From Whalleya microplaca (Eukaryota > Ascomycota > Sordariomycetes > Xylariales > Xylariaceae): a DNA stretch of 64,000 nt. The number at the start of each line of letters is the position of its first letter. The stretch's first letter is position 1. The notes below the pieces were generated by a model. That model made no database searches and was not told the origin of the DNA. It was given only the letters and a program-made list of their open reading frames with translations. The stretch is from positions 992,001 through 1,056,000 of the forward strand of contig MU385715.1 in NCBI GenBank assembly GCA_022497155.1. Direction: 5' to 3'. The position numbers and the translations under genes are program-made. This document shows, piece by piece, positions 1-64,000 of the stretch.

Positions 1-736
1 TAACTACCGCTACCGGTGCAGCAATGTCGCCTCGATTATGAGTGTCGACAAGAATCTCGAGGCAGATTTCAGCTTTGTTCAGCTTTGTCGGGCACTTCAA
101 GCCCAAGAATTACTGGGAGCCAGACCCGAAGGATACCACTGTGTGCCTGGGGTAGGAAAATAGTCAGGTTGAAGACCTGCATCTGTCCGGTCCGGACAGT
201 TGGCATGTCCTCGGAGACACTGACTTTGTATATATATATATATATAATAAGACTGCCGCGTTTGTCACACTAAACATCATGACTCACATAAGACTGTAAA
301 CATTTGCCTCGGAACGCTTAATTCTTAGATAGATATCAATCATATCGACGCTCTCAATTCTATAGGATATTATATATACGGCCGTAGGACTACAATTGAG
401 TAACAGGGGGGGTTCAGTTATATACTAGAGAAGGTATTGGACGGCCGCGTCTAGGTATGAACGTAGTAGTAGTAGTAGTATGGTGGTGGTACTCTGCCTT
501 TAGTGTGTTTGCGTGTTGTTTTGGTTGTGTCTGTTTTTTTTGTCCTGAAGCGGTAGGCGTCATCTTTATACAAGCGTTTCGTGGCCACGTTATGGTGTAT
601 GTGCAACCATGTCAGTCCTGCATCGACTTCCTATATATGCACATGGTGGGCCTCTCATATCACCCGCCATCATCACCCTTCCTGCTCGGCCTTACGTTCG
701 TTCTATTTTGATTTCTCCTTGAGCCCAGCAAGAGAC
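1..736. other. Intergenic, no gene seen
   Basis: No convincing coding region lies here. It holds two simple repeats: an 18-nt TA run at 229-246 and a GTA run at 463-480 that continues into a short TGG run. Because it follows the stop of the Flc-like gene, part of it is probably that gene's 3' untranslated region. Confidence 0.6.
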
Positions 737-3058
737 TTAGTATCCCCCTGGTGCCCGATACCCCGAGTATCCAGTCTTCCCGTAGCCGCTAGAGGCATAC
801 CCATGTCCGTTGCCCGTATGCCCGAGGGGTGCAGCGTGGTCGACAAGTGACTCACTGCTCTGGTCTACGCCCACAGGCGTTACTGACCGTTCGTATGGCG
901 CAGCATAGGGGTTAGGGGGCTCGGGCGAAGACTTGCGGTCCTTGGAATCCGAGTAAGAGTGGAAAGTGTTGATGTCGTCGGCCTTGCGATCTAGCATGAG
1001 CAGGGAGTTCCGCGCATCAAGGGGCGTTAGAGTATCCATGTCACGCTGCATTTGCTCTGTAAATTTTAACTCATTAGTACGGCGCGGATTTGGTCATGTG
1101 CTGGGGAAGGATGAAAGATCGCGGCTCACCCATTTCCTTTCTGCGCTTGCGGTGCGGGTTCTCCTTGCAGCAGTGCACGATGGCGTTCCACGCGATGAGG
1201 ATCGCGAGGACACCTGCCAATGTCGACTGTAAGACGATGAGGACGACGCCCGTAACTGTTTGCGTCGTCTGCTTGATGCCAAATTCTTCGACGAAGACGA
1301 AGACGCAGACCACAGAGAGAAATCGCACGACCTGGATCATGATATTGATGACGTTACCGGACTTCCGCTCAAAAGGCCTGCTCCAGACCAACAGGGCCAA
1401 CATAAGTCCCTCGACGATCAACAGAGCGACCGCCTGGGCCATGCCGTGGCCGTCGGTGGCGGCCATGACAGCACCCTTAACAAACAAATAACAAATAACT
1501 GGGACGAAGATCCACCAGTAGTCCTTCTTGTACGACTCGTAAAATAACGAGTATTTGACCCAAATATTCTTGTCCTCATACAGACCTTGGACATCGCCCT
1601 CAGTGTTCTTGAGTTGTTTTGCCATGTTCCAGATCTTCCAAGAGAAGAAGGCGAGGATGCCAGTGAAGATGGCGAGGGTGACGCCGGCAAGTACCTTGGC
1701 GGCCCAGGAGTCACCATGCGTAAACTGGTATATGCAGTACAGAACCCAGATGCCGTATAGAAGAAGGATGAGGGAAGTCACGGCACGGGCAATCGAGCCC
1801 CAGTAGTGTTTGCGGAATCCAGATAGGGACTCGGGGAACCTTCCATATAAGGCCCAAACCTCAAGGATGACCTTTACCAGCAAAATTCCGACGACCACAA
1901 TGGCAATGACGATGGCAACGATTAACAGGGCAGTCATGAAAGTGTTAGATTTCGGTACCGACATTTGCTGAACATATCCCTGGATGCCAGAGACAGCCTG
2001 TCGAAGTGACGACTCGGTAGATGATGCCCCGTCTCCACTGGTGGTAGTCGCTTCGCGGCGGGCAAGATATACGATATCGTCGAAGGTACGCTTGGCTATA
2101 GAGCTATTCCCAGTTGTAAGCGAGCCATCTGGATAGACCAGTGTGGCCTTTCGGAGAAACTCGACACTGTCGTTTGTCAAGTTTCCACCCGTCGACGCAC
2201 GGAAGTTGTCAATGGAGACTTCTAATTGCTGCCACGGGATGAGGCCGGTCGAGAAGGCAAAGTTCTTGGAGAAACTTCGGTAAACCTGAGGTACCTGAAC
2301 GGACATCATGCCGTTCATCGCGAACCCCTGAAATACACCAAAAACCTCGCCGAAGCTGGGACTGATGTGACCTGCTCCGCCTGCACCAGAAGAAGCTGCA
2401 CCGGCTCCTCCTGAGAACGCAGCACCAACTGCCGATGCACCCGTTACCAGCATAGCTGCGCCAGCTACACCGGCAGCGAGATACGAGACTGCCGCTACGT
2501 TTGTAGTCTTTCGGTTTGTTACTTGGGATTTGATACAGCCAACGTTGCTTCCATCGTCCAGAGCCTTAAGTTCCAACGTTGCTATTGCTGCTATGTCGGG
2601 GACCTGAAAGGCAATTGCAGGAATTGCGTTGGCATACTTGGCAGGGATTGCTTGCGTCCCCTTAGCGCCAAAATCCCCCTCTTCCACTACCGACCGGTTA
2701 GCATTCGAAAACACATATACTCAAGGAATAGGAACATACTAGGGCATAAATCTTCGATAAATGATGTTTCATTGCACGGGTTGAAACTGCTCGTGTATAC
2801 GTCCTCGCCATATGCTGAGACGGATAGTGTTGCTGTCACGTTCTGCTGCTTCTCGCTCGTCCCTACAACGTCGAAAGTCATGGTCTTATCGTCATTGTTG
2901 TATTGAATGTCGACCTTCTGTACCTTGATAGCACTGTCTGCGTCACAATTGGTAAATCCGGTTGTGACCAAGACGTTGTTGCTCAGAACTCCAGTGGCGA
3001 ATGCTGTTGCCAATATCGCCGCCCGCCGAACGCTCCACCTCGAACTTGATCCCACCAT
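737..3058 (-). CDS. Flc/TRP-like integral membrane protein (flavin carrier family)
   Basis: Model: join(737..1056, 1130..2686, 2740..3058), 731 aa, with introns of 73 and 53 nt. Both introns have good GT..AG ends and branch sites (TACTAAT; GCTAAC), and the joins keep frame. The protein starts with a signal peptide (MVGSSSRW then a hydrophobic stretch). An extracellular ML-like domain with paired cysteines follows; the first splice joins ...EDLCP to MEEGDFGAKG. After it come about nine membrane segments of the fungal TRP-like (PF06011) type and a polar Ser/Tyr/Gly-rich cytosolic tail. In yeast, Flc1-3 act in the ER and secretory membranes in FAD and calcium handling and cell-wall maintenance; that role is known for the family and only inferred here. 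The start at 3058 was chosen because it directly precedes the signal peptide. An in-frame extension further upstream adds a poorly hydrophobic stretch. Confidence 0.93.
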
Positions 3059-3500
3059 CTTGATACGATTCTTCTGTCGTGATATTAAATACGGAAATTG
3101 TAATGCCAGTAGGATAGGTGTCGTTATGAAGCTGCCTTCAAATTGTCTGAAAATCAATCGCTGATGCTGCCTGGTAAATCACCCACCCGGTCGATACCCC
3201 TTGCAGAAAGTCTATATGTCCGTATCGATTGGAAAATGTTCGAAAAAATGGGCCGTCTCAAATTCGGCGGCAACTGCACCCTAGATAGATAACCGGTTCG
3301 GGAATCCAGAGGACATAGAATTCATAGAGAGAACAAAGGAGGACGGGGTAAAGAAAGTGGTTTAGTTTCCCGAAAGGTTGTGATGCGTCAAAGATGGCCC
3401 AGGATCAACCTGTGGAAAGAATTGAAAGGGCAACGCGTTACCCTCAAATCAAAGAGCTATGGAAAAACAACAACGTAACAACTCGGAGCGCCCTGCTGAT

Positions 3501-3527
3501 GCGTGGATGCGTGGATGCGTGGATGCG
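3501..3527. repeat. 8-bp tandem repeat, about 3.4 copies
   Basis: The unit GCGTGGAT is repeated three times in perfect tandem and followed by GCG. It lies in non-coding DNA upstream of the Flc-like gene. Confidence 0.85.
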
Positions 3528-4568
3528 AGCCCAGGAGGGGTTGGCGTCAGTGGAGACGAGAAGCTTGACGATGTCTACGTGAATGAATGATACGCGGAGA
3601 GGGTTAACATCGGCGCCTATTTGAAACGAGAGGATAGGTCGAAATGGTCGAGATGACTCGTGCAAGAACAAGTGAGAGAGTGTGTGGGAGTAATCACCAA
3701 GACGACTAAAAGCAAAAGAGAGGGTTGGAAGGAGTGTGAGGGTCATAGCATGCTGGTTGGAGGTTGGAGAAAAGCGAAGATCAGAAGATGGACCTCGAGT
3801 ACGGTGTATGTAGGTCCCCCTGACGAGATACGGAATAGAGAAAAGGCGGTTGTTGACTGGCAGGTGGACCCCTGCTCATGATTGAGCTGATTGAGCTGAT
3901 TGAACAGTTCGAGGCCCAGACAAGCCAGAGGCCGAATACCTACCCCAGTCGGTTGACCCCTGCCGGCGCCGTCGTCGTGGAGCTATGCTAGACGAAACTG
4001 CGACCCCTGGCAGATCATTGGACGCTGTCAGCCTCCGCGAGCCTCCAGCCAAGCAGCCCAAGCCAGCACTGGGACAGCCGTTGTGGAGGAGCCCGCCTAA
4101 CTATTTTTGAAACATCGTGGAAATGGTTGGTGGAGGGTTGGTGGAGGTCACGCAAATGAGATTCGATATGAATTGCAATGCTCAGGTGTCTTGTCGTCTG
4201 CAAGGACGGAATATCATTCCGTTGGCCTTTGCCTTTTTAATTACGGAGTACGTTGTCTCCCATGTCTTATTCTGTTACCTGTATTCTGGATTCCGAATGT
4301 AGGGAGTAAAAAGGAAAAAAAACGTTCCATTTATGTATCATATGCAAAAGTGAGTAGTATGAGAGTGGCTCTCTGATGATGAAAAGACCAAGAACAATGT
4401 CTCTGTGGTTTGGATGAGTTGTAGTGGAGACCGTCTAGGTTCGGCCATGTGCTCGGTACGGAATTCAGAAAAAGGAGGAATTTGCTTGGTCGGGGACAAT
4501 TGAAGGGAGCAGCCGCTATTCTGTACAGACGCGAGATCGATCCCTACCTCCTGCCATTTCTGCATCTG

Positions 4569-4668
4569 CCGGCCGGCCGGCCGGCCTGCCTGCCAGTGTC
4601 AGTCCCAATGAATGCCAGTGCCAACGCCAGTGCCAATACCTCTGACTAGGTAGTGCCAGTGCCACCCC
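4569..4668. repeat. GGCC run followed by GCCAGT-like degenerate repeats
   Basis: A perfect run of CCGG/GGCC tetramers (4569-4586) leads into repeated TGCCAGTGCCAA-like words up to about 4668. This is GC-rich low-complexity DNA without coding potential. Confidence 0.7.
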
Positions 4669-6422
4669 CTTGCGTCCCCTTACCTGTGCCCCCCATACTT
4701 TTTTTATTATACAACATCGACGTATCGGCCGATTTGGACCCAAATTGCTGGTCAAACCCCCAAGAACTCCTTATGCTGCCGCCGTCTGCAGAATTGTGCG
4801 TCAGAGGGTTGCATTGTCCCGACAAGCCACACTTCAAATCAAGGCACAGCACAGACGGAACAGATCAATTACTGAATACAAAGCCATGAAACCCCAAGTC
4901 CGCGGCCTCTTCCTCCATCGCGGAGACGCTTGCTGGATTCAGATCTAAAGCCAGATAGGATTTTCGATAACGTTGCCTATTCTTTTCTTCTATCAGGTGG
5001 TTTCGGGGACGTGTAAGTCGCCAAATCTTGATTCTATCGCTTCTAGCATCCCTGATGTTACCTTGTATTACACGCCCCATAGATCTAATATGAGATACGA
5101 ACCGTTATCCTGGACTCTGCCAGCGCGATGCGCACGTCCTCTTGGGTCTTGGGTCTTGGCCTCTCTTTCCCAATCGCTCGGCTGCACCGCGTTGCCAATC
5201 CTACGATAGGTAGCATCGTGTTCTTACCGACACGATTTAGACGCTTCTAGAGGAAGTCTGAGATGCTCGTTGCATATGCTGATCATTTGGGACGGGCCGG
5301 TCTCTAAAGTCAATTGTCACATAGTTCGAGCCACGAAATATCAATATGCGGTTGTCCGTTACGAAGCGGAAATAAAGTACATAAGTCGTCCACACGGCTG
5401 AGTTTGTAGCCGGTGGACTGTATTTGCATTCGTCCTCAGCATAACTCGAAGCTGCTGTCCAGACGGAAAACCCCTAAAGCCATGTCCAGCTATGTACAAT
5501 CGCTACCGTAGGAGCAGCTTGACGTACATAGCTAATCTCTGCAGTACGAGGTATCTCATGTACCCACGCACTTCTGTGTGGCTGAGCCCTTGTAGATTAG
5601 AAGAGATCAACAGTGTGCTTTATGCATAATTGTAAAAGAACTTACTCAAAGTACACAGTAGTAAACCATAGAAATTTACCATTGTTAGTCGATCTTCCAC
5701 GTCACTTTCGGGGAACGGGAATCTTGGCTCATTACCTAATAAAGTCTGGCTAGATATCGTAAACATGAAGTGGCGAGGCAGTACGCGTATCGCTTGAACA
5801 TATGGAGGCCTCCAGAGACCGTCCAGTATTTAAATCTTAGGTAGAACCGGTAAGGGCTTGAGATGAACTCGCATTTTATGCAAACAAGAGGTCTATTGAG
5901 AGTCAAAGAAAGCACGCCTCCAAACCACACTATCACGATAATTCGAAAAAGCGCCTTCTGAATCAATTCAAATGACTGTGCCCGCTACCTCATCCAACTC
6001 ATCAATAGTCCATCATTTCGTACCAGAAGATATTCATACCCTTAATCTTCTATCAGACAGAAAGAGAAAACGAAAAGCCGGCCAATCATGCCAAAGACCG
6101 AAGTGTATAAAGTACAAGGCGGATCTAGGGTGACCTGATCCAGAAAGCAGGTGGCGAGTGATCAGAAAGATCCAGTGGTTGTCTATAAGTATCCAGAACA
6201 TAAATTCAAAATGGAATATTCAAGTTTCGTCCAACTAACGCCAGGGATATCGTATGGATATACATATTCATATATATCCTAAGTAATTCGGCCAGAAGAA
6301 GAATTCGAGCAACTCAATGTGTAAATTTTCCTCGGATGAGCCTGGAAACTCCAACTCTAGGGTATAACCAACAAGTAAGAACTGTAATGTATATCGCGAT
6401 GTAGAAAGAACAGCTTCGTCAT

Positions 6423-9400
6423 TTACGGATTGTAAAAAGCACCGCCGTGGTTTGGATGTGGTGAGTGGTTGTAAGGAGAGACCGATCCCGGGTGGCTGCC
6501 GTAATGCTCGACAGTGTGCATCCCAGGGTTCGCAAGATTGTCATAGCCTAGAGATCCGGTAGGTTCCTGGATTCCTAGAGGATTGAAAGCAGGGAAAGGC
6601 TCAAGGTCTTGGGCTGGCAAATTCATATTGACGTTCGTAGATGGATCAAAAGAGGGCCCTGCGGTAACAGGCAGGGGCTGGTATTGTGATGCTGTATTAT
6701 AGTAGTTAGGCGTCATTATGATGCCAGGCGTTTGGTTATCAGGGATTTCGGTTTGAAGCTGGCTGTAGTAAGGATTTTGAAGTGGCATCTGGGGTAAGTT
6801 GTACATAGGGTTCTGCGGCCTGTACTGGTCCGGATGAGATGCTGTATGGGGGGCGCCTTGTGGGCTGAACGGTTGATGTTCCTGCTTCATTGCAGAGGCT
6901 GGTGGGCCGAAGCCCCGAGGCGGGGGGTCATGCACGGGACTGATTATTGTATCAGCATCGAGCTCTTTCGCGGCCGCCAGTTGCAAGACCGGAAGGCTGA
7001 TGTACTCCATGTGCTTTGCCAAATGAACCGTTAGCTTCTTCCATGTTGGGAACGTCTTGCGACAAAACCGGCAAGGTTCGTCGGATGGCTTGGTGTCTGT
7101 TTCGCGATGGCACTGTTCGACCTTCTGCCATGTAGGATCTCCACCACCAGATTTCTTGATCGCCGCTTTGGTCTTAACTTTTGGCTCAGTAAATTTGTGC
7201 TCGCGGACAAGATGCTGCAGGAAGTTGTCACGCCTGTAGCAGACATGCCGGCAGTCCTCAACGTCGCAAGTCCACCACTCGAGGTGACGATGACCCTCAT
7301 TCTCATGTCGGACCCAGTCTGCTTTTCTCTTGAACACCTTAAGTTGGTTGCAACCGCCCCAGGTGCAAGTGAAAGGCTGGATATCTTCGTGGACGTGCTT
7401 CGTCCAGTCAGAAGGCTTCGTGAATTTCTTGCTAGTGAAGCAAAGCTGACATTCGAACTCTGCCGGGAGAGACATGGTTGGAGGCACGGGAATACCTTGT
7501 GGGAAGCTCTCCGAGTTGATCCCGCCGTCGAGCGGTGTACTATCACCATCAGATGAGTCCGGCCGAGCCGATAAGGGATCAACACCACGGTCGGCGCCTC
7601 TGTTATCTATGGGTATGGCCGACCCACCAAGTGCAATACACGTAGATCCACAAGGGCATCTTCCTTGATTGACTAGGTTGAGATGCTGAACCCTGGCCTT
7701 CTGGAGTTGTTTGTAGCGTGCAGTCTGCTGATGCGCAATGCGATCAGCCAGCCAACCATTTTCGGCTGGAAGTGTAGGATTCAGCCGTAAGATTTCGGCA
7801 CGGAAGCCTGCATACGTGGGCTCTATAATTTCCGGTTTGTTGGAATTAGACTTCATGTCAGCATCGTCAAAGCCTTCATCATCGTCGTCATCGTCGTCGT
7901 CTTCCGGCTCTGGTACTGGTTGAGACCTTACTAATGAAGCAACAGGTGGTCCACCATTTTTCTTCCACATTTCGACCAGATTGTTAGGGTGTGAGAATCC
8001 CAAGGAGTTCTCAGTCTTACTCCTTCTTCTGCCGAGCCTGACAGGCGGCACACCAAGACTCTTGGGAGACGTCATTGACGTTGCGCTAATTGATGGGCTC
8101 CGAGCGTGAGTCGTTCCAATAGCAGCCGCGCTTGTTGCCATCTCAACCAAAGCAGTGTTTAAGCTAGGCGTCGGCTTCTTGCTAATACTACTGATTCCCC
8201 AACTAGAGGTACGCGACGGAGGTGCCAAAGTATCTTTGGAGTCGCGTCGATCCGAGTCCTCGAGATCTTCTGGTAGCACTTCACTAGCATTACTCCCCTT
8301 GCGCTTTAGAAGCTGACTGGCACTAGGTCTTCGCACAAGGCTAGGGATCTTTTTGATGAAACTAGGTCGGCGAGAATGACCACTAATCGATAATTTCTTA
8401 AGAAAGTTGCCACTGACAATGCCATCCATGTCCACGAGGCTAGGTAAGCTCCGTCGACGTGTTCCCCAAGTAGCCGCTCTTGAAACAATCGAGTCGTTAT
8501 CTTGACATTGCCGATTAAACTTCTCTATGGCAGCCTGTGATGTTAGGGGCTGATACTGGTGGCCCGATTGAATGCCATGAATGGTAGGCGCATTACCCCA
8601 GGTTTGGGACTGTAGCATTATATCAATGTCAGTCTGGGTGATAGGGCCACCCGGCCCGTCCGTGTCAATGTATGTGTTGCCAGGAATATGCCTATTCTCC
8701 GTCGCATCTCCCAAAGGGATTTCAGCAGTCGGTATATTATCATCTTCCCCGCGTTGCCCTCCTGCAACACTGTTTGAAAAGTCTCCAGCGCCTCTGGAGA
8801 GATTATCATTCGAGGTGTTGATTGATTTTGAGACCCACTCAGATACTTCCTTGTTTTTCTCCTGGCGTTGGCGTCGAGCGGCCTGCTGGTTGGGACTGGG
8901 TACTTCCTCGGAAGGTCGATTTCCCGGAGCCAGGCCTCGTTGGCCCGTGAACAAGTTGGAAACCCAATTGCCACGCGTGTCTCGTGATACAGTAGGCAAG
9001 CTTTCACGAGGTTTACGAGGAGGTCCACGAAGAGGTTCATAAGGTTCACAGGCCAAGTCACCAGCAGTGCTATGTGGAGCGCGCGCAGTGCGAGGGTTGT
9101 CACTGCCTGTCGTGAAAGATCGCTCAACGCCTTGGATAGGAACTTCGTCCCTATTCCACATAGAAACAGTAACACGGGGACTGTGGGCGGCCATGGCCTG
9201 AGTAGTTGGCGCAAGGCAATCCTCACTTGAGAAACTACCACCGTTTGTATCTGGAGTTAGCTGCGGAGCAGACTGGTTCGAATTGGCAGAGTTCGTTGAA
9301 GGCCGAGGTTGGATTGAAAAAGGCTGAGCTACAATAGATGTTTGCAGATCTGCACCGGAACCCTTGCTGTTGCCGAACGCTGATGTTTCCGGTACAGATG

Positions 9401-9836
9401 GCGTCTGGTGAGGGCTTATAAGATACCCGGCCCGCTCAATGCCATTGGTCTGGCCTTGAGTATAATGATTTACAAATTGCTGTGTGCTGCCAGCGCCCTC
9501 AAACAACTGGCCCGTTCCGATTTCGACGTCGTTGAAATTGACACCAAAGAACGAGTCGTCAGCAAAGTCGCTGCTAAACTCACTGGCTGAGTATGGATCA
9601 ACGCTAGAGATAGAGTCTGCTGGGGTGTTGAAATTGCCGGTAGGAGACGCTGAGTTGCTTCGAATGTGAGAAGAATAGGGCGACAGCAGGTTGGATTCCA
9701 CTGGCGTGACAGGGCCTTTATGGTTGTGGCTGTGACGGACGTCGGTATGGAGTGGTTGTTGCATTCGATCACGCGGGTGATCATGAAGATGGTGGAGCGA
9801 CGCGGGCGAGACCGTATATACTGAATTCATAGTCAT
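6423..9836 (-). CDS. Large C2H2-type zinc-finger protein
   Basis: A single uninterrupted frame of 1137 aa starts at ATG 9836. The N-terminal two thirds are low-complexity Ser/Asn/Pro/Gln-rich sequence with a basic RRPSF..KKIPSLVRRPS patch and an acidic run of eight Asp near residue 650. A zinc-finger block spans roughly residues 790-950. It has CQLC...HVHE, CTWGGC..HENEGHRH, CDVEDC..HLVREH and CRFC..HLAKH, so about four C2H2 units, some with extended spacing. The C-terminus is Pro/Gln/Tyr-rich and ends in a His/Asn/Pro-rich tail. Similar architecture is common in fungal nuclear regulators, but no characterised orthologue is recognised, so DNA binding is inferred from the fingers only. A gene this long without an intron is unusual for this window. 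Confidence 0.93.
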   Translation of the reverse strand: MTMNSVYTVSPASLHHLHDHPRDRMQQPLHTDVRHSHNHKGPVTPVESNLLSPYSSHIRSNSASPTGNFNTPADSISSVDPYSASEFSSDFADDSFFGVNFNDVEIGTGQLFEGAGSTQQFVNHYTQGQTNGIERAGYLISPHQTPSVPETSAFGNSKGSGADLQTSIVAQPFSIQPRPSTNSANSNQSAPQLTPDTNGGSFSSEDCLAPTTQAMAAHSPRVTVSMWNRDEVPIQGVERSFTTGSDNPRTARAPHSTAGDLACEPYEPLRGPPRKPRESLPTVSRDTRGNWVSNLFTGQRGLAPGNRPSEEVPSPNQQAARRQRQEKNKEVSEWVSKSINTSNDNLSRGAGDFSNSVAGGQRGEDDNIPTAEIPLGDATENRHIPGNTYIDTDGPGGPITQTDIDIMLQSQTWGNAPTIHGIQSGHQYQPLTSQAAIEKFNRQCQDNDSIVSRAATWGTRRRSLPSLVDMDGIVSGNFLKKLSISGHSRRPSFIKKIPSLVRRPSASQLLKRKGSNASEVLPEDLEDSDRRDSKDTLAPPSRTSSWGISSISKKPTPSLNTALVEMATSAAAIGTTHARSPSISATSMTSPKSLGVPPVRLGRRRSKTENSLGFSHPNNLVEMWKKNGGPPVASLVRSQPVPEPEDDDDDDDDEGFDDADMKSNSNKPEIIEPTYAGFRAEILRLNPTLPAENGWLADRIAHQQTARYKQLQKARVQHLNLVNQGRCPCGSTCIALGGSAIPIDNRGADRGVDPLSARPDSSDGDSTPLDGGINSESFPQGIPVPPTMSLPAEFECQLCFTSKKFTKPSDWTKHVHEDIQPFTCTWGGCNQLKVFKRKADWVRHENEGHRHLEWWTCDVEDCRHVCYRRDNFLQHLVREHKFTEPKVKTKAAIKKSGGGDPTWQKVEQCHRETDTKPSDEPCRFCRKTFPTWKKLTVHLAKHMEYISLPVLQLAAAKELDADTIISPVHDPPPRGFGPPASAMKQEHQPFSPQGAPHTASHPDQYRPQNPMYNLPQMPLQNPYYSQLQTEIPDNQTPGIIMTPNYYNTASQYQPLPVTAGPSFDPSTNVNMNLPAQDLEPFPAFNPLGIQEPTGSLGYDNLANPGMHTVEHYGSHPGSVSPYNHSPHPNHGGAFYNP

Positions 9837-12800
9837 GGCTAAAATGGGGTAGGTAGGGAGGCGAGTTGAGGGTAGTATGTATATATCAACTTTACGGTAT
9901 AAGAACTACGCAGCTCTCAGTGGATGTCGTCAGAGGAAGAGCATGTTCCCGGTCGAGCAGACCGGCGCGATAGTCGAAGAGGATGGATAGGTCAAGCTGA
10001 AGCCTCGTGCGCTGACTCAAGTACAATCTCCAAAACCGTGGATATTCTTCAATGAAGTCGCGACAGTTGCCTCGAGTCACAATAGAATACAAATTCAAGA
10101 ACAATAGCTTTCGTTCTTGGTTGATCGTCAGAAGATGTTGTTTGAACGACCAGAGAAACAGCTAGTCCTCTTGTTCGAGAGGGGGGGCTGCGCTACTACC
10201 CTTGGTAAGGCGAAGGCGGCGGCAGCGCTTAGAGAAGTGGAGTTAAGAAACGGGCTTCGGCACCAATATGGAAATACCCAGTATAAAGCAGACAGGCCAA
10301 TGCGACCTTACCCTTCCCTCTGATGACAATCTGATCGAAACCTGTGCCGATGGATCGCAAGGAGGCCGTGCAAAGTTGCAGGGGAGAATGGCAGTGATCA
10401 ATTGAACACCCACCAAGACAGCGTGTATGTGGAGGGGGGGATGCAAGATGGAGAGGTAGATACAGAATAGAAGTGGCAGAGACGGGGAAGAGAGTATGAG
10501 AGAGAGGGCTGGATGGCTTGACCCCAAAAGGCGGAACACAAGGCAAATTTGGCGGCATCGACTACATCGGCTCGCGCACTACTGCGGTCCTCTCAGGAAG
10601 TACCTCGCATCACTTCATTGGATCGCTGCCCAGCTAGGCGTTTCTGACGGTGAGAACAGGGGTAGCAAGGCATTCTTCGCTTCCTACTCAGCCCCGACAA
10701 GCCAGGGTCCCCCACTCATAAGCCCACTTCTCTACGATCGCAAGGCAGTTCAGATGACAGAAGTCTAAAATGATGGCATTTCGCATTTGCCGAGCCGCTC
10801 CGCCGTTCGTTCTGCCACGAGCATTGTACAGAATGGCAACACCGGTGTGGCAGGACCCAATATACACCGAGGTGTAAAACTTCAGAATATCGGCGCATCG
10901 GCATCTCGGCGTCCCTTGTACTGATAAATACGGCCGGATGCCATGAGATAAATTCTTTCCTGCTTCCCTGGCTCCAGCCGCAGCCCAGTCTTGGAAAGGG
11001 TCTGAACAAGTAAAACTGGACGCGGTCCGGGACGCCGTCTCATTGCTCTTATTGGACGGTTCTTGGATTAGTTCACGCTCCTGTAGCACGAGCTGAGGCA
11101 ATGGGCACCAGCTGAAGCATTCACTCCCTGAACCATCAAATGCAACAGCGGAGGTACGGTTATTCCCTCACCCAAATTCTGGTCTCCCTTGAGCCACTTG
11201 GCGGCATAGGCAAGAGCAAAAGTCATATAGTTTATCGATCTTGACGTGAGTGTTCCACAGATTATAGCTCTGTGGGGAGCAGCTCGCACAGCCGTGATTG
11301 CTGAGCGCAGTTCAAAGACTGTGTGAGATTGTGTAACAAAGTTAGGCAGACCGACCCGTATCAAAAGAATTAGCGGTGGTATCCCACAAGTCAAGCCCGT
11401 GTGGAACTAGGTATTCAGATTCCACTATCCTCAGGATCTCGCTTGTGTACCTAAAAGAGTTGTCCAACAATCGGGCGAGAAGCAAGCGCGAAAGCAACCC
11501 CGGTCCCTACATGATCATAACCGCGCGGCACGATGCGACCCACCCGTCCGGGAGCCATAAGCGACAATGCCGTCACGTGAATTGAGATGGACTGAAATGG
11601 ACGGAGATGGACTAAGATGCTTGTGAATGTTGCTGTGCCGCATACGATGCATCATTGAAGTGTCATGATGGATTTTGACGCAGCAGAGCCGTTAGAATCC
11701 GGATTTAGGATGGTTTCCTGCTAGGCTAGCAAGATGTGACCGGATAGCTTAGCCTCGGTGACAAGGCCTTGAAGGTGATGTTCTAGGCCCAATGTTCATC
11801 CACAAGCTGATACTATAATAAAAGTATGTACATGCAGTCATGTATGTATGGAGATCCGGAGGTGTGGGACTTTGGCAACGTGGGATGGATGGATTACATA
11901 GTTGTATGTACTATGAAAAGGGACTGAGGGATCAAATCCATGGCAGATGTCACTGCCGATGGACAGTCTTACTAAGTTATACTAGTGGATACCCCAAGTC
12001 TATAGCAGCCTTACGAGGTATGTATGTATGTACATATATCCATATATCCATACATAAAGTAGTATGACTTACATGCACGTGTACCTACCTGGGACCTGTT
12101 AAATCACCGTAGGTCAGACTATTTAGTTGCAAAGTAGCGTTAGAGGGCTAAATAATCATGGAGATCAACATATTATAACTAATTAGATAATTATCTGTAA
12201 ATATAGAAATTACAACAGAATAGTCCCTGTTACTACATTAGGTAGCTGTTAATGCATACATGTAGGTCTGTAGGAGAAAACCTTATCTAGACACATATCT
12301 AGGTACGCTGGAATCTATGTAGCAGGGGGTTTAGCGCTATATTGCTAAGATAAGCTAGGTTAGATCTCTCCATATTACTACACCCACTAACAGCACTGCC
12401 GCCTCACAAAGTCAAGCGTGTTTCTTTTTTTGTTTCTCCAGCTCCATGCTCTCTCATCATCAACGTCATTGTCGTATGTACCATATCACGCCAAACCCCT
12501 CCCACCCCCATTTTCGACCCTGCCGATTACCATTGAAACTGCTTGCTATATACATATAAAGTCTCTAGGATTGTTTTCTTGGCATATTCTGAAGCTATGT
12601 TTCAGGTTCGTATTTTCTGCCTTACATTCACATATGGGACATGGCTGTTGCCGGCTACTGCTTTCACCATACCCCCAATGTCACCCTATCTCGTGACTAC
12701 GGGACCGATACTCCGGGACCGATCTGTTAACCTACTAGCTTCTAGCCGAATCCAGAAGATCGTCTTCACCTGCGCATGCATCGTGCCCGCTCGGTTATTC

Positions 12801-12865
12801 TCACGACCGAAGAGTAAGACTATATTCACTATTACTTTTATGTCCAAGCTTATAATGTCCCTAAG
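9837..12865. other. Intergenic region, no gene resolved
   Basis: The segment right of 9836 probably holds the promoter and 5' leader of the C2H2 gene. About 11.6-12.4 kb is AT-rich, with TATG/TACATA words and many TAGGTA motifs. The unresolved first exon(s) of the DUF202 gene should lie in the last few hundred bases. No other domain or RNA gene is visible. Confidence 0.5.
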
Positions 12866-13525
12866 TCGGGACTCATACCTACCGGTGCGGCACAGAGAGG
12901 AAGGTGACTGCTACAAGTGTCAGTGGTTCGTACCGACGACATGGTTCATTAACATGAGCCTCGCGTGTGCTACATATTCCAAGGCCTCATTACTAACACA
13001 AGTACTGTTCCGTGCAGATTAGTGGAGATCCGTGCCGCACAGCGGACGTTTGAAGGCGCGTATATGCGGACGGCCCTCTCGCAGTTTAGTTTTGCCCTCA
13101 TCATACTAAAGATATTTACCTCCGAATTTTACGCCATAGGCGCGCTCTTTGCCTCGTACGGGGCGGCGGTGTTGCTTTGCGCCATCTACCGCCGGTATCA
13201 GGGCAATACACAATTCTTCACTACGACTGGTGACGATGGCGAGACCAAGAACAAGTTCCGTACTAGTGGTAATAGTGTACTCTGTATGTATATTCCAGAA
13301 GGTTTTATTTTTACTTTATCTATTTTATCCTTGCCTCGGAACGTAATTGCATCTTTTAGTCTGCTCAGCCGACGTAGTGGGCCTATGGGCTTAATCTCAC
13401 AGCTCTCAATCGCCCAAAAGTACTTTACAAATAGCAAGGTCTAACTAGATATTGTAGTTCTCACACTCCTCAGCGTCGGGGCGTATATTACCTTGATTGT
13501 CTTGACCTGGCGATTAGACACCTGA
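12866..13525 (+). CDS. DUF202 small membrane protein (5' end unresolved)
   Basis: Core model: join(<12866..12903, 13018..13283, 13458..13525). The 114-nt first intron has GTGACT, a TTACTAACAC branch site and GTGCAG. The second, 174 nt, runs from GTATGT to a CTAAC site followed by TTGTAG. The joined frame reads SGLIPTGAAQRGR, VEIRAAQRTFEGAYMRTALSQ, then three hydrophobic helices: FSFALIILKIF, IGALFASYGAAVLL and LTLLSVGAYITLIVL. The RTF..AYMRTAL motif before helix 1 and the three-helix layout are the DUF202 (PF02656, YidH-like) signature. The family's function is not established. The N-terminal exon is uncertain: an ATG at about 12778 is one candidate, but I could not find a clean splice that keeps frame. 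Confidence 0.75.
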
Positions 13526-15428
13526 TGCCATCCGTGAAGACATGGAACAGGTCTTCAGCCGTGGAGGGAGACTTGTGCCTCACCGACTTCTTGCTGTCGT
13601 CAATTCTTCATCCGGTAATATGTGGTGGTTGAATAAATAAACACGAGGTTTGCCGGGCTGTATATGGCTTGCTTGCGGCACGAAGCCTATTGGACAGTGG
13701 CATAAACAGAGCGATCTATTCATATATTGACTAAGCCTCAAGATATGGAATGCGTAACCCCACATAATGGGCGGAATCTTACGAATCGGTGGATGGCCAG
13801 AACGAGCAACCACCGAGCGGCCAATATGGCCTGAGGCAGTGGAGCAGGGAGAGGGCTTATTCTGTGCCGCTGTATAACTTCCCATATCATCTTTTGCAAA
13901 TCTATATCTGAAGCATGGATATGCAAGTCAAAAAATCACGCTGATAATTCTTGTAAGCAAATACACATTCTCCCAAACACACGCAATACAATTCGTGACA
14001 GTAGCAAATACGGTAGAAATTGTATGGATGACACATCTTAGAAGTATGCGGTAACATTAACATATAAAGTATATAATATTGGGAGGATGTCACTTCCTCC
14101 CGACTTAGTGTAGATATATAAGGTAAGGAAGAAAAACACACTACGGCTTTACCAACTGAGAACCTAGAGCACAATCAAAGCACGCTTCCATCAATCCCTT
14201 TTCCTTACCTCCTAGTATTCATCGACGAGCCTTTTCCTAGACCTATATAACATAAGGAGATATAAGCAATAGATGATAAAAAGGATCATTCAAATATGCG
14301 AGATCAGCCCAAGACCTGCCGTACCTACTCCAAAGAGGAATCCATCACATGCTATTGGACATAGGACATACCCAACCAACCGGTACTCACTAGACTAGTG
14401 CTGTACGTGCTGAGGTCTGACCCACGTGCCGCGGGATGCGGGATGCGGCACGCGGCACGCGGCATGCGGGAACGGGAACGGGAACTAAGACGACACGGCA
14501 CGGGAAGACAATTAAACCTTTGATGCAAAGCGGACGCCCAACTGCCGAGTGCGTCCAAGCGAGATCAAGCGAGTCGTCCAAGCGAGTCGTCCAAACGATG
14601 TTAGGTATAACTGCCCACTTTTCCTCGCTTCGGCCCAGCCATGTCGAGACAACTCAGTTGGCCTGCTTGCCTTTTCTGGTTTTCTACCTGACATATTGTT
14701 GACATGCTGGCCTTGACCGATCCGTAGTCCTGGGGACGTAGCACGTCACCCTCGGTCCATGATCTCCCACGCCTAGCGTTCTGACGGCGAAACAGCCACT
14801 CGGATGAAAATCATCGCTTCTTCCCGACGAAAATCATTGATAAATCCTTGTGTCGAATCCACGCGCGTATTTTTCCCATTTGTTTACGGCAGTTCGTCCC
14901 TGCCATCGGGCCTCCGTTTGCATCGCGGTACAACCTGCCACGACCCTCATCGTGAGTGGATCGGAAGTTTGATCAGGTAGTGGAGGTAAACAATAAGGTT
15001 AAAAAGTTCAAATGAGAAAGCGAATCAAGTTAATTACCGTCGCATCACAAACTCATAGCGTTCCCGTCGATCCCCCCAGCGTTTCGCATTCCGATGTGTC
15101 GCAAATCCTCCCTTGCGCTCGGGCGCCGCCCCCGATCGATTGCTTAGCCCCCCTTTTTCATTATGCCTTTGTATTCGAACACGCGCTCAGCCTCATTTCT
15201 GATGATTGCTTGCCGGCCATTTACCGGTTCTCCGGGTACAATAACCGTTGGTTCGTACCTTAAAGGAGTCATCAATGTCCTCCAGAACATGGACCGGGAA
15301 CTCCATTCCTAGCACGTTGGCAGATGCCGAAGTGCGCTCCCGCTCTGCGCTGTCCGAACCTAGTTTCATATTATCTACCTAGTCCTTCTTCTTGCTCTCC
15401 TCCCTCCTACCAACGCCCGGAGTTGGTT
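13526..15428. other. Intergenic region with a GC-rich tandem tract
   Basis: No gene is supported between the DUF202 stop and the Zn2Cys6 stop; the two genes are convergent. The only notable feature is the repeat at 14431-14486. Confidence 0.55.
14431..14486. repeat. GC-rich short tandem repeats
   Basis: Consecutive imperfect units GCGGGAT, GCGGCAC and CGGGAA occur two to three times each. The tract is non-coding low-complexity DNA. Confidence 0.7.
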
Positions 15429-16831
15429 TTAGTGATGTCTTCCGCTATAGTACATGGTTCCGGCCTGGGACGGATTCTCGGCCCCCGGGGGTACATGCGC
15501 GTCCGGCGGGTTCCCTCCGGATCCGTACCAACCACCGCTGTATGCCTCACTAGGTTTCGGATATTGATACGGCGGCTGCCACGTGCCGTAGTTCGGCGGA
15601 GGCACGGCGCCCGCGGAGAGTGATCCGTGCGGATCGATTTCGTCGGCCGCGAGCTGCGGCTGAGTTCCGCTGTATGATCTTGTGGACGAGGGATACTGTC
15701 CGGATTGTTCGCCGCTGTATGACAGCGATCTCGTCGGCGGCGGGTACGACGTCCATGGGTCGTCTGGACGTGTTGCGGTGTTGATTCTGCTTGGCGGTCC
15801 AAGTGGAGCTGTCTGCCACGTCGATGACGACGCGGCTGCGTGCGGAGTGTAGGGGGGATATCCTGGAGTTGCCGGCGATTCGTGCGAGTAGTTTCTCCAC
15901 GGCGTGTTCAAGTCGCTTGGCGTCTTCGCGGCGCTGGGAGCCGCCTCTGTTGAAATCCAACCGGTCATTCCTGGCCCGTAGTCGAAGGACCTGGAACTGG
16001 ATGCACTTGATGTTACTTTCAACTTCTTAGCATCCATTCATGGGTACGGGTTGATTACAAACAAGTTTCGAACCAGACCTACCTTTTGAGTCTGGGGGAT
16101 AGGGCTCGTTCCCTGGAATTTTTATCGAGGAAGAGGGTACAATAGCTTGTAGCGATGGTCTTGCGGTTAGTTGGTGGTATGGTAGATGGGGCCGTACTTC
16201 TGCGAGGTGCCCGGTCGTCATCACCGGGGATGTGGCGGCAGATGTGAGTCTAGTCCCTGAGGACGAGCGCCCTTCCAGTCTCTGAGGTGGTGGTGGTTGG
16301 TCTACTGGGTAGTAGATACACTCTTTCTTGAGCCTTATGCAGGTTACACATCGCCCTTGGGTGTCATCTTTCTGTGCCTCGCATCTAATTTTCCTTCGCC
16401 TACAGTTCCCTGCGCCAGCCTTTTCATTAGCATTGGTGTACACCGTTTGCAAACCAGTCGCCACTGAACACCCAAAAACACTCACCGCATGCCATAGGTG
16501 TTCTAGGGTAACCCAATTTGTTGCGCTTCTTCTCACCGGGGAGACTGACGGGCTGTTGGGTCGCATCGCTCATCCCCTGTGGTCTCACGTTAGGGGTCGA
16601 CAAGGATCTTTTCAACTTGAAAGCTCGTGACAAGGATTGCCGTCGTTGGACTGTGGGTATTTGGATGTCCTGGGCTTGATGGACAGGAGGTGGAGGAAGT
16701 GGTGGTAATGGAGGCTGGGCTTGCTGGGCTGCTCTTACCTCCATGGATTGAGTCGTCGACGTCGGATAGTTGGCTATGTAACCGGCTTCTATCTCGGAAC
16801 TGCTTTGCGGCGGCAGATACTGATAAGACAT
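15429..16831 (-). CDS. Zn2Cys6 binuclear-cluster DNA-binding protein
   Basis: Model: join(15429..16015, 16083..16409, 16486..16831), 419 aa, with introns of 67 and 76 nt. The 76-nt intron falls inside the zinc cluster; splicing restores MACGNCRRRKIRC and then CVTCIRLKKEC. This gives the exact C-x2-C-x6-C-x10-C-x2-C-x6-C spacing at about residues 113-140. The N-terminus is Gln/Pro-rich with a PPLPPLPPPP run, a basic KLKRS segment precedes the cluster, and the C-terminal half is Ser/Pro/Tyr/Gly-rich. There is no sign of the usual fungal_trans middle homology domain, so this is a short regulator; sequence-specific DNA binding is inferred from the cluster. The start at 16831 (MSYQYLPPQ) is the simplest choice; an in-frame ATG at 16936 is the main alternative. 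Confidence 0.88.
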
Positions 16832-19800
16832 TATATCTACCGTGGGTTCAGAAGACCTAAGGGAATATATGTTCCGGTTACTAAGCCCCCACGAGGCTTG
16901 GTTGCTTTGCACCGAGGCCTGGGCGGGGATGGCCATCGACGAAGTTATCCGACTTGAAGGCCAGAGAAGGCCAGAGAATAAGTCGCCTTTCCAGTCTGCT
17001 TTTTTGAACGGAAGTTGACCGGCTATTACGTTGTGCTTCACCGGCTGAGGGACCCGATGGTGGGTGGCAGAAGATGATTGTTCAGTTAGGGTTCGCTTTG
17101 AGCTTGACGTCCACTTCTCTGGGCGATCTAATCCAGCAACAGGGGAGAATGCTCGAGGGGAGGGAGTGAAAGATAGTGGAGAGTGAGCCAGAACGAGCCA
17201 ATCGAGTCCATACAATCAGTTGCGGCACTGGAACCAAACTTGCAGACCGGCCATACAACCTGGTTCTCATTTGAGGACTGTACTGTATGTACTAGGGTTG
17301 GTTGATAGGGCGCAACAGGTGCTTGATAGGACAACGCACGCAAAAGTCCACACCTGATCAGTTTTCAGTACCTGAAATACTTCTCCAGTGGGAAGCAAGG
17401 GTCTGGTGACTGTCTGGATCGGGAAGCTTGCACACCACGCTCCGGCAGCGGGTATCTGGGGTTTTATTATGGGTAGACCCGGCGGCACCTGAAATGTCAG
17501 TTGCAGCACGTCGAGCCCTAATGCCTTGTCTTAGCTAGAGTAGTTGAGGAAAGATTGGTAGTAGATGATCTAGGGTGAACGAGTATTGTTTCAACGCTCC
17601 CGTTCTTATCCTAGTATAAATTGGCGGGCGTCGAAGATCTGGCCGTGCCGGTAGCGAATGGCGGATATAAGATCGTAGTAAAGACTATAGCTTAACGTTA
17701 CTTTGAACCTATGATCGAAGGCCAACACGGTCTACGGAATCGGAGAGGATCAACGACGTTGAAATCAAGGAAATGAGGTACAACTCTGCATTGCTTATAC
17801 TCTCGGCGCTCACGGATAGCCCCAGATGAGAACAGTTCCTTGGGTCGTGCACTGCAGGTAAACGTGGAGAGAGATGTTCGTCTGGGGCACACCTTGAGTA
17901 TATATCAAGAGATATGAGGCCACCGGTGAGTACCGTCGACGCAATGTGATCTGCATATGGAAAAGGCACAACCCCTGGCTTGTCGGGGTACGGGCAACCT
18001 AGTCGTTCTTCCCGTAAAGGAGCAATGGGTATGAAGAGCCGCCAGACTAAAAATGACAGCAGCAACAAAAAGAAAGATGGGGAAATAGTACGTCAATCTC
18101 GGCTGAGGCGCAATTAAAAAGAATTGGGGATTTTAGCTCTAAGATATTGGCAAAATCACTGCTGTTTGGGATTTGTCTTTATCATCCCTTGACCTCGATA
18201 TCGAAATAGATAACATCCACTAGATGATGCCTTGGCCCAGTTTACCTCTTCCGCCTCAACGACGACTTTTCTTCACTTGATCCGACAATACTATATCCAG
18301 AAGAATTAACCGATCTGTCATGCACAGACGTGTCTCCAGGGAGCCATGGATAGTCACCCACAGTTGTTCGGATACCGACCCATTCTTCCCATAATAGCCA
18401 GTGACTACACAGGCTAGACTTCTAATGGCAAGGGGTGGCATAATGCAAGCGCAAGAGATACTCGAATGTGGATGATTGAGCATGTAATACCTTAAAGAAG
18501 CTGTGCTATAGCTGACCGGATGTATGTGGTTCCTGCACCATCTTGGTCATCAGATCTCACGACGTCAACGCAGCGCAAATCACCGTACAGGAGCGAAGGC
18601 TACCAAGGTAGTACGCACTTAGGCTCGAGATAGTTCAACCAGCTCTTTGGAACTATACTCAAGATGAATCCCTAACCCAAGTGCACTGCACTGAAGTGTA
18701 GCGGCCGAGATCCACATGTGTAGCTGTTCTCTGGCTACTTGGCAAAGGTATTGTGCTTCTGGCTATTTTCATTTTCCAAATAGATATTGTTCTCTACGGG
18801 AATCCTGCAAGTGCTGTTTTATGGTCAGTCAGGTATGTGATCGGTGCCCCCCATCTCTCATAATTGTTGTCTGCAGCCCATCCTTGCTGGAAAGCCTGCC
18901 AGGCCTGCTGATCCCGGCGACAGAAAGGCGTCAAAGCACCTACATTGGCTGAAAGCCTGAAAAGAGCTACAGACCCCTGTTCGGAGAACCAATGCTATTA
19001 TTGAATGTTCGCTTCCGTTTTACCAGACAGTCACCGACTCCACCTTATTATCCAACAAGGTGAAATGGTGACCCTGAGTTGGATTTCCAATCACCACGTA
19101 TACTCTGTTAGTTACAACAGGGCTTCTTATTAGACTTTAGGAATCTCAACGGCCATAGTGGCGTAGCTTAGAGAACACCCGTAGTAAATTTGGGGCTGTT
19201 ACTCTATTGTGAGACCTTTTTGTGTCTTGTTGCCTTCGCTCTCTCTGCTCATATGCCCCGAGCCTCCCCTGGTGTTCGATGTCGATCGAAGGGGATGTTG
19301 CAATTAAGCTCGTGGAGATACTACCCGAAGGAGCACTAGGATGGCACGTTCATTCATGATAGCTCAAAATGGACTCGACAGCTCAACAAGACATCGGACG
19401 GTGAAGAGCTCTGCCAAGCCCGTGTTTTATTCTCTTTCTCGAGACATCGTGGCAAACTAACAACTTATCTTCACCCATTTCCACATAGATCGAGCCAAGC
19501 AAGAGATGTGGTGGATTTTGGCCCAACATTATTGCTTTTTGAAATCCTTTGCGCGAGTCATTGGCCGGGGTCCTGAGCAGATCCAGCAGGTTGGTAAATG
19601 GCTGGTGAAGACGGGTAAGCAAGGGGCGATCTTGATCTTGGTTTTCCGCATCATGCAACGCTACAATGGACTGGTACATTGCTACACTGCAGGCCACATG
19701 CTGCGTACAATATTTGGCTTTGGTTGGCCTAGCAGGAAGCACGTTTTCTCAGCCCGTGCTTCCCTTGAAGTCTGGAAGCCTTTTGCTTCCGTCCCGCAGA

Positions 19801-22800
19801 GGGACTGGGTCAACTCTATTTCGACAGTAGTGCTACTTTGATCCCAGCTCTTTATACTCATGAATTCCATTTAGTCTGCAGTAGATGTAAGCTATTAAGA
19901 CCCATGTGCCTTCCTGGCGGCGATTGCCGAATTTAAGAATACCCCAGAATACCGACGGGCATAATCCCTTCAGCCGAGCGAGATAGGATGAACTCGATCT
20001 GTTCATGCGGCGCGCCGGCTACATTTGTATCCTTACAGTGATTGTTGGACACTTGGATAAGAATGATGTGCAACTGGGATTGTGATAACTGGCGATCCTC
20101 GTTCAAGCCCTCAGTAGAACATAGTAGCCTCGAGGCGATCAAACCTAACCTGAAGCTGAGCTAGCTGATAGGGGAAATGGCCCGGCCTCACATTGAGTTG
20201 AATGTCGAAGACTTCAGATTGACTCTCGCTAAGACTTCGTCAATGACTTTGACTGCAGTTGCTTTTGACTATATCTTAGCTTTCAACTTTGCGCCTAAAA
20301 TGGAAAAGGTAAGGGTCTTCTTAATTTGCAAAGTTTCTTTTCCTGATGAGTGGCTACCATGACGACTACTGTCGGACCAATCGTATTGTAGTCTGCACTA
20401 GAGCCAGTGAGAAAGGCCAACTCAGAGCCCCCAATAGTGAACGGGGTGGCATCGCATATGCGACTAAGAAACGAAGTATGGGGCGACGACTCGCAGCCCG
20501 GATAAGACGAATGGTATCTTTTACGTCCGGTCCAATACAGTTGAGAATTGCCAGAAATCTCTGTAAAGTAAGTAGAACCTGGTCTAGGGTCGGCCCGCAC
20601 TTTATTGGACACACAGACCTTGAGGCTATTACCTAGATCCCACCAATGACTACTCTTTGCTTGGGAGATGGGCAACACCTTGAATATCTCCTGGTGTTAG
20701 AATAGACCTGGCATGAGACTACGTAACAGCATGTGCTGTCATGCGAAAGGAATGACCGCCCGCAGTACACACTCCGTAATGTAGCTACTAGGATTAGAAC
20801 TTGTTGGCTTGCCAGGACAGTTGTTCGGTGCTCACTAATAACGACCTGCAGGGGGGCTTACTACTATGTATTTCTATTCCAACGTGTCGGGAATTTCGGT
20901 GCTCAGCTAAGTAGCTTAGCGTCGCTTGACTTCGTGTAGTTTTCAATTCCTCATGTTTCATGACCAGACGCGCCAACCATGGTGCGAAGCTCTATCACCC
21001 TTCAACGCCATACATCGTGAGGCGCAGGGCGCGACGCCTCGGTTGGCCACGGGTAGTCTCCACCTTACCAATAGTCGACTTTGTTAGCCAATGTGATGGG
21101 AATTTCTCCATTTCTCAACCTGATTTCGTGGTTACCAAGTCGGGACAGCATCTACCGCATTGTGGTGTAATCTTTCTAGCGCCTCAACGTTGATGCATCC
21201 TCGAGGAGGCACCGGCACCTCGGAAGAACCCCGAGGCAAGCTGAGCAAATCAGGCCCTCAACCCTTCGGAACGCATAACATTTTCAGTCTCGATATCGTC
21301 GTCGACCTGCGAATTCAACCAACCAGAAACTTGATAGCTCGGCACTAGATCCTAGTCCCACCGAATCGTCCCAACTCCCATGACGCTGACGCTGCGTTGC
21401 CCTGGTTTTCGTTTGATCTTCTTTTAGCCAGAATGCCACGAGATCTCGCTGGCCCCTGAAACTCATCAATCTACTCACCCTAGAATTTGGAAAATCGGTG
21501 GGCGGCCCGGTGTTAGCCAGCACTTCATGCATTCATTACCTTAGAAGCATCGATCATCACTACATTTTTCTCGGCCGATCGGTCAGACGAAGCTGGTGGC
21601 TTCGATATCAAAGATTACTTGGAATTTCATACCAGGATTTCGACTTTAGCGCCCAATATCTTCCAGAAAAAGCAAGTCACCTAACCAATAGAGGATCTGC
21701 ATTACGCAAACCTTGAAGCGATCTCGCAAGGCGTCAACATGGAGGATACTCGCCATGCGATCCCGCAGCGCCTCTCTAAGATGTCTCTCTCCCTGCGTTA
21801 GTCGATATCATTAAGCTTCACCATACTTATGTCGGTGTTCATGCATAACTATCTTGCACCTTCAAGTAGCTTTATTTGACTTGATCATAGGCAATTGTCA
21901 GTCTGGAACTCTCTGATGATCGAGTAGGCCTATGAATTGCTGGTTAGTTTAATGGATCTTATTATAACGGCGCTTAGATGTTTGCAGCAATTAGGGTCAG
22001 ATGATCAGCATTCTACGTTGAGAAAGGTTCATTGAAGTGAGATTGGATGGGCCATCCCTTTCCAGATGTATGCTACCAGTTTCGCATGCTCATCTCATCC
22101 GGTCCCGAGCTCTGCACAGCTAGAAACCGAATAACATGCAGCACTCGAAGCATAGTACTTACCCTGGTAAGGATTGTGAGATTTGAAAAACATTGCATGC
22201 TTTAGGTTTGCCTAGGTCAAAGACCTGTCCGTCTTGCAGAATACGGAAGGTATAAGGCACCACATAAACGATACATGTCTTGGGTCATCCAGAAGACCAT
22301 GGGCATGTCCACCAGCACAAGCCTCGCGCTAATTCTGGCAACTAGATTAGGAGGCAACGAATAATCGACTACGCAGGAATGGTGCCTTTGCTATACTAGA
22401 TGAGTCTATGGGGGTTGAACAGGTAGAGTCCTTGAGCGCTCCAGGATATAGATGTTCTCGCATACCGACCCGTCTACGTATAATCAAGGAATTGGTGTTA
22501 TTCATGCATGCTCAGAGATTGTCCTAGGGGTAAGGCCTTTCGAAGAGATATCATTCGTGCTATCTCCGACGAGGCTTTTCGGTTTCGATCTCATCCGATA
22601 AGTTACCGCTACTCAGCCAGCCGCAACCAACTCCCAACTTCCCCTAGTCTACAGGTTTGGCGTGTACGTAGCTGCCTTCACCTTCATTTTCGTCTTCAAC
22701 TTCTCCTAGAAGAATATACCCATAATTCTCGAGAGATATGGCGCCGGATACCTCGCCCTTGATCATTCTGGACTTCTACAATATCGTTTGAGACACGTGC

Positions 22801-25800
22801 AGCTTAGAGAAGCCATTATGCCTGAAGGCTAGTGAGGCTAGAAAATCATTGTACTTCGTGTAGCCTTTAGGGGCTTATGGATATTAGTTTACTTTTCCGC
22901 CTGGGTACTAACGAGAACATGTTGATATATACAGGTTTCTATGACTATGACAAGTTACCTGTTCAAGATATTGAATAATAGGGATGCTTTCCACTTGGCC
23001 GTACAATAATAATCCATACTCCCTAACTGTCATGGCTTGATCCTCTCTAGATATTAGCCCGTTCCTCCCTAATTCAGCTAGAAGCGCCGTCAGGATAAGA
23101 CCTTGACTCCTTCGGTATTATCACTTGAATATAGATCCCATAGTTCTGAACTACTTTTCAATTTAAAATTTCGCTTATATCTTATACAAGATGTTCAAAT
23201 CTACGATTCCTAACTTGAGCCTAAAGACTGCAGGCCCGACACACCATCATGCTCCCCTTAGCTGGCTAAATACATCGATCCAATTTCAGACCCTAATAGC
23301 TGAACTTATGAGGTTTCGCTTGGATATGTCCTGTTAGATATTTAAGTATGTTTCTTTTAGGGAATGGAGCCTGGGCTGATGATCAAGAGAAACACGCCCA
23401 GACGAAAGCCTTAGTAAGCCTGGTCGGTTAAGCTGGCAATAGACGACCTATCATGTTAATTGGGATAAACTAGGCCTCGATCTACTTCTGTGTTCGATGT
23501 GATATCCAGTGATAACAAGAGCCTACTAAGTGTTCTAAGTAAATGACAAGTCAGGGGCTAGACACAACGGACGACGCCTAGGTTCCCTGTTCGGCAATAA
23601 CACAGAGGCCTTAGAGGGTATTAAAGAGAAGATTAAGAAGGTTTGATACGGAATACTATTGAAAGAAAGCGATTAATCTAGCAGTTTTAGGATAACATTC
23701 GCATACTAAGGTCTTCACCCCTAACTTGTTCTTGATAGAGTCATGGACCTTAATACCCGCTCGGTAAGGATATATTTAATAGTTATCCTTTCACGTGTAA
23801 CTACAGGATCATTATTATAAAATATTAGAGTTGTTATGGGTTCGCACACCTGATCTCAGAATGAAACGTGCGGCTTTGTCTCTACATTTTGCTAAATAGG
23901 GGTAACTATGTGAGAATATGCCTGTGGAAATTTAGGCGACGGCCATAAACTTGCTTAATATTATTCGGAAATACTCACGTTTCCCTTCGAAAACTCACTA
24001 CATACGGAATAACAGACCGCTATAGCCTAGATCTCGGTTGGTATATTGCGCTCTCTTATGCCTCTCCAATCCGAGCATCAAGACTCTAATAGAGGACCGG
24101 GCTTGTTCATTTTCTGGATGATTGAAATACTAGCGCTAAGGAAGAACACGCAATGAAATAAATAGCCCAGGAATTAAATCCAGAGGCAATTATAGTCGGT
24201 CATCTCCAATGCTGCTGGTTATCTAAATGAATCGAGGAGTCGGTCCTCATAGATAGCAAGCAAGACATCAATACTCATTCTAGCATAGCTAGAATATAAA
24301 CTCCCACGTACGCGAGGAATAATTGTTTCCTTGCAAATAGTCCTCTATGGATATAAAAAAGATATGCACTGTTAATATCAAGTGTAAAGGCTGACCGCCA
24401 GCCCCCCTCGCTCCTAAGCAGCATTTAAAGGCCATCTACTGATTACAAGGTTTAAAGATATAGGTTCAATATTCGTTAGTTGATATCATACGCCCATTGA
24501 TATACAATTCTTGTTTACTCCTTGAGTTCCTGATACTCGAAACCTGTCTATCACTCTTAGACGTCAAATCCACCCTCAGTCATCCGAGCGCACTAGTTTA
24601 TATTGGAAATACTCGATCACACTTGAAGTATAGGCATAGTTCCGGAGCCCACAGCTGCGTGGGTACATGGTCCTTGAGTTCTCTTAGGTAGCGACAATGT
24701 TCCATTGGGCAGTCTCCCCCCTTAACAGCTACTATGCCGTAGATGTGAGAGTTGCGCGTGCAACATCTATGAGCACATGCATAGCTGGTTGTTTGGAAGC
24801 TTACGAAACAATAGCGTCATCATCCATCACCCCACCGTAACGGTAACAGCGTCGCGTGGTATTGATCATGGGCAAACGAATGGAGGTAGCGATACAAAGC
24901 TGATCTTAGACCGTTGTACGTGCTCGAGACAACCCACAGACCAAATAATGCTGACAATAGAAGCTACAAGCATTTGGCTCACTGTTTCAACTTGAGAACC
25001 ACACATGTTTGCGACAATAGTTGTATATCCTAGCTGGTAAATGTTGGACAGAACCCTTGATACAGGTATCGGGGGTGTTGCAATTTCCTCCCATAACCTT
25101 AGCACAGGGTCGCAACGACGGGAATATAGCTAGAATAACTGGGAATAACTATATTAAACTCAAGGCAACCTCTCGGTCCTTTTCGTGATGACTCACTCAA
25201 AGTGTAGTCTCCTCTGAAAGCAAGCTTCATAATATCTCATCATCTCAGCGAACTCTTTATGTCTGACAACAGGGAAGATATAATTAAACTACTGGTGATC
25301 GCGATTACCACGAAAAGAGTAAGCAAGCACTGCTGTACGAAAGAGGCACGCGTCACTCTATTCAAAACATGTGCTTTCACGTCACAGAGACAAGAAGGAT
25401 CCAACACACCTATGCAGTTGGCCCAAGAACCAGCTGATCGTTGACTGTACCCATCGCGGCCTCTGAAAAGACGAGTGATGATGGATCAAAAGCCGACCCA
25501 TTACCGACGAAAAAGTAGCCCGATGAAACCGATCTTAGGTCAAACTAGAGAACAGCGCGACATTACGTCCGGAATGTGGGTTGTCTGCTGAATAATCAGT
25601 CAAAAGCTTTCAAAGGTTGCAGCAGTTGAGGCCTCGCAGCAGGCTCTTATGCACCTCCTATTTGACAGTCTCCAACCTACCAACTTACTAATGCGCCTCC
25701 GAATACCACCCTATCCCCCAACCAGGAACAGAAACGCGCCCGTTTGTCAGGGGGACCCAGGGGCTCTTTTTCCCGCCAGAGACGCGCATGATTACCACCG

Positions 25801-26669
25801 CTACAGAATCGGGCAGGCTGCCTTCTTTAACGTTGCCTCTTTTTTCTATTTCCGGCCGCGTCGTGTACCGTTTCACACACACATTCTGAATCCTTCCCGA
25901 TCGGAAAAGGATGTAAGCTTAGTTACACCATGCAGGCGTAGAGCTCGTATCAGGCAGGCCGCGGGGTGCGTCTATTGCATGATGCAAGCGCCGTGCGCCC
26001 GCCGGAGCGGTAGCAATCTATCGATCGATTGGAAACTGGGGATCAGGTACTCGAGATCTGACATAATATGCGCCACACCCCGGATAATTTCTTTTGACTA
26101 TTTATAATATCTAGAGGGTTGCCTTCACATGTCTACACTTACTACCTGATGAGGAAATTTGCGAGAGATGTTGTGGGGTCAACCGGTAGGCTTCGGAGCA
26201 CCCTAAATCTTCGGAGTGTCATAACTGCGACTGGTTTGGTTGGTGATATCGGACTGTTCACGACGGACGTGGCTTTTTGCGGCACGGGATGGTGGTCATA
26301 TGCACCCTGAATAGGGGAAGTTTCGGCGGACATGAGAACCTATTATGTTGCACCGTAATGCCTATGCAACTGTTTGCCTTTTTCTAGTTACAAATTCCCT
26401 TGAAACGAGCCAGTTACCTTTACGCGCTCCTAAGAAAACCAACTCCTGAGTTGGAAGGGAAATGGAAATACGAAATCCTCCTCTGCATATCCCATTTGTT
26501 CAATAGTGTCTTGTCCTCAAGTAAGCACGACGGCAGATGCACGCCCCTTTACTACTCGCCAATTATATATCCTTTGGATATTGGCATCAAGCCATAAGCC
26601 AATATATGTAGGTAGTCAGACTTTGGTTCGATGTCAGGGCCAGCTGTTACAACTTGGACCCCGAAAAGT
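16832..26669. other. Gene desert of about 9.8 kb with decayed repeats
   Basis: Only short open frames without recognisable domains occur. The first few hundred bases are presumably the upstream region of the Zn2Cys6 gene. From about 21.7 to 24.7 kb all six frames are densely interrupted and the DNA is rich in TA dinucleotides, as expected of old repeats that have drifted or been hit by RIP. One stretch resembles copia reverse transcriptase and is listed separately. Frames at 17.7-18.1 kb and 19.4-19.7 kb were inspected and not accepted. Confidence 0.5.
24316..24372 (+). mobile_element. Possible Ty1/copia reverse-transcriptase remnant
   Basis: Translated in one forward frame, this stretch reads GIIVSLQIVLYGYKKDMHC. 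It lines up with the copia RT segment of the form GKIVxLxKALYGLRxSPLLW, where LYG is the conserved core. Stops and frame changes follow at once on both sides; downstream pieces such as YQV..RLT fit the next part of RT only weakly. If right, it is a small relic of a much longer element. The match is short and was judged by eye. Confidence 0.33.
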
Positions 26670-28522
26670 CTATTTCACAGCAGCAAGGCCATGCATCAAG
26701 TCCTGCATTGGTAAGGGAGAAATCCTAGGGATGGATTCAGGGGCTGTTGCGAACTGGTGCGTAAGCGGGCGAGGTCGCGGGATCTCCCTCACGTCCGGGA
26801 ATGTAGTCGTTGTGTAATCGAAGGGGAGATCCAAACTTAGCACTCCAGTGTTCGGTGAACGAACTGCCGTTCTAGTAGATGACCAGTCCTCGTCACACTC
26901 CACGAATGTAGTGCGTAGGAATTCGATAAACGTGTCGACATCTTGTTTCGTAGACATGGCCCCCAAACTTGCCCTAACAATGCTAAATAATTAAAACAAG
27001 TTAGCATGCAGCCATTCAGAGAGATTAACATAAAATATCTCATGGGCTAGCGTGGTATACACACCCTGTCGGAAGTCTGTGGATGACGCTTATGCCATTC
27101 GAGCCGCAGTGGTGTCCGGCAGAAAGGGCACGTTGCGTCATCCATGGTTCATAGCCAAGTGCGGTAAAGATACCGCCGGGATTGCAGACTCCTAAGAGCA
27201 TAGTGATTAGCTAACGAAAAGGGGGACCGGTCAGAATACAAAGCTTACCCCCAGATCTGATATAGATGCCGGCAGCATTAGCCGAACGCTCGACATCGGA
27301 GTAAGGCACATGTTGCCCATTCGCGCGTAGAATATTGAACGCAATGGCTGAACCCTGTTTCTCCGAATCTTCAAAGTCCCCATTTTCATTGTATACACGA
27401 CATACTGGCTGACCATTGGAATGGCACAGAGAAGCCATGCCCCGAAATAGCCTGGAGATGAGATACGAGGTATGATCGGAGATCCGGCCCATAGAACCGT
27501 AGAGCCTCTTGTGTACGTCGATGGCCTCCCCCAGGGCAAGAATGCTATGGAACGGCAAAGTCCCATCTTCGAGGCCTTCGTGAAGCTTGTAAGTAGGTGT
27601 CTGTAGACCTTTGGATCGATGCCAATTCTCGCCAAGCGTGCCGACCATAGATACTGTCCCGCCACCAAAATATTTTCTCAATGTTAGAATGTGTCCCGAT
27701 TCTTTCCGCACAATCAAGGCTCCGATGTCTGGGAAACCAAAGATCTTGTACAGGGAGAGACAAGTGAAATCGGGTGCTTGATCCACGTCTTGGAAGACAG
27801 TCTCCATGGGGAATGTCATAGCTAGCGCGGCAGCATCAAGGAGGGTATAAGTGTTCTGCAGGTACCCTGACTCTCGCAGGATTCCCGGCCACGATAGTGG
27901 CAACCGCCTGCCAGACATGTTAGACTGCCCGGGGTAGGCAAACAGTCCAAGCCCCCCAGGATGGTATCGGTTGACGAAGCTTGTCTCGGGAGAATGAAGC
28001 CATCTTTCTACCTCCTGGTCGTTGGCGAAACAATGAGATTGTCCATATGTCAACTCCCTCACGCCTACAATACTCGTGTGTGCATCTTTGTGATAGCCGT
28101 ACCAAAATCTCCGATCTCTGGTCTTCTCGGAGAGATCCCTGAAAGAATCTGCCACGAGCTTAATGGCTGCTGTAGCATTTGCAACAAATACGAGATCGAA
28201 TTCTTTCGGACTAGCGCCGAGGAAGTTGAGCGTCTTTTCCCGAACTTGGTCAACGACGTCACCGGAGAGTTTGGCCGGGAAATTCTCCGAGTGCGGATTT
28301 CCATAGAGGTTGGTGACCATTTTGGCGCAGAACGAGTCTACGGTCGATTTCGCATAGATAGTTGCACCGCTGTGATCCAGATATACCCCTGCTTATGATT
28401 TAGTAGTAGTCTAAGAGAACTGAGAATGAAGTGTACATACCATCGTTCATATGTGGGTACTCTTTCTGACGAAGAGCCTCCACATCACTGTTGTACCCCT
28501 TAGACATCGTGAGGAACGGCAT
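26670..28522 (-). CDS. Molybdenum-cofactor-sulfurase-like PLP enzyme lacking the MOSC domain
   Basis: Model: join(26670..26982, 27065..27191, 27249..28391, 28441..28522), 554 aa; introns 82, 57 and 49 nt, all in frame. The fold is aminotransferase class V of the MOCOS/HxB type. Exon joins restore family motifs: YLDHSGATIYAKS near the N-terminus, NLYGNPHS, DAHTSIVGVR (His132), LLDAAA (Asp213), SLYKIFGFPDIGAL (Lys243, the expected PLP Schiff-base lysine), CNPGG (Cys411, at the position where the family has its persulfide-bearing region) and TGIVRASLG. Full-length Moco sulfurases continue into a C-terminal MOSC domain; this protein stops after about 100 residues of Pro/Thr-rich tail, so that half is absent. 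A role as a cysteine desulfurase or other PLP sulfur/amine transferase is likely, but substrate and partner are unknown. The first exon's acceptor is ambiguous (AAG or CAG). The gene sits alone between gene deserts. Confidence 0.9.
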
Positions 28523-31500
28523 TGGTGATATATGACTATAGAAACAAGTAGTCCCTCTTCAAGTTTTCTAAGTCAGATGGATGTTATGAAGATATAGTTA
28601 AGAGTAACAAGGATAGTTGAAGATTTTGAGTAGCCGAGTTTCAGGTTGGGATGCAGTGAAAATTTTGGTACCAACAACTTATTTTGCGAAACGCCTCCTG
28701 AAGAGCTGCCCTCCTGCGGCACTGGTATATACGAAGGATCTTATAGTCAGTCCCCCTCCCCTCCCGCGCCCCCGGAGGCCCACTGCGGAAAGCACGGGGA
28801 AGGAGCGTGGGGTGATATCCGCCCTACACCATGCCGTCGATATATGTCAGCGTCGAGGTGGTGGCGCGGTGTGCTGGAGTCATTCCTGTTGTCCATTGGT
28901 TATCCGGTGGTGCTGAAAACTGGACGGGACCAACACTGACGGGTGACCGGGCAAACATCTTGGCGATTCGATAAGGAAACAGAAGGCGCAGCACATCGTA
29001 TGCCGACTACCGTAGTCGAATGATCCATCGTGTCTGGGTCCGGATCTCCCAGGTCTCGTTGCTGGTTGTCTGATGATAGGAGTCTAGTCAGGACTATTGG
29101 GCCCTCGATTTAGTCTGACACACCTGACCATTTCCCGTTTGGGGAACAAGTACAAGGTTTCCCATCCAAAAATTGCTTTCCTGAGGTCAATAGTAGCTTA
29201 TCTCCCGAGTGGCCCCGGCCGTCGACGCGCAAGGAGCAGAGTATATCTCGACGCTGTTCTCTGCACGACATCTGGAGAATAGTTGAGGTTAACCGGTGGG
29301 ACCCTAGAAATATTGGTCGAAATCAGAGGTGGCACGTCAGAATTGGGCTATGCAGGTAAATCCACGAACACCGTATGAGTGGAACGGTAGGTCAGGTTCA
29401 TGCAGATGTCTAGATGCATGGCGCACTTGACAAGGCTGCCGCCAAACCGCTGTCCAGCTGCAAATGGCAAACCTAAAAGTTCGGACGATGTCCAAATTGG
29501 CCTCAGCACTTGCCGAAGCGGCTCTGATGCCAGGCCCTCCCAACCGATTCCGGCATGGTCATGTAAGTATGCAGTCTATCACCTCTGACAAGGGTCATCT
29601 AAGACATGGGCCAGGGAGGAAGCCATCCTATTTGGCGGTAGATTGACCGTTTCGCGGTCTCCTGTTTGCCTGGATAGCCGTGGTTCTCGTTCCGGAAAGC
29701 GTTGCGTGGGGACGATGACTGTATGACTGCAACGGCACTGGTGTCTTGAAGGGGTCCAACCCAATCATCGCATGTGAAAACTTGCCGCGAAGTTGTGGCC
29801 AAGAGCTGCGAGAAAATGTACCCCAGGCGGGTTGGGCGCACTAGTATTCGATAGGTATTTTGTCCTAATACCAATACGATGCGGGCGACTGCGCGAGGTA
29901 CCTACTGTCCACACAGTCGATCCCTGCTGCTTGAAGAGAAATGGTCGGCGACCTCAGAACGGGAGGTGTGCGTCATTTGGGCAGAAACTGCAAGTCTCTG
30001 CGTCTGGACTCTAGAGACCCTAGACATCTCGCATCTGCAATGCTGCATCGCATCTTGAGCCGTCATAGTCCCGTGGAGTCTTGCAAGGAGCTGTCCAACA
30101 CCCATACAAGTCAAGTTGGTGGTTGTCACGAAGTCGTTGAAGGCTGCCAAACACACGATACGATACGATAACGGCCTTAATTGTTAGGGATCGCAACCCC
30201 TGGCTCGCATCCGATAAATGATAGTGCTTACTGCGGTTCCTTCAGCTCTTGACGTAGATGTTAAGCTTTGCTGACTCTGATCTCAGCAGGTGAAAGCCAC
30301 CTCAGGTTCGAGATAGGTAATCCAGTGACGAAAATGGAATCAGATTGACACCTGGTCATTGGAGCAGACCCCCTTTACAGCCTTCCTTCCCAGGTACGCG
30401 TTCCCAGGCCATGCACACACACAGGATCTTCAAATTGACAGCTGTAATAGTACCGGTGCCCTTGACAATATTTGCCCACGAGGTTCGCTTCACATCTAAT
30501 TTTCAGCCAATAGCAGTGACGAATAACCTCCGCCCTGAACCAGCATTAGCCACCAGAGCCATCGGCGGCTATCATGATCTAGAGACCTTGATACTCGTCA
30601 ACCCTCAGGTTAATAAGAGAGCAATCGGGTCACGCACTTCTTCAAGGAATGCGCCTTGGCTTAACTGATTTGGAGGTGCGAGCATCGTGATAGGCGGGTC
30701 AACTTTCAGTGCTTCGGGCGAATCGAGACGTCTGTGGCTGAGTTGGCCTTTCTGTTGGAAGCTTAGCCTCGATGGGGTTCTGCAGGTTGCGTTGCATCCA
30801 CCAGAACTCCGGCTGCAATGGAACGAAAGCTGCGGTAGCCGTGGATCATATCTCGCATTTGCCTTCTTGGAGGGCGGCACCTCAACTTAGATCCCAATTC
30901 AGCTTGGATTATTCCGAAAAACAAAACAAGACGTATCTTTTGGAGCTTTCAGTTTAGCTCTATCTGATACGCTTTTCCGAAGGCGTAGATGAGCACACAG
31001 TCTGTATGCACGAGGGAGTAGCTCGGGTCCACTCTAGCATCTCGTTGCTGCGTACTGATCTGCAGCCACGGATGTTCGTTTTCAGTTGCTCTCATTCTAC
31101 GGCTACTTCTCGTAATTGGGAGGCCTGCGGGCCATTTTAGGGCCGTCCCGTCATTTGCAGCGATGATATGGACCAGCGTGACAAGATGTTCAACAAGGGT
31201 TACAGCTCAAGCCCGGTGATGCGCACCAATGGTTACCTATTGCCAACTCCCAAGGCTCAGCATGAGCACGTGTCGGATTGTGAATAGTCTGTCCCCTGAT
31301 GGCAGACCGAAGTTCCTTGTCGGATTTTTTCAATGATGTTATTTCTCGTATATGCTATCATAAAGTTGAATCTAGTGCGATCTTGGTGATGTCCTACGTC
31401 TTGGAGAGGCTAAGCATCTTGACGACATGTAATCCTAACACCCTCCTTCTTGCTACCCCGGTTTACATCGTGCATGGGCTGAGACTCCATGCACCAAAAT

Positions 31501-32429
31501 CTATCTAGATCGAGGGTCTGGAACACTGTCTCGTATATCAAGGAGTGGTTCAGACCCTGAAAAATCGGAAGCTCCCGAGGCAGATCTTGTGCCCCCGAAA
31601 TGCAGCATACCTTGGCAGGTACAACGCCATCTACAAGTTGAGCCTACAGTTATGATCAGAACGGTACTTAAAATAGATGGCTGTGGTGGCTATGCCTTCA
31701 ATATGTGTGTAGGTTCAAAGGTAGTTCCTAGATGCTAGACTCTATCAACCGTTTTTCTCAGGTAAGCCCCAAACCATATGCATCAATATCGGAGTTATTC
31801 TCATCAGACAGTTCACAGTAAAGATACTAGGCTAGTCTTGGGGACATTCTAGCCATGTATGTCAATAGCTGGCGCCTCATAATGTGGTGGTACGAATGTG
31901 ACCCTCGAGGGATATCATTAGTAAGATGGCTGCTCATATTAAAAGCCCCGTATAGTTCTGCAAAGTATTAATTTTAGTAACTTGTTCAATTTCAAATTTG
32001 CGTCTCCGCTGTCCTCAGGCCATCCAGGATATCTTATTAATTGTCTCTGGGCCAGCTTAAGCGGTCTCGCCAATCTCAACTCGAGTTCGGGGTTGGACAT
32101 TACAAGCTCTTCAGCAGCTTTATCTCCAGAAAGTCTTGTTTAGTTCGTAAGAAGAATACTGTTATTGAAATTTCAGCAATAGCACATTGTTTCCACCCAA
32201 TTGGTGCAAATATGGTCCCGAAAGTGGGAGACTGGGGGCCTCATTCTCCTTTGCCCCGTCACTAGGCTATCTAGGAACTAAACCAGAGTAGGTCTGCAGC
32301 AACAAGTATCCTACACAGACCATAAGCATCAAAATACCTTACTCGTTCTCAAATTTGATAGCCTCGAGGCATAGTCGCCATCCTTGGAGTCATTCATATC
32401 ACTCCGAATCCATGACTTCATCCTCATCG
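28523..32429. other. Gene desert of about 3.9 kb
   Basis: No frame carries a recognisable domain or plausible splice pattern. Short frames at 29.3-30.9 kb on both strands show no consistent protein. The first part is the upstream region of the Moco-sulfurase-like gene; the last part should hold the 3' untranslated region of the E2/U-box fusion gene. Confidence 0.5.
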
Positions 32430-35400
32430 TCAACGAAATTCGTCGCTTCGTCCAGCTCGGCCCTTTTCCAACAGCTCCGTCTTCCACTCCTCTCTAGTCT
32501 GAAGAGCATGCTTGCGTACATGTTCCCTAACTTCGTCAGCAAACCCGACTTCGTCATGGTGGAAGCCGAGTGTAGTCATGGTATTCACAGGGTCGCTGTA
32601 TTCGGGCCGGCAGAGTAAACCATATACCGTCTCCAAGAGCATGCCCATACCAATATCGCTTGTCCAGTCGCGATTGAAGATACTATGACAAATCCTCCCA
32701 TGGGTATTGATATTAGGGTGCTTGATTTTGGTCACAAACCGGGCCTTAGGCGCACATGCCGGATAGTCATCATCAGCGTGTAGGTAGAACAGGAACGTGC
32801 CCTCCGAGTACGGGCTTCCCTCTGGGCCTTCCATGACAATTTTCCAAAACGAGATATCGGACTCGCTGACGTAGATGTCGTATACGGGGTGTGTTCCATA
32901 TACAACAACTGCTTGCATCTCTCGCATGAGCCGTGAAGTGCGCAGGTTTGTTCGAACACTACTGAGTCTCTTCCTATTGTTGTGACGCTGGGCGATGGCA
33001 GCAGTTAGTTGGAAGAAGTTATCGTGAAGGTTCGGATGTTCTCTACGGGGAGGAAACACATCATCTGAGACCACTGTAGCCGAGGCACGGGCTCGTGCCT
33101 GTATGAAACTACCCCTGAACTTGAGAGCGTGCTTTGGAATACTCTCAGGTAGCTCAATCGCTGGTCTCTCCGTCAGAGACAAGAATGGTTCCATTTCACA
33201 AATTGCCATTGCATTGACCAGCGATTGCGGATGGAAGCGGTAACTACCTAGGAGATACGACAAGGTGCGTAGGTCTTGGTTGTCTTCTACCCCTAGGCAA
33301 ACGCTGTCGACAATCGTATTTGTATGAAGGAGACTCCAGCAGACACTGTGGCTCGTGTTGACTTTTGAATGAGTATCTTTGCCATCTGAGATGCAGATGA
33401 TGCGCTTTTTGACACCGGGATAATTTGCTGCATATTCTTCGACTTGATCACTCGCAAGGGCTAGGGCATCCCATAGAGCAGTATCTCCATTTGCTCCCAT
33501 ATCCACAGTTGCCCGCCTGAAGTTCTCTAATACGTGTGATATCGGCATAGCAACTTGACTCTGACTGGAGAAGCTGACTAGTCCCACGTGCGTTTTATAG
33601 TTGTACTAACTCATATCAGTGTGTGCCAGAAGAAACTGTATTGTGATATACTTACGGCTAGCATCCTGTTGATAAGGGCCTAATTATGTCCATATCAATA
33701 TCTTGCATTTCTCGAATTGAAAATTTACGTACCTCAAACATCTGCTTCAGGGCATCGAGCCGAGTTAGTCCGCGATTGACGCATTTGTTATCTCGCTTGC
33801 GAATGAAAACCTTGAGAACCATTGGTTCTTGACGGTCGTCAGAGCTAGAGTTGTCGTAGACACCAATATCCTTGTGAAACAGATTTTCTGGTGCTAAACG
33901 ACCCCAGCAATTATCCTGAGTGAGATAGGTAGCAAGTTTATCAACACTTTCCCGTGAGCAGCCATAAAAGAAACCATCACCCATGCTCTGGACACGAGTA
34001 TAAACTTGTACTGGGCTTAGGCTACAATTTGGATTTTTGCCCAACTGGTAACGCCAATACTTCCAAACCACTGAGGCCAGCGATTTGATAGTGTCACGCT
34101 TCACCCAGTAGCTGAACAGCATTTCATAGTTTCCACCGTAGACTTTGATTAGGCACATCTCGTAGGAGTTTTTTCGAGAGGGGCTCAAGATGATACTTGG
34201 TACAGGAGTATCGTCCACTATACGTATTGTGATGTGATCTCCATTTCTGATCCTGTGCAATGATGACAGAGCGAGCGAGGAACATGGTTGGAGAGGCCCG
34301 GTGGTCTCCGTCCAGAGTTGGAAAACCGGGAATCTTGCCTTCAAACCTCTAAATGCGACCTTGTGCAGATCTTCCAGGCTTATGTATGGCCGAATACAGC
34401 GCTGGAACGAACTGACGCGACTATCAAATGTAACCGTGATGTACCCCGGGTAAGCTCCTTGCCGGCAAAAGCCATCGCCATTGACCCATCTCGCCACGGC
34501 ATCACGTATATCCTGATTCACGATGAGAGATGTATCGTGGATCCCCAGACCATGCATAGGAGATGATTTACGGATCGTGTACCATTGTTCTATTGATCGG
34601 CGAGAGTATGTGTGCCCGTCAACCGCCGTGACAGCATCGTCCATCAAGGTATATGAGATTGGGCATTGAAGATGCTCAGGCATACGAGTTACATCGTCTG
34701 GTATATTAAGAGTGTGCTGAGACATTGTCGAACCTGGAATTCTATCACCAAAAGACCATGTCCAATTTTGCTCAATCCCTCGAGACGGATAAGTAGCTCG
34801 ATATCGCAGGAAGTCCTTGATATGCTCTTCGTGGGTTTTCAATCCAGCCCAGAAAGACTTCAGCTTTTCCAGCTCAGTCTCGAGCTCCGGAATTTCGCGT
34901 CGCAAATAGTAGAATGTGTGGGCGGATTCACGTTTCTTTCCAAGGCTTTTCGACTTTAGGGTGATCTCAGAAGATAGCACCAGCCTTAAGGTGTGTAAGA
35001 CCTTCTCAGCAGCTTGGCTTCGATGGCTTTCGGCTGTTTTAGCAATGATAGCAGTCATGTCGTCAAAGCTTTCGTTATTGGCTAGGTCTTCTTTCACATC
35101 TTCGACGGAGGCTCGGCTGTAGAACCTCGGTTCTACCAGAGCCTCGCCCTCTTCAGGATTATCACCCTCTTCAGCATTTGCAATATTGTCGTCATCAATC
35201 TCGCTAAAGTTTGCCGTGTGGCTCATACTGGAGCTGCAATCGACGCAAAACATCAACACCTCGTCGGGGGTTAAAAGTTTTCTCACCTCAGCACAACCGA
35301 GGGCATCAAAGGCGGCAGTGCCTTCGGCCTGGTACCTTTCCAGGATGTTGACGATGAGTTGCTCTATGACGCCCGGGTCAATGGTCTCTTCTCCATACTT

Positions 35401-37356
35401 CGGTCTAAATACGAGCGAAGATTTCCCCGGATTCCCACATGGTTCCTCACCGGTGTAGACTGCTAGATGAGCGTTGCGATCGAAAGTCAGGCATGGTGTG
35501 ACAGCTGATGTAAGTTGGTTCGATCTGTACACCGAGAGCTTGGTTTGACTGCAAAGTTCCGCTAGGCGACCCAAATCGCTAAGTTGATCAAGGTCGATAG
35601 CTGTATTGATATTCTCGGAATCTTTATAGCGGTAGCAGCTTGCTAATTTGATGAAAGAGACTGAAATCTCACGAGTGGTCCCTCCACTAAGGAGGGCATA
35701 TCTTGCTGTGTCAGGGTTGATGTATTTCTTGACCATAAAGGTCTGGAGGTGGCTCTCAGCTAATGGTGCTGCCATCTTGAAAGCATCGAATAAGTTCGCC
35801 TCCACTAGTCCATTGGGTGTATCGAATGCGTGCATGACGCCCTCGCCTGTCATATGATCTCGAATGTCTACCGTGTGGAGCGCAGAAATATACGGTAGGG
35901 CGTCTGCATCAGAGTCATTTTCAGCTGGAAGCTTCAATGCTTTTGCCATCTCTAACACAAAACCAAAAAACAATCGAGCACCTTCGAATACCCTCGAAGT
36001 ATCAAATCCAGAGATGGCGAGCGGCACAAAGCTATTCAAGACCTCAAACACAGCATGACTAAGCGCAGCGCTCTCAGCAGCGGCAAGGGTCTTGCCTTCA
36101 ATCAGCATATGGAGAGAACGGAGAGCAGGCGGGAATCTTGTGAATAAATCAAAGACGTGCAAAATAGCATCTTGATATCTCTTATCATCCTCTTTGTCTT
36201 GCACAATAGATGTAAAGACTCGGAGCGAAGAGAGGAACATTGCCATTCCACGGTCAGATTGCACGACCTTAGGCTCCCAAGGAGCACGAGAGCGGAATAT
36301 GGAAGACTTCCCGACTAATGCAGGGGTATCGTCAGCTGTAGCGCGATGAACGGCGTATATGTCTATGGCATCCTCTACCATCAGTCTTTGGAGGCCAGCT
36401 TCTTGCAGGGTGGAACTAAAACAAGACGGATGAATTGGAATCTCTGACGTGTGAAGATCGACAACCATAGACTTCTGCTTGTCAGTGTCATCCTCGACGT
36501 TGATTCGAGAATGAATAGGGGTATGACGTTCCTTGGAGCAGATTGTGACGACAGGGGTCTTCTCATAGACGTTGTTATCAGTGGGATCGAATTTCGCTCC
36601 AAGAAAATTGATTTCCTTTCTCGTTTCCAAATTATAGCCGAAGTTGCCAAGCAAAGTTTCTTTCAAGGCGTCTTTGGTTCCTCTCTGAAGAAGTATCCGT
36701 TCCACTCTGCTCTTACCATGAATGACCAGAAAATGGGTGGTCTCGGAAGGGTCACTGGCGATTTTACTACCAAGAATACAATTGCACTCATAGGTCTCAA
36801 CGTGTTCCTCGAACGTGGATGTAATTCCCAGATGCTCGTTGATATGGCGATGAAGCTGACCGATGCTCGCAGACGATGGTATATTCAAGATTGGACAGGT
36901 TTCTTTCTTGTTGGCAGAATCAGGTGTTATTATACGAAGAGAGATTACACCTTCTTCGATCTTATATTTCTTTACGGCATTAGTCTGGGGCTTGTACACT
37001 TGATTCTTGATTTCTCAGATAAACACATGGTTCCTTACCTCCTGGAGCTTGCGCGACGTTGCCACATTGACTTTCTCGGTAACAACAGCAAAAAGCCTTT
37101 CATTCCGAGGGTTTATGATGATATCCGATAGCACATCTTCGAAGTCAATGATGGGGCCTATCTCACTGTCTCGGTGTAGTACTATGGTATGAGAATCTGC
37201 TGACAACAACAAATTTTGCCTCGCGAGTCTGTCCCAGAGATTGTCGATAAATTCAAGCACAATTCCTTCGGAACTGAATGGTACTAGAAGGACGACTGGA
37301 TTTCTTGTTACAACACCGGCGCCTCGTGGCACAATAGTGACACAGTAGGATTGCAT
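32430..37356 (-). CDS. E2-U-box-VWA fusion protein with ubiquitin-like segments
   Basis: Model: join(32430..33605, 33656..33679, 33733..36990, 37039..37356), 1591 aa; introns 50, 53 and 48 nt, all phase 0. Residues 1-170 contain two probable beta-grasp segments. Residues 300-680 are mostly helical and unrecognised. A VWA domain begins with FCVDCSSSMS, the MIDAS DxSxS at Asp690, Ser692 and Ser694. About 480 residues then intervene, holding a coiled stretch, a U-box (Cys882; CPI..LMDDAV, DGHTYSRRSIEQW) and two more beta-grasp-like segments (YITVTF...IRNGDHITIRI). The VWA resumes with RLDALKQMFEALINRMLA and GLVSFSSQ, with the MIDAS Thr1242 and Asp1274. Residues 1423-1565 form an E2 fold: GPEGSPYSEGTF, HPN at 1496-1498, catalytic Cys1506 and SDPVN. 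Ubiquitin conjugation is inferred from intact E2 and U-box motifs. The acceptor of intron 1 could lie 6 nt further on. The start at 37356 is the first ATG in frame. Confidence 0.9.
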
Positions 37357-38703
37357 GATTCTCGGCGTCTCGAAATGATGCAATACGGTTCAATGAACCA
37401 AAAGGATCTCAGCGCTTTACGCGCGCTGCAATGTCGATGGAGGTCGTGAATTTACGAGCGATGTAGGCTGAAAGAGAACTGGGGGTTGGTTATTATGATA
37501 GGGGCATCTGGGAAGATTGACGGGTTCCCTATCGAGGTTTATAAACACGAAATTTTCAGTCATGATGCCAGATAATAGGTAGTTATCGATTCTAAATGAA
37601 TAAACTTCCTACTAGAAACGTCTATAAGGCACATCTCTTTCAAAGCTGTAGGTCTGTCTCCCCTAGTTCTATGGTTTCAGGAGCCTACAGATGCTGAAAC
37701 CCGAGATCTTGGGTGCTCCCAAAGAACCAATAAATCACATTGAGATACCTCTGGCATGATGTCTTACTTGGTTCATATTGAGAAGATTCCATATAATTCT
37801 TCTATTCGTTGATGCTGGAAAGAGAAGGTTTACAAGAACAGGTTTCACTAGAAGGATAGTTAGATTATGTAGTTTATATCTATAACAATATTGAAAGTTA
37901 CATGTTAAAGACCTTACTTATTTATTATATTGAACCCCCATAATATTGAATCTATTTCTACACATCTACACGTCGTATTTACCCGCCTTGTCAGCCAGAG
38001 AAGAAGAGATGGAACAGAGGTAAGGAGGCCACAATGCGTACAGGCGGCTAGACCTTACAGATCATCTATGCTAATATCGATACTGAAAGATATAAAGCTA
38101 TATGTCATCGCTTACTAAAAGTGAACGCTCCTAGTACATAATGACGGTTAACAAACCCAGCGAGTAAAGTCTATATCCACAAGTAGTAAGGAGATGTTAG
38201 AGACTCTATGCCCTCATTTTCGTCCCATAATGCAAGCACAGAGGGAGAGACACCTGGAGCGAGTTCATACCAATTTAGATAGCGGAGCCTCTTATGTCGT
38301 ATGAAACGGAAGAGATGGTTATACATAAGGAAATAAAGGCGTTGTACCTCCCATCCCCTATTTCGGCAGTTCTAAGAGAAGGAAGGAACCATTTATAGAT
38401 TGCTAATGATGGATGTACATGGATTGTATGAGACCTTAATAACAATACAAGAATCTAATGACCTATCGCTGCCTTCGCAACTTATATAAGTACTAGCCTT
38501 GCTACAACTCCGATGCTGCGATTTTCTCTTCACTTGACGAGATCGATTCTGTGCTTCTCAGGGTACAGCGGGGCACTATCAGAAGAGTGATAATCTGCAA
38601 GCCTGGTTTATCATTATGCAAGGTACGTTGATCATCATAGATATTATCCTCTTGGCACCCACAAATTTTACACCACTGGCCTATCTTGAGGCTTTCAAAG
38701 CCC
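37357..38703. other. Intergenic, AT-rich, no gene seen
   Basis: This should contain the promoter of the E2/U-box fusion gene and the 3' end of the GFA-like transcript. The stretch 37.6-38.5 kb is AT-rich with all frames closed. No RNA gene is recognised. Confidence 0.55.
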
Positions 38704-39283
38704 TCAATGTGCAATCTCTTGTTTCTGAAATAGACCCTAGCATAATATATGAGAAATGTGTACTTACAATCAAATCGTTTGACACAGCAGACTTACCTCA
38801 ATCGCTGGCATCCATGGATCTCTCAATTTGCAGAAGAACTCCCCCTTAGGTTCGACTTGGCCTCTCGCGTGATCCTCCAACGTGCCATAGAAGACGTATA
38901 TATTATCCCCAGCATTGGCCTGACAACCGAGTACCTATTAGCGAGCCCATTCAGTTACTAGCAGTATCCGGAATGACACAGCCCAAGACGCAGTTGATAC
39001 TCACACCGTATTCCAACAAGCTCCCTCCACAAGTACTGCAGAACTCTCTATGCAGCACCACCCCGCTTCCGTTATCCGCCTCATGCACCCTTACATGATC
39101 CTGCCCTTGCGTGATCTGGAACGAGGACCTGGGAATCTTAGTCGTGATCCCATAGTTGCATCCGGTGAACTTCTTGCAGTTGAGACAATGACAGATACTG
39201 GTGCGGGCCTCTGAGTCTGGGTCATTGAGCGTGATGGTGTAGCGGATTGCGCCGCAGTAGCAGCCACCAGGGAGAGGCACCAT
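38704..39283 (-). CDS. GFA / CENP-V-fold zinc enzyme
   Basis: Model: join(38704..38736, 38797..38919, 39005..39283), 144 aa, introns 60 and 85 nt, all joins in phase 0. The spliced protein shows the complete glutathione-dependent formaldehyde-activating (GFA, PF04828) cysteine pattern: GGCYCGAIRY near the N-terminus, CHCLNCKKFTG, FCSTCGGSLLEYG joined to ANAGDNIYVFYGTLED, then PKGEFFCKLRDPWMPAIE joined to GLFQKQEIAH. The two zinc sites are built from the paired cysteines. Family members are small cytosolic zinc proteins; many fungal copies have no assigned substrate, and some bind glutathione adducts. The length is normal for the fungal single-domain form. Confidence 0.92.
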
Positions 39284-39949
39284 TTCGGATAGGTAGCAGC
39301 TATATCGTTGAGAGGCTAGTTTTCGATTATGAGAACCTTGAGAGTCAGGTTGGTCGGAATAATCGTGTACTTCATTGTGTTTTGCGCTTCCAATCGGCGG
39401 AAGCTCCGATGCTCAATGATGCTCGTCCGACGTCATGAGCATCTACTCCGCACCGGGCTGCCCCGGCTCGGGCCGTCGTACGATACTTCTCCATACAGTG
39501 TCCGAGATCAATTCGATCTAAAATTAGATAAATGTAAGGATATTCAATACGCAATATTCATCTAGAGTTGCCAATGGCGTTGATTTTATACCATATTCCA
39601 TATCCGATGCTTGAGTACTATCCTTACTCGACGCCTTTCAAGATGATGTGCATGGATAAATTCGTACGAGACCTAGATATAGAATACTGCCCACATTCGT
39701 ATCCGTTATGTCATATTCGCCCTCAATGTGCTTAGGAGCAACACCATCAGTGAAGGTCCAGGCGATCTCGAGAACCACACGCGCTCGAAGCTTCATGGTG
39801 GCCTTCAATCTTCGCGAAATGCATGGGAAACATGACAGAAAAAGAGCATCTTATATGCCTCAACTACCCGGTACGGAGCCCCATAACAATATTCAGAGCT
39901 GTATGTCATTGACAGCATCACTGCCCTACTTCCACACTTCCCTATTCAA
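39284..39949. other. Intergenic, no gene seen
   Basis: This is the upstream region of the GFA-like gene and the 3' flank of the epoxide hydrolase gene. No coding frame is supported. Confidence 0.6.
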
Positions 39950-41465
39950 TCATGATGCAGATAACTCTTGCTTGTTGGTCACCTTCCAGGCTTTCATGAT
40001 GTACTCTTCGACATCAGCAAGCAGCTCATTCGGTTTCTCCATTGCCTACAATTACATCGTCAGTAAAAATCCATTAACATAAATCAATAGAGCTAGATTT
40101 TACAACATACCGGGAAATGACCACCACTCTCATGCTGGTTGTATGACACCAGGTTACAAGACTTGGCCGCCCAGCTCCGCGGGATCGGGACGATCTCGTG
40201 AGCGAACAACGAGTATCCGCAAGGCTTCTCGATATACGGAAATTCGAGCGCTGTCAGCTTCGTGACCTGAATGGAAACACACTTAGTTCTTTTCTTCCAT
40301 GTCTTCGTGGGGATTTGACTGGGTTTGGGGGAGGGGTGGAGGGTGGAAGAATTGGGACGGGGAACGTACCTCACTGGTATCCGGGTTGCGCGCCTGTAGT
40401 TGAGAAGTTAGTTGGTCATTGGTCTACAACCATGGAACAAACGGTGATCTGACTTACTCCGCGATTATGGTACATGGCTCGTGGCATAGTATCTGTCATC
40501 CAATATAATGTCACGCTTTCGAGTATTTTCTCAAGTGGAGGATCTTCGTCTGTCCATTCGAGGATCTTCTCTCCGATCCTATGTCATTGTTAGCGAATCA
40601 ATATCAAGAAGTTGCTATTGTATCTTCCTATATCTCACCAGCTAAGCAGTGCTAATGGACTAGCACTCAGTGCCAGCCCTATCGTGGCCGGCCTTGTGGC
40701 TTGCTCCAAGGCAAACGCATTTCCCGTATCCAAGAATTCAGTAGCTCTTCGCACTGCCTTCCTCTCTAGGTCGTCGCTCGGGGGTTCGTCTAGTTTCCCC
40801 GGAGCCATCATGTTCACGTGTATGCCTTTGCAAGCATCATAGCTTATCGCAAGGAACCTGCTCACGAAACTCCCGAGGTCTCCACCCTGGGCCAGATATC
40901 CAGACTCAAACCCTAAGCCGACCATCAAATTGTTCACCGCTCCGGCAGCTACGTCGACTCCGTAGCCTATCTCGACCGGAGGGCCGGATGAATACGCGTA
41001 GCCGGGGAGCGAGGGGACGATAACATGATACGGCAGGTCCTCTGGAGAGTACCGATGTTTGAGAATGTCTAGGATATCCAGGAACTCGCAGATGGATCCT
41101 GGCCAGCCGTGGAGGAAGGCGATAGGGACAGCGTCGGGCCTCTTGGAGAACAGGGCCAAGAACTGGATCTCGACTGTGTTGCCTTCCGCGTCCTTCACGG
41201 CGGCCTTGAAGTTCGGGAACGAGTTGTTCCGTTCTTCATGCTGGCGCCAGTCGAAAGTATTTAGCCACACCTCCTTGGCATTCTCTAGCCAATCTCTCTG
41301 CATCCCATACCTCCGGCCAACGTGCGTGTTCTCGAACACGGCAGGGGCTATCGGTGAGAGCTCCAGCAGCTTCTCGAAATGCTGCAGCTTCTCCTCGGCA
41401 ACATGGGCCTTGAATGACTTTACGTCGAGTATCACACCTGCTGGGAGCTTTGCGTAATCCGCCAT
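39950..41465 (-). CDS. Epoxide hydrolase (microsomal type, EHN plus alpha/beta hydrolase)
   Basis: Model: join(39950..40045, 40111..40266, 40370..40393, 40458..40578, 40639..41465), 407 aa. All four introns have canonical ends and the joins keep frame. The EHN region (residues about 1-100) carries LNTFDWRQHEERNNSFPNF. The alpha/beta hydrolase part follows: HGWPGS oxyanion motif at 119-124, VPSLPGYAYSS, nucleophile Asp196 in AQGGDLGS, and catalytic His374 in ESGGHFP. The exon of 24 nt (ARNPDTSE) is very small but required to keep the frame and the P...VTKLTALEFPY continuity. The enzyme should hydrolyse epoxides to diols, using an Asp ester intermediate, as in fungal detoxification and secondary metabolism. 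No clear N-terminal membrane anchor is present. The start at 41465 is the first in-frame ATG. Confidence 0.93.
40370..40393 (-). other. 24-nt micro-exon of the epoxide hydrolase gene
   Basis: It is flanked by CTACAG on the upstream side and GTACGT on the downstream side and encodes eight residues, ARNPDTSE. Skipping it would delete eight residues without changing frame, so exon skipping could give a second isoform. Confidence 0.75.
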
Positions 41466-42849
41466 GTTTACCCCTGAGGTCAAGTGTGGATGGAACGAAG
41501 TAGATGAAACAAGCTTGATGGATGAATGTAAATAAAATGATCAATAGACGAAAACAAGTAAAGGCGTCGAATATGTGTATATTCTTATAGTAGAAAATGC
41601 TGACCAGCCTACCTAGCCTCGTTGCTTCAGCTCATGGAACAATCTAGAATATTCCTTGATTGAAGCAACTAGAAACACCCATCGTAGGTCGTTGCCTAAA
41701 TGATCGTCAGACTGTCAGCCCTAATGACGTTGTCGTGTCAATTGAGCTAGCGACGGCCTACCTGCATGCACCTGAGTCATTAAAGTGTTCGATTGCTCTC
41801 TTCGCTTTGTTTTACCTAGGAAAAATTGAACGACGCGAAGCGGACTTCTTTTCCACTCAAGAGATGTAGATAAGTCCTAGTCCCATAGGTAAAGTAGCAC
41901 AAACCCATATTGACGGCCATCAAATCGCATTGAATGTCGTTGGCGGTGACTTTATCGTGGCTGTTTAGTCCTTAAATCGCCAGACAGTGGAAGGCATGCT
42001 ACTATTATAAGTCCGTATAAGAATTGGCCTTATGAAGTTGGAGATATCTTCTCATCCGGCAGCTTCATCATTCGATTGCTTTTCACCCATAAGATACAAG
42101 ACTTCTCCTACTCCTACCAGGGGAGAAGAAGACCATCATCACTATTTAAATCAACAATCCATTCCTATATATTCAGCTACCAGTACTCTATAAAGTAATA
42201 GTGGTCTGTCTCATTGCCTACTGTCTTATTATCTTAGTACCAGCATTCCTAATGGAATATGCCCGTCTCTCCCACCACTGATTGGCGACGACTTGGTAAG
42301 CATTTTCTAACGCGACACTGCGTTCATGGAGGGGGGCCCATCTAACAAAGATGATACTATTAACGAACGTCAAGCCACTCGAGCTCTTCGCTGCGGCGGA
42401 GAAGCCCTATTACCTGCACGGCCAACTAGTCTGCAAGTGTCGTACTTCGCAACGAAGCATCTTCATTATCACCCCAATTGACCTAGTCGGAGGTCGAAGG
42501 GCCTAGTTACGCGGTAATATATGTCCCAAAAACATATTTGGCGGCGGAGATTCTCCGCAGGACCAACCTGTTAATGGTAGGTGGTATGGCATCTCATAGT
42601 CTGGTCGGCGACTGCAAAGAACTGAGTGACGATCGGAATGTATCATCGGGGTTCAAATGCGTCGTCGGCTCGATCGGCACACTTGATCAACCGGTAAGCC
42701 TAGACTCTGTGCAGTAGATGAAGAGTCTCGGGTCATAGCATTTGTTACGGGTTTATAAGTCGACGTGTCGTAAAAATAGGTTGACTGTCAGTATACAGGA
42801 CCTCTAGGTGCCTCAGTAGTTTACGGACTGATGAAACCCTCCGAGGATT
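41466..42849. other. Intergenic, no gene seen
   Basis: The first part is the promoter region of the epoxide hydrolase gene. The remainder is AT-rich with closed frames and no repeat family recognised. Confidence 0.55.
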
Positions 42850-44391
42850 TCACACAGCCTGTGGTGAGGCTGGCTGGCCGTTCTTCAAGCAGTCTTGGCA
42901 TGTGTTGCCAACAAAATGTTCTTTTGCCCCTTTGTCTTTTTTCTTTCCACATTCTCTACAATGAACATGGCAATTATAGCGATCGCATTGCTTAACAGAA
43001 CATTCCACCTTCCAACGACAGTCCTGGCCGAGATGTTGCTGTCCGCAAGGGCACTTCTTCAAGGCGCATTTCCTGCCCGAGTGACCTTTGATGCCGCACA
43101 TGCAGCAACGGTGAGAACACATCATTGCGTTCTTGTGCCGAAAATTACCAGGCGGATGGGGTGCGCCACATTTCCTACTACAATGAACGAAGCATTCTGA
43201 GGCTGTGTGGTGTTGTGGAAACGGTCGGCATTTGCATCTATTGGCCGCCTTTACAGTGCAGGAACTCGCCTTATGAAAGGGCGAACTGCAATATCCGCAG
43301 GTTTCAGGACATTTCCTTGTATGATGGCTATACTGAGCGCAGTTGGCACATGGATGCTTGAATTGTGCTGATGGTTTGTCTATTCCAGGACCTTCGAAAA
43401 TCCATTTTGGTTTGTCAGTGAACATAGCTCGAATATGCGTTCGACTCAAACTCCTCCGGCGCGACATCTTGTCTAATTCAGACAAAGGGCGACGAGGGAA
43501 GAAGAGGACATAGTATTGCTCTTCATATTCTGGGTACACTCCGCTTTGCATAATGGTTGTACTCCATGTCCCGGGCGGCGGTGTACTGAGAGATCGGCGT
43601 GGTCTACCACGATGTAGTCCTTGAATGTTGCTGAAAGGAATCTGTGCTGTTGGTTCCTTTCCTTGCGATTTGCATTTGTGAACAGCCTTAGGGAGGTGGA
43701 TCCACAATTGATAACTAGCAATGAAACACGGGTCGATTGAGAACTGCATACTTGATGGCCTATCGAGCGGTAACCAATGACCACCAGAGAACAAAAAGTT
43801 GTGGTAATGGGTTGCGGCGGGTGGCTGAAGCACCTTTAAATGCTCTTTCATGTCTCGCTTCCATTCCGACGCTGATTTCGGCTTTGGCCTTAGCGAACGG
43901 CGACGGAAATCCTTGAGCCAGATTCGCATATGAGGATTAACTTCAAGAAAATACCGTTGAATAAGCCCTAGAATCATCGTCTCAAGAACAGGCCACTGGT
44001 TAATACGTTCATCAGAGCTGTACAGGTTCATGGTTTTCCAGGCCATATATTGTGAAGAAGTTATCCCTGAGCAGAGGAATAAAAGGGTTTTCTGTTGAGT
44101 TTTTCCTGAGTGAAGTAACTGGAGTGCCTTCTGTTGAGTGACGGTTGAGCCAGTTTTAAGTAACTTTGACATGACCTGTATGTCGAGCCCTAATTCGCGA
44201 TTCTGAGCCTTGAAAGGACCAAAAAGAGAATTTCCTTCGGTTACGTTCAAGTAGACTCTTGGTTTCACTCTCCGCGGAAACATGTAGTCCTCCATCATTC
44301 TATTGATCATGACATCGCGGCCACTAAGGGGTCGGTGTTCGTACCGACTAAAATCCAGGTCGATGCCATTGAGGGGATAATGTGGAGTCAT
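42850..44391 (-). CDS. Cysteine-rich protein with zinc-knuckle array
   Basis: A single exon of 513 aa starts at ATG 44391; the in-frame extension above it begins without ATG. The N-terminal 330 residues match nothing I recognise and are basic, with an RPRRSLS patch. The C-terminal 165 residues hold an array of Cys/His motifs. Three have exact retroviral-type C-x2-C-x4-H-x4-C spacing: CANCAQYSHHTRKC, CGYCSSPFHKASSC and CCMCGIKGHSGRKC. Others are variants, for example CPCGQQHLGQDC. Such knuckles bind single-stranded nucleic acid in Gag and CNBP proteins, so nucleic-acid binding is the natural inference. No reverse transcriptase, integrase or protease lies nearby, so it may be a stand-alone lineage-specific gene or a domesticated Gag-like protein. 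The frame is intact despite its gene-poor surroundings. Confidence 0.72.
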   Translation of the reverse strand: MTPHYPLNGIDLDFSRYEHRPLSGRDVMINRMMEDYMFPRRVKPRVYLNVTEGNSLFGPFKAQNRELGLDIQVMSKLLKTGSTVTQQKALQLLHSGKTQQKTLLFLCSGITSSQYMAWKTMNLYSSDERINQWPVLETMILGLIQRYFLEVNPHMRIWLKDFRRRSLRPKPKSASEWKRDMKEHLKVLQPPAATHYHNFLFSGGHWLPLDRPSSMQFSIDPCFIASYQLWIHLPKAVHKCKSQGKEPTAQIPFSNIQGLHRGRPRRSLSTPPPGTWSTTIMQSGVYPEYEEQYYVLFFPRRPLSELDKMSRRRSLSRTHIRAMFTDKPKWIFEGPGIDKPSAQFKHPCANCAQYSHHTRKCPETCGYCSSPFHKASSCTVKAANRCKCRPFPQHHTASECFVHCSRKCGAPHPPGNFRHKNAMMCSHRCCMCGIKGHSGRKCALKKCPCGQQHLGQDCRWKVECSVKQCDRYNCHVHCRECGKKKDKGAKEHFVGNTCQDCLKNGQPASPQAV

Positions 44392-44915
44392 ACTCAAGGT
44401 GAGATAGCTTCCGAAGATACTCTTGAATAAATTCGACAATGGTCATCGAATAAACAGTAAGTGAGGTTTGATGATATGGCTGTACCCCGTCGAGACCACG
44501 ATGGGTCACCTAAGTAATAGTTGGATTATGGAGAAGCACAATCCGATTTTCACCCTCAGCAAATGTGCCTTGTTGGATACTAATTCCCGGTGACATGAAT
44601 TATTTGAATGAAATGATTGATGTTTGCTTGTAAAAGGTTCAGGTTTAGGTTTGATTCAGTCCGTGTAATGAGCCTGCCTGGATCTTGGGTGTGATTATGG
44701 CAGCTGTCGTCTTAGGGACCAGCTGCCTTGCGGTATGAGTTGTGGCTACGGCAAGCTGATGAATGTGGCTGAAGTGGAAATCTACATCTCTGAGGGCACT
44801 TCACGTGATCTGATGACTACTTCTGAAACTTCTCACAATTAGCGAGACCTCCACTTATTAGAATACAACTCCAATTCCGGCTCCAATCGCTTTTCTTGAA
44901 CCACGGCTACATACC
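44392..44915. other. Short intergenic spacer
   Basis: No coding potential is seen. It separates the zinc-knuckle gene from the broken PigL_N-type fragment on the same strand. Confidence 0.5.
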
Positions 44916-45182
44916 TTATTTGAAGAGATGAACACGTCCTATACACTCGGATACTGAACTCATCTGCCTCATAAGTCTTCTCCTGATAACACGTTCGCCC
45001 TGGTCGAGAACACGTCTAAACTCTCTTAATATCTCGGATAGATCGGCAGCACCACGAGCAATCTCATAAATCTTTTCTGGGGCATTTCGTGTTGAAGAGG
45101 CTATGCGGGAAATCGCTCGAGACAGCGACACTTTGACCCGGGAGATTCCAGCGCCTCCTACAATTATCGAGAACGAATCCAT
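44916..45182 (-). pseudogene. Truncated PigL_N/Helo-like N-terminal fragment
   Basis: An 88-residue frame starts at ATG 45182. It reads MDSFSIIVGGAGISRVKVSLSR, then STRNAPEKIYEIARGAADLSEILREFRRVL. The pattern MDSxSxxxGxAG...DAPxxI...E...L..VL is that of the fungal PigL_N domain, usually the N-terminus of NLR/STAND or ankyrin proteins. The frame ends at a TAA immediately before a good-looking donor (AAG|GTATGT). No downstream domain follows on this strand before the zinc-knuckle gene. This looks like a remnant whose splice donor survives just beyond a stop; a tiny real gene is the alternative. Confidence 0.42.
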
Positions 45183-46705
45183 ATTTGACCCTGTGTCGGT
45201 GTATTTGAGCCCACATAGAGGCGAAATAATTGATTTCATTAGGAATTGTAGCTGCCGTGAAGTTCATGATATACTTATTCCCTCTACCGGAGCTTTCTCA
45301 GCCACACTGTTGGTTCTTCGCCGAAATGTAGGCTTCCTTGAGGAAAGTGCCTTACAGACCCCATAAGGCTAAATATGACTGGTCGTACATACTACAAAAT
45401 GTAGATACTACCTTGCTGCCTCCTTGTACAGTTTATATTCTACCAACAATCGGTCATGTTGGGTGGCAGTGCTTCCAAAATCCTCAGCTTGAGATGAGGG
45501 GTGAGCATATCTGCCTCACTCATATCGCGCCATGAGATTCATGTACGTACTTCAGAGCTGCTGTAGTAGGCCACAGCGTTGACTGTTTCTCTTGTCATGT
45601 TACATAGAGATATGCACACTCAAAAACTCGACTGCATCATCTTATCCAACGCGAATAGCTGTTGTTCCACCTGGCTCCCCTGTCTCGGTGTCCCCAGTTT
45701 CTCATGAATGTTGTGCCCAAGTCACCTAACCAAGGTATAAGATAAGTGATAAGAGTTCTTATGTTTTGTATCTTACTGTATCATGGAAGAAGGCTTAGAA
45801 CTTTGAAGCAATCATGTGATTTCTGATCTCGGCGATGAATCTCGTGTCTAGTACTTAGGTTTCTATCCCCTCTCTGACTTACATTCTGGTCCGCATCCTC
45901 CCCCATCAATTAAGTTCCTGGGCAGACTATATCCCATACAGTCGGCTCGTACCGAGTAACCGTGCAACTCTATTTAAACATATGCACATGCTAACATATT
46001 CGATACTGTATTCTACTACTGCTGGGGGGTGGATGTAGTTAGGCCTAGTCACGTGCTGCGGAGGTGAGCCTTTAGGCTCACGCCGACGCCTTAGATTAGC
46101 TCAGACTTAGAGGAACACACACCCTTACAGCCCACGAACGTTTTCTACTACTACTTGAATAGAAGTAACTTTTTTCTTGTATAATGAGATTAGGTTCAAG
46201 AGCTACATTCAATCTGTTGGTAAGGATGCGGAGATTATTTACGGGGTTAGTTTTGCGGCTTTAGGTTGGAGGTTAGGGTTCCGGGTTAAGGTTACTTGGA
46301 GTTCGTATCGAAACACGTCTTTGATTCAAGTCGCGATGAAGCCCTGGTAAACTGATAATGGCGACGGTGACGGAATAATGAGTCGATGGTAAGAAAAATG
46401 GGCAATGGAAAGGAAATTATGCAGTCTGATACCTGTTTGGATAGATTTTACACCAGGTAACAGGGCCTAATCAGCAAGTATGCCGGCCAAAATCATTCCT
46501 CCTATTACGACATCTTCGACAGGGCAAATACTATCCACCAGCGCATGGGAACCAAGCACCCACCGCGTCTCTTGATCACTAGGGAGCCATATATATATGT
46601 GTGCGGGTTGTCCTTTGGACACCCATCTTACAGCAGTCAGGGCCTGTTGTTTCTGCCACTGGCGTATTGTTAGCCGTGCCAAAGTTCCCAAACATTATAT
46701 CCACC
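45183..46705. other. Intergenic, no gene resolved
   Basis: Nothing convincing is coded here. The last 80 nt before the GMC gene, read in another frame, give SQGLLFLPLAYC followed by a stop. This may be a decayed end of a cytochrome domain (see findings). Confidence 0.5.
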
Positions 46706-48837
46706 ATGGGCCGTACTAACTTTCTTGTAAGACTGCTTCTCGTAGCTAGCTACAATGAGCCATTCTCCCGTATGGCTGCGCTGGCGGACACAGCCGGAGG
46801 CACGCGTAGTTACGACTGGCCCACACGAACGACATCCATATCTATACCAACAACAACGACCTTCACATCAACGATAACGACTTCAACATCGGTGACAACA
46901 TCAACTACAACCACTACTGACACTTCTTTTACTACAACAGACACGTCCACTACAGACACATCTACTACAGATACGTCTACTACAGACACTACTACCGACA
47001 CTTCTACTGATACTTCTACAACTACCACTGACACCACAACTACTACTGACACTTCAACCTCCACCGATACTTCAACTTCCACTACCACCACCACTGAAGT
47101 ACCAATCCCCAGTGTTGCTTATGACTACATCGTAGTCGGTGCCGGCGCCGGAGGTATCCCTCTAGCAGACAAGCTGAGCGAAGCCGGCAAAAGCGTGCTG
47201 CTCATCGAAAAGGGGCCACCATCATCCGGAAGATGGGGAGGCACGTTCGGGCCCGACTGGCTCACCGACCCCAACCTGACCTGGATCGATGTTCCGGGCC
47301 TGTGCAACCACATCTGGAAGGACTCCACGGGCATCGCCTGCACCGACACGGATCAGTTGGCCGGCTGTGTGCTCGGTGGCGGCACGGCCATCAATGCTGG
47401 TCTCTGGTGGAAGGTAGGTCGGCCCCCCTGTCCCCTGAGATGAAGTTGTAATTTGGAAGTTTCATTTTGAGAGGAAAATGCTAACGTGGTGCTTGTTAGC
47501 CGTACACCTTGGATTGGGACTACAACTTCCCTGACGGGTGGAAATCCACGGATATGGACGAGGCAACTGATAGTGTGTTCTCTCGGATCCCTGGCACCGA
47601 CACGCCGTCCATGGACGGCGAGCGGTACCTCCAGCAGGGCTTTGATGTCGTCGCCAGTGGGTTGGATGCTGGCGGATGGTCTCAAATTACTGCGAACGAT
47701 GAGCCCGATCGTAAGAACCATACCTTCACTCATAGCCCATTTATGTACTCTCATGGCGAACGAGGTGGCCCCATGGCTACTTATTTAGTGTCTGCTAGTG
47801 AGAGGGACAATTTCGAGTTGTGGATGAACACCTCAGTCAAGAGAGTTATAAGAGACGGCGGTCACATCACCGGTGTCGAGGTCGAGGCCTACATGGATGG
47901 AGGCCACGCCGGCATCGTCAACGTTACCTTGGATACTGGCCGAGTGGTCTTGTCTGCCGGTGCATTCGGGTCGCCTAAGATCTTGCTGAGGAGCGGCATC
48001 GGACCTGAGGACCAATTGGCTGTGGTCCAGTCATCAACGGACGGCCCGACGATGATCTCCAGCGACTCGTGGATCTACTTGCCTGTGGGTTACAATTTGG
48101 ACGACCACGCCAATACCGACACGGTCATCACGCATCCTGATATCGTTTTCTACGACTTCTATCAGGCCTACGACGACCCGAATGACAACGACAAGGAGCT
48201 GTATCTCGACGCCCGATCAGGGATTCTTACCCAAGCAGCACCCAATATCGGCCCCATATTCTTCGACGAGATCACCGGCGCGGACGGTATTGTCCGACAG
48301 CTCCAATGGACGGCCAGAGTCGGAGGCAGCCACGGCATTCCCAGCCAGAACGCCATGACCATGAGCCAATACCTCGGGCGCGGGAGCAATTCTCGAGGCC
48401 GCATGACCATCACCCAGAACTTGGACACGGTAGTCTCCACGGTCCCCTACCTGCACGAGGAGGCGGACGTGCAGGCCGTCATCCAGGGCATCAAGAACCT
48501 GCAGTCGGCCCTGGCGAACGTCGAGGGTCTCACGTTCCAGCTTCCGCCGTCCAACACGACGGTCGAGGACTACGTCAACGACATGGTCGTCTCGACCGCC
48601 GCCCGCCGTGCAAACCATTGGATCGGAACGAACAAGATGGGTATCGATGATGGAAGGGCCGACGGCGGTTCGGCGGTGGTGGACCTCGATACCAGGGTTT
48701 ACGGCACCGACAACCTGTTTGTGGTGGACGCCAGTATTTTCCCTGGCCAGGTTAGCGCCAACCCGTCGGCATACATTGTTATTGTCGCCGAACACGCGGC
48801 TGCGAAGATGCTTGCCCTAGATGTTCCCTCGCAGTGA
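46706..48837 (+). CDS. Secreted cellobiose-dehydrogenase-like GMC flavoprotein with Thr-rich linker
   Basis: Model: join(46706..47413, 47500..48837), 681 aa, with one 86-nt intron (GTAGGT, GCTAAC, GTTAG) joining AINAGLWWK to PYTLDWDYNFPDGW. The start ATG has a good context (CCACCATGG). A short hydrophobic N-terminus (FLVRLLLVAS) may be a weak signal peptide. Residues about 40-130 are almost pure Thr/Ser/Asp repeats (TTTDTS), a typical O-glycosylated linker. The GMC flavin domain starts with VVGAGAGG at 145, followed by GGGTAINAG, and ends with NHWIGTNKMG (His609) and SANPSAYIV (Asn657), the catalytic His/Asn pair. The WWKP..WDYNFP signature is typical of cellobiose dehydrogenase (AA3_1). In complete CDHs a haem b cytochrome domain precedes the linker; it is absent here. 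Oxidation of cello-oligosaccharides or related sugars is likely, but the electron acceptor is open. Confidence 0.9.
46835..47100 (+). repeat. Coding minisatellite for Thr/Ser/Asp linker
   Basis: ACWACWGACAC-like units repeat imperfectly through this part of exon 1 and encode TTDTS/STTTD peptides. Length variation between strains would change only the linker length. Confidence 0.8.
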
Positions 48838-49514
48838 GCTCGACAGGTGCCATGTTGTGGGTCGCGGTAGGTTTCAATGTGCGGCGCCAGACTTGCGAGC
48901 TCCAGAGTGATTTTTCGTCCAACGTCGGCATGCTTGCCACTAATGATTTACTGTTACTTGATTGGATAGTAGGGCCATTATTGATTTACATCAATCATTG
49001 CTTGTTCTTTATAATAGACTTAATATGTTCCACAATATGGGTTCTTGACACATGTGTTATATGAGTCAACTCTCATGTGAAGCCATCTACCTAGGTTAGA
49101 TTAAAATACTCAGTAAAACCACTTACGAGACCGTGTGAATCTTGCTAGAGCTTATCTTGTATCAAATAAGATTGGCTTTCTGTCAAACTTTTAACTAGAG
49201 GCATCTAAGTTTAGCCTCAACTTTGCTGAAGCTGTATTTATACCACGAATGGACGTTTCATGGACAGGCTCATTTGGCAGCAATCAACAAGACGCTGGAT
49301 GATTAATATCATTGGACGCGAGTCCAAGATATCAAGTCAACAGTGAAGGACACCATCTAGTAAGAATATAGTGAACGTGCCATAAAACGCGTCTTTCCGT
49401 GCCCTCTATTGATGCCTGTGTGAACCAGCCCAGTCCCCGGTCTATGTTGTATATTCTATCTAGTAGTGACCTATCAACAGTGCTTACCTCAACGAAACAA
49501 AAGAGAAGCCAAGC
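48838..49514. other. Intergenic between convergent genes
   Basis: This is the 3' flank of the GMC gene and the 3' flank of the Mpv17 gene. It is AT-rich and shows no coding frame. Confidence 0.6.
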
Positions 49515-50565
49515 TCAAGCTGCTAGTCGTCGTTTCTCGTCGCTCGTTGAGACGGGCGCCGGGGTGACAGCAGGCACAGGCATCGCCTCATGCCGCTCCT
49601 CCTCTACTGCTTCAGCTTGTCTGTTCAAGTAACTCAGGTACTACAGCATCGGGGGTTAGTGAGATTCCCTTATAAATCTAGAGAGGGATGATCCAGGACG
49701 TGGTTCTGGAGTGAACCCCAAGCCCCTGAATTGAGGATAAAAGTAACAAATGAACTAAGAATGTGCATACCGTCTGCCATCCAACGGCAACAACGCCCGC
49801 GAAAACGCTCCGGTACTCAATAGGCACGAATGTGAAGCTGAAGGCCGTGACCGCAGGCCATAGCTTCCAGCTGTTGACGAAACTGATGGGGACGGTGCGC
49901 TTGATGCGATCCCAGGTCTCCGCGAGAGTATCGCCGCACAGCAGCGCCTGGAAGCCGAAGAAGTAGGTATTGAAGACGGGCGTGAACGTGAGCTGGTTGA
50001 AGACGACCTTGGCGCCGACTGAGAGCGCCTGCGACGAGTAGTTGAAAGATTGCGACAGGCGCACGAACCTACGGCCGCGTCCATCGTTCGTTAGCATACA
50101 TGTTCCACTTTGCACATATTATATCCGTGTACATGTCTACATGGCAAAAGTCCTATATAGTCCAACTCGTATATATAAAATAGCTCACCAGATATAGTTC
50201 GGAATCGCACACACGCCACCAACGACCAGATTTCGCGCCGTGCGCTTCGGGTCGTACTCCCTCCCACTAATATACTGCGCGCTGATATCTGCGCACAGGT
50301 ATATAAACAGCCCGCTCGCCAACTGCGTGGCCCACGGGCGCGTCCGCTGGGCGCGCGCATACGCCTCGCCAGCGCGGGTCAGGGGGCCTAGGCGCTGCCA
50401 GATCGGCAACGGCGCTACCGTGCTCGGGACGGGGATCGGCTGTTCTGGTTTCGCCTCCTTCTTCGCGTCTGAGGACTGGAATCGGCGCTGCGGTTGGGGG
50501 AGGCGGCGCATGCGCAGATGTTCGAGATGGCGCCGGAACACGGCGCGCAGGACAGGCGAGGGCAT
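49515..50565 (-). CDS. Mpv17/PMP22 family membrane protein
   Basis: Model: join(49515..49640, 49771..50068, 50189..50565), 266 aa, with introns of 130 and 120 nt. The joins restore PNYIW-FVRLSQSF and VAVGWQT-YLSYLNRQ. The protein has a basic Arg-rich N-terminus (mitochondrial-type presequence), LWQ-like IWQRLGPLTRAGEAY, then ASGLFIYLCADISAQYI. The C-terminal half has the Mpv17 core TPVFNTYFFGFQALL, NSWKLWPAVTAFSFTFVPIEYRSVFAGVVAVGWQTYLSYLN. An extra acidic then Pro/Ala tail of about 30 residues follows. Family members such as yeast Sym1 and Mpv17 are four-helix proteins of the inner mitochondrial or peroxisomal membrane with channel-like behaviour. The location here is inferred from the presequence. 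Confidence 0.92.
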
Positions 50566-52113
50566 CGCGACGGTGGGGACGCGGGGTCTACTGCCTGCGT
50601 TCGTTCTATGAAGGAATGGAACGGTGGAGAAGTCGCGAGGGCTACCGGAGTATCATGATGAAGACGAGAGAGAGAGAGAGAGAGACTGCTCACGGAGAAA
50701 ACTCCATGAGGGAAGAGATGTCAGGGGGACTAACACAACTTAGATCAGCCGGAGAAACTGTTGAGACACTGCGGCGGCGCACTCGGCTCCACGTCACTGT
50801 CAGATCCGTTACATGTAGCGTCAGATCCGTTAGCCTGATCCATTATCAGATTGAGTTTCGGTCGCCGCCGGAGATATGGGGAAATCCGAGCTAAGGATCG
50901 ACTACTGCGTCACTAGTTAAGTAGGCAGCACTAGCCACAAGCAAGCAGCCAAGCCACAAGATGGTAAGCAAGGGGTAGGAGGCTTGATGTTACCTTATGT
51001 CCATAGGAGACAGACGGGTTCTCGCGACCTCTGCTGAAGCTCAGATATCATCTAACTTCAAGATGGTGACTTCATGCCGAGAGGTGATCTGAATTTTGTA
51101 ATGTTCAACCTAGGAGATAAATATAGATCAATTTGATCTTCTTCGGTTGATTGCTCAAGACTTGAGCGTCTGAAGCGTCAACTTGATACCTACCATTCAA
51201 CAAATTGTACAGACTCAGTATCTTCGACATTCATTTTCTTGTCCTAAAGTTTTGGATGATAGATACAGTAATGAGTTTGCAATTGGACCCTGCCTTGCCT
51301 TCTCTACATGGTCCAATCGCAACCTTTCCTTGTACTATTGAATAGCAAGGACCGTTTACTGGGTTCTTGGCACGCCAGAACAACCTCAACCCTCGTCTGT
51401 GCTGGCGTCATCCATATGGTCCATTCTCTACCCCATGATGAATATGGGACAGCGAGGAATGGCTGAGTAGCCAAGACTGCTATGCATGTAAGACAGTCAA
51501 AGTAATGAGAGAAGCTGAATACGTATCGAACTGTGCAGAAGAATAGAAGTTGAACTAGATAGCACAGGTCGCTCGGGGTCACCGCTTCGACTATATGAAT
51601 ATTACAACTTGATGAAGATGGGACCTGGCACTCCATATATTCGAGGCTGAGCTAGGCGGCATGCATACATATCTGGCGAGCATCTTGTCCCTCGCACTCG
51701 GTTTGCCCTACATATCTGTGACCCGCATGCCACGTTGACACTGCATCTTCTGGAAGAGATCTTCCACGCTATTTCCCCTTCTCAATCCTGTCGTTTTCAG
51801 CCTCCGATAGGAGCCCATACGATAGAACTAGGGCTGCCGTCAAGCATCTGCCATGGCAGTGCGAGCTCCCGAATCTCATTTATGCTTTCTTGAGCCTGGA
51901 CCCGCCTTCGGTACAGCCGTCCAGCAGGGTGATGATAGGGGGGGAATACCTAGCACTTGAGGAAATCCTTCAAAACGGCAGCTCGATCACTTCACATACC
52001 TACAAGTGTAGCGCGCACACATACCTACCTACTCAACTGTCCTGGGAACCCGCATCCACATCTTAGATCTCGCAATCCACTCACTGATACATATAAACCC
52101 ACCTACATAAGCC
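50566..52113. other. Intergenic, with GA microsatellite
   Basis: This contains the upstream region of the Mpv17 gene and of the small membrane-protein gene. A pure GA run lies at 50666-50685, and GTCAGATCCGTTA occurs twice at about 50799-50832. No further gene is supported. Confidence 0.6.
50666..50685. repeat. GA dinucleotide microsatellite
   Basis: Ten perfect GA units lie just upstream of the Mpv17-family gene. Confidence 0.85.
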
Positions 52114-52563
52114 ATGGCACCCCCAACGCCGACGCTCTCACAGGCTACTACAGCGACCGCCCTCGCCCTCTCCATGCTGCGCCCTCGAGACTCAGACTCA
52201 GACCCCAACTCAGACAAAGACAAAATCAAAGCACCCTTCGACGACCCAGAAGCACTCTACGACCCGACGCCAAACAACCATGCGCCCTCGGAGGACACGG
52301 GAAACGGCTACGACCTATCACCACCCAGCACTGCGCTCGGGATCACGGGAGCGAGTCTGCTGGCCCTCCTCGTGCTCGGAGGCCTCGTGTGGTTGGGGCT
52401 GCGCTTCTACCGGAGGAGAAGGCGGGGGAATGCTGCTGCGAGGCCGCGATCTGCTCTCGAGCCCCTTATGGATAAGGATGCGGATGGAGATGGGGATGCT
52501 AGGGACGGGTCCGGGAACGGGGCCGGGCCGGGGCCCAGGGGAGAGGGTGTGAATGTGGTGTAA
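52114..52563 (+). CDS. Small single-pass membrane protein, unknown function
   Basis: A single exon of 149 aa has a favourable start context (AGCCATGGCA). It has an acidic, Asp/Pro-rich N-terminal 70 residues and then one membrane helix at about residues 73-97 (ITGASLLALLVLGGLVWLGL). The helix is closed by a strong stop-transfer FYRRRRRG. A Gly/Asp/Ala-rich tail follows. No family is recognised. Codon use is GC-rich like the neighbouring conserved genes, unlike the AT-rich desert. The topology suggests a plasma-membrane or secretory-pathway protein with the acidic part outside. Confidence 0.6.
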   Translation: MAPPTPTLSQATTATALALSMLRPRDSDSDPNSDKDKIKAPFDDPEALYDPTPNNHAPSEDTGNGYDLSPPSTALGITGASLLALLVLGGLVWLGLRFYRRRRRGNAAARPRSALEPLMDKDADGDGDARDGSGNGAGPGPRGEGVNVV

Positions 52564-53732
52564 GGTTAGTTGTAAAGCTGGATCCTCGAGTCTATATCTC
52601 TTGGAAACTCTTATGATAATCTCTGAGATGAAAAGGCGCACGGTTTATTAACCTCGCACCTATGTCGACCGTGACACAATATTAGACTCTAAAGAGCCGG
52701 ATATGAATGTACCGCGGGATATATCAGGCGTCATTGCTGTGCAGCAATTACGGCGTCGTTCTTGCGACAGAAAGGCAGTTTATCCTAGCTCTGTCTCACT
52801 TGATGATAGGCGCACTACTTGCTCTTTGGCAGTAAAACCAGCAAGCTTGATGGGATATGCAAGGTAGTCGTTGGGACGGGCTGCTGCGTTTATACCCATC
52901 CGCGACTTGTGTGGAGTTAAGGCTAATGACGAGCATGAACGTCGGATATAAGGGGAAAGCGTCATGACATTGAGCTCCAGCGTTCAACAGTACTCACAGT
53001 GTATAGTAAGGAGGTCAGGTTACATGGGATGCGGGATGCAGTAAATAAATACGAGCAGCTCTTATAGTTCAATACAAAATCAACTTGAAGAATAAAATGA
53101 ACGAAACCCCCTTTTCTCCCGATTTGAGACATGAAAAGCTCAGCATCAAGTATACTCACGTGAAGCGTTTCAGACTCCAGTTTTCATTGTAATAGATGTA
53201 TATAAGTTCCGCGTCTCAATCACTGTGGAGGCGATGAGACGGCGATGACAGCTAAATATGCTTACTCACGGCATCGAGCCCGACAAACCAGCAGCACATC
53301 AACAAACTCTCACACAAAGAAGAAGAGAAGAAAACGCGAATAGCACACTCATAAATAATAACCAGCTAAGAGTCAATATGCAGCTGGTATCTAGCGGGGA
53401 CTACTGGGCGAAGAAGGCACCGCATGGGCTATCTTCCGAAGACTACATACATACTCTGAAAGCGACGTCGGACCAGATTTCCATTTTTTGCAAACTCCCC
53501 CCTTCCCCTTCGCGCACACGCGTGTCAGTATCAAAATACAAGCAGAGAGAAGAAGTGTGCCTCGAGTCGTCGTCTTCGTCATCCTCGTCCTCGTGATCGC
53601 CGTTACGAGCGTATAACCCTCATTAATACATGTCCCATAATATTGCTGCCTCCTACTACCCCTGCCCCTACGCATCCCCCTGACGGCCCATCGACTTTAC
53701 CTAGAGCTATGTAGGTAGTTAGTTCCCCTTCC
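52564..53732. other. Intergenic between convergent genes
   Basis: This is the 3' flank of the small membrane-protein gene and the 3' flank of eIF5B. A short CGTCCT-type run near 53570-53595 is low complexity. No coding frame is accepted. Confidence 0.6.
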
Positions 53733-56700
53733 CTAGTTGATATCGAACAGCGGTTTGAGCTTGATGATGAGCTGCCACTCGTCGTTCGAGACCTCTTTCC
53801 GGTAGAACTCCTTCAGCGTGTCGATGCTGGCGCGGGATATCAGGCTGTAGAGCGTGTCCTTCTCCTCGAGCTGGCGGCCGTACGTAGGCTGGTGGCTGCC
53901 CATCTCGATCTTGACGGCTACCGAAGGTTGACCCTTCTTGCACACCGGGATCTGCTTGTGATCTCGCTCAATCGAAGTCCTATGCATGTGTTAGTCGGGA
54001 TGGAAAACACCACGTGTCAAGTTTCATAAGATGAACTTACACTCTGCCTAGGTTGACAATTTCCTTGATGCCGGTTGTCGGGTTCTGCTTGATAGCCGCA
54101 ATGGGCGTGTTGACCTTCAGATTGCCATCTACCACATCGACACCCACCACAATGGGGCTTGTCTTGTTGAAGACGGCAACAGTTCTGAGTACACAGGGGA
54201 AGACAGCCAACATCTTGGATTCCTCCTTCTTCTTCTCGAGTTGCTCATCCATATGCTTCGTGAAAGCGTCGAAAAGATGGTAAATGATATCCGCGGTGAA
54301 GACCTTGATTCCGTGTTCTTCCGCATACGCCTGCGCCTCCTTGTCGATCTTGACATCGAAACAAAGCATGACAGCATAATCGGGCGCCTTCTCGAGCATA
54401 GTCGCACATTGCATTACGTCTCGCTTGAACACGGGGCCAATTCCGACATTCGCCACAGGAATCTTGCAGTCCTTCAAGAAATCAAGCAAAGCTTCGAGCG
54501 AACCCAGTGTCGATGCTTGAACACTAACTCCACGACCAGATTTAGCAACGCGGCTGAATAGCTTGTTGAGGTCTGCCTCAACCTCTTCCTCAAGGTCCTC
54601 TTCATCGTCATCGGGCCCAACCACAAGCAAGCGTGATCCAGCAATGGCACCTTCAAGGCCGGGCGCGCTGATCTTGACACCCATTGCGGCCTTGACTTCC
54701 TTGTTATGTACGTACTGAGACTTGACACGCAATTCTTTCATGACAGCTGGCGTGAGAAGTGCACGGATATTTGTAGTGATAGCCCCTTCTACACCACACA
54801 CAACTATCCGGTCACCTTCTCGCAAGATACCGTTGGACAGGATGACATCAATGGTCATACCAAAGCCCTCGATAGCCTTGACTTCAAGGACGGTAGCCTG
54901 GACTTCTGAGAGATACATTAACGAACCCACCATTCTCTCCTGAGTCAGCTGCAGAATCAACTTCAGCATGTCAGGGATACCCTCGCCGGTGTGAGCTGAT
55001 GTTGGACACAATGACACAAATTTAGCCATCGACTTATTCTCGTAGTAGAGCTCAGCATTGAAACCTTGCTCGGCGAATGCCAGCTTTGTCTGGTCTAGCC
55101 GATTTCTGAACTCGTTTTGGACCCCCCTAGGTTGCAGGGCCAAACTTTCCTGGAAGCCATTGTTGTCGACCTTCTTCCAGCCATACAGACGGTCTATTTT
55201 GTTAAGAGCGACAATAAAGGGTGTTTTCCGGTCTCGGAGCAGCTTCATCGATTCTAGAGTTTGAGGTTCAAGACCGTGCATAATATCGACAACGAGAATG
55301 GCAATGTTACAGAGCGATGAACCTCTCGATCTCAGATTTGAGAACGACTCGTGGCCTGGCGTATCGATGATCAGTAGACCAGGAACTTTGAACTCGAACT
55401 TCCCATCCGCGTTGACCACTGCCGTCTTCTGTTTAATGGCGTCCACAGGGAAGTACGTCGCACCAATCTGCTGCGTGATACCACCTGCTTCTCCTTCTTG
55501 AACGTTCGTCTGTCTGATCTTGTCTAGCAGTTTCGTCTTACCCGTATCGACGTGTCCCAGGATACAACAGATTGGAGAACGAAGGTTGTCTTTTGATCGA
55601 GCAGCCAAGGCAGCTTGGTGAGCCTTTTCTCGTCGGTCCGCAGCTTCCTTCTTCCGTTGGGCCTCTGCTGCTTGTGCGGCTGTTTGTTCCTCGTCTTCAG
55701 AGGACTCTTCTTCTTCTTCAGATTCTGACTCGTCAGATCCAGCAGCCTTGGGTCTCGAGGGAAGGGCTGCGGCTTTGCCATTAGCGGCAGACTTCTCTTT
55801 CTCTTCATCTGAATCCGCATCCCAACTATCTTTGACGTCGTCTGAGGCGGCGGCAGCGGCAGCGGCCTCCCAGTCGTCCTCAATGTCACTTTCTGCCTCC
55901 TTAGCGGCTTTGGCTGCTGCTTCTTTTGCGGCGGCCTCCTTCGCAGCTTTTTCTTCGGCTTCCTTCAGCGCGGCTTCAGCCTGGGCTCTGGCCCGCTCAG
56001 CAGCTTCAGCTAAGGCTTTCTCTTCGTCGATCTAAGTCGATATTAGCAAGAAAACTTATGGTATGAAACACACAAGGGCAAAAAGACTTACCTTTTGATC
56101 ATTCTTCTTGCCGCCTCGCTTTTTGTTTTCATAGACAACCTTCTTCTTTTTCTCCTCGCCAGCCTCGTCCGAAGGGCCAACCTTGATGCCAGCGGCGATC
56201 ATCTGCTGAAGTTTCCTCTCATTCCGGGCCTTTTCTTCCTTTTGTGCCTTCGTGAGGAATTTGCCCTCCTTCTTGAGCTGCTCGATCTTCTCCTTTTCTT
56301 TCTGCTTCTTGCGAGCCTTCTCCTCTTCTCTACGCTTGGTTTCTTCGGCATCTAAACGCTCTAGCTCTGCAATCCGCTTCTTCTCATCCTCGGCAGCCTT
56401 CTCGGCCGCTTCTCGTTGCCGCCGCAATTCTTCCTGTTGTTTCTGGATAGCTGCTAGATGTGGAGGAAGCTTCTTTCCCTTCTTGCCTCCGGCCTCGGCC
56501 GCCGGCGCTGCCACGGGAGCCTCTTTCTTCTCTTCCACTACAGCTTTAGGGGTGGGTTCAGCAGCCTTTGCGGCAGGGGGAGGTGCGGCGGTCTTCTTTT
56601 TCGCAGCCTGTGGGTGGAACGTCTAGTTAGCAGACGAGTCTGAGATGGGAGGATAATATTTTGCGATTCTTCTTACATTCTCCTTTTTCCTCTGCTTCTC

Positions 56701-57153
56701 TCTCTCCTTCTTTAACTTCTCCTTCTCGGCTTTTGTGAGCACCCTTCCTCCCTCGCCAACCTCATCATCGCCGGCGTCGGCTGTGGTGGCCTTGGCCGCT
56801 TGCTGCTGTTTATCTTGCTTTCCGCCCTTGCCCTTCTTTTCCGGCAGTGCAAACTCGTCGTCCATCGTTGCTTCTTGGGGAGCCTTGACTGCTGCTGCCT
56901 CGGGCTCGGGCGTAGCGCCGTGACCACTGCCATCGTCGAAATTCTCGGACAGGCCCTTCTTCTTGCGCTTCTCTCGGTTCTTCTTCATCATGGCCATGAG
57001 GCCGCCCACGGGCGCGTCCTCTCCCTCCTCATTTTCGGCGTCTTCGGCAGGTGCGGAAGGTGCGGCGTCACCGTTTGCAGGCGCGATGGGCTCGCCTAGG
57101 TCAGCCTCCCAATCGTCGGCAGCCTTCTTGTTACCCTTCTTCTTGGGCGGCAT
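53733..57153 (-). CDS. fun12: Translation initiation factor eIF5B (FUN12-like GTPase)
   Basis: Model: join(53733..53979, 54041..56031, 56092..56607, 56677..57153), 1076 aa, introns 61, 60 and 69 nt, all in frame. The N-terminal 470 residues are highly charged Lys/Glu/Ala-rich, beginning [20 protein letters not shown], as in fungal eIF5B. The G domain starts near residue 483. It shows GHVDTGKT (P-loop at about 490), [10 protein letters not shown] (switch I), DTPGHE (switch II), NKID (base recognition) and SAHTGEGI. Domain II, III and IV regions follow, ending in [19 protein letters not shown] and LKPLFDIN. eIF5B is the universally conserved GTPase that promotes 60S joining after start-codon selection; the GTPase motifs are all intact. 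The exon-3 donor lies inside a valine codon (GT|G). The symbol is that of the yeast orthologue. Confidence 0.96.
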
Positions 57154-58586
57154 GTTGGGCGGTATCACGAGGTGGGATGTAAGTTAGAGTAGTAGATCTG
57201 GTGGTGAATTGTCCGAGAGAATAAATTTCCGAACTAGAGCTAGACTTTCACAGACTTAAACGTAATGTGAGTGGTGAGTGGTGAGTGGTTACGCCGTGAT
57301 GGTGAGATGTGAAAGAGAGTGAAGTGGGGTGGCGTTCAGCGCACAGCGAGGGGCGAAGTCGAGGTCTTAAATCCGCCCGCTGTTAAACCTCATATATATG
57401 TATGTATTCCGTACCTATCATTGGTTGGTCAGGTGTGGGTAATTTATTTACACACCCGTCGGCAAATTCGCACATAAGAGCCGAGTTTGAATAGAGGAAG
57501 AAATTTTTTCTAATTCTCCAACAGATCTAGTGTAAAGACCAAACAGCGCAAATAGCTGATGGATGACCTGTCCATGAAGAAGGGCTGAACGGTTAGGGCC
57601 TTGAGGATTCTTAGTGGGGTCGATTAATTCAAACGATGACGCTGATTTTCCTGTGAACTTATAAAAAGCTATGAACGATTAAGCGAGTTGAATAATATCT
57701 TATCGATAACCACAACCACTTCCTACATACCCCTGATACCTAACCTTAGGCAGCTAGGCAGGCTAGGTAACCTAATAAATCCTCCGATCTGTACCTAGGT
57801 ACCTAGGCAACTTAAAAGTATGTACAGCTACGCAGACTCCCCTGGAAGCATATTCTATTGAATGTCAACAAATGGCATATGCATATCTACTTATACGATA
57901 GCGGTTGGCCGATTAGAGGTTATAAAGGCCTGTTCACATTAAATCTCGTTGACACTCTCGCCTCCGTGATAAGTACCATATCTTAACATCAATACGGAAT
58001 ATATTACATAATATTGTTAGTTCGGTATAAGGGAACATGTACCTGCCACTACATAGGCCAGGGGAGTATGGAGTGGGTACCTATAGGAAGGTGCTGCTCA
58101 TTGACACCCAATGAGATATGCTGAGCACACTTATCGTTCTTAGATCAAATAAAGTGAGTGACTACTTGAACGAATTTCTTTATAAATGCCCCTTGGGGCT
58201 GTGATCTATTAACTCCCGAGTATCACAGCACAGAAACTAAAGAGAGCGGTGCACACCGAGCCTTACAATTAATGGAGATAATAGAGTACAAGAACCTCAG
58301 AGTCTTCCCCCCCTATTTCAATGTCGCCTTAGAAATTTCGTACAAGTATGTCCCACATGTATCACCTGGACTCTTACTCCACGCCCTGAAATTATACTAC
58401 ATTTCATAGTTCTCCTTCGATCTGTGTTGTAGGACGGTTAGTCTTGAGCGCTGTCGGGTGATATAGGTATCCCATCACCATAGGTATGCACTAAGAGAAT
58501 GCTAACCTTTTCTAGTAGATATCATCCGTCTGGATTCCAACTGTGCTATGACCGAGGTTCCGTAACATGGCATATTCTACTTGTGC
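57154..58586. other. Intergenic, no gene seen
   Basis: This holds the eIF5B promoter region (right of 57153), with a 7-bp GTGAGTG tandem triplet at 57267-57287, and the 3' flank of the MMS1-like gene. The part at 57.7-58.5 kb is AT-rich with CTAGGTACCTAGG-like words. Confidence 0.6.
57267..57287. repeat. 7-bp tandem repeat, three copies
   Basis: GTGAGTG occurs three times in perfect tandem about 115 bp upstream of the eIF5B start codon. Confidence 0.8.
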
Positions 58587-61500
58587 TTATAGGACAGGTG
58601 TTAGGTAGTACCTGAGGATGTCGTAGGCGAGTTTATAGTAGAGCGCATCGCGGCCTGTCCCCTGAGTAGAAAGCAAAGCTTTCCCCTCGTCAAGGACTTC
58701 GAGAAGTTCTCGAAACCGTTGCACGTGCTGTGGCTCTGAAATGACCTCTTCCAACACATGCTTGTCTAAGCATCTCTGCAGGATATCCCCGTCAACGTGC
58801 ATATTCAATTTCGGGTTGACCTCAGGCTCGAAGTCATCGTCGTCGCCGGCCTTACTAGAGGAAGTATAAGGGTAGATCGCCCGTGACGCCATGGCAAGGT
58901 TCTGGATGAATCTGAGTAGTCGCCACGCATCCTCGCTTAGTAGTGCAAAGCTTTGAAGTGATCCATCAATGCTGAGGCCCAGTATATCCGAGCCAGGTGG
59001 CCCGCTCTGAATGCATCCGTAGCGCGGTCTGTTCTTGAATAAATTCCATGGACTTCGCGTGTTTCCTCGCACGAATCTCCTGACGGAGGCTTGCAGTTCT
59101 GCACGGAATACCAACTTTAACGGTCGCTCATCTTCGGAAGGGGACCATAAGCCGTGAACTCCACACATCGGATCGGACAACATCGTGATCGACTGGTGAC
59201 GCTCCGCGCTTAAGAATGATCCAACCTCGATAGAATGTAAGCAACTCCGACAAGTGTCGTCTGTATGCAGCTGGACCATCTGATCGCTTTCGATGGCCGG
59301 GTCGCTTTTATAGTCGAGTATTATAAGCGAATGCTTGGTGGTAAGTACATGCAGCCTTCCATCTACCACTTGCATCCAGGACGCTGGGGATGGCAGCTCA
59401 TACTTTTTCGTGACCTTAAATCTCTCCTGCTCAATGATGTTATACTGGAGATGGTTTCCCACACATAGAAAAAGTCCTTGTTCGGTGGTTGTAACCGACC
59501 GAATAGGGCCACCGTACACTGATTTGAACTTGGTCCAAAAACGTATTCGGCGAGGCATTCCTGTCTCTGTCGGAGTATTCTCGGGTTCGGCCGAGACAAT
59601 CAGGAGAAGGCCTCTATCGTCCTCCTTTCGTACGGAGAGGACATACCAGTCTGCGTGGTAGCCTCCAGCGCTCTTGTATCTCCAGCGTGAAAGAGAAACG
59701 ACACCGGCGCTTGCAAACCCTAGGCCATCAATATAATCAACCTCATAGTAAGTAGTGGCCGGTTTGCCTTTTTCTCTCTGTATTTTGAGGGGGTGGGATA
59801 TGTCATGTCCTGTCGTAGGGTCCAGGAAGTGCAAAGAAGCTAACCCGTTTCTTGAAATAACGGTAACAAGGGCCTCGAGCCTTTGAGAATATAGGATCTT
59901 CACCGGTGTGCCTCGAACGGGTAATGAACGTGGAACTGGCTTTGGCCGCCGTTGCAATTCTGTGATTAGTATTCGTGGCCCGGCAATCATCACCAAGGTT
60001 GATTGGTCGTATTCAGGGACTTGTTGATGCAACGTGGTCACCGAATTAATCGACGGCGAAGGCATCCCAGGGTCGTATACATCAGTCGGCCAAACGCGGT
60101 GCAACTCCTCAAAGTGGCCTCCTTGCTGATCTGTTACATATTTTGTCATTATTGCCATCTCAGCATCGCCGCAGACGAAGATTGAGCTGGAGTCCTCGAT
60201 CATGGTGCCAGGGAAAACGGAGGATGGCGACATGCCATATTTATCCCTACTGACTTCGTAACTTGCGGAATAAGACGAATCGAGCTGAATGGTAAGCACG
60301 TCCCCATTCTTGGTTCCTGCCACGAGGGTTACGCCCCCTGACTGCTCGCCGGAAGAAATGATGCTCGTCAACGCTCCAAAGGCATCATTGTCTTCAATTT
60401 CTCTATTATTATGGCCAGCATTTCTGGAATCTACGCAACGATTACTTAGCTGGTCCAGAGTTTCAAGGGTATTACACTCGACTTACCGAATTTCGATTGT
60501 AGCTCTATTAGAATTGGCGTTTCAGAGCTCTGATTAGAGACTTCCGTAGGGAAAATCGCTAGGGTTGGGCCTCTGCCATGCCAGAGACCAGCCATGACAA
60601 CGGGATTGCTAGCAAATTTTCCTAAAGCAAGACATGTGACTTCACCTTCAATCTCAAAGGCATGTCGCAACGAGATGCTCGTATCGTCAACATTAAGCAC
60701 GACGACCTTAAACGTAGACCCAGAATAAATTGCTATGGCAATCTTGCTCCCCTGTATAGTTGCATGTGCTACATTGACTGAGGGTTCTTTTATTATGTCA
60801 GCTATCGGATGCCGAGAACTGTGAACCACGCACTATTAGTAACTAATTCATTTCGTTTGGACATATTGACTCACTGCTTGGTTGGCGTCACTAGTATAAT
60901 ATGTGTCGTTGTAATCTGTACCACCCTGTTATCGGCGTCTTCGGCTGCTAGTGTCGTTGACGAGAGATCATAGGGTATCGTATCATCATCTTTCTCTGAC
61001 ACCTCAGTCAGGCTCCCCGACAGATGGAGGACAGCGGATCTATGAGGGAGCGCTAGAAGCAGATAAAAGCCATCCTCCAGGCTCTCGTCAAGAGTGGAGA
61101 TGGCCCAACACTGCCTGATATGTGACGAATATGTAAGATCTAAGCCAATTTTGGCTTGCATGCCGTATCGAAACTCGGTAATAGCACCCATGATGCCTCT
61201 ACCACTGCAGGCAAAAATTCTATCCGGTTGTAATGGAGAAACAGGGTCGCCATTCGCGTGAGCCAAGGCAACGGAATTTCTCGCATGATCATCAATGGTT
61301 CCCTTCGTGGAACTATTAGCCACGACGAAGTCCACCGTCGGAGACCAGTTTGGAATCCATCCTATTCGTTGTGGATGCTGTCTTGCTTCAACCTGGCGGT
61401 GATTATAACGTTAGCCAGCGCAATTGTAGCAGGGAAAGGTACCAGGTCAACTAACATTCCAAACCGCACCGGGGCCAGAGTCTCCACCAGTTACTAGAAC

Positions 61501-63054
61501 ATCCCCTAGGGGTTGAAAGAGACAGGCGAAGGCAGAGTCGATATTGCAGTTCACCGAGCATATACCCACACTCGTTTCAATTGCTGATTCATCCCCAATT
61601 TCAAGAAAATTTATGAGACCGTCTTCCCTTGCTAGGTAAATAACGTCCTTATTTGCGTGAAAGGGATGGTGTCGTATAGGTCTGGTCCAGGCTGTCCACA
61701 ACGGCTCGTGGGTGCCGTGATGTAACTCGGTGTCTTCCCCGTTTGCGAGCTCAAACGGAGTAAATGTAGGTGGTCCGCTTAGGATATCCGAACAGGTAGC
61801 TGTGATTCGCTCAGTGATGACGAGGAAAGCGCTACGGACCTTGAGCGGCACAACCAACAATGGCATGCGATAAGCGTCGTCGAGTCTGTAGCCACCTTTC
61901 TCTTCAGAAAAGACTTCACGCAATGGACACCCGCGCTCCCATTCATAGACGGCTAGGCGGGAGACTTCAGGCTGGACTATGATTATTAGTAGAATAATCT
62001 GCTCCTCGTTTCCGTGGAGAGGTTGAAGGAATTCGATTTTGTGAATAATGCCTTTGACGGCCCGAGCATGTTTGTCTTTGATGGGCTCGAGGCGGCACCC
62101 CTGAGCATATTGAGCGCGCAATGTCTCCATAGACTCAAGCTGGTACATGATGAACAGATTTTCTGAGCATGCCAAGGTCAAGTAACTCCAGGATGGGTCG
62201 ATGGCCATATGAAACCCTGGGCACACCAGGCGCTGCCCGGGTACCTTGTGGCTTGTCGACACAAAATCCCAGGCTCCCGTCGGCGTTTGCCGTAAGAACA
62301 GGAATACCAGGTAGCCACGTTCAAGCATCAAGATCAATAACTGAGGAGGAAGCGGTGCATTTTGAAACGGGAATCCGGACACCGGAGCACACAAGTAGGC
62401 CATCTCCGTGTCACTATCCTCGCCTTTGACGTGGGTGCCATCTTCAGTACCTCTGCGGATATACTCAGGAGCACCCATGACTAAAGCGTTCCGTATCCTA
62501 GACCCGAAATCATTCTTCCTGGCGATGTCTTGAAGCTGCCCATCATGACCAAGCTGGCATATCTGAACACTGTGGTCCTGTTTGCATGTTAATACCTACT
62601 GTATAATAAATAATATGAGGTATGAGAGCTTGCATAAATAAGGATACCATTGCTAATATCAGGTTGTTGCTGAACAGTCATTCTTCTAATTCTGAAGAAG
62701 GGAAGAGCTCTCTGGCAGACTAAACTGCTCGGGGAGGGGCTCATGACTATGTGAACCAGCGACCGAATGGAAACAATAACGGGTTGAACTAGAGAAATGA
62801 AAAAGAAGTTTACCTACACTAATCAATGCAACATCGTTATAACGAGCACACCGAAGTTGCACAGGCAGGACCCATCTCACGACCGGGCTCTCGATGACTG
62901 TTTTGGTGAGTAGACCGCAGGTTGGTGGCTTTGATGGCGGCTGTCTCCCCATTCGCTGACGAGGAGCGGTCCTCTCTCGCATGAGCTCTTCAGCGGAGAT
63001 GGTACGAGCCACCCACTGGTCATTTTCCAGAACGTAAGTCTGAAGCGAAGACAT
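58587..63054 (-). CDS. MMS1_N / CPSF-A (DDB1-like) beta-propeller protein
   Basis: Model: join(58587..60430, 60487..60818, 60875..61392, 61456..62577, 62818..63054), 1350 aa, introns 56, 56, 63 and 240 nt; frame holds throughout. No short motif defines the family. The call rests on overall pattern: SLQTYVLENDQWVARTIS, DVALISDHSVQICQL, DFGSRIRNALVMG, LLILMLERGYLVFL, FHMAIDPSWSYLTLA, and a C-terminus LNMHVDGDILQRCLDKHV..RFRELLEVLDEG. These fit the fungal proteins with an Mms1 N-terminal domain (PF10433) and CPSF-A-type propellers, relatives of DDB1, Rik1 and Rse1. Such proteins act as scaffolds in cullin-4 or Rtt101 ubiquitin ligases, RNA processing or heterochromatin; which applies here cannot be told. 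The 240-nt first intron is the longest in the window. The start at 63054 (MSSLQTYVLEND) is the first ATG that keeps the conserved N-terminus. Confidence 0.82.
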
Positions 63055-64000
63055 TGTCGCTGTGCATGGCAGGAGTCGAAAGGGTTTGATGAGAGACTGA
63101 TATATATCCAGATGATAGGTCGGAGAATTGGAATCAAGCAGTGCAGCTGAAGCTAGACTCACGCTGCGGCAATGCGAGTAGAAACTGATTGTATTTTCGT
63201 GACGAGGTTGTTTGTCACCAGTTTATTGATGTGCAGCTGATATGAGGTAGTAGTAGCAATCATGACTTGGGATAAAAGCCCCCAAATCCCCAACTCTGCA
63301 TGAAAAGATCTCAGCAAGGTCTAATATGTATTGAATACCAGAAACTGTGCCCTTGAATAAAGTGCAGAAAAGTAAAAATTAAAAATAAAAAGGTGATCGA
63401 CTTCGTTCTTAAGAGACTAGGATAGGAGCATTGCCAGCAGAGACAATTCTACCTGTCACCTCTTATCAACCATATTTACCAGCATTGAAACTGACCAGGT
63501 TGGATTGTGACCTCAAACCCTTAATAATAACGTAGACTTTATAAGTCCGAGGGGTCGACACTTTTTGGGGTCAACTACCTAAATCAAGTGAGGCGCGTAA
63601 GCAGGAGAGCCTCTCCTGTTGTTGTTCGTGGAGATTGGTAACAGCGTAGAGAATCTACGTATTTGCTAGTCGTTGTACTGTTCGAATATTTCGAATAGAA
63701 AGTCTTAGAAGCTAAGTCAAGACCTTTCTTCTAGTCTAGTGTAGATAGGATCATCGAAGGTACCCGGTATCCAATGTGTAGGAGTCGAAACCGTGATATG
63801 AGAAGGTGATGCGGGGAATTTATTAATGTTTGCTATGGATTTATCCGTGGCGTTAGGTGAATTAGGTGTACCGTTGAAGTACCTAATCTGTTACATGTAG
63901 TGCTGAGACCAGACTCACCCAGCCTACCTAGGAGGTCACTCAATGGTCCATGCTTAACCACACTGTACAATCAATACCCACTACATACTTCTCCCTACAT
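63055..64000. other. Intergenic at the window edge
   Basis: This is the upstream region of the MMS1-like gene. No coding region is supported up to the end of the window. Confidence 0.6.

What the first reader, a model, noticed from the sequence alone, without database searches (positions are those of the whole stretch)
32430..37356. Single protein combining a U-box (E3), an active-looking E2 and a VWA domain
The sequence directly shows U-box residues (CPI, DGHTY, IEQW) and an E2 fold with HPN and catalytic cysteine in one 1591-residue frame. E2 and E3 are normally separate proteins, and BIRC6 or UBE2O-type fusions have a different layout. I know of no described fungal system with this architecture. 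It could be a self-contained conjugation machine that selects its targets through the VWA or the helical middle region.
Basis: partly seen in the sequence, partly recalled or inferred. Interest (0 to 1): 0.9.

Follow-up and report, generated by a model that had tools for sequence, protein, structure and literature searches.

The report
Fungal one-piece E2/E3 ubiquitin enzyme
A fungus carries one large protein that joins two ubiquitin-tagging enzymes, with one of them built into the middle of a third domain; it belongs to a widespread, already named but apparently unstudied family.

Summary
Window 37356-32430 (minus strand) encodes one spliced protein of 1584-1591 aa with a U-box, a VWA and a UBC (E2) domain. 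It is not a two-gene artefact. GenBank has it as F5B20DRAFT_577291 of Whalleya microplaca. Of 95 relatives in the first search, 83 carry all three Pfam domains. Four fungal records already bear names such as 'bifunctional E2/E3 enzyme'.

(1) The VWA is split: its first strand and metal-site motif lie 487 residues before the rest, with helices, the U-box and two ubiquitin-like folds between. (2) A fish relative named 'R795-like' has an uninterrupted VWA and a UBC, no U-box, so the U-box part looks inserted; a giant-virus E2 matches the predicted fold over 1138 columns. (3) The E2 keeps its Cys (83 of 84), but its usual RING/U-box contact loops are altered: Asp at the Ala96 position in 82 of 85.

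Best reading: a working E2/E3 ligase selecting substrates through the VWA and Ubl parts. Whether its U-box uses its own E2 is open. New variant of a known, unstudied kind.

The parts
32430..37356 (-). whole gene, four exons, one protein of 1584-1591 aa
   Evidence: splice model; P0003 100% identical over residues 660-1589 and differing only by five residues at intron 1; no second copy seen in own genome
37072..37356 (-). N-terminal beta-grasp (ubiquitin/PB1-like) domain, aa 1-95 (exon 1)
35929..36267 (-). helical region with conserved FLSSL motif, aa 346-458
   Evidence: weak colinear match to the fish relative P0152 (second block, E 3e-4); helices in model
35224..35268 (-). first strand and MIDAS loop (DCSSSM) of the split VWA domain, aa 679-693
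   Evidence: joining it to the downstream VWA raises VWA_2 from 36.5 to 58.2 bits, scrambled control 39.1; structural match begins at this strand
34789..35109 (-). helical / coiled-coil part of the insertion in the VWA, aa 732-838
   Evidence: long helices in both models of relatives
34480..34677 (-). U-box, aa 876-941, inside the VWA
34210..34443 (-). ubiquitin-like fold A, aa 954-1031, inside the VWA
33802..34164 (-). probable second ubiquitin-like fold B, aa 1047-1167, inside the VWA
   Evidence: strand-strand-helix-strand-strand order in the P0007 model, 644-760; weak tandem-Ubl hits of the P0096 model; not matched on its own
33162..33771 (-). rest of the VWA domain, aa 1178-1346, interrupted by two introns
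33656..33679 (-). 24-base exon 3 (ALINRMLA)
   Evidence: N1189, R1190 and A1193 (P0003 numbering) invariant in the 17 rows of A1
32952..33161 (-). linker between VWA and E2, aa 1347-1416
   Evidence: poorly conserved in A1; pLDDT under 50 at residues 1000-1008 of the P0007 model
32499..32951 (-). UBC (E2) domain, aa 1417-1567; catalytic Cys codon at 32688-32690

Best explanation
It is a fungal member of the 'R795-like' bifunctional E2/E3 family: a single-chain ubiquitin ligase. Shown: domain content, order, split VWA, conserved active sites. Inferred: E1 loads ubiquitin on the C-terminal E2 Cys. The U-box is mounted inside the VWA domain and acts as the E3. The VWA metal site and the ubiquitin-like folds bind substrate or partner proteins, so that ubiquitin is delivered to what the VWA holds. 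Because the E2 has lost the usual SPA/Phe62/Ala96 contacts, the coupling between U-box and tethered E2 is probably not the textbook one. Either the interface has been rebuilt in cis, or the U-box also recruits a free Ubc4/5-type E2 for the first ubiquitin and the tethered E2 extends the chain.
For: Domains by Pfam and by predicted fold of relatives P0007 and P0096. Conservation in A2, 90 of the 95 hits (P0041 and P0094-P0097 left out): Cys 83/84, HPN Asn 84/85, MIDAS D 84/84, S 84/84, S 83/84, T 90/90, D 90/90, U-box W 90/90 and loop-2 Pro 90/90. Landmarks in the same order in 76 of the 76 proteins where all four patterns were found, of 150 tested. Split VWA: joined-piece test with scrambled control; fold match to a TFIIH subunit VWA, 184 of 192 residues, model residues 272 to 940. 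Uninterrupted VWA in the fish relative, which aligns at 28% over 365 residues, E 7e-41.
Against: No activity, partner or substrate is known; eight text searches on the architecture gave no paper on the fungal protein in their lists (lists of 17, 79 and 85 were capped). E2 contact loops are non-canonical: no Pro at the SPA position (0 of 85 ungapped rows), Asp for Ala96 in 82 of 85, no Phe at the Phe62 position. Changing these positions weakened Ubc4-Rbx1 binding and is described as disrupting U-box/RING binding; yet in that second paper the same changes did not stop binding to the IFT172 U-box-like domain. A Phe is present one residue on in 58 of 85, so the surface is not wholly lost. The fish relative has no U-box. 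No inter-domain placement could be read from the models (pTM 0.66 and 0.57).
Confidence: 0.62

Rival explanations
1. The U-box works on its own tethered E2 in cis through a co-evolved, rebuilt interface, so the protein needs only E1 and ubiquitin. (A special case of the main reading.)
For: 83 of 95 relatives keep both modules with the VWA. Asp at the Ala96 position is nearly fixed (82 of 85) and a basic residue precedes the U-box loop-2 SSP (R 75, K 4 of 90), which could pair (the pairing is inference).
Against: Textbook contacts are absent; no contact was tested.
Confidence: 0.4
2. Division of labour: the U-box recruits a free Ubc4/5-type E2 to attach the first ubiquitin, and the tethered E2 extends the chain, as UBE2C/D and UBE2S do for APC/C (recalled). 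(A special case of the main reading.)
For: U-box E2-contact positions are conserved (I/V/L/M 90 of 90, Pro 90 of 90) while the tethered E2 lacks the matching loops. Its best single-sequence PDB match is UBE2S, with the similar loop WTAELG.
Against: The lead of UBE2S is small (82.4 against 80.9 bits for Ubc13). With a family profile the best matches are a 'Ubiquitin-conjugating enzyme E2 8' (4x57), 7xed_A and Ubc13, and by structure Ubc13 leads. The UBE2S likeness is confined to short loops.
Confidence: 0.3
3. The E2 or U-box is catalytically dead and the protein is a scaffold.
For: One member of 84 has Tyr for Cys (P0019), and six of the 90 aligned rows have a gap there.
Against: Of those six, three end inside the UBC (P0050, P0091, P0092), one just after the VWA (P0071), and two end in letters that look out of frame (P0076, P0093), as expected of cut gene models. 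HPN Asn (84 of 85) and D1531 (85 of 86) are kept.
Confidence: 0.06
4. Two neighbouring genes were fused by the reader's frame.
For: Three introns had to be inferred from sequence; transcripts were not seen.
Against: The U-box lies inside the VWA domain; order is the same in 76 of 76; GenBank has one gene model.
Confidence: 0.01

Closest known systems
Fungal records named 'bifunctional E2 E3 enzyme' (Lecanosticta acicola P0023; Pseudocercospora fuligena P0054, 'putative') and 'ubiquitin-conjugating enzyme E2, von Willebrand factor, type A, U-box' (Septoria linicola P0042, P0053)
   Same: Same three Pfam domains; 43-47% identity over residues 660-1589.
   Different: No difference in kind was seen; these are database names, and no functional work was found.
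R795-like protein of the fish Scophthalmus maximus (P0152); R795 itself is a mimivirus protein (recalled, not seen)
   Same: VWA followed by UBC, and a weakly matching helical FLSSL region before them; 28% identity over 365 residues.
   Different: VWA is uninterrupted and no U-box is found by Pfam at E up to 1; the record stops inside the UBC before the Cys.
Hokovirus HKV1 'E2 ubiquitin-conjugating enzyme' A0A1V0SEK3, 1329 aa (giant virus, Klosneuvirinae)
   Same: Predicted structure matches the P0007 model over 1138 alignment columns, E 1.6e-50, 20% identity.
   Different: TM-scores are only 0.43 and 0.38, rmsd 19.1; whether it has the U-box insertion was not seen, and its sequence was not obtained.
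Mb_UBOXa-type U-box/VWA proteins of Monosiga, Naegleria and others (PMC3087547, passages read)
   Same: U-box and VWA in one protein, described there as ancient.
   Different: No E2 domain is mentioned in the passages read; layout not compared.
TFIIH subunit with VWA (4wfq and others; that it is Ssl1/p44 is recalled)
   Different: 9-14% identity; fold likeness only. Pfam Ssl1 matches stay under its cut-off.
UBE2O, BIRC6 (E2/E3 hybrids)
   Same: E2 within a large multidomain protein (named so in PMC11354881, passages).
   Different: Pfam finds only UBC, VWA and U-box families here, no BIR; UBE2O-specific regions not compared.

Membership tests
R795-like bifunctional E2/E3 family | VWA followed by UBC, colinear with a record bearing that name | tested here: met
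   profile E 4.3e-69; E 7e-41
R795-like bifunctional E2/E3 family | E3 module (U-box) in the same chain | tested here: inconclusive
   met in the fungal protein, absent by Pfam in the fish one; R795 itself not seen
E2 ubiquitin-conjugating enzymes | UBC fold with catalytic Cys and HPN motif | tested here: met
E2 ubiquitin-conjugating enzymes | E1-dependent ubiquitin thioester | not testable with these tools
   needs assay
E2 with canonical RING/U-box surface | SPA loop and Phe62-type residue | tested here: not met
   no Pro in SPA column and no Phe in Phe62 column (0 of 85 ungapped rows each), Asp at Ala96 in 82 of 85; Phe next to it in 58 of 85
U-box E3 ligases | U-box fold with hydrophobic loop-1 residue and loop-2 Pro | tested here: met
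   equivalence to CHIP I235/P269 is recalled
U-box E3 ligases | ligase activity with an E2 | not testable with these tools
   needs assay
VWA domains with metal site | DxSxS, T and D of the MIDAS in one fold | tested here: met
   fold predicted on a relative, metal binding not tested
BIRC6-type hybrids | BIR domain | tested here: not met
   not among the four Pfam families found at E up to 1
UBE2O-type hybrids | conserved regions before the UBC (recalled) | not tested
   no comparison made

The most novel reading that the evidence does not exclude
A U-box plus two ubiquitin-like folds was inserted into the metal-binding VWA domain of an older VWA-E2 protein, turning it into a ligase whose substrate (or ligand) binding at the VWA could directly move the embedded U-box, while the tethered E2, blind to ordinary RING/U-box surfaces, serves only this chain or extends chains started by a free E2.
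Probability: 0.3. Interest if true: 0.75.

Novelty: new variant of a known kind. Interest (0 to 1): 0.52.

Why it matters
It is a conserved, single-gene route for E2 and E3 action for which I found no functional study, present in many filamentous fungi, with relatives in a fish and, by predicted fold, a giant virus. An E3 module embedded inside a ligand-binding domain gives a testable model of how binding could switch a ligase. Its odd E2 surface lets one ask how an E2 becomes private to one E3.

Tried and rejected
Two-gene artefact: rejected, the U-box lies within the VWA and the order is fixed. Loss of E2 in relatives: ten of the 95 hits lack the UBC label. Three end inside the UBC (P0050, P0091, P0092), one just after the VWA (P0071), two end in letters that look out of frame (P0076, P0093), two run off after MFEV, where our intron 2 begins (P0094, P0095), and two stop earlier, P0096 inside fold B and P0097 near its end. 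They look like cut gene models; a true loss is not excluded for each. Assigning the E2 to one subfamily: not possible, Ubc13, UbcH5-type and UBE2S score alike. Prokaryotic relatives: ten loci, of 260 stretches matching a pattern, match in the VWA only, within query residues 1176-1324. Viral contigs: three scans, no relative confirmed, so the giant-virus relative rests on the fold search alone. Neighbouring genes offer no clear link; no RNA family in 30000-40000, no tRNA in the window. Co-evolution of U-box and E2 surfaces was not computed: too few sequences. A further N-terminal ubiquitin-like fold is suggested only by strand order. In one search the helical N-terminal region was not among the well-covered parts; that says nothing about its fold.

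Papers: ten searches ran; some asked about Ssl1 and UbcH5 mutants. Passages were read in PMC11354881, PMC13327516, PMC13290226, PMC4378952, PMC2964712 and PMC3087547; all others were seen as listings with the start of the abstract. The search for R795 with mimivirus and ubiquitin returned 0 papers. UniProt could not be looked up.
Full report
The gene. Window 32430-37356, minus strand, holds one gene. Four exons (37356-37039, 36984-33733, 33679-33656, 33605-32430) with GT-AG introns give 1589 codons without a stop. The GenBank model P0003 (F5B20DRAFT_577291, Whalleya microplaca) has 1584 aa, is 100% identical over residues 660-1589, and differs from mine only by five residues at the first intron. 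The 24-base third exon encodes ALINRMLA; its N, R and last A are invariant in the 17 rows of A1, P0003 among them, which supports the splicing. No second copy was seen in the genome; the other matches lie in the E2 part and look like ordinary E2 genes. Transcripts were not available.

Domains. Pfam finds UQ_con at 1423-1560 (95.2 bits), U-box at 875-941 (37.2 bits) and VWA_2 at 1178-1274 (40.2 bits), all over cut-off. Among 17 relatives chosen from the 95 hits, UQ_con, U-box and VWA_2 are found in 17 of 17 at E up to 0.1, and Par3_HAL_N_term in 7. By the Pfam column, 83 of 95 hits have all three domains, 10 lack UBC and 2 more lack only the VWA label (P0041, P0081). The ten without UBC look like cut gene models (details under Tried and rejected). 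The search scored only the 7994 candidates sharing most words, so 95 is a lower bound.

Order and conservation. Four landmarks (DxSxSM, U-box core, SDG of the VWA, HPN of the E2) were all found by pattern in 76 of 150 fetched proteins and stand in the same order in 76 of 76, with U-box to SDG distances of 353-426 residues; the other 74 miss one or more patterns and were not examined one by one. In alignment A2 (90 of the 95 hits; P0041 and P0094-P0097 left out) the catalytic Cys is kept in 83 of 84 (P0019 has Tyr), HPN Asn in 84 of 85, the MIDAS residues in 84/84, 84/84, 83/84, 90/90 and 90/90, U-box Trp and the loop-2 Ser-Pro in 90 of 90. Both enzyme parts therefore look to be under selection.

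The odd E2 surface. RING and U-box domains usually grip Phe62 and the Ser-Pro-Ala loop of the E2 (recalled). Here no ungapped row of 85 has Pro in the SPA column, Ala96 is Asp in 82 of 85, and no row has Phe in the Phe62 column, though the next residue is Phe in 58 of 85. Alignment with other E2s of the same genome places these columns. The double change F62A/A96D almost abolished the TrUbc4-TrRbx1 interaction (PMC13327516, passages). F62A or A96D of UbcH5a is called disruptive for U-box/RING binding in PMC13290226 (passage), but in that paper neither stopped binding to the IFT172 U-box-like domain. The tethered E2 therefore may not pair with a U-box in the usual way, while the U-box itself keeps the residues for gripping an E2. 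By sequence the E2's best single-query PDB hit is UBE2S (82.4 bits, Ubc13 80.9); with a profile, 'Ubiquitin-conjugating enzyme E2 8' (4x57), 7xed_A and Ubc13; by structure Ubc13 and UbcH5b/Ubc13. No subfamily can be assigned.

Relatives. Named members belong to Sordariomycetes, Dothideomycetes, Leotiomycetes and Eurotiomycetes (classes recalled from genus names, only Whalleya was looked up). A tree of 35 rows that I chose from named records has the four Eurotiomycete rows as one group, but Sordariomycetes in two places that supported branches keep apart, so old duplication with loss, or transfer, is likely (the fish row is a long branch, 37% filled, and its place unsure). The profile search also found a fish protein named 'putative bifunctional E2/E3 enzyme R795-like' (P0152, E 4.3e-69). 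It aligns at 28% over 365 residues, has an uninterrupted VWA (profile 1-106) followed by UBC, and no U-box by Pfam at E up to 1; a ubiquitin-like match in it is under cut-off. It stops before the Cys. The simplest reading is that an older VWA-E2 protein received the U-box insertion in the line leading to these fungi. Loss in the fish is not excluded. A giant-virus E2, Hokovirus A0A1V0SEK3 (1329 aa), matches the P0007 model over 1138 columns at E 1.6e-50, with TM-scores 0.43 and 0.38. That R795 is a mimivirus protein is recalled. U-box/VWA proteins, with no E2 mentioned in the passages read, are described as ancient in Monosiga and protozoans (PMC3087547).

Is it known? Four fungal relatives already bear names such as 'bifunctional E2 E3 enzyme'. 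Eight text searches on the architecture listed no study of the fungal protein, its split VWA or its function (20 of 30, 15 of 16 and 12 of 141 papers were listed in 17, 79 and 85). Most papers of subscription journals are outside that library.

How it probably works. Shown: one chain by sequence, conserved E2 and VWA active sites, a U-box with its E2-gripping residues, a U-box set inside the VWA. Inferred: E1 charges the E2; the VWA and ubiquitin-like folds hold substrate or partner; the U-box promotes transfer. I give about 0.4 to direct cis pairing through a rebuilt interface and 0.3 to division of labour with a free E2; both are special cases of the main reading.

Noticed in passing
window 61450-62595 (-), with 58590-60482 (-) downstream: RSE1/DDB1/CPSF1-type first beta-propeller (Pfam 109 bits) in the first stretch; the second has no Pfam match at E 0.001 but may be the continuation of the same gene (inference).
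   Followed up: partly
window 46583-48837 (+): GMC oxidoreductase whose upstream open frame carries a long threonine-rich repeat (arrays at 46848-47095).
   Followed up: partly
window 42853-44442 (-): 530-aa open frame with many cysteine pairs like zinc knuckles, no Pfam match at E 0.001.
   Followed up: no
gene family tree: Sordariomycete members fall in two separate places, one next to Dothideomycetes of the Mycosphaerellales kind (recalled), suggesting old duplicates or transfer.
   Followed up: partly
P0111 (Exophiala dermatitidis), alignment A4 columns 201-300; P0105 (Rhinocladiella mackenziei): P0111 has an extra cysteine/histidine-rich, RING-like stretch in its N-terminal half, absent in the other four rows of A4; P0105 carries an extra Pfam label PF13445, a RING-type family by recall.
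   Followed up: no
P0055 (Cudoniella acicularis): 1866-aa record with extra Pfam labels PF08659, PF13561 and PF00106 (short-chain dehydrogenase type, recalled) in the same protein; may be a fused gene model.
   Followed up: no
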